IMG/VR virus record: IMGVR_UViG_3300036770_003655
Span: 1 to 22,697 of that record
DNA length: 22,697 nt
Reading direction: 5' to 3' (one strand)
DNA from: a virus
Part shown: piece after piece, positions 1 through 22,697 of the stretch
How positions within the stretch are numbered: the first letter of the stretch is position 1
How the letters are laid out: every line of letters starts with the position of its first letter
Program-made: the position numbers and the translations under genes
The notes under the pieces: model-generated
Database searches by the model: none
What the model was told of the DNA's origin: nothing
What the model saw: only the letters and a program-made list of their open reading frames with translations

Positions 1-915
1 CCAATTCATCAATGAAACTTTTGGAGACCAACCCAATAGTTCTTTTGCTTTTTGCCAGTTACAAAGCGTGTGTCTTGCCTCACCTGACCGTGGTGGCAGG
101 AATCGAATTGTCCCATCGTCACCCGCGATCACCTTGGCAATCTCAATCACGGAATGGGAGGTTCCCGTACCGATGTTGATGGTGTCGCCGTTGAACCTTT
201 TGTTTGAATTGGCAGCAGCGATGTTAGCAGACACAATGTCAGAGACATGGATGTAATCTCGCGTCTGCATTCCATCTCCGACTACTGTGAGAGGGACACC
301 CTCTGCCTTCTGTCGCTTAAACACAGCCACAACAGGGCAATACTGACCTTTGTTGGATTGTCCCTCTCCGTACACATTGAAGTAACGCAGAGAAACGGTG
401 TCCATGTAATGAACGCCGCTATCGGTAACCAAAGGCTTACTGTAGAGTTTGCACAACTCCTCACACATCAACTTGCTTGTCGAATAGATGTTAAGGCAGT
501 CAGTCTTGCCCATCTCATTCTGACTTCCATACAAACCGAAAGAAGGATCGCCCATCCCATAGATTGCGGATGTTGATGAGAACACAAAGCGAGAGACCCC
601 CGCCTTCCTCGCACAGTCCAGTAGATTGAATGTGCCCGTTACATTGGATCTGAATGTCTTCGCAGGGTCTGCAATACAACGCTGAATACTGACTTCAGCC
701 GCCATGTGGAATACAACATCGACTCCATCGAAGTCCGAGACTTCCAAGTCATTGATATCGATGTTTTTGTTGACTGCTAGGTCGTTCCACTTGAAAGATT
801 CGTGCCCCTCCGAACTTTCATTGTCCACGCAGATAACTGTGTGTCCATCCTTCAGCAGCGTATTAACTAAGTGGGAGCCGATGAATCCTGCTCCTCCAGT
901 TACCATGCATCTCAT
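1..915 (-). CDS. NAD-dependent sugar epimerase/dehydratase (UDP-glucose 4-epimerase-like), C-terminus cut by window edge
   Basis: Extended short-chain dehydrogenase that likely epimerises or dehydrates a nucleotide sugar in the cytoplasm, supplying a donor for the neighbouring glycosyltransferases. The translated 305 codons begin with a Rossmann glycine motif TGGAGFIG (residues 6-13), followed by an acidic residue at the end of beta-2 (D31), an SST segment near 113-115 and the catalytic YSTSK (Y144, K148). GDGMQTRDYIHVSDI near residue 240 is typical of GalE/RmlB-like enzymes. The start is the ATG at 915, 8 bases after a GAGG ribosome site; a second in-frame ATG lies three codons later. The gene lies 10 bp after the previous stop and is the last visible gene of the glycan cassette. 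The frame is still open at base 1, so the C-terminus is missing. The exact sugar substrate cannot be read from sequence; family assignment is secure. Confidence 0.93.
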   Translation of the reverse strand, partial: MRCMVTGGAGFIGSHLVNTLLKDGHTVICVDNESSEGHESFKWNDLAVNKNIDINDLEVSDFDGVDVVFHMAAEVSIQRCIADPAKTFRSNVTGTFNLLDCARKAGVSRFVFSSTSAIYGMGDPSFGLYGSQNEMGKTDCLNIYSTSKLMCEELCKLYSKPLVTDSGVHYMDTVSLRYFNVYGEGQSNKGQYCPVVAVFKRQKAEGVPLTVVGDGMQTRDYIHVSDIVSANIAAANSNKRFNGDTINIGTGTSHSVIEIAKVIAGDDGTIRFLPPRSGEARHTLCNWQKAKELLGWSPKVSLMNW

Positions 916-925
916 TGTGTATACC

Positions 926-1621
926 TCAGTTGGGATTTCTAGTATGTATCAGATACGGATTTGGATTCGTGAACTGTGTAATATCTTCCATGAAAAGAAA
1001 GGTGTTGTGCTTGATGCAAAGCAAACTCATGATGCTTTGATCATGTCGATGGTCTCTGAACTCGGGATAGTTAGGGAGACCCTGTGTATTAGGAAGATCG
1101 GTAATGATCCTAGGATCTTTAGCATACGAAAGCCACTCATCTACAAATGCCAATGAGAATGGTGTTTTCCTACAAACAAACACGCTGGCCATTCTTTGAT
1201 CAGAATCTGTGTACTTGGCTTCGTCCATTCCCATAAGCACAAATGCATCTCTCTTGGTGAATTGCTTGTTCTTTCCACAGACACCGAATGTTGCCACTCC
1301 CTTTTCGCCAATCAAATGCTCCTCAGAAAGAATCCAATTCCACGGGTTTCGCACAAAGTACATACCCGAATCGGTATACATGAGCCAATCGTCTTTGCTC
1401 ATCGACTCCAACTCTTTGCGAATGAGATACGGCTTCCATAGCCAATATCCCGCCCCTCTGCTTTGAGAGAATGTGTATCCATTCTCGGTTACAAACTGCG
1501 GATCCAAGTCCTCCAAGCCGTATGGTTTGGTGCAATCGAATCCATTCTGCAAGGCAGTAGCACAACAATGCTGTTGTGAGTTTTTGTATCTGCCGTGGGC
1601 ATAGTTGATGTGTATCTTCAT
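926..1621 (-). CDS. Glycosyltransferase-like protein with GAGYWLWKP motif
   Basis: A 231-residue protein resembling small glycosyltransferase-like proteins found in polysaccharide clusters. Visible hallmarks are an N-terminal INYA strand, the segment GAGYWLWKP (about 56-64), and YTDSG (about 82-86), which could serve as a DxD-like nucleotide-sugar/metal site. No signal peptide or membrane segment is seen, so it should act in the cytoplasm. It starts 5 bp after the FkbM methyltransferase stop, behind a GAAAGTAAG purine-rich stretch, and its own stop codon TGA forms the first bases of the TGAGG ribosome site of the epimerase gene. Context (epimerase, methyltransferases, other glycosyltransferases) supports a glycan role. 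Acceptor and donor are unknown; the family call is by motif memory, so moderate. Confidence 0.72.
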   Translation of the reverse strand: MKIHINYAHGRYKNSQQHCCATALQNGFDCTKPYGLEDLDPQFVTENGYTFSQSRGAGYWLWKPYLIRKELESMSKDDWLMYTDSGMYFVRNPWNWILSEEHLIGEKGVATFGVCGKNKQFTKRDAFVLMGMDEAKYTDSDQRMASVFVCRKTPFSLAFVDEWLSYAKDPRIITDLPNTQGLPNYPEFRDHRHDQSIMSLLCIKHNTFLFMEDITQFTNPNPYLIHTRNPN

Positions 1622-1626
1622 GTTGC

Positions 1627-2256
1627 TTACTTTCGAATGAAGATCATGTTTTCGGGGGTTCTACCAACAAGGGTGTATCCCGAACCCGTGTAAAAGTGTT
1701 CGACGGGGTAGTCCATTCCAGTATCAATTTCAACACAGATGCACTTGATGTTGTACTTGGACAAATCAAAAGACATAGCCATCATGGAAGACAGCCCCTC
1801 AACATCAATAGACAGCAAATCTATAGAACCCATTTTCCGTATGGCTTCATTCAAAAGAACATCAATTCTAATACCAACCGTGACGATCTTTCTATAGGGA
1901 GGATTGTTCCACACATTTCCTACAGCGACACAATCGTTCTTGCTGAAAGACTCGCTAATGGTGCTGATCTGCGACAACTCAGACTCGTAAAAGTCAAGCA
2001 TCTCCATCTCGTTTCTGTTTGTCCCAGGTGTAACTGCGACATTGAAGAGATGAACTTTGTTGTTTTCTCTATGGAGTTTTAGGATCTTGTCGAAGGCGGC
2101 TGGCGATGGTTCGACCAATACGGCATTCCACCCCCGCTCAATCAAGAGAAGACTGTTGCTGTTTGTCTTTCCATCAAACGCACCGATTTCAACCAAGTTT
2201 CCAACTTCAGGAAAGAGGTTGGCGAACAGCGAATCTTCATTGTTTTGAGAGTACAT
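1627..2256 (-). CDS. FkbM-family SAM-dependent methyltransferase
   Basis: A 209-residue class I methyltransferase of the FkbM type, likely O-methylating a sugar in the glycan made by this cassette. The N-terminus SQNNED is the usual FkbM opening, followed by the SAM-binding strand VEIGAFDGKTNS (about 22-33), an acidic VEPSP at the end of the second strand (about 48-52) and LSIDVEG (about 148-154), where the family has its I-D-V-E-G motif. Start ATG at 2256 follows AAAGGAAATTCTAA, a good ribosome site, and overlaps the end of the preceding GT-B gene by 20 bp, suggesting coupled translation. Length is typical of compact phage and bacterial FkbM proteins. The methylated substrate cannot be inferred. 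Confidence 0.9.
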   Translation of the reverse strand: MYSQNNEDSLFANLFPEVGNLVEIGAFDGKTNSNSLLLIERGWNAVLVEPSPAAFDKILKLHRENNKVHLFNVAVTPGTNRNEMEMLDFYESELSQISTISESFSKNDCVAVGNVWNNPPYRKIVTVGIRIDVLLNEAIRKMGSIDLLSIDVEGLSSMMAMSFDLSKYNIKCICVEIDTGMDYPVEHFYTGSGYTLVGRTPENMIFIRK

Positions 2257-3103
2257 TTAGAATTTCCTTTGCTCTTTCGTCATAGGTGTGCTTTGTCAGA
2301 AACAACTCTCTTCCGTTTTCAGCGATACGCTTCAGAGAAAGAGATGAATCTTCAATCATCCGAATCAACTGCGTTGTCTTGGCGATCAGGTCGCGCTGAT
2401 CCGAGTACATGAAACAGTTCTTGCCATCAACAAATCCCAACGAGTCGTATTGGTAATTGTAATTCGTCAGTAGCACCGTATTGCATGCTAAAGTTTCAAA
2501 TGACCTGTAGTTGATGTCGTTTGCAATGTTCATGTTGAAGTGAATGTGGTATGAGTTGATTGCCTCTACCATAGACTCTCCAATCACAAAGATGTCTTGT
2601 CTGAGACCAAAAATCTGCGAGAGCATATCAACTGCTTGCTTTCGTGGCGCAGTCACATGATTGCCACAGAAGCCAATTCTGTGTGATTTGGTGATCGTGG
2701 ATATGGGTCTAAGAAGAGATGCGTCTGCACAGTTAGGAAGCCATCTGTGGTGCGATTCCTTGACATAATCTTTGGTCGCATGTGCAAGAATGTGGTACTT
2801 ACCATCGCTGAACATTTTCTCATATGGGGATATACCGCGAACATGGGCATCGATGCACCAAATGATCTTGAAAGGTTTGGTAGTCGTGGATAGGTTCGGG
2901 ATCCAATCATCACCATAGTTCTCTAGGTTGATGATGAGATCGAACGAGTTGAAGTCGGGTGGGGTTTGAAAGTTCTCATGTCCCGCTCCCCAAATCACAC
3001 ACTCATGTCCGAGTTTGTGAAAGGAACGCTGTAGACAACAAGACTCTCTAAAGTGGCGGTTTGCATCATGCCGACCGCGCTCTTGAATGATCAGGATGTT
3101 CAT
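2237..3103 (-). CDS. GT-B-fold glycosyltransferase (CgeB/Glyco_trans_1_2-like)
   Basis: About 288 residues with the layout of a GT-B glycosyltransferase. It has an N-terminal Rossmann-like half (NILIIQERG, then DLIINLENYGDD) and a C-terminal half containing RIGFCGNHVTAPRK and the segment NYRSFETLACNTVLLTN. That last pattern (x-R-x-F-E-x-L-A-x-x-x-x-x-L-T) is typical of spore-coat CgeB-like and related glycosyltransferase C-termini. A late TYDERAKEIL matches the usual closing helix. The start is ambiguous: a TTG at 3109 overlaps the upstream stop and an ATG lies at 3103; ATG is chosen although neither has a strong ribosome site. It lies in a run of tightly spaced glycan genes. Sugar specificity is unknown. 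Confidence 0.82.
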   Translation of the reverse strand: MNILIIQERGRHDANRHFRESCCLQRSFHKLGHECVIWGAGHENFQTPPDFNSFDLIINLENYGDDWIPNLSTTTKPFKIIWCIDAHVRGISPYEKMFSDGKYHILAHATKDYVKESHHRWLPNCADASLLRPISTITKSHRIGFCGNHVTAPRKQAVDMLSQIFGLRQDIFVIGESMVEAINSYHIHFNMNIANDINYRSFETLACNTVLLTNYNYQYDSLGFVDGKNCFMYSDQRDLIAKTTQLIRMIEDSSLSLKRIAENGRELFLTKHTYDERAKEILNVLSKQ

Positions 3104-3105
3104 AG

Positions 3106-3753
3106 TCAATACTGTGGGTTGTCGTTCTCGTCGTACACCTGTCCGACAAAGTGTTTAGGGTCTCTTGGAAGTGGAAATGGCTTACGCGCAAAGAATTCGT
3201 CGTGTTCTACAACATCATTTTGTGCGGCAGGCCAAACACTATGCGTGAGAAAATCCTGATCGATGCCAAACAGGGCTGTCTTAGTCAGACCTTTCGCGTA
3301 GTAGTCATCGATAAGTCTTCTAATGTTCCTCAGTTTCTCGCCATGTACACCCCACATCCCGCCACAAAGTGGCGTTCCGTGTTGTGGGTGGTCTCTCATG
3401 GCATGATAGCCACTACCCGAACTGATCCATTCCTGTACAGCCATAGACTCTCTCTGTGTGATCCTAGAGTCAGCATCGCGGAATACAACACAGTCAACAT
3501 CCTGATCTTCGGCGGCATAGAACCTCCAAAACATTGACCAATGGGGTTCTTTGGAAGCACTCAGTTTGACTATATCTGTGTTTGGGAATGAGGACAGTTT
3601 CTCAATTACCGATTCGGGAACAGTATCCACATCACAATAGAAACGACATTTCCATCCCCGATACCAAGTTGCTGCCAGTTGAGCATTCTTGATTGCGCCA
3701 GTTGTGTATTTGGGATTGTTGCCCCAAAGACTGAAAGAAACAACATTCATCAT
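3106..3753 (-). CDS. Glycosyltransferase-like protein with DAD motif (GT-A type)
   Basis: About 215 residues. It opens NVVSFSLWGNNPKYTTGAI, like small GT-A proteins, and carries VVFRDADSR near residue 92, a plausible DxD metal/nucleotide-sugar site. The later CGGMWGVHG and GIDQDFL segments fit the substrate and metal-binding part of such folds. No secretion signal or membrane helix is evident. The chosen start is the first of two adjacent ATGs (3753); it overlaps the methyltransferase stop as ATGA, and a GAAGAAG purine tract lies upstream, so translation is probably coupled. The next gene begins at the stop codon. Function as a sugar transferase is inferred from motif and context; specificity is unknown. 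Confidence 0.75.
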   Translation of the reverse strand: MMNVVSFSLWGNNPKYTTGAIKNAQLAATWYRGWKCRFYCDVDTVPESVIEKLSSFPNTDIVKLSASKEPHWSMFWRFYAAEDQDVDCVVFRDADSRITQRESMAVQEWISSGSGYHAMRDHPQHGTPLCGGMWGVHGEKLRNIRRLIDDYYAKGLTKTALFGIDQDFLTHSVWPAAQNDVVEHDEFFARKPFPLPRDPKHFVGQVYDENDNPQY

Positions 3754-4424
3754 GTTGACTTCTTCATGATAGCAATGCGAGAATAGAAGTGAATCCACTC
3801 TATCCCTGTCTTTCCATCATGACCTTCTGATGGTGCCATATCGATGTCTCTGATAATCGCACCGAAAAACTTATCCATGTCGGCACGGTTGTTGTTGAAC
3901 TCAACATCCTTGTTATAGTGCATCCCAGGCCAACCACCCTTGATGATGCCCTCTTTAAGACTTTCGCCCAAGTAAGAGCATCCCAAGTCTTCCATGATGT
4001 ACAGCCCACCGCGCTTTAGATGTGGGAAAAGCAATTCAAACGATTTGAGGGTTAGAGAGTTTACATGAGATCCGTCATCCAAAACAACATCGAATCCCTC
4101 TCCACCCGCGTCTTGTACGACTTGATTGATGATTTCCGAATCTCCCTGACTGCCGATGAAGATTCGAATCCCATCTGATTGATACTGCTTGCAGCGGGGA
4201 TCGATATCAATCCCATAGATTGTTGCGTTGGGAAAGTACTCCTTCCACATACGATGAGAACAACCATCCCGAACTCCAATCTCAAGAACTTTCAGGGGAA
4301 GGTCACGAATACCATTTAGATACTTGTGGTAGATATCAAGATAACTGGAACCACAGAACTTGTGGTTAGAATCGTGCTTGTCTGTCTGATGCCTCGTACC
4401 AATTTGTTGTAGTGTTTCTCTCAT
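3750..4424 (-). CDS. Class I SAM-dependent methyltransferase (MycE/tetracenomycin-sugar O-methyltransferase-like)
   Basis: About 224 residues. The early segment GTRHQTDKHDSNH, then YLDIYHKYL, then the SAM-binding motif VLEIGVRDGCSH (about 45-56) and YGIDIDP (second strand acidic site) match the sugar-O-methyltransferase group related to macrocin/mycinamicin enzymes. FDVVLDDGSH (about 108-117) and GGLYIMEDLG are also characteristic. The likely role is methylating a sugar hydroxyl of a phage- or host-surface glycan in the cytoplasm. Start ATG at 4424 sits behind AGGTGG and overlaps the upstream glycosyltransferase stop as ATGA; a longer upstream reading (to 4469) lacks that support. Its own stop overlaps the next gene in the same way. 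Substrate unknown. Confidence 0.85.
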   Translation of the reverse strand: MRETLQQIGTRHQTDKHDSNHKFCGSSYLDIYHKYLNGIRDLPLKVLEIGVRDGCSHRMWKEYFPNATIYGIDIDPRCKQYQSDGIRIFIGSQGDSEIINQVVQDAGGEGFDVVLDDGSHVNSLTLKSFELLFPHLKRGGLYIMEDLGCSYLGESLKEGIIKGGWPGMHYNKDVEFNNNRADMDKFFGAIIRDIDMAPSEGHDGKTGIEWIHFYSRIAIMKKST

Positions 4425-5017
4425 CGTGCCACCTGATTGTTGTGTGTTTCTTCGAAAGTCTTGCTGCACTTATAGTTGTAGATTACACCTTCGATCCACT
4501 CTTCCTTCTTGAGGAAGTGGCGAATGCCCATGCTGAAGGAACGATCCTCTCCGCTGTTCCACGGCGGGAACCCAACCTGTACGGCAATCGCCCTGCGGAC
4601 GGCGTTCAGGTGGTTTGGTGGTCGATAGTAGACCTTGCCCTCATGATCATCGATCCATTGGGTGTACCGCAGAGAGTGAATGAAGGGGCGGCTATAGCCG
4701 TCTGAGAAGACGATCTCGCCTGTGAGCGACGAGCAGTCGGGATTCTTGGTCAACGCATTCAGAACCTTTTCGATGTAGTCGGGACTGACCATGTCATCGT
4801 CATCGACAAAGGAAACATACTCGCCCGTGGATTGGGTGAGTAGCATGTTGCGCTTCTGCCCGATGCTCATCTGTCTGTTGTCGGACAGAGACAGCACCTC
4901 CACATTCCGCTTGCCGATCTGATTCGCCAGTTCTCTCTTGAGTTGTTCCAGTTTCGGCTTCCGATCCTCAAGACTAGGAATGAGGATGGAGAGTTTATGC
5001 ATTGGTCGCCAAGACAT
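4421..5017 (-). CDS. GT2 family glycosyltransferase
   Basis: A 198-residue GT-A glycosyltransferase of family 2 type. It begins KLSILIPSLEDRK (first strand and nucleotide loop), has SIGQKRNMLLTQSTGEY (about 52-68), and then FVDDDDMVSPDY (about 70-81), which supplies the DxD metal-binding aspartates. A GEDRSFSM segment near residue 157 fits the ED catalytic-base motif of GT2 enzymes. No transmembrane helices are present, so it is a soluble enzyme. The ATG at 5017 follows GAGGAGATCAAGA and overlaps the 3' end of the preceding glycosyltransferase by 23 bp; the 3' end overlaps the methyltransferase start by 4 bp. Family assignment is firm, substrate unknown. Confidence 0.9.
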   Translation of the reverse strand: MSWRPMHKLSILIPSLEDRKPKLEQLKRELANQIGKRNVEVLSLSDNRQMSIGQKRNMLLTQSTGEYVSFVDDDDMVSPDYIEKVLNALTKNPDCSSLTGEIVFSDGYSRPFIHSLRYTQWIDDHEGKVYYRPPNHLNAVRRAIAVQVGFPPWNSGEDRSFSMGIRHFLKKEEWIEGVIYNYKCSKTFEETHNNQVAR

Positions 5018-5723
5018 TCTTGATCTCCTCGGGGTTCAAATCAAAGTTCTTTGCAAGACGCTCCTGATAGAGCGGCTGATCGTGGGCATACATCTCGGGA
5101 GACTCGTTACGGGCATGCAGGGCATCGGGTGTCGTAGCCCCGACCCATTGGTGCTGAATGATGACATGGTCAATGAACACTACCTTGCCAAGCATCTTTG
5201 CAACATCCGTGAACTCGTTGTCACAGAACACAGACTTGTAGCCTGGATAGTACAAGTAACCAAAGCGTTCGAAATACTTGCGTCCCAAGATGGAAAGTGT
5301 AATCAATCGATTGCCCCCTGAGAAGCCATCGTTGAACCACAGAACACCATCTGTGTCGGGGAAGAACTTTGCCATAGCCCGTGCAATTACATCGTCGTAG
5401 CCCCCGTGAACAGGGATCATGTCATCGGACGCAAGCAGGATTACATCGGGGTTCAGGCGGCGAACAACATCTAGGTCTGCATTGATGGCAGAGATCTTGC
5501 CTGTAGACTTCCCACAGATCGCATGGAGGTTTCCATTCAATTGTGAATTGAGTCTGCTGAACAGAGACCACATATTGTCGTTATTCATCGACGGATCGTC
5601 GTGGTCAAATGACACTACGAAATGAACATCATGCATTCCCGACAAGAAGTTGATGTACTTGTCCAATACGGACACAAACTTCTGCGGTCGCCCCCGCGTG
5701 GGGAACTTAATCACCATTCTCAT
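4995..5723 (-). CDS. Glycosyltransferase, GT2-like (GT-A fold)
   Basis: About 242 residues. It starts MVIKFPTRGRPQKF, a common opening of phage and marine GT-A proteins, followed by VVSFDHDDPSM, a GKSTGKISAIN segment and VILLASDDMIPVHGGYDD, which gives the DxD-like site. FNDGFSGG and the later FCDNEFTD provide further acidic residues typical of the fold. The ATG at 5723 has a GGAG site seven bases upstream; the open frame extends further upstream (to 5756) but without that signal. It overlaps the tail of the conserved gene after uvsX by 17 bp, so the glycan cassette is tied transcriptionally to the recombination genes. The sugar donor is unknown. Confidence 0.85.
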   Translation of the reverse strand: MRMVIKFPTRGRPQKFVSVLDKYINFLSGMHDVHFVVSFDHDDPSMNNDNMWSLFSRLNSQLNGNLHAICGKSTGKISAINADLDVVRRLNPDVILLASDDMIPVHGGYDDVIARAMAKFFPDTDGVLWFNDGFSGGNRLITLSILGRKYFERFGYLYYPGYKSVFCDNEFTDVAKMLGKVVFIDHVIIQHQWVGATTPDALHARNESPEMYAHDQPLYQERLAKNFDLNPEEIKNVLATNA

Positions 5724-6228
5724 TTTCGTCTCCTTCTCCATCATCGATGAACTCAACTACGGCATTGCCCGAATAGTCGGCAGCGTACTGCTTTGCACGG
5801 CTGTAAAGGGACGCATCGACTTCGCGGACATACTTGATGAAGTTGAGGGCGAAGTTCTGAATTGCCTCATCAACCAACTGCTGCTCTTCTTCAGTCATCT
5901 CCTCAGCATCGTCTTCCTGAGACTGATGCTCGTCTCCGTAGTCGCGGTCATCATGACCGATATCAATGTCGCACTCTTCGCTCAGTTCCCTCAGGGTGCA
6001 GCGAAACACCATTGCGGGAGTGGACTCGCCAAGATATGCGCCCAAGGTATTGACCTCAAGCCATTCAACAGCCTCGTCTTCTTCCATGCCGTCACGATCC
6101 ATGAGGATCTGCATACAACGACCGTAGTCATAGATTGCAATCGGTACGGTCTGTCCGTGGCGACGAAGCATGCCCATGAACGCCTTCTCAAACCCGTCGA
6201 ACAGGATTGGCTTGGGATCACTCTGCAC
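5707..6228 (-). CDS. Conserved phage protein downstream of uvsX (FDGFEKAFMG...YDYGRCMQIL type), acidic C-terminus
   Basis: About 173 residues. The first 75 residues belong to a small protein type common in phages and plasmids: PILFDGFEKAFMGM, then a cis V-P-I-A-I-Y-D-Y stretch, CMQILMDRDGM, EEDEAVEWLEVN and LGAYLGESTPA. No biochemical function is established to my knowledge. The rest is an added strongly acidic tail rich in D and E, probably extended or coiled. The start is GTG at 6228, preceded by GAGGAGGTGG, overlapping the uvsX stop by 11 bp; the longer frame to 6282 would lie inside uvsX and is less likely. Its position right after uvsX suggests early expression alongside recombination, though it may simply be co-transcribed. 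Confidence 0.8.
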   Translation of the reverse strand: MQSDPKPILFDGFEKAFMGMLRRHGQTVPIAIYDYGRCMQILMDRDGMEEDEAVEWLEVNTLGAYLGESTPAMVFRCTLRELSEECDIDIGHDDRDYGDEHQSQEDDAEEMTEEEQQLVDEAIQNFALNFIKYVREVDASLYSRAKQYAADYSGNAVVEFIDDGEGDENENGD

Positions 6229-7255
6229 TTTCCACCTCCTCGTCCTGACCGTACTTGAATTCCTTGGCAGCAGCCTCTTCAAGAACCTTCAGGACATCCT
6301 CGGTGAACCACTTGGCGGGATCCTTATTGATCTTGGACTCAAAGTCCGACTTGCCATCGGGGAATTGAACCTTGTTTGCAACCTTCTTGAAGACCCCGTG
6401 CTTGAGACCAAGGTCGATCAGACCGTAGTAGCGATCAAGACCGCTGTCGAAGTTCAGGAGGACATCGATGACACGATTCTCCTTGGTCAGGCGACTCTTG
6501 TATGTCTTGCAATGAATGATGTTGCCGATCACCTCGCCGTCCCCGTCCTTGTGCTTCTTCTTGGACAGGTAGATGATGGTGGATGCGGCATACTTGAGAC
6601 CGCTACCACCACCCATCTCCTTCGTCGGGACATAAGCACCCACAACATCGTAGGTGTGATTGGTCACGATCATCGGAATGTTATGCTTGCCCAACTTGAG
6701 GGTTACGGTGCGGAAGACGGACTTGATGACCTGACTGCGAGTCATGTCACGGACTTCCTTACCCTCTGTGCTGTCGTTCATTTCCTTTGAGGTGGACAAC
6801 ATACCAAGGGAGTCAAGCACGATCATCATCGGCTTTTGCTCTGCCTTGTCCAACTTGCCGTAGTTCTCAAGGATCTGAAGCACCTGATAGCGGAACTGCT
6901 CCACCGTGGCAACGGGGAACACCGCAACACGGTTCTTGTCCAATCCGCGATCAGAGATCATGCTGCTCGTCACAGCCTGTTCCGAATCGAAGTAGAGGAT
7001 AGCACCGTCCTTGTTGTCCTTGAGGAACTGTGCCGCGATGCCCAAGGCAAAGTAAGTCTTGCCCGTGGCAGACTCACCCGCGATGCCTAGGATCTTGTTG
7101 TCGGGGATTCCACCCTTCAGACTGCCCGATACAAGGGCGTTGAAGGAGTAGGAGCCTGTATCGATGAAGCCGCCAACATCGGCTTCCAAACCATCGTTTG
7201 CGATAGAGGCGTATTCGTTGCCGCTGCTCTTAACAAGTGTCTTCAGAAAGTTCAT
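6218..7255 (-). CDS. uvsX: UvsX, RecA-like recombinase
   Basis: A 345-residue RecA-family strand-exchange ATPase that coats single-stranded DNA in T4-type recombination and recombination-dependent replication. It has a Walker A motif GESATGKT (about 60-67), a Walker B strand MMIVLDSLG (about 147-155) and the conserved GGGSGLKYAAS region near 213-223, as in other phage UvsX proteins. Its length is slightly below the ~390 of T4. The ATG at 7255 follows TGAGGTATACACA. A sigma70-like promoter lies just upstream, inside the end of the deacetylase gene, so uvsX probably heads an early transcript running into the conserved gene and the glycan cassette. Confidence 0.97.
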   Translation of the reverse strand: MNFLKTLVKSSGNEYASIANDGLEADVGGFIDTGSYSFNALVSGSLKGGIPDNKILGIAGESATGKTYFALGIAAQFLKDNKDGAILYFDSEQAVTSSMISDRGLDKNRVAVFPVATVEQFRYQVLQILENYGKLDKAEQKPMMIVLDSLGMLSTSKEMNDSTEGKEVRDMTRSQVIKSVFRTVTLKLGKHNIPMIVTNHTYDVVGAYVPTKEMGGGSGLKYAASTIIYLSKKKHKDGDGEVIGNIIHCKTYKSRLTKENRVIDVLLNFDSGLDRYYGLIDLGLKHGVFKKVANKVQFPDGKSDFESKINKDPAKWFTEDVLKVLEEAAAKEFKYGQDEEVESAE

Positions 7256-7285
7256 TGTGTATACCTCACTAGAGTGATTTAGGTG

Positions 7286-7314
7286 ATCTTACACCAAGCC
7301 ATCAGGCTTGTCAA
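7286..7314 (-). promoter_or_regulatory. Sigma70-like early promoter for uvsX
   Basis: Minus strand TTGACA (7314-7309), 17-bp spacer, TAAGAT (7291-7286), about 30 bp before the uvsX ATG. The TAA stop of the deacetylase gene forms the start of the -10 box, and a CAAGCC-TGAT-GGCTTG inverted repeat fills the spacer. Confidence 0.72.
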
Positions 7315-8062
7315 AGGGATCCGAGCCATATTTGCAAACCTTCTCAAAGGTTTCGTATGCGTAGCCTACTTCGTTCAAAGTCTTTAGGACTTGCTCCAAC
7401 TCCTCCCGCGTGATGTGCGCGTGTGCGTGGGTGCCCGTGTGCGCGTCCGCGCCCGTGGGGCGGATGTCGTGCAGGACGATGCTGATGCCCCTACGAGCCT
7501 CTGCGGTCTCCCGTAGACCCTCTAGGACGCGCTCCATGGCACCGTTGCGGATCAGGGCTTCCCGTGGAGCCTCCTCCTTACCGAGCCTGTTCGGGCTGAA
7601 GAACATCCTCTCTCCCGAATAGAAATGGCTCTCGTTGCCTGGTCGGACATAGCAAAAGAAAGGACTGACGGCAGAGTAAAGAGTCTCATCGAAGTGAGAG
7701 TATGGAAAGGCAAAATGAGTTGGCTTGAATCCTGCACCCGCCATGTCTTCCATTGCGGGAAGAACTTCATCATCGATGTAGCGGTCAATGTCATATCGAC
7801 GGACATATACCAATGCATCCTTATGACTCTTGCTGTGACATCCGATGACATGTCCGTCGTCCCGCAGTTCCTTAAGCATTTGAATCTCGTTCACCTCCAA
7901 CAGGTGAAACGAATCGATATAGAACACAGCCTTTGCACCATACTTGTTGAAGAGATCACGGCATGCATACCAGTTCGACACCGAATGGTCATCGAACGAA
8001 AGGTGTACATGGGGGTACTTTACTTTCTCTTCGGTGAGGAACGAGCGGAATGGTTGTGCCAT
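7289..8062 (-). CDS. Polysaccharide deacetylase (NodB-homology, CE4-like)
   Basis: A 257-residue protein with the ordered motifs of the NodB/CE4 family, which removes N- or O-acetyl groups from sugars using a metal. These are LSFDDH (about 21-26, catalytic and metal Asp), GCHSKSH (about 74-80, the H-S-x-x-H-type metal site), FAFPYSHFD (about 118-125) and IVLHDI (about 195-200, motif 5 His). There is no signal peptide, so if active it would work in the cytoplasm or after lysis, or as part of the virion. A G+C-rich, His-rich stretch (THAHAHIT, about 210-218) lies after motif 5. The gene lies between gp43 and uvsX. Its ATG has no visible Shine-Dalgarno site, and a late-promoter-like CATAAATA ends six bases upstream. 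Confidence 0.85.
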   Translation of the reverse strand: MAQPFRSFLTEEKVKYPHVHLSFDDHSVSNWYACRDLFNKYGAKAVFYIDSFHLLEVNEIQMLKELRDDGHVIGCHSKSHKDALVYVRRYDIDRYIDDEVLPAMEDMAGAGFKPTHFAFPYSHFDETLYSAVSPFFCYVRPGNESHFYSGERMFFSPNRLGKEEAPREALIRNGAMERVLEGLRETAEARRGISIVLHDIRPTGADAHTGTHAHAHITREELEQVLKTLNEVGYAYETFEKVCKYGSDPFDKPDGLV

Positions 8063-8068
8063 ATGCCG

Positions 8069-8076
8069 TATTTATG
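8069..8076 (-). promoter_or_regulatory. Late-promoter-like CATAAATA abutting the deacetylase start
   Basis: Minus strand CATAAATA (7/8 to T4 TATAAATA) ends six bases before the deacetylase ATG. With T4-like spacing the transcript would begin at about the ATG itself, which would give a leaderless mRNA. Confidence 0.4.
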
Positions 8077-8077
8077 G

Positions 8078-10618
8078 TCAGGCAAACAGACCTTCCAACG
8101 ACCCTTCTTCCTTCACCTTCCACCCAATGCAGTTGAGGATGTTGGAGAGCGGTTCGATGAATGCCTTCTCAAACTGCGTCTCCTTGTCGATGAACGCATC
8201 AAGACCGAACTCGTCGGGGAAAGTAGCGGGGAATGCCAAGACCTTCTCTCGCACGGGGTTCGGCACCTTCAGTTCGACATACTTGATCTTCTCGCCGTTG
8301 CGGATCAGGGGATACTTCTTGGACAGCCCCATCTTCTTGATCCAATGGTTATAGACCAACGAACCCTTGACATGCATGGGTGTGCCCTTCTTGTAGATGC
8401 TTGCGGCATCGGCGTAGTCATCCAAGCCGTTGCAGCCACGGGGGAACGCGATGTCGTAGACAGGAAGCCCCGTAAACTCGTCGTGGAACCTCTCAACGAA
8501 AGAGTGCAATGCACCCTCGTCGGCGGTCAGGATCAACTTGATCGCCTCCTTGAGCCGTGTACGGACGATCTGCGGGGTGGACGAACGGGCGGTTTCGATG
8601 CCCATGATCTTCAGGTCAGGATCGTCCATGTAGACATTGTCCTCGCCCAACTGCACGGCAAGCATGTACCGCTTCTTGGCGACGAATACTCCCTTTGATG
8701 CGATGGCTTCGCGCTTCATCGACATGCGATTGGCGTATGCATTCATTCGCTGCGCCAACTGCTCGTACCACTTGTTGATCTTCGGGGAGATCACATCGTT
8801 GCAGAACTTGTCCACCATCTCTGTGGTCTTCTTCTTGTCCTTCTTAGGGAACGCCGTCTTGACGAGAGGCCCGAGCCGCAGATAGACGGAGTCGGTGTCC
8901 ACGGCGATGACATAGTCCTCGCCCTCCGTGCCGCAAGCCTTGTTGAGGAAGCGGTTCAGATTGTCCTCTGCCCAACGAATCGACAACTGCCCCGACACGG
9001 TGATTGCCTCTGCCATGCTGAGGTTGTAGTAGCGGCAGTACTGATTGCCCAAGGCACCGAACGCGCTGTTCAACTGCACCTTACGCACCAACTGGAAGTT
9101 ATGGTACTTCGACACTTCCTTCTTCTTGGTGGCGACCGTGGCGGGGTCAGCCTTGGTGCCCTCGGTCTTGATCCATCCCTTCGCCTCAAGCATTCGCTTC
9201 TTGTATTCCTTGCGTTGGGCGTACATGGTGTCCATGAGTTCGGGGAGGAAGCCACGGATATCCCTGCGGTACATGGTGCCGTTCGCAGCCACGCAGATGT
9301 CCTTCTCCTTTGACATGGATAGGAATCCCTCTAGGGAGGGGTCTTCTCCTGAGATGAGGGAGTCCACGGAGACGGCGGGGATCCTGTCCGACAGAATCGT
9401 CTCGGGGGAGAGATTGTACTGCATGATCAGGTGGGGGTATAGGGAGTCAAGGTCGAAAGAGACCACCCACTCATGCTCACCGATGATCGGGGGCTTGACA
9501 TACGCACCTTCGAACTGGTTGTCCTTGTCGTTGCCCGTCTTTGGCGGGATCGCCACCTTCTTGGTACGAAGATGGTTGTAGATGATGCTGTCCCACATGC
9601 GTACCTGTGAGAAGACATCCCCAAAGTTCCCTCTCGCGCTGTACGCAAGAGCCTGTGCCAGTTCGATCAGGCGCAACTTGTCTTCCAACTTGCAGACAAG
9701 CAGGGTGTCCTTGATGTTATACTCCATGAACCGTTGGAAGTCCTTGCGATACAACTCGGTCAGGGTGCCGACATCGGAGTAGTCCATCTTGCTCTCGCCC
9801 AACTCCACGGAAGCGATGTGCTGCAACTTGTAGGACTCGGGGGTCACAAAGGTGAACTTCTTGTACAAGTCCATGTAGTCAAGCACGGTGATGCCTGAGA
9901 AGTCATACACCATGTTCTTGCGATCCATGACATACACCTCGCGGGAGCGATACTCGCCCCACGGGGACAGCCGCTTTGCCGACTTGCTGCCAAGCACCCG
10001 TTCGATGCGGCGGCACAGATAGGGCATGTCGAACATGTTGACATTCCACCCCGTCACGATGTCGCAGTCCAAGGATTCCCATGTGTCCAAGAAGCCATGG
10101 AGCAACTGCGCCTCATCGACATAGCGATGTGCGGTCACGCCTTCGGGAGCCGTGAAATCACCCAAGCCGAAAGCATGGATTTCGTTGCCTTGTGCGATAG
10201 TGATCGCGTTTACCTTCTCGGTTGCCTCCTCGGGGGTGGCAAACCCGTTCTCGCTCTCCACCTCAATGTCGATGTACGCCACTCGGATCAGAGTGGGGTC
10301 GTACTCCAGTTCGCCCTCGCTACCGTAGTTCTCGGCAATGAACTGGTACTGCGATTCGATGTCGCCGTAGACGGTGAAGCCTTCGACATCCTGATACTTC
10401 TTGATGAACTCCCGCGCTTCGAACATGTTCTCAAAGTCAACAGGATCGACCCTGTTGCCGTCGATGGTGTGCCACGATGTGGGCTTCACCTTCTTGGTCG
10501 GGACGAACAGGGTGGGGCGAAAGGTCAGCGACTCATGCACACGCTTGCCGTGCTTGTCATAGCCACGGTGCAGAAGTCTGCCGCCCTTTGTAACGACATT
10601 GGTGTAGAAGGGAGTCAT
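8078..10618 (-). CDS. 43: DNA polymerase, family B, T4 gp43 type
   Basis: An 846-residue replicative polymerase with proofreading exonuclease, near T4's 898. The exonuclease motifs are YIDIEVES (Exo I, D117/E119), TGWNVNMFDMPY (Exo II, D197) and YNIKD (Exo III, Y300/D304). The polymerase motifs are SFDLDSLYPHLIMQ (motif A, D389), KVQLNSAFG (motif B, K513) and VDTDSVYL (motif C, D574 and D576). Metal ligands and key residues are all present, so it should be active. The C-terminus ends GSLEGLFA, resembling the clamp-binding tail of T4-type polymerases, which dock on gp45. The ATG at 10618 overlaps the stop of the HNH gene as ATGA, so its translation may be coupled to that of the endonuclease. 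Confidence 0.98.
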   Translation of the reverse strand: MTPFYTNVVTKGGRLLHRGYDKHGKRVHESLTFRPTLFVPTKKVKPTSWHTIDGNRVDPVDFENMFEAREFIKKYQDVEGFTVYGDIESQYQFIAENYGSEGELEYDPTLIRVAYIDIEVESENGFATPEEATEKVNAITIAQGNEIHAFGLGDFTAPEGVTAHRYVDEAQLLHGFLDTWESLDCDIVTGWNVNMFDMPYLCRRIERVLGSKSAKRLSPWGEYRSREVYVMDRKNMVYDFSGITVLDYMDLYKKFTFVTPESYKLQHIASVELGESKMDYSDVGTLTELYRKDFQRFMEYNIKDTLLVCKLEDKLRLIELAQALAYSARGNFGDVFSQVRMWDSIIYNHLRTKKVAIPPKTGNDKDNQFEGAYVKPPIIGEHEWVVSFDLDSLYPHLIMQYNLSPETILSDRIPAVSVDSLISGEDPSLEGFLSMSKEKDICVAANGTMYRRDIRGFLPELMDTMYAQRKEYKKRMLEAKGWIKTEGTKADPATVATKKKEVSKYHNFQLVRKVQLNSAFGALGNQYCRYYNLSMAEAITVSGQLSIRWAEDNLNRFLNKACGTEGEDYVIAVDTDSVYLRLGPLVKTAFPKKDKKKTTEMVDKFCNDVISPKINKWYEQLAQRMNAYANRMSMKREAIASKGVFVAKKRYMLAVQLGEDNVYMDDPDLKIMGIETARSSTPQIVRTRLKEAIKLILTADEGALHSFVERFHDEFTGLPVYDIAFPRGCNGLDDYADAASIYKKGTPMHVKGSLVYNHWIKKMGLSKKYPLIRNGEKIKYVELKVPNPVREKVLAFPATFPDEFGLDAFIDKETQFEKAFIEPLSNILNCIGWKVKEEGSLEGLFA

Positions 10619-11340
10619 TCCATCAAATCCTCTAGGGTTGACTTGGTCGGAAGGGAGAGTTTGATCTGCTGATCATCGATCCGAATCTCGTCAACTGAAA
10701 TACCCAAGCCCTCTGCGAGTTGATGGACGAACTCCCATGCTCGTTCGGGACTAACTCTCTCATGATAGAGCATGAAGTGTTCGTATGCAAGATCAATCGC
10801 CTCGGGAAGGAGTTTGGCTTGTTTTGATTCGTTCTCTCTTCTCTCTAGTATTCTCAGATTGATTGGGTGGTGAATGCCACCATGAACAATCGGAAGAATG
10901 TGATCGATGTGATACTCTCCTCCTGTTTCTTTTTGGAGTTCTAGGCGAGTTTGCTCCATCAAGAACAGTTTCTTCTGTTCGCTGACAGTCAAACGAACAG
11001 ACGCATTTTTCTTTTTGCATCTTCGTCTTCTGCTTCTTTCGATTACATGTTCACGATTTCGTTCTACCCAAGCCTTATTTGTCGCTGCTGCTCGTTCACG
11101 ATTTCGTTCTCTCCAAGCCTTTACTGTTAGCAATCGTCGTTCACGATTTCGTTCTACCCAAGCCTTGTCTGTCGCTGCTTTTCGTTCACGATTTCGTTCT
11201 GCCCAAGCCTTTACTGTTAGCAATCGTCGTTCGCGGTTGCGTTCATACCAAGCATTACATTCTGCACGAACTCGTTCACGATTGCGTTCGCGCCAAGCCT
11301 TGACTGTCGCCTTTTGTTTTTCTTTGTCCTTGTACGCCAT
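10615..11340 (-). CDS. HNH endonuclease with six N-terminal 15-residue repeats
   Basis: A 241-residue protein. Residues 14-103 are six tandem 15-residue units of the form KAWxERNRERxxxTx, very rich in Arg and Glu and expected to be helical and DNA- or RNA-contacting. After an RRRRCKKK linker comes an HNH nuclease core YHIDHILPI...GGIHHPINLRIL (about 143-165), with the conserved His-Asp-His, Asn and downstream KQAKLLP. A C-terminal domain of about 70 residues follows. It may be a homing-type endonuclease lodged before gene 43. The start used is ATG 11340, eight bases after a GGAG; a GTG at 11346 overlapping the groES-like stop is the alternative. The stop overlaps the gp43 start as ATGA. Confidence 0.88.
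   Translation of the reverse strand: MAYKDKEKQKATVKAWRERNRERVRAECNAWYERNRERRLLTVKAWAERNRERKAATDKAWVERNRERRLLTVKAWRERNRERAAATNKAWVERNREHVIERSRRRRCKKKNASVRLTVSEQKKLFLMEQTRLELQKETGGEYHIDHILPIVHGGIHHPINLRILERRENESKQAKLLPEAIDLAYEHFMLYHERVSPERAWEFVHQLAEGLGISVDEIRIDDQQIKLSLPTKSTLEDLME
11032..11301 (-). repeat. Six tandem 45-bp coding repeats in the HNH gene
   Basis: The DNA has a clear 45-bp period: the segment reading ttcacgatttcgttct or close variants on the plus strand begins at 11050, 11095, 11140, 11185, 11230 and 11275. Units alternate between two subtypes (RRLLTV and xAAT endings), giving a 90-bp higher order typical of expansion by unequal exchange or slippage. All units stay in frame. Confidence 0.95.
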
Positions 11341-11342
11341 CC

Positions 11343-11600
11343 TCACCGCTCCACAGCAAGGATGTTGTCCTGATGAACAATGTCAAACCCACCGTAGGCA
11401 TTGCCTCTACCCTTGGTGATGTCCCACAGCACCTTGTCGCCTATCTGAATGTCCTCGGTGACCTTCTCGCCCACGCTGACCACCTCGCTCCAAATGTTTG
11501 GATTGGTGATCTTCTCCGTGTAGATGATGCCCGACTCGCTCTTCTTTTCCTTGCCCAAGCCGATGGTCTTTACCGCTACCCATTTACCAATAGTCTTCAT
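11343..11600 (-). CDS. GroES-like co-chaperonin (Cpn10; functional analogue of T4 gp31)
   Basis: An 85-residue protein with a Cpn10 layout: KWVAVKTIGLGKEKKSESGI (strand plus mobile-loop region), a VVSVGEKV strand, the IQIGDKVLWD strand and a closing DNILAVER, matching the GDxV and ILA(I/V) endings of GroES. It would cap the host GroEL chamber during folding of phage proteins, as gp31 does for the T4 capsid protein. The stretch between SESGI and the VVSVG strand is about the length expected for a mobile loop plus first barrel strands. ATG 11600 follows GAGGAGAGTGAC and lies one base after the stop of the Mom-like gene; a longer upstream frame has no support. I judge it a full-length gene. Confidence 0.85.
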   Translation of the reverse strand: MKTIGKWVAVKTIGLGKEKKSESGIIYTEKITNPNIWSEVVSVGEKVTEDIQIGDKVLWDITKGRGNAYGGFDIVHQDNILAVER

Positions 11601-11601
11601 G

Positions 11602-12525
11602 TCACTCTCCTCTTTGTTTAGGGTACGGTAGTACCTTGTTACGGGCTTCGAACTCTCTGCGGAGTTTCTTCGTCTCAGCCTTGGTTGCACCAAGTACATA
11701 AGCATACTTGTGCTTCGACGGCATGTCAACGGAAACCGCAGACGATTGTTTCTTCTTGCTATGTGATCTCAGCGCGGCTTCGATGTTGGGCGGGACATTG
11801 TCCCAAAGCATTCCCTTGTTGTCGCACCAAGACTTGTCCCATTCGATTGCCAACTCTTTGGCATACTTCTTGTATGCGCTTCTTTGCCTGAAGAAGCGAT
11901 CAGAGACGATCTTGCCTGTGTACGGGTTCACATATCTTGTAGTTGTGCCCGATTCATTGCCAAGATAGTAAAAGTTGCAAGCCTGATAGATCGTGCCGAT
12001 CTCCTTAGCAGTCGGGTCGGAGTATGCGGTGAACAACCGATACTGCGTGTTCTTCACCATCCACCCGATGCTCCACATGAGGAAAGACGATGCGAGGTTC
12101 TTGGGACTCCATGAGATGCATGCGCCCCTGCTGATCAGCCGCTCCACCTTCTTCGTGTCATCGCCAAGCAACTTGCTGAACGCATTCGGAAGATTCATGA
12201 GAGTCACCCCCGCGAGGATGTCCTTGCCCATGAGACCTTGATTCGGGTCGCGGTAGTATGCACCAAACCAATGAGTCGTATACTGAGAAAGATTGCCTAG
12301 CCACTCATGCCGTTCGATGAAGGCTGTAGCCTCCTGTCGATCACGCTCCGTGGTCAGGGGACGGAAATGAAAGTCCGTGGCGGTGAGCGTCTTGATTCGC
12401 TCGGGATCGATGCCACTCTCAGCAATGTCCTGTTGAAGATTGTTTACGCGGATATCGTACTGCCAACAATGATCCTTGTCGTAGTTCTTGGCTCGTTCGA
12501 TGATGTCAACCGCGCTCTTCTTCAT
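11602..12525 (-). CDS. Mom-like GNAT-fold protein (putative DNA adenine modification enzyme)
   Basis: A 307-residue protein whose middle part (about 55-190) resembles Mom-type GNAT enzymes, which in phage Mu turn adenine into a carbamoylmethyl-type adenine that blocks restriction. Recognisable pieces are ERHEWLGNLSQYTTHWFGAY (about 71-90), ILAGVTLMNLPN (about 103-114), an ERLISRGACISWSPKNLASS run (about 128-147) and the end pattern FTAYSDPTAKEIGTIYQACNFYYLG (about 165-189). That end pattern is the Mom-like YxD...G.iYQA.N(W/F)...G signature. The C-terminal ~115 residues are basic and possibly DNA-binding. ATG 12525 overlaps the ABC/GNAT stop as ATGA, so the two are translated together. The domain call comes from motif recognition; an alternative is another GNAT acyltransferase with a non-DNA substrate. 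Confidence 0.72.
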   Translation of the reverse strand: MKKSAVDIIERAKNYDKDHCWQYDIRVNNLQQDIAESGIDPERIKTLTATDFHFRPLTTERDRQEATAFIERHEWLGNLSQYTTHWFGAYYRDPNQGLMGKDILAGVTLMNLPNAFSKLLGDDTKKVERLISRGACISWSPKNLASSFLMWSIGWMVKNTQYRLFTAYSDPTAKEIGTIYQACNFYYLGNESGTTTRYVNPYTGKIVSDRFFRQRSAYKKYAKELAIEWDKSWCDNKGMLWDNVPPNIEAALRSHSKKKQSSAVSVDMPSKHKYAYVLGATKAETKKLRREFEARNKVLPYPKQRGE

Positions 12526-13601
12526 CTCTTGCCGATGTATTCATGAGAGTAGCAGAAGCGGTGGGCATGCTTCATCTTGTAGCCCTCCTCGTATGTGCTT
12601 CTGCCTTTGCTGTAGTCCTCGCGTGTGCGCTCATTCTTGCTCGTAGGCTTCCACAGAGCAGATCGATTCCTGTACTCGCCCATGCGCGGGTGCGCGGTCT
12701 TGGAGAAGTACCGACATCCCTGTCCGACGAAGATCTCTGCCGTGGCATCGGAGATACGAACACCTAAGCCAAGCCCTTGATAGTCAGGCAGCACAACCGT
12801 CCTGTGACCGCGCCATGCGTTCTTCAGGTTGCCGTTCGGGAATGAAAGGGCAGCGGAGAATCCAACAGGGGTGCCGTCCCAAACGGCGATCCAACATCTT
12901 GCACCTTTATTGATGTTTCCGTCGAGATAGTGATGGTTGCGGAACATTGCCCACGCTTCGGTGGAGCAAGGAAGCATCTCCAAGACAATCTCAGGTCGCC
13001 TTTCAGACCCCCTTGCGGTCAACTTACCGCTGCTAGTGTCGAACACCCAATCGGGACGAAGCCATTCGATGATGTCATAATGGCACGAAGCAAACACCAA
13101 TCCCTTGATGTTCTTCTGATCGACATAGCGGCGAATAGAGTTGGCACATGACTTGGCGACATTCCTGTCCACCACGGAGGTGAACTCATCGATCACGGCT
13201 CCGTCCCGCAGCCGTCTAGCCAAGTCTGCACGGAACTTCTCGCCCGTGGACAGGACATGGTACGGGCGCATCCACGCGGGGATGGAGTTGAACCCGACCG
13301 CAGACAGCCGCTCACGGGCATCCACGGCGTTGTTGAAGTGGGAGCAGACAGCCAACTCAGGATCCCATGTAATGGTCTCCTCGCTGCCAAACTGCTTGAG
13401 GATGGTTGACTTGCCCGTTCCCGATGGGCCTACGATGAGACCGATGCCAAACCCCTCGGGTAGAGTGGGCATGGTCGGTGGAACAAAGGTGCTTGTCCCC
13501 GTGAACGGATAGTCAAAAGCCGATGACAGTTCCTTGACCGTCTCATCGACCTTGACCTTGCTCACTAGTTCAACTTGCTTCGGCTCATCGAATAGACTCA
13601 T
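12522..13601 (-). CDS. ABC-type ATPase fused to GNAT acetyltransferase domain (COG2401-like)
   Basis: A 359-residue two-domain protein. The N-terminal ATPase has Walker A GPSGTGKST (about 58-66), an ABC signature-like LSTGEKFRADLARR (about 117-130), Walker B GAVIDEF (D138, E139) and a switch histidine in ASCHYD (H174). The whole unit is compact and lacks a membrane domain, so it is not a transporter. The C-terminal GNAT region (about 210-359) has a VGFSAALSFP strand and VVLPDYQGLGLGVRISD (about 269-285), whose QGLGLG is the acetyl-CoA pyrophosphate loop, and ends in TAHPRMGEYRNRS. This architecture matches COG2401, whose function is not established. ATGA overlaps join it to the nucleotidyltransferase upstream and the Mom-like gene downstream. 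Confidence 0.88.
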   Translation of the reverse strand: MSLFDEPKQVELVSKVKVDETVKELSSAFDYPFTGTSTFVPPTMPTLPEGFGIGLIVGPSGTGKSTILKQFGSEETITWDPELAVCSHFNNAVDARERLSAVGFNSIPAWMRPYHVLSTGEKFRADLARRLRDGAVIDEFTSVVDRNVAKSCANSIRRYVDQKNIKGLVFASCHYDIIEWLRPDWVFDTSSGKLTARGSERRPEIVLEMLPCSTEAWAMFRNHHYLDGNINKGARCWIAVWDGTPVGFSAALSFPNGNLKNAWRGHRTVVLPDYQGLGLGVRISDATAEIFVGQGCRYFSKTAHPRMGEYRNRSALWKPTSKNERTREDYSKGRSTYEEGYKMKHAHRFCYSHEYIGKR

Positions 13602-14026
13602 GATTCATGCCACTTCTTAAGAATCCAACTAGAGGAGTTCTTCTTGTCCTCCCCGCCGACACCGAAGACGAACGAAAGGTTCGGGTCATCGATGTCCATC
13701 TCAGGGATGTTCTCCTTCGTCCGATCACCTCCGTTTGCAAACACGATGTGTGCATCGGGGTACAACTGACGAACCGTGATGATAGCAGCCTTCGCGCTGT
13801 TGTCATCATCATTGAAGGCAACAATGTCATCCACCACGCAAAGAGAGGATACGATTGTCGCTCGTTCGTGCAGGGGCATGAATGGCTTTCCCTTCTTTCG
13901 GGTCAGCCAATCATCTGTGTTCAAACCTACGACAAGGCGGTCGCCAAGTTCTCGCGCCGCCTTGAAGTATGCAATGTGTCCGCTGTGGAGGGGATCGAAC
14001 CCTCCCGTCACCAATACGACTTTCAT
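13598..14026 (-). CDS. HxGH-superfamily nucleotidyltransferase (RfaE2/cytidylyltransferase-like)
   Basis: A 142-residue single-domain nucleotidyltransferase that would transfer a nucleotide (AMP or CMP) from NTP to a phosphorylated small molecule. It has TGGFDPLHSGHIAYF with the HSGH signature (H14, H17), a GLNTDDWLTRKKG segment, MPLHERATIVSSL, and NGGDRTKENIPE, which resembles the GDR..ENIP stretch of heptose-phosphate adenylyltransferases. Length is normal for a stand-alone domain. ATG 14026 has AAGGA upstream and overlaps the transglycosylase stop as ATGA; its stop overlaps the ABC/GNAT gene likewise. It could supply an activated sugar or cofactor to the glycan cassette or to the adjacent modification candidates. 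Substrate not determinable here. Confidence 0.88.
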   Translation of the reverse strand: MKVVLVTGGFDPLHSGHIAYFKAARELGDRLVVGLNTDDWLTRKKGKPFMPLHERATIVSSLCVVDDIVAFNDDDNSAKAAIITVRQLYPDAHIVFANGGDRTKENIPEMDIDDPNLSFVFGVGGEDKKNSSSWILKKWHES

Positions 14027-14481
14027 TCAAGTTCCTTCTTGATCTTGTTCCAATACTTCGTGGTGTTGTCCCACGCCTTCTTTTCCTTCGGCTTCTTGCT
14101 GTGCTGCTTCTTCAGGATGTTGCACCCGCCGTTATGAATTCGTGCAAGTTGCTCAACAGTTGCATTGGCGGGTGCGTATCGCTTGAGGTAGGCACGGACA
14201 ACTCGCTTGGCGTACTCAGGATCGAAGCAGTCCTTATAGGATCCACCGAGCGTCTTGTCGAAATCAACTGCATCCTGCCAGTAGGCCCGATGGATTTGGT
14301 AGATACCAATCGCATCGCCTCCGTCCCCAACAGCCTTCGGATCGTTGCGCGACTCCACAAGTGCCAATGCAGGAAGCAGTCTGTCGATGTTGCTTCCGAG
14401 ATCGGCATTAGCAAGTCTGCACGGGAGGAAGAGGGTCGTAAAGAGGATGACCGACAAGAGGATTCGACGGGGCTGATTCAT
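14023..14481 (-). CDS. Secreted lytic transglycosylase-like cell-wall enzyme (SLT/lysozyme fold)
   Basis: About 152 residues. The N-terminus MNQPRRILLSVILFTTLF is a typical Sec signal peptide with a plausible cleavage after ANA (residue ~26). The mature part has ALALVESRNDPKAVGD (catalytic Glu in VES, about E43), then GIYQIHRAYWQDA, the GLxQI/GIYQI motif of SLT-type lysozyme-fold enzymes, and later RYAPANATVEQLARIHNGG, matching the A-R-x-H-N-G-G segment of this fold. It would cleave murein in the periplasm and may act in lysis or exclusion. ATG 14481 follows GGAGCAAAAGC; an earlier in-frame start (14544) lacks such a site. The first 74 bp overlap the end of the DUF1599 gene. The basic C-terminus ends in KKELE. 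Confidence 0.85.
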   Translation of the reverse strand: MNQPRRILLSVILFTTLFLPCRLANADLGSNIDRLLPALALVESRNDPKAVGDGGDAIGIYQIHRAYWQDAVDFDKTLGGSYKDCFDPEYAKRVVRAYLKRYAPANATVEQLARIHNGGCNILKKQHSKKPKEKKAWDNTTKYWNKIKKELE

Positions 14482-14803
14482 GCTTTTGCTCCTTCTTCGA
14501 CTGAAGAAATGCATAGAAGAGGACTGAATAATTGATGAGATCAAGGCAAGTGTCCTCTACAGACTCGTCCTTGACTTCAAGGGTTCCCGACTCCACGAAG
14601 GAAGACAGCCGCGACATCTTGTCAGTCATGCGGACAAGCATCCCCGCTTCCGTCTTGCAGATGCCCATGGCTTCACAACGGGTGAAGTTAGCGAACGGTT
14701 CGTCACCGCCCTTTCCTGCGTAGTCGGCGTTCTTGCGCTGCATCAAGGAGAAAGCCTTGTTGCATAGTGCCTTGTGGTGGGCAAGCAGTTCGTCACGATC
14801 CAT
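14408..14803 (-). CDS. DUF1599 / Nmad1-like (nucleotide modification associated domain 1) protein
   Basis: A 131-residue helical protein with the pattern of the DUF1599/Nmad1 group, which is related in appearance to MazG-type helical proteins and recurs in phages beside nucleotide-modification genes. Key pieces are LMQRKNADYAGKGGDEPFANF (about 20-40), MLVRMTDKMSRLSSF (about 55-69) and the acidic VEDTCLDLINYSVLFYAFLQ (about 82-101), which has the E-x-x-D helix expected to bind metal. The last ~25 residues (Pro-rich) are unique and are encoded where the transglycosylase signal peptide overlaps. ATG 14803 follows AGGAAAGG and lies 3 bp from the dUTPase stop. Its biochemical role is not established; dUTPase adjacency suggests nucleotide-pool or DNA-modification work. 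Confidence 0.8.
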   Translation of the reverse strand: MDRDELLAHHKALCNKAFSLMQRKNADYAGKGGDEPFANFTRCEAMGICKTEAGMLVRMTDKMSRLSSFVESGTLEVKDESVEDTCLDLINYSVLFYAFLQSKKEQKHESAPSNPLVGHPLYDPLPPVQTC

Positions 14804-14805
14804 TA

Positions 14806-15345
14806 TCAAGCCTTTCCTGTTGAGCCGAAGCCGCCGCTACGGTCGGTCTTACCCTTAACTTCATCGGCAATCTGCACGATGTTCGTGTAGATTTTCTCGA
14901 CAATTTCCCCTTGGCAGATGCGGTCTCCATGGGTTATGCGGACATTCACGCTGCTCGTATTGGTTACGGGCACCATGAGTTGGTGAGTGTAATCGGAGTC
15001 GATAACACCTTCACAGTTCGAAAGCATCAGACCCCCCTTGAGAGCAAGACCTGAGCGCATGTGTAGGCGCACGGAGTACCCCTCGGGGATGTCCAATACG
15101 AGTTGGGTTGGGAGGAGGGCGCGTTCGTTCGGTCTGATAATCACAGAGGCATCCTTGATGCCCTGCACATCGTCTACGAACGCTAGAGACTTGTAGTTGA
15201 CGCTGTTCGACCCCCACATGTCAACCTCCCGCTTTCCTGCGGGTAGGCACACGCGCACATCAAAGCATGCGGAGTGTTCGGTTGCGTAGGCGGGAAGGAA
15301 CGCATCGGGGTGCAACTTATAGCACCCAAGGGTCACTTGCTTCAT
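14806..15345 (-). CDS. dut: dUTPase (deoxyuridine 5'-triphosphate nucleotidohydrolase)
   Basis: A 179-residue trimeric-type dUTPase that hydrolyses dUTP to dUMP, limiting uracil incorporation and feeding dTMP synthesis. The five family motifs are present: ACFDVRV (motif 1), RSGLALKGG (motif 2, about 97-105), GVIDSDYT (motif 3, about 113-120), GDRICQ (motif 4) and the C-terminal RSGGFGSTG (motif 5, about 169-177). An insertion of roughly 25 residues lies after motif 1 (about 36-62), making it longer than the usual ~150. ATG 15345 is preceded by AGTGAGATCTATACC and, about 30 bp further, a sigma70-like promoter. The DUF1599 gene follows directly, so both are likely early and co-transcribed. Confidence 0.96.
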   Translation of the reverse strand: MKQVTLGCYKLHPDAFLPAYATEHSACFDVRVCLPAGKREVDMWGSNSVNYKSLAFVDDVQGIKDASVIIRPNERALLPTQLVLDIPEGYSVRLHMRSGLALKGGLMLSNCEGVIDSDYTHQLMVPVTNTSSVNVRITHGDRICQGEIVEKIYTNIVQIADEVKGKTDRSGGFGSTGKA

Positions 15346-15373
15346 GGTATAGATCTCACTTTGCATTACGAAG

Positions 15374-15402
15374 ATTGTACTACGAACTTGACTCGCCGTC
15401 AA
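15374..15402 (-). promoter_or_regulatory. Sigma70-like early promoter for dUTPase
   Basis: Minus strand TTGACG (15402-15397), 17-bp spacer, TACAAT (15379-15374), about 29 bp before the dUTPase ATG. The -35 box lies within the last codons of regA. Confidence 0.72.
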
Positions 15403-15811
15403 GGGGTTTCTTGCGAACCCCAATACGATACTTCGGGATCAGTTCCCAATCTTTCTTCTCTCCGAAGGGGAGGATCTTGAAGTGGGAGATCGGGCAGACA
15501 GGCTCCTTGGTGACCGTGGGGTTCACGATCTTTACAAGTCCCCATTGCTCCAACAGGTTGACGATGGTGTTGCGCCGTGCCTTGTCGGAATCGCTGAAGT
15601 CGTTAGCCAAGCCATCAAGCATGAATAGTTCCTTGAAGTGGACTATGTAATACTTGCCTCTCTTGTGGAGGATGTGGCAGGACTGATAGAGTTTGCGTTC
15701 AGTCTTGGAGGAGATGCCAATGCGGGTCAGCGTCTCCTTTACCTTCAGAAAATTATCTGCCGAAGGAAGGGTTACTTCGACTAGGTTGTTCACAATGTCT
15801 TCGGTGTTCAC
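15380..15811 (-). CDS. regA: RegA, translational repressor
   Basis: About 143 residues, a homologue of T4 RegA (122 residues), which binds early mRNAs at their start sites and blocks translation, including those of clamp and loader genes. The resemblance is strong along its length: FLKVKETLTRIGI, LYQSCHILHKRGKYYIVHFKELF, ARRNTIVNLLEQWGLVKIV and WELIPKYRIG. It carries an N-terminal extension of about ten residues and a C-terminal KKPLDGESSS tail. No in-frame ATG exists; a GTG at 15811 lies eight bases after GGAAAG and is preferred, with TTG at 15817 as the alternative. The overlapping out-of-frame ATG at 15827 is probably not used. It follows gp62 as in T4. Confidence 0.93.
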   Translation of the reverse strand: MNTEDIVNNLVEVTLPSADNFLKVKETLTRIGISSKTERKLYQSCHILHKRGKYYIVHFKELFMLDGLANDFSDSDKARRNTIVNLLEQWGLVKIVNPTVTKEPVCPISHFKILPFGEKKDWELIPKYRIGVRKKPLDGESSS

Positions 15812-15843
15812 GGTCAATGCTTTCCATGATTGTTAGTCACGGA

Positions 15844-16239
15844 TTATTTAGCATTAGAACCGCCTCTGCTCCTCAGCAAGGCATCTAATCGATCCTTAGG
15901 TAGCAAACGAATGTATTCGATTGCCCTCTTCCGTCCGACCTTGTAAGCAAGCATGACAGCCTCAAGGATCTCCTCGTTGATCTCCTCGGGCTTGATCCAC
16001 TTGTCGAACCGCTTGCGCTTGCGAATGGAGTTATAGAGATAGTCATACTGCATCCGCTTGTCAGTCAGGGGCATGCAGTTCATCTCGTTTGCATACAGGA
16101 CGGTATCAGGGCTGAATGACAGACCCCGATTGACCACGAAAGGAACATAGTCCCGTTCTGCATCGGGACTCATGTCCATCATGTTTCCTGTCTTTTCGTT
16201 GATGCTCTTGATGTAGTCGAATGGGCTGAGTTTGCTCAT
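15844..16239 (-). CDS. 62: Clamp-loader small subunit, gp62 (cyanophage type)
   Basis: A 131-residue protein that, with four gp44 subunits, loads the sliding clamp on primer-template DNA. It resembles the short gp62 of cyanophage-type T4-like phages: YVPFVVNRGLSFSPDTVLYANEMN, then KRMQYDYLYNSIRKRKRFDKWIKP, then a helical tail YIRLLPKDRLDALL. T4's own gp62 is longer (187), so the match is to the marine lineage. ATG 16239 overlaps the stop of the preceding unknown gene as ATGA. It is placed between that gene and regA, keeping the T4 order 44-62-regA except for the inserted gene. Identification rests on remembered family sequence and synteny. Confidence 0.9.
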   Translation of the reverse strand: MSKLSPFDYIKSINEKTGNMMDMSPDAERDYVPFVVNRGLSFSPDTVLYANEMNCMPLTDKRMQYDYLYNSIRKRKRFDKWIKPEEINEEILEAVMLAYKVGRKRAIEYIRLLPKDRLDALLRSRGGSNAK

Positions 16240-16964
16240 GTCATTTCCAAGTCTTCAATATCAATACTGTCAGATCGCACACTCACGATCAGGCGCATGG
16301 GGAGGTAGATCCACTTGCGCTTCTTGATGTCGTACACGCTGTGTAGGTAGAACTGGTCGTAGGCGTTTGAGCCATGATACCTGTCGATCAGAGGTGCCTC
16401 AACAAAATCCTTGGCAACAACGCAGATTCTGTGGGAGATCTTCGTCTTTACCTTCTTGCCGTTCATGTCTTCGTATTCGATGTCCAAATGATTGGGATAG
16501 ATCTTCTCCAACAGAGAGTCCAACCATTCGGCAAGCATGACATCGGTCATGCCTGTAATATCGAAATACGAACCCAATCCACCGTTGCCCGAATCATCGC
16601 TGTGCTTCTTCGCCACCTTCATGGAGAAGTATGTCTTGCGTTCACGCAGGAACGCCTGACGGGCACTCTCGCACTCCTTCACGAAGTCGCTGTAGGAATA
16701 CTTCTGATCAAGCCGCTTGTTGATCTTTGTGACCTTCTCCAACTCTTCGTCGGTGATGACACTAGAAAGCAACATGATCTTTTCCAATGGATTCACAATC
16801 TCGCTTACTGTGGTGGAACGAAGTCCATCGAACTCATCCCAAAACTTAGAGTTAACCTCAGTAGTCATCGATGTCTTGAACTCATCAATGTAATCCTGAA
16901 TGTTATACCTCTTGCCGATCTCATGGATCGTGATAGACAAGTCGTTGAGGCTGTTTACAACCAT
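16236..16964 (-). CDS. Unknown protein inserted between gp44 and gp62
   Basis: A 242-residue soluble protein that I do not recognise. The N-terminal half is helical and charged (IHEIGKRYNIQDYIDEFKTSM; later LEKVTKINKRLDQKYSYSDF), the middle has a GNGGLGSYFDITGMTDVML stretch, and the C-terminal half is more beta-like (KKVKTKISHRICVVAKDF, WIYLPMRLIVSVRSD). There is no signal peptide, membrane helix or obvious nucleotide motif. ATG 16964 follows GGGAGGCATGCG; an upstream in-frame ATG (17030) would overlap gp44 and is unlikely. The gene is tightly packed: 26 bp after the gp44 stop and ATGA-overlapped with gp62, so it is probably expressed with the clamp loader. Whether it is a loader accessory factor is unknown. 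Confidence 0.8.
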   Translation of the reverse strand: MVVNSLNDLSITIHEIGKRYNIQDYIDEFKTSMTTEVNSKFWDEFDGLRSTTVSEIVNPLEKIMLLSSVITDEELEKVTKINKRLDQKYSYSDFVKECESARQAFLRERKTYFSMKVAKKHSDDSGNGGLGSYFDITGMTDVMLAEWLDSLLEKIYPNHLDIEYEDMNGKKVKTKISHRICVVAKDFVEAPLIDRYHGSNAYDQFYLHSVYDIKKRKWIYLPMRLIVSVRSDSIDIEDLEMT

Positions 16965-16990
16965 CGCATGCCTCCCTTCGCTACCTGTAT

Positions 16991-17923
16991 TTAGGCTTTG
17001 AAGGTGCATTCGGATGCCAAGGCAACGCAACAGGCGGCTAGATTGATCTCCTGATCGGCGGCAAAAGCGGCACGGTGCTGATACTCCGAAAGAGTGAGTA
17101 CAGCCTGTGGAATGGACGATGGCTGAAGGGTGTCGATCAGAGTTTCATAGACCTTTCGGAAGACATGCGCCGTGTCCCTGTCTGAGTTGTCAACCACCCA
17201 CCTACGAATGTCTCCAAAACTCTTGCTCTTGAGAGCCTTGACCAAGGTCTCCGTGCTTACATCGGACGCAACGAGGATTCCCGTATCGATGGAACCCGAT
17301 ACGGAGTACCGCTGAATCTCGTTGAGAACCCTGCGGAAATCGGGGAAGTGCTGAATGATGAGTTCAGCCAAGACTCGCTCGTCATACTGAATCTTCTCTT
17401 CGTCCAAGATTCCCTTCGTGCGCGTGAGGAACTGCTTCGCCATCTTGGGCTTCTCCTTCGCAGGAATCTTGAAGTCGATGCATGTGCAACGGCTGTGCAG
17501 CGGTTCGATGATTCGATGCTTGAAGTTGCAAGTGAGGATGAAGCGGCAGTTCTTGGCGAACTCTTCAATGAAGCCACGAAGAGCGGGTTGCGTTGACTGT
17601 GGGTTTAGATAGTCAGCCTCGTCAAGGATGACTACCTTGATGCCGCCTCCCAAAGACACCGCAGACGCAAACTGCCGAATGCGGGTTCGAAGCGTATCGA
17701 TGCCGCCGTCTTCAGACGCATTGATGAACAGGACATCCCGACCCAACTCATCGCAGAGGGCGCGGGCCACGGTTGTCTTTCCGCAACCCGCGCCCCCTGA
17801 CAGGATCATGTTGGGGATGTCCCCCGACTTCACGATGTCCGTGAAGGTATCGGTGAGTGCTTCGGGAAGCACACAATCTGCGACCGTCTTGGGACGGTAC
17901 TTCTCAACGAGTAGGTCGTTCAT
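16991..17923 (-). CDS. 44: Clamp-loader ATPase subunit gp44
   Basis: A 310-residue AAA+ protein, the size of T4 gp44 (319). It hydrolyses ATP to open and place the gp45 ring. Motifs in order are VEKYRPKTVADCVLP (the N-terminal RFC-box signature), Walker A GGAGCGKTT (about 43-51), Walker B ILDEAD (about 99-104), sensor 1 RFILTCNF (about 127-134) and the SRC arginine-finger motif (about 144-146). A C-terminal helical collar region follows. ATG 17923 follows AAGGGATAAACC, 3 bp after the gp45 stop, preserving the classic 45-44 arrangement. The TAA stop is embedded in CTAAATAC, which looks like a late-promoter core but may be coincidence. Confidence 0.97.
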   Translation of the reverse strand: MNDLLVEKYRPKTVADCVLPEALTDTFTDIVKSGDIPNMILSGGAGCGKTTVARALCDELGRDVLFINASEDGGIDTLRTRIRQFASAVSLGGGIKVVILDEADYLNPQSTQPALRGFIEEFAKNCRFILTCNFKHRIIEPLHSRCTCIDFKIPAKEKPKMAKQFLTRTKGILDEEKIQYDERVLAELIIQHFPDFRRVLNEIQRYSVSGSIDTGILVASDVSTETLVKALKSKSFGDIRRWVVDNSDRDTAHVFRKVYETLIDTLQPSSIPQAVLTLSEYQHRAAFAADQEINLAACCVALASECTFKA

Positions 17924-17926
17924 GGT

Positions 17927-18625
17927 TTATCCCTTGGAGGTGGTGCTGTCGGACTCCATCGCAACCCAGTAGTTTACTGGCACCGATGAGCCGTTGAACT
18001 TCGCAACACGCTTCTCCGCGAGATGAACCGTATAGTCGCCCTGAATCATCTTCAGGTTTTCAACCTTGAACCAAAACTTGAATGAGAGATCGTCGGGGTT
18101 CTCCCCAACCGTGAGACTCCAACTGTGTGCGGTCGGATCCTTCTTGTCGCAGATCCGAATGCAGATGCCATCGTTACAGGACTCAACACACATGTCAGGA
18201 GCCTGTAGCACCGAAGCAGCCTTCATGACCGCAGCGAGATCCGCGCCGCTGAGATCAAAGGAGACGAACTCCTTGGGCATGTTGATCTTCTTGTCTGCCT
18301 TCGTCAGCAACTGAGGATCGCTGTAGAAATACTTGACCGATGCCTTCGTCCCCGTCGAACTGATGGTCACAAAGTTGTCCGCAAACTCAAACTCGGGATC
18401 CTTGAAAAGGCTAACGGTGGACAGAAACTTAGCCATGTCCCAAATGCCGAACTCCGTGTCGAACTCCTCTCCTACCGTGGCTTCAGCAAGGATGGTCATC
18501 GACGGCGAGACGGTGGTGATCGTCTTGCCCTGCTTGACATGCAGATTGCTGTTGATCGAAGCAAAGTTCTTGAGGATGTTCAGAGTGTCGGACGAAATCT
18601 TGATCTTGTTCATGGTCGCGCTCAT
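17927..18625 (-). CDS. 45: Sliding clamp gp45 (DNA polymerase processivity factor)
   Basis: A 232-residue clamp, close to T4 gp45 (228), forming a trimeric ring that tethers gp43 and, in T4, also activates late transcription. Similarity is visible at both ends: ISSDTLNILKNFASINSNLHVKQG and the closing FNGSSVPVNYWVAMESDST, plus DMAKFLSTVSLFKDPEFEF in the first domain. ATG 18625 lies ten bases after AAGGAGG; an ATG five codons on is weaker. A good sigma70-like promoter sits upstream, overlapping the end of the protease gene, so gp45 probably heads the early replication transcript 45-44-unknown-62-regA. The start context TACACAATG is shared with uvsX and others. Confidence 0.96.
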   Translation of the reverse strand: MSATMNKIKISSDTLNILKNFASINSNLHVKQGKTITTVSPSMTILAEATVGEEFDTEFGIWDMAKFLSTVSLFKDPEFEFADNFVTISSTGTKASVKYFYSDPQLLTKADKKINMPKEFVSFDLSGADLAAVMKAASVLQAPDMCVESCNDGICIRICDKKDPTAHSWSLTVGENPDDLSFKFWFKVENLKMIQGDYTVHLAEKRVAKFNGSSVPVNYWVAMESDSTTSKG

Positions 18626-18663
18626 TGTGTAAAAGCCTCCTTGTGGCTCAGGTAGTTTGCGTA

Positions 18664-18691
18664 ATCATACTGTGTGTATGTTCGTAGTCAA
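18664..18691 (-). promoter_or_regulatory. Sigma70-like early promoter for gp45
   Basis: Minus strand TTGACT (18691-18686), 16-bp spacer, TATGAT (18669-18664). The -35 box overlaps the protease stop region. It should start the 45-44-62-regA transcript. Confidence 0.75.
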
Positions 18692-19383
18692 GTGGGAAAC
18701 AACGATAGTTGTCCCGATTCCTTGAGATCGTTGATTATCGTTTGGATGGGAACGACATAGAGCATGTCTGAGAGTGTGTTCAGCCTGACAACGATACCAA
18801 TGCATTTGCCAGTATGAATATCAAATACACCGCCGCCACTCAGACCATGTGTTCCATTGCAAGTCACGACGATGTGCTTATCGGTGTTCCACGAAACAGT
18901 TCTATTTCGATTGGCGATAATCCCATCGGAGATGGTGTTCTCTTCGCCCATCGGAGATCCCGCTGCATACACCTCGTCTCCCACCCGTGGGGGCAAGGGC
19001 ATGAAGGTAGTTCCACCCCTGATGCACCGAGACTCCCCCACGGGTTGGAGTATTGCCCAATCGGAAACAGGATCATGTGCAACGACATTTGCCGTCCATG
19101 ACTCCATTACAAGATCATTATCAGGATCAGATTGCGTCACGATGTAAAGTCCCTTGCCTTCACCGATCACATGGGCGGCAGTCAGGATGAAGACTTCTCC
19201 ATCCACTTTGTACACAACACCCGACCCGACTGCTATTGTTCCATTTTCGCAAGCGTGAATCTCCACGCTGCTTTCTAGCACCTGTTCGGCAATACTTCTG
19301 CTGTCAACTACTGATGGCGAATTGAGTGCGACTCCAAACACAAGGATCGCAGCGACCACGAAACTAAACAGACCGTTCCTCAT
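18688..19383 (-). CDS. Secreted trypsin-like serine protease
   Basis: A 231-residue chymotrypsin-fold protease (S1/HtrA-like, no PDZ domain visible). The N-terminus MRNGLFSFVVAAILVFGVAL is a signal peptide or anchor. The catalytic triad is readable: His in LTAAHVIG (H71), Asp in HDPVSDWAIL (D108) and Ser in NGTHGLSGGGVFD (S182), with the typical late GIVVRLN strand. It should act in the periplasm or outside the cell. ATG 19383 follows TTAGGAGGTGAGCC, and a GATAAATA late-promoter core lies about 35 bp upstream, so expression should be late, unlike its neighbours. Possible roles are processing of virion or host envelope proteins; the sequence does not decide. Such proteases are unusual in T4-like genomes. 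Confidence 0.9.
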   Translation of the reverse strand: MRNGLFSFVVAAILVFGVALNSPSVVDSRSIAEQVLESSVEIHACENGTIAVGSGVVYKVDGEVFILTAAHVIGEGKGLYIVTQSDPDNDLVMESWTANVVAHDPVSDWAILQPVGESRCIRGGTTFMPLPPRVGDEVYAAGSPMGEENTISDGIIANRNRTVSWNTDKHIVVTCNGTHGLSGGGVFDIHTGKCIGIVVRLNTLSDMLYVVPIQTIINDLKESGQLSLFPT

Positions 19384-19419
19384 GGCTCACCTCCTAAGAG
19401 GGGAGTTTCGCCCAAAGGT

Positions 19420-19428
19420 TATTTATCG
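19420..19428 (-). promoter_or_regulatory. T4-like late promoter core (GATAAATA) for protease gene
   Basis: The minus strand reads CGATAAATAACC, 7/8 identical to the T4 late consensus TATAAATA, 35-45 bases before the protease ATG with a strong AGGAGG between. Position and spacing fit a late transcript start. No sigma70-like -35 box is evident here. Confidence 0.6.
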
Positions 19429-19463
19429 ATTCGCAAACATCATTCTCTAGATTTTTCTGAGAA

Positions 19464-19538
19464 TGACCCTGAGGGGATTCGAACCCCTGTTACATCCGTG
19501 AAAGGGATGTGTCCTAGACCGACTAGACGACAGGGCCA
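19464..19538 (-). tRNA. tRNA-Glu (anticodon TTC)
   Basis: A 75-nt cloverleaf: acceptor stem TGGCCCT/AGGGTCA with a G-T pair, anticodon stem CATCC/GGATG around loop CTTTCAC (anticodon TTC, reads GAA/GAG), and T loop TTCGAAT. CCA is not encoded. It is separated from the main tRNA cluster, between the protease gene and a hairpin-bounded intergenic region. Confidence 0.95.
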
Positions 19539-19572
19539 AAAGAACGGGGGAGGGGACTACGCCCACTCCCCC
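19538..19572 (-). terminator. Probable rho-independent terminator upstream of tRNA-Glu
   Basis: The minus strand forms a GC-rich hairpin: CCCCCTC-type arms (plus 19546-19552 pairs with 19566-19572, seven pairs) extended by three more pairs after a single bulged base, followed by GTTCTTTT. It lies 28-60 bases after the stop of the membrane-protein gene and would end that early transcript. Confidence 0.6.
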
Positions 19573-19579
19573 TGATTGT

Positions 19580-19597
19580 GCAAGGTCTTTCCCTTGC
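19580..19597 (-). other. Perfect 6-bp hairpin right after the membrane-protein stop
   Basis: Minus strand GCAAGG-GAAAGA-CCTTGC, a perfect stem with a six-base loop just past the stop codon. It has no T-run of its own; together with the adjacent GC-rich hairpin it may protect or end the mRNA. Confidence 0.5.
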
Positions 19598-19599
19598 TA

Positions 19600-20031
19600 T
19601 TAACGCTTGGATGAGCAGGAGGAAGAACACTTCTCCTTGAGTTCGTAGAGATCGTCGCTGAGTTCGACAATCTTGTTCCAAATCTCAGAACGCTCACGAT
19701 CATTCTCGTTCTTGATCCGCTCATTGTTGGTGTCGATGTGCTGATACACATCCTCCATCTGACGCGCTGCGCTGAGGCGATCTGCTGCCTCATCCGCATC
19801 CTTCAGGATCTTCTTCACCCGCGAGTTCGCATCAAGGATGCAGACACCCGCCTGATTCACGATGAGACCCGCAGCAACCCACAGGAGGGCATTGCTTGCT
19901 CCCTGATACGCCTGATACGCACCGAACACAGCCGCCGCAAGACCGCACAGAACGAACAGACCGCCATAGTTGAAAGTGTCAAAGAAAGACACCTTCTCCG
20001 AACTCCACCGCCGCATGATCACATTGCCCAT
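19600..20031 (-). CDS. Small membrane protein with two TM segments and a coiled-coil tail
   Basis: About 143 residues, family not recognised. After a short basic N-terminus (MGNVIMRRWSSEK) there are two hydrophobic segments, YGGLFVLCGLAAAVFGAY (about 24-41) and ALLWVAAGLIVNQAGVCIL (about 49-67). A long charged helical region (DANSRVKKILKDADEAADRL through SEIWNKIVELSDDLYELKEK) is likely a coiled coil, and the protein ends in a Cys/Ser tail CSSSCSSKR. Topology resembles holin-like or envelope-modifying phage proteins, but there is no firm basis for naming it. The start is ATG 20031, eight bases after AAGGAG; a longer frame upstream overlaps the previous gene without a ribosome site. A promoter candidate and a palindrome lie just upstream. 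Confidence 0.75.
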   Translation of the reverse strand: MGNVIMRRWSSEKVSFFDTFNYGGLFVLCGLAAAVFGAYQAYQGASNALLWVAAGLIVNQAGVCILDANSRVKKILKDADEAADRLSAARQMEDVYQHIDTNNERIKNENDRERSEIWNKIVELSDDLYELKEKCSSSCSSKR

Positions 20032-20044
20032 ATCAAATCTCCTT

Positions 20045-20064
20045 GGTGTCTGAGACACCTTTTT
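20045..20064. promoter_or_regulatory. Palindrome GGTGTC-TGA-GACACC in the leader of the membrane-protein gene
   Basis: A perfect 6-bp inverted repeat with a 3-base centre between the promoter candidate and the AAGGAG ribosome site. On the plus strand it is followed by TTTTT and so also looks like a terminator for plus-strand transcripts. It could be an operator or an mRNA hairpin near the ribosome site. Confidence 0.4.
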
Positions 20065-20077
20065 GGTTGAACTAGAA

Positions 20078-20105
20078 AGTCTAACAGGTCTTCCGTACTT
20101 GTCAA
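20078..20105 (-). promoter_or_regulatory. Sigma70-like promoter candidate for membrane-protein gene
   Basis: Minus strand TTGACA at 20105-20100, a 16-bp spacer, then TAGACT at 20083-20078 (4/6 to TATAAT). It lies about 50 bp before the ATG. The perfect -35 box makes it credible, though the -10 is weak. Confidence 0.45.
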
Positions 20106-20123
20106 GTAGTGAGATCAAAGGTT

Positions 20124-20528
20124 TCATATGATGGTCAGAGAGCAGTAGACGCGATTGGGAGTTCCCCTGTAGTAGCCGAAGATCAGGAGATGCCGCTTGT
20201 TCTGTTTGCCGCCGCGAATGATTGTTCCGTACTTTATGATTCGCTGACCCATCGTTCTCTGCCAACTGTTGCTGTTCGCAAACGATGTAATTGCGCTTTT
20301 CATAGAGGTGTCGATGCTGCCCTTGAAGAAGTATCCCTTCGTAGAGCCGCCCCACACATTCGATTCCTTCATGAGGTCTACTAGTTGAAGTACTTCCTTG
20401 TAGCCCTTGCTGTCCGACTTGCCATTCTTTCCCAACTTGGTCGCAAGCAACGCCTTTGCCTCGCTAGAGGGCGCACATGTGCGTGTGCGACATGCGGTCA
20501 CACGGGCGTTGTTGCGTAACTTAGCCAC
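20124..20528 (-). CDS. Unknown small basic protein
   Basis: A 134-residue protein that I do not recognise. It is basic, with an Arg/Thr/Cys-rich N-terminus (RNNARVTACRTRTCAPS), a lysine- and glycine-rich central part (KLGKNGKSDSKGYKEV) and a C-terminal beta-like region (QRIIKYGTIIRGGKQNKRHLLIFGYYRG). No signal peptide or membrane segment. The likely start is GTG at 20528, overlapping the preceding stop by 8 bp with a purine-rich AAGAAGAGCGG upstream. It is followed by about 90 bp of leader before the membrane-protein gene. A real gene on frame length and packing; function unknown. Confidence 0.6.
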   Translation of the reverse strand: MAKLRNNARVTACRTRTCAPSSEAKALLATKLGKNGKSDSKGYKEVLQLVDLMKESNVWGGSTKGYFFKGSIDTSMKSAITSFANSNSWQRTMGQRIIKYGTIIRGGKQNKRHLLIFGYYRGTPNRVYCSLTII

Positions 20529-20919
20529 CGCTCTTCTTCTTCTTGATCATTGTGATCTTGCGCTTGATGTCGGGACGCTTCATGAACTCTTCAACCTCCA
20601 TAAGACCGTGGAGTCTGAATGCGAAGTACATGTTGCTAGACTTTCTTCCTTCGAAGTCGGTGAGGAAAACAAGAAGATCCTTGGCATCTCGGTTTCCAAC
20701 GAGATCCGCAAACTTCATGAGATCCTGCTTGATCGACTTCTTGATCTGTGACAGTCGAACCGTTCCCGATCCAAACATGTATACATTAGGATCGTTGACA
20801 TCCTCGCTGAAGTCCAATGTCTTGGCATTGACACCGTTGACTGCTAGAACATAGGAAACATCCTCGTTTAGCATGTTGCGAATGTCGTTGACTAGTGGGT
20901 TGTTGAATGGGTCTTTCAT
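20521..20919 (-). CDS. Unknown small phage protein
   Basis: About 132 residues, not recognised. It begins MKDPFNNPLVNDIRNMLNED and has a VSYVLAVNGVNAKTLDF strand-turn, GSGTVRLSQIKKSIKQDLMK, and a helical middle (LLVFLTDFEGRKSSNMYFAF), ending in a very basic tail IKRKITMIKKKKSGG that suggests nucleic-acid contact. ATG 20919 is used; a GTG two codons upstream (20925) is possible. It starts about 10 bp after the zinc-ribbon gene's stop. A CTAAATA lies immediately before it but overlaps that stop codon, so it is not counted as a promoter. Function unknown. Confidence 0.65.
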   Translation of the reverse strand: MKDPFNNPLVNDIRNMLNEDVSYVLAVNGVNAKTLDFSEDVNDPNVYMFGSGTVRLSQIKKSIKQDLMKFADLVGNRDAKDLLVFLTDFEGRKSSNMYFAFRLHGLMEVEEFMKRPDIKRKITMIKKKKSGG

Positions 20920-20928
20920 ATCCACTAT

Positions 20929-21531
20929 TTAGTCGTTTTCTTCGTCTTCGGAATCCTCTTCGGGAAAGGCTTCATATCCCATGCGATTGGCACAGTCTTC
21001 GCACAGGGTCTTGACCCACGAACCACCGCTCTTCTTGCAGAGGGTGCCAAGAGTGCCACAGACCTCACAGACACTCGCGGACAGGTTCTCGGTTAGGTTT
21101 ACGAGACCATGAATCCTATCGTTTCCACCGCTATAGTAGAACCGCAGGGTGCCAAACTTCTCCTTCATCTGTTCGACGCGGAAAGGTGTGTCTCCCTGCG
21201 CGAGGGATGGATCCCGTTCGATCTCGCGGTCAATCGCCGCCGCGAGGTTTTCGATCAGGGTGTCCCATCCGTATCCAAACTCCCAGTAAACAGTTCCGAC
21301 AGATTGGTCGGGAGCATTGGTGCCACCCCCGAAGACACGGGGATATCGGGCTTCGATTTCTTCTCGTCGGCGTTCCTGCGTGTGTACGAGTTCTCCACAG
21401 AGTTTGTTGACGGCTTCAACGACGAGGGGGTCTGTAGAGCCGTTTCGACTTCCTCCCCCTGCTCCTGCTTGAACCTCACCACCTTGTAGTTGGTCTTCGA
21501 CGCGCTCTTCTTGTGTATCTCGTTCAGCCAT
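20929..21531 (-). CDS. Conserved phage zinc-ribbon protein (MKEKFGTLRFYY type)
   Basis: A 200-residue protein whose central and C-terminal parts match a widespread uncharacterised phage/prophage family: EARYPRVF, FGYGWDTLIENLAAAIDREIE, VEQMKEKFGTLRFYYSGG, then a zinc-binding set CEVCGTLGTLC and LCEDCANRMG (two C-x2-C pairs), ending in an acidic EEDSEDEEND tail. The first ~35 residues are Gly/Glu-rich and probably disordered. ATG 21531 follows AAAGGATGC. Its first ~92 codons overlap, in another frame, the 3' part of the preceding same-strand open frame. Expected to be cytoplasmic; biochemical role unknown. Confidence 0.82.
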   Translation of the reverse strand: MAERDTQEERVEDQLQGGEVQAGAGGGSRNGSTDPLVVEAVNKLCGELVHTQERRREEIEARYPRVFGGGTNAPDQSVGTVYWEFGYGWDTLIENLAAAIDREIERDPSLAQGDTPFRVEQMKEKFGTLRFYYSGGNDRIHGLVNLTENLSASVCEVCGTLGTLCKKSGGSWVKTLCEDCANRMGYEAFPEEDSEDEEND

Positions 21532-21656
21532 TTTGCATCCTTTTCTGCATCAGATTCAGATTCGTAAACGCAGACAACCCGACCATGGTCTATTAGATAG
21601 CCGTGATCATCGCTGCCGTGTAAGACTCTCACCGCCCAGAGTTTTGTCCTTGCCAC
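21255..21656 (-). CDS. Unknown small protein overlapping the zinc-ribbon gene
   Basis: A 133-residue frame. Residues 1-65 look like a folded domain (KLWAVRVLHGSDDHGYLIDHGRVV, then an EAEKDAKWLNEIHKK-like helix, then YKVVRFKQEQ). The remainder is Ser/Thr/Pro-rich with no visible fold and lies over the start of the next gene. The GTG at 21656 is preceded by AGAGGTGACGAA, a convincing ribosome site. The 277-bp same-strand overlap with the zinc-ribbon gene is unusually long. The product is not recognised. A frameshift that shortened an ancestral stop-containing tail, or true overprinting, are both possible. Confidence 0.6.
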   Translation of the reverse strand: MARTKLWAVRVLHGSDDHGYLIDHGRVVCVYESESDAEKDAKWLNEIHKKSASKTNYKVVRFKQEQGEEVETALQTPSSLKPSTNSVENSYTRRNADEKKSKPDIPVSSGVAPMLPTNLSELFTGSLDTDGTP

Positions 21657-21946
21657 TTCGTCACCTCTTTGTAAGACTTTTCGTTGTAGTCAACAGAAAT
21701 GAGAACAGCACAGTAACCATCGTGCCCTGAGTCAACAGGCATGACGGCAGCAATCGTGCCTAGATGGTAGAACTGCTCACCCACCATGAGGAATGGGCCG
21801 CCTTCGAAGTCATACATCTCCTCGTTTCCACGGGAGAAGTGAGACTTGCCCATCACCTTGTAGACACCCTTTGCGATGTCAGTCGGTCGGATGGTGCGAA
21901 GGTCGCCGTAGCGACTGCCAACATCGAATTCGAAGTAGGTTTGCAT
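21629..21946 (-). CDS. Unknown small early phage protein
   Basis: A 105-residue protein, not recognised: MQTYFEFDVGSRYGDLRTIRPTDIAKGVYKV, a middle DFEGGPFLMVGEQFYHLG, and AVLISVDYNEKSYKEVTKW. It looks like a small beta-rich cytoplasmic protein with no signal peptide. ATG 21946 is chosen because a near-consensus sigma70 promoter lies just upstream and the start context CTACACAATG matches other promoter-proximal genes; a longer frame (to 22267) runs through tRNA genes and is not credible. No strong Shine-Dalgarno site is seen, so the transcript leader would be very short (about 7 bases after the -10 box region). Its 3' end overlaps the next gene start by 28 bp. Confidence 0.7.
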   Translation of the reverse strand: MQTYFEFDVGSRYGDLRTIRPTDIAKGVYKVMGKSHFSRGNEEMYDFEGGPFLMVGEQFYHLGTIAAVMPVDSGHDGYCAVLISVDYNEKSYKEVTKWQGQNSGR

Positions 21947-21953
21947 TGTGTAG

Positions 21954-21982
21954 AGTATATCCTGTGTTTGGGTGCGTGTCAA
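21954..21982 (-). promoter_or_regulatory. Sigma70-like early promoter at the end of the tRNA cluster
   Basis: Minus strand TTGACA (21982-21977), 17-bp spacer, TATACT (21959-21954): both boxes near consensus with ideal spacing. It drives the 105-residue early protein and the small-gene run that follows. Confidence 0.75.
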
Positions 21983-22002
21983 GAGCCACCTATCGGATTT
22001 AA

Positions 22003-22074
22003 AGCCATCTGCGGGAATCGAACCCGCGATCTGCTCATTACAAGTGAGCCGCATTACCACTCTGCTAAGATGGC
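22003..22074 (-). tRNA. tRNA-Thr (anticodon TGT)
   Basis: A 72-nt cloverleaf with acceptor GCCATCT/AGATGGC, anticodon stem GCTCA/TGAGC around loop CTTGTAA (TGT), and T loop TTCGATT. CCA not encoded. Confidence 0.93.
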
Positions 22075-22081
22075 GTGTGAA

Positions 22082-22163
<82 letters not shown>

Positions 22164-22168
22164 GAACA

Positions 22169-22239
22169 TTCCCTCGTATGGATTCGAACCATAACTAGAA
22201 GAATCAAAATCTCCTGTGCTACCGTTACACAACAAGGGA
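22169..22239 (-). tRNA. tRNA-Gln (anticodon TTG)
   Basis: A 71-nt cloverleaf: acceptor TCCCTTG/CGAGGGA, D-arm GTGTAACGGTAGCAC, anticodon stem GGAGA/TCTTC with loop TTTTGAT (TTG), T stem TATGG/CCATA. Confidence 0.92.
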
Positions 22240-22240
22240 A

Positions 22241-22312
22241 CTGGCTCGGAAGGATTCGAACCTTCAACCGTCCCGTTAACAGCGGGATGCACTACCGTTG
22301 TGCTACGAGCCA
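22241..22312 (-). tRNA. tRNA-Asn (anticodon GTT)
   Basis: A 72-nt cloverleaf: acceptor TGGCTCG/CGAGCCA, discriminator G, anticodon stem TCCCG/CGGGA with loop CTGTTAA (GTT). Only one base separates it from tRNA-Gln. Confidence 0.93.
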
Positions 22313-22315
22313 AGG

Positions 22316-22388
22316 GGTGACTGATGGGATTCGAACCCACGACATGAGGGATCACAACCCTCTGTTCTACCAACTGAACTACAGTCAC
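22316..22388 (-). tRNA. tRNA-His (anticodon GTG)
   Basis: A 73-nt cloverleaf: acceptor GTGACTG/CAGTCAC with C73, anticodon stem GAGGG/CCCTC and loop TTGTGAT (GTG). The base before position 1 is T, so the usual G-1 of histidine tRNAs is not encoded in the obvious place. Confidence 0.92.
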
Positions 22389-22390
22389 AA

Positions 22391-22477
22391 CGGACAGAGA
22401 GGGATTCGAACCCCCGATACAGTTACCCGTATACAGCATTTCCAATGCTGCTCCTTCAACCACTCGGACACCTGTCC
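22391..22477 (-). tRNA. tRNA-Ser (anticodon GGA)
   Basis: An 87-nt class II tRNA: acceptor GGACAGG/TCTGTCC, discriminator G, anticodon stem CAGCA/TGCTG with loop TTGGAAA (GGA) and a long variable arm, as expected for serine. Confidence 0.93.
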
Positions 22478-22491
22478 AACACAACACCGAA

Positions 22492-22579
22492 AGCGTAGCG
22501 GAGGACTTGCACCTCTGTTGCTCTGTATCAGATCACCCCTTGCAAGTAGGCAACCCTAGCAGCCTGATGCTGACTACGC
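22492..22579 (-). other. Class II tRNA-like element with non-canonical anticodon loop
   Basis: Between tRNA-Ser and tRNA-Gly the minus strand folds like an 88-nt class II tRNA: acceptor GCGTAGT/GCTACGC (last pair T-G), a D-like stem GCA/TGC with a 6-base loop, a variable-arm hairpin TCTG-ATA-CAGA, and a T-like arm with loop TGCAAGT. The anticodon arm is TTGC-CTACTT-GCAA with only four pairs and a six-base loop, so no anticodon can be assigned. It may be a decayed or unusual Leu/Ser-type tRNA, or a tRNA-like RNA. Confidence 0.5.
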
Positions 22580-22583
22580 GAAA

Positions 22584-22655
22584 AGCGAACGATGGGATTC
22601 GAACCCACGACCATCGGTTTGGAAAACCGAGACTCTACCGCTGAGTTACATTCGC
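22584..22655 (-). tRNA. tRNA-Gly (anticodon TCC)
   Basis: A 72-nt cloverleaf: acceptor GCGAATG/CGTTCGC, discriminator T as usual for glycine, anticodon stem TCGGT/ACCGA with loop TTTCCAA (TCC). Confidence 0.93.
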
Positions 22656-22660
22656 GTAAA

Positions 22661-22697
22661 TGGAGTCGGGGGGAATCGAACCCCCGTGCTGTCATGC
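22661..22697 (-). tRNA. 3' end of a tRNA (or tmRNA), cut by window edge
   Basis: A T arm GGGGG-TTCGATT-CCCCC is followed by acceptor strand CGACTCC and discriminator A. The anticodon lies beyond the window, so the amino acid is unknown. T at position 70 with A73 would be compatible with an alanine-accepting tRNA or tmRNA, but also with others. Confidence 0.75.

Follow-up and report, generated by a model that had tools for sequence, protein, structure and literature searches.

A variable, putatively anti-restriction island with Mom-family and ABC-ATPase/GNAT genes in the replication cluster of a T4-like phage

The closest described systems to the locus analysed here are the Mom protein of the transposable phage Mu, the phage ABC-ATPase/GNAT fusion proteins and, by analogy only, the TmcA/Kre33 tRNA/rRNA cytidine acetyltransferases. 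Mom-type modification makes DNA resistant to many restriction enzymes. The range of GNAT substrates extends to proteins and small molecules, and TmcA/Kre33 enzymes acylate an exocyclic base amine on an RNA substrate. The ABC-ATPase/GNAT family was already predicted to acylate DNA bases (Iyer et al. 2013, as cited in PMC7824862).

The window, the whole 22,697-nucleotide stretch of viral DNA that was analysed, is filled by a T4-like replication cluster (gp45, gp44, gp62, RegA, polB, UvsX). Within it, genes for a Mom-family protein, an ABC-ATPase/GNAT fusion (ABC/GNAT) and an HxGH nucleotidyltransferase (NTase) are consecutive at 11602-14026 on the minus strand (Table 1). We favor, with a probability of roughly 0.6, the reading that these genes form a swappable anti-restriction island in which two separate DNA-modifying GNATs, Mom and ABC/GNAT, are accompanied by an unrelated NTase.

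Table 1. Genes of the island and its borders, in window coordinates.
Feature	Position	Strand	Remarks
GroES/Cpn10-like small protein	11343..11600; longer ORF to 11729	-	start at 11600; downstream border of the variable slot
Mom-family GNAT DNA-modification protein	11602..12525	-	307 aa; S146 and D170 are counterparts of Mu Mom S124 and D149
ABC-ATPase/GNAT fusion	12522..13601	-	359 aa; ABC ~50-200, GNAT ~207-320; phrog_11143; putative ATP-dependent DNA-base acyltransferase
HxGH nucleotidyltransferase, RfaE-C/TagD-like	13598..14026	-	142 aa; not obligatory to the Mom and ABC/GNAT pair
SLT/lysozyme-like protein	14023..14487; ORF to 14544	-	PF05497 3e-9; belongs to conserved synteny
Nmad1/DUF1599-like protein	14408..14803	-	fixed synteny with dUTPase; island flank, not island-specific
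dUTPase	14806..15423 (ORF)	-	border gene, upstream

Gene order and the Mom-family gene

A sequence-only reading had grouped these genes as one DNA-modification module, and the gene order, strand and exact ATGA overlaps it described (Mom/ABC-GNAT at 12522-12525, ABC-GNAT/NTase at 13598-13601) agree with the checked coordinates. It had taken the overlaps as a sign of joint action, which we reject because 4-base overlaps are general in this operon and therefore mark no module, occurring at 7 of the 16 junctions examined (gp44/gp62, gp62/next, SLT/NTase, NTase/ABC, ABC/Mom, HSP10/HNH and HNH/polB). Nmad1 and dUTPase are both present upstream as described, but the SLT/lysozyme-like gene that separates NTase from Nmad1, and is also joined by an ATGA overlap, had been omitted. 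Nmad1 scored 23.4 bits against a cut-off of 25 for Pfam PF07659 and matched phrog_1485 (E=5e-18). Since Nmad1 and dUTPase keep their position whichever modification genes come after, they are replication-cluster genes of fixed synteny, and their inclusion in a modification module did not hold.

The gene at 11602-12525 (minus strand) is firmly a member of the Mom family, near-certain at the level of family, as both profile and predicted structure confirmed. The PF25680 Mom profile matched residues 62-222 with 47 bits (curated cut-off 27.1; E=3.1e-12), and phrog_1384, labeled 'Mom-like', matched with E=5e-16. A PDB search with the sequence of this protein gave no match, but the fold search did: when its AlphaFold model (pLDDT 88) was compared to the PDB with Foldseek, the top matches were the two chains of Mu Mom, 8BV8_A and 8BV8_B (E=2.6e-8 and 1.1e-7; TM 0.66-0.71 by target), and every other GNAT ranked below them. 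The Mom protein of the cultured Vibrio phage 501E54-1 is 62% identical to that of the window. Mu Mom S124 aligns with S146 and D149, which we take to be a functional residue of Mu Mom, aligns with D170, both positions being invariant across 24 relatives; the 8BV8 structure is itself that of the S124A mutant, described as inactive.

The ABC-ATPase/GNAT fusion and the nucleotidyltransferase

A second GNAT fused to an ATPase does sit beside Mom, combining a GNAT domain (PF00583, 7e-8) with an ABC P-loop and matching phrog_11143 with E=4e-111. The ABC motifs (Walker A, signature, Walker B, D-loop and H-loop) and the GNAT motif R-x-V-x-x-P-x-x-x-G-x-G are intact and conserved, with K64 in Walker A and G276 and G278 in the GNAT domain. 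Aeromonas phage PX29, a cultured phage, has an ABC/GNAT that is 50% identical. A protein of Tenacibaculum phage pT24 is 40% identical over residues 51-358 (E=1e-64), the sequence aligned being a different entry from the accession given in PMC7824862. Homology of Mom with the GNAT half of the fusion was not supported, the hhalign match between them being non-significant (probability 0.8%, E=0.072). PDB fold matches of ABC/GNAT are ordinary transporter-type ABC ATPases, while the best PDB sequence matches of the ATPase part include the RLI/ABCE and EttA ribosome factors, and PADLOC returned only short matches to the ATPase part, the best of them mad3.

In other genomes, ABC/GNAT is preceded by a ParB-like gene in 38 of 61 loci and followed by a terminase gene in 32 of 61. 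The ParB-like partner as a family trait is an observation of this analysis, not a published criterion, and the partner protein has a further match in the N-terminal part of phrog_498, a phage family called DNA methyltransferase. No such partner was found among the window's neighboring genes.

Profile searches placed the NTase in the HxGH superfamily, as had been proposed (CTP_transf_like PF01467, 3e-14; phrog_7878), and below the cut-offs of the equivalog models for RfaE domain II (82.6 vs 181.5 bits) and glycerol-3-phosphate cytidylyltransferase (47.8 vs 165.4 bits). It probably catalyzes nucleotidylation of a sugar- or alcohol-phosphate. A ~95% identical phage (L002) has no NTase and keeps ABC/GNAT and Mom, with an exact ATGA junction between SLT and ABC/GNAT. 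Among the NTase's 80 closest viral loci, Mom or ABC/GNAT lies nearby in 1, which comes from the window's own clade, whereas 50 adjoin UvsX, and cyanophage relatives sit between polB and uvsX. Membership of the NTase in a module was thus rejected, and it is probably an unrelated passenger in the island.

Gene exchange in the slot and its interpretation

The slot bounded by SLT, HSP10 and polB varies among related phages. In sibling phages it holds an N6/N4 DNA methylase (PF01555, 2e-53) with Mom and without ABC/GNAT (29 loci), and the methylase occurs in none of the 8 loci with ABC/GNAT and Mom in the slot. ABC/GNAT stands in place of Mom in 4 further slot loci, plus L123 and L162, the same-slot cases including L077, L086, L087 and L123, and ABC/GNAT and methylase are both present in L077/L078 and L162; all of these slot-exchange loci come from a single phage family and do not count as independent. 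A 168-kb relative (G001) carries Mom and ABC/GNAT and has a PF01555-type methylase nowhere. An AdoMet decarboxylase beside the methylase, considered as the source of an aminopropyl donor for DNA, was set aside because methylase-free G001 carries the decarboxylase elsewhere and because SpeD homologues from phages can have ornithine or arginine decarboxylase activity (PMC10407285).

The NTase, ABC/GNAT and Mom genes are consecutive in the near relatives L003, L004, L006 and L008, and in L006 and L008 the Mom gene is a ~80% identical allele beside an ABC/GNAT protein that is 98-99% identical. Beyond these relatives, a survey of the trio mostly found no co-occurrence. Most phages with ABC/GNAT or Mom carry one without the other: of 36 contigs with Mom, 4 also have ABC/GNAT, two of them from the window's clade, and of 34 contigs with ABC/GNAT, 3 also have Mom. 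The two genes adjoin throughout the window's clade and occur together, non-adjacent, on a few distant contigs (L044 and L052 records; records of L109, L142 and L164), and neither was found in 25 T4-like control contigs (0/25 for each).

These distributions bear on how the genes might work. The serial pathway of the sequence-only reading, with the NTase activating a small molecule for ABC/GNAT to process or acylate and for Mom to attach to DNA, draws on the consecutive, ATGA-overlapping order here and in four near relatives, but it is very improbable given that L002 dispenses with the NTase, that NTase relatives keep company with UvsX, that ABC/GNAT and Mom are mostly apart and that the overlaps are commonplace in the operon. 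We also consider it rather doubtful that ABC/GNAT and Mom cooperate on a single base, serially or in a complex and with no role for the NTase, to give a composite hypermodification. Their adjacency across the clade and their co-presence on distant contigs, against none of either in the controls, fit such a partnership, but each gene usually occurs alone, the replacement of Mom by ABC/GNAT in the slot suggests alternatives rather than partners, and the swapped Mom allele of L006 and L008 beside a near-unchanged ABC/GNAT argues against tight co-evolution.

ABC/GNAT acting on a host or phage protein, such as RNA polymerase, terminase or the ribosome, with the ABC domain as a switch, is unlikely in our judgment. 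GNATs commonly acetylate proteins, phiKMV Rac being the case named in PMC7824862, and the ribosome-factor matches and the link to terminase genes are consistent with a protein target; the relation of the ParB-like partner to a family annotated as DNA methyltransferase, the ABC/GNAT-methylase exchange in the window's slot and the base modification already predicted in PMC7824862 all argue for DNA. The exchange with a DNA methyltransferase and the ParB/terminase-linked position elsewhere support the DNA-modifier reading, and ABC/GNAT probably also acts on DNA.

The favored reading, a swappable island of two separate GNATs, would make this a variable anti-restriction locus nested among the clustered replication genes of a T4-like phage. 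Mom would use an acyl-CoA-derived group to modify DNA bases, with N6 of adenine the most likely target, as for the Mu enzyme. In ABC/GNAT, the ATPase part may engage or remodel DNA while the GNAT part moves an acyl group onto a base amine, making it a second base acyltransferase. Mom alone, ABC/GNAT alone or both could shield DNA from host restriction, and we infer that the pair most likely protects this phage genome against host restriction enzymes. The NTase, a probable passenger from T4-like phages, would perhaps supply glycosylation with an activated sugar or polyol. Weighing against the favored reading are the breadth of GNAT substrates, the transporter-type fold matches of ABC/GNAT, its non-significant profile comparison with Mom, the ParB partner missing from the window and the loci that carry both ABC/GNAT and a methylase. 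Only tentatively, and with considerable doubt, do we suggest that ABC/GNAT is an ATP-driven DNA-base acyltransferase on the same genome, perhaps the same bases, as Mom, in which case the phage would carry a hypermodified base of a new kind, acylated or composite.

Members of the ABC/GNAT family, predicted to modify DNA, are found widely among phages and prophages, and the slot provides natural controls that would let mass spectrometry decide the family's function: phages with ABC/GNAT and Mom, with Mom and methylase, and with ABC/GNAT without Mom, together with one close relative lacking only this group's NTase and a further two with a replaced Mom allele.

Comparison with described systems

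Like Mu Mom (NP_050657, 8BV8, PF25680), the window's Mom is phage-encoded, has a GNAT-family fold and keeps invariant equivalents of S124 and D149. The two are ~22% identical, and the window protein is longer (307 vs 241 aa) with an extra N-terminal region. Its gene lies in a replication cluster with no com gene seen adjoining it, whereas that of Mu is at the right end of the phage. The window's NTase is 50-55% identical over the whole protein to HxGH NTases of T4-like phages (phrog_7878; S-SSM7, P-TIM68), which differ from it in lying between polB and uvsX with neither Mom nor ABC/GNAT.

ABC/GNAT may work like TmcA, which also joins an ATPase and a GNAT in one chain, but with an ABC-type motor in place of a helicase-like one and a putative DNA substrate in place of RNA; the proteins are not homologous as a whole. 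Its domain order is that of the family of Iyer et al. (pT24), but unlike the pT24-family system (PMC7824862) it is joined to a Mom gene and has no ParB-like partner. The Mom family and the base-acylation prediction for ABC/GNAT were known already, and what is new is the exchange with a methyltransferase in the slot and the ParB/terminase-linked position as support for that prediction.

Gene order and junctions in the replication cluster

The window carries a portion of a T4-like phage replication cluster on the minus strand, with the order gp45, gp44, gp62, RegA, dUTPase, Nmad1-like, SLT/lysozyme-like, HxGH nucleotidyltransferase (NTase), ABC-ATPase/GNAT fusion (ABC/GNAT), Mom, GroES-like, HNH, DNA polymerase B (polB), deacetylase and UvsX; the names gp45, gp44, gp62, polB and UvsX were assigned from sequence. 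The NTase, ABC/GNAT and Mom genes of the sequence-only reading are present at 11602-14026 with exact ATGA overlaps, but its gene list had omitted the SLT-like gene between NTase and Nmad1. Those overlaps had been taken as the sign of a module, but 4-base overlaps occur at 7 of the 16 cluster junctions examined, so overlap does not mark one.

The HNH gene that separates the GroES-like gene from polB contains a 45/90-bp tandem repeat. Because it is missing from the corresponding place in three related loci (L002, L003, L008), it is probably a mobile homing endonuclease. Elsewhere are a cluster of seven tRNA genes, a lone tRNA-Glu and a series of glycosyltransferase-like and FkbM methyltransferase genes, possibly for surface or virion glycosylation.

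Coordinates of features in the window and in related loci (L-numbers)
Feature	Location	Detail
Mom	11602-12525 (-)	307 aa
ABC/GNAT	12522-13601 (-)	359 aa
NTase	13598-14026 (-)	142 aa
Divergent part of Mom allele	12450-11701	compared with L006, L008
HNH gene	10615-11346	
Tandem repeat in HNH gene	11049-11307	
Seven tRNA genes	22003-22655	
tRNA-Glu	19463-19538	
Glycosyltransferase-like, FkbM genes	926-5756	
Mom, AdoMet_dc-family gene, methylase	L022:6001-8266	PF02675, 7e-14; PF01555, 2e-53
ParB-like, ABC/GNAT, aspartate decarboxylase	L094:4459-6538	phage Jace; PF02261, 2e-33
ABC/GNAT, formyltransferase-domain gene	L101:4917-6646	Pseudomonas Komp_PAO1_1; PF00551
ABC/GNAT, formyltransferase-domain gene	L102:4863-6466	Porphyromonas phage, close to end of record; PF00551

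Identity of Mom and NTase

The Mom call proved correct. The protein matches Pfam Mom above cut-off (E=3.1e-12) and phrog_1384 (5e-16), and an AlphaFold model built on 24 aligned sequences (pLDDT 88) has phage Mu Mom, 8BV8, as its top PDB match (E=2.6e-8), leading the next GNAT by nearly four orders of magnitude in E-value. S146 aligns with Mu S124, whose S124A change is named in the 8BV8 title as an inactive mutant, and D170 aligns with Mu D149; neither residue varies among the 24 sequences. Family match, fold and invariant residues together make DNA modification the likely function, and Mom has been described as an N6-adenine acyl transfer enzyme (PMC7824862).

NTase belongs to the HxGH cytidylyl/adenylyltransferase group, between RfaE domain II and glycerol-3-phosphate cytidylyltransferase and under the equivalog cut-offs of both, and probably has a nucleotide-sugar or polyol role. 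UvsX lies near it in 50 of the 80 closest viral loci, Mom or ABC/GNAT in only one, from the window's own clade; in cyanophages NTase sits between polB and uvsX. L002, a phage with ~95% DNA identity to the window, lacks NTase, and its SLT-like gene joins ABC/GNAT directly via ATGA. NTase is most readily understood as an independent T4-like gene.

Co-occurrence and exchange of modification genes

Of 36 Mom contigs, 4 also carry ABC/GNAT, and two of those belong to the window's clade (a fifth, with a weak partial match of E=4e-4, was not counted). Conversely, Mom turned up on 3 of the 34 contigs with ABC/GNAT, in two of them with the matching frame broken by a stop; both genes were absent from 25 T4-like control contigs picked via NTase. 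These counts, mostly from fragments, show that the genes travel separately with some tendency toward stacking in one phage.

In related phages the slot bounded by the SLT-like gene on one side and the GroES-like gene/polB on the other holds varied modification genes, and within the window's family ABC/GNAT is exchanged with DNA methylases. Mom with an N6/N4 DNA methylase occupies 29 loci, 25 of which have an AdoMet_dc-family gene as well. ABC/GNAT accompanies Mom in eight loci (five contigs, three counted twice) and stands without it in L077, L078, L086 and L087, plus L123 and L162. No PF01555 methylase was found anywhere on the 168-kb relative contig G001 or on the shorter G096 and G003, all with Mom and ABC/GNAT, whereas six of seven sampled Mom siblings lacking ABC/GNAT had a methylase match, one below cut-off. 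L077, for example, breaks the pattern by having both ABC/GNAT and methylase. Given such exceptions, contigs that end inside the slot and shared ancestry, the pattern is suggestive of exchange rather than statistical evidence for it.

L006 and L008 carry a different Mom allele (66-79% DNA identity over most of the gene) beside an ABC/GNAT mostly 95-98% identical to the window's. Allele and gene exchange are as expected under pressure from varied host restriction.

In L022 the AdoMet_dc-family gene and methylase overlap by 4 bases, and the same consecutive trio recurs in L015, L019-L025 and L041. Since the decarboxylase of methylase-free G001 lies elsewhere, its link to Mom and methylase may be synteny only.

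Proposed parallel modification and the ABC/GNAT family

The single route proposed earlier, in which NTase activates a small molecule that ABC/GNAT handles and Mom places on DNA, does not fit the loss of NTase in L002, its rarity beside the other two or their mostly separate occurrence. Mom and ABC/GNAT would instead be parallel enzymes, with NTase dispensable. Mom would act on bases of phage DNA, with good family support and a less certain chemistry; ABC/GNAT, on the strength of its motifs, its gene neighbourhoods and an earlier prediction in print, probably puts an acyl group on DNA bases, spending ATP on engaging DNA. Each would guard against restriction.

ABC/GNAT keeps Walker A, signature, Walker B, D-loop, H-loop and the GNAT acyl-CoA motif in alignments of 18 and 34 sequences, and its predicted structure is confident, with two domains. 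A ParB-like gene lies immediately upstream in 38 of 61 genome loci and a terminase at most four genes downstream in 32; many of the 61 look like prophages. Besides ParB families, these ParB-like proteins also match a family annotated as a DNA methyltransferase, phrog_498, in its N-terminal region. L184-L263 (e.g. L197, L209, L238), mainly from planctomycete genomes and apparently prophages, repeat the order ParB-like, ABC/GNAT, small terminase, large terminase, portal-like. Phage Jace has an aspartate decarboxylase gene after ABC/GNAT. The formyltransferase-domain gene directly after ABC/GNAT in two phages may hint at a formyl donor.

The slot supplies natural controls for testing this putative enzyme family. 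The family itself is already known: an ABC ATPase coupled to GNAT, predicted to acylate DNA bases, was described with phage pT24 as example (PMC7824862), and pT24 is among the sequence matches of the window protein; the ParB/terminase linkage, formyltransferase neighbour and methylase exchange are added here.
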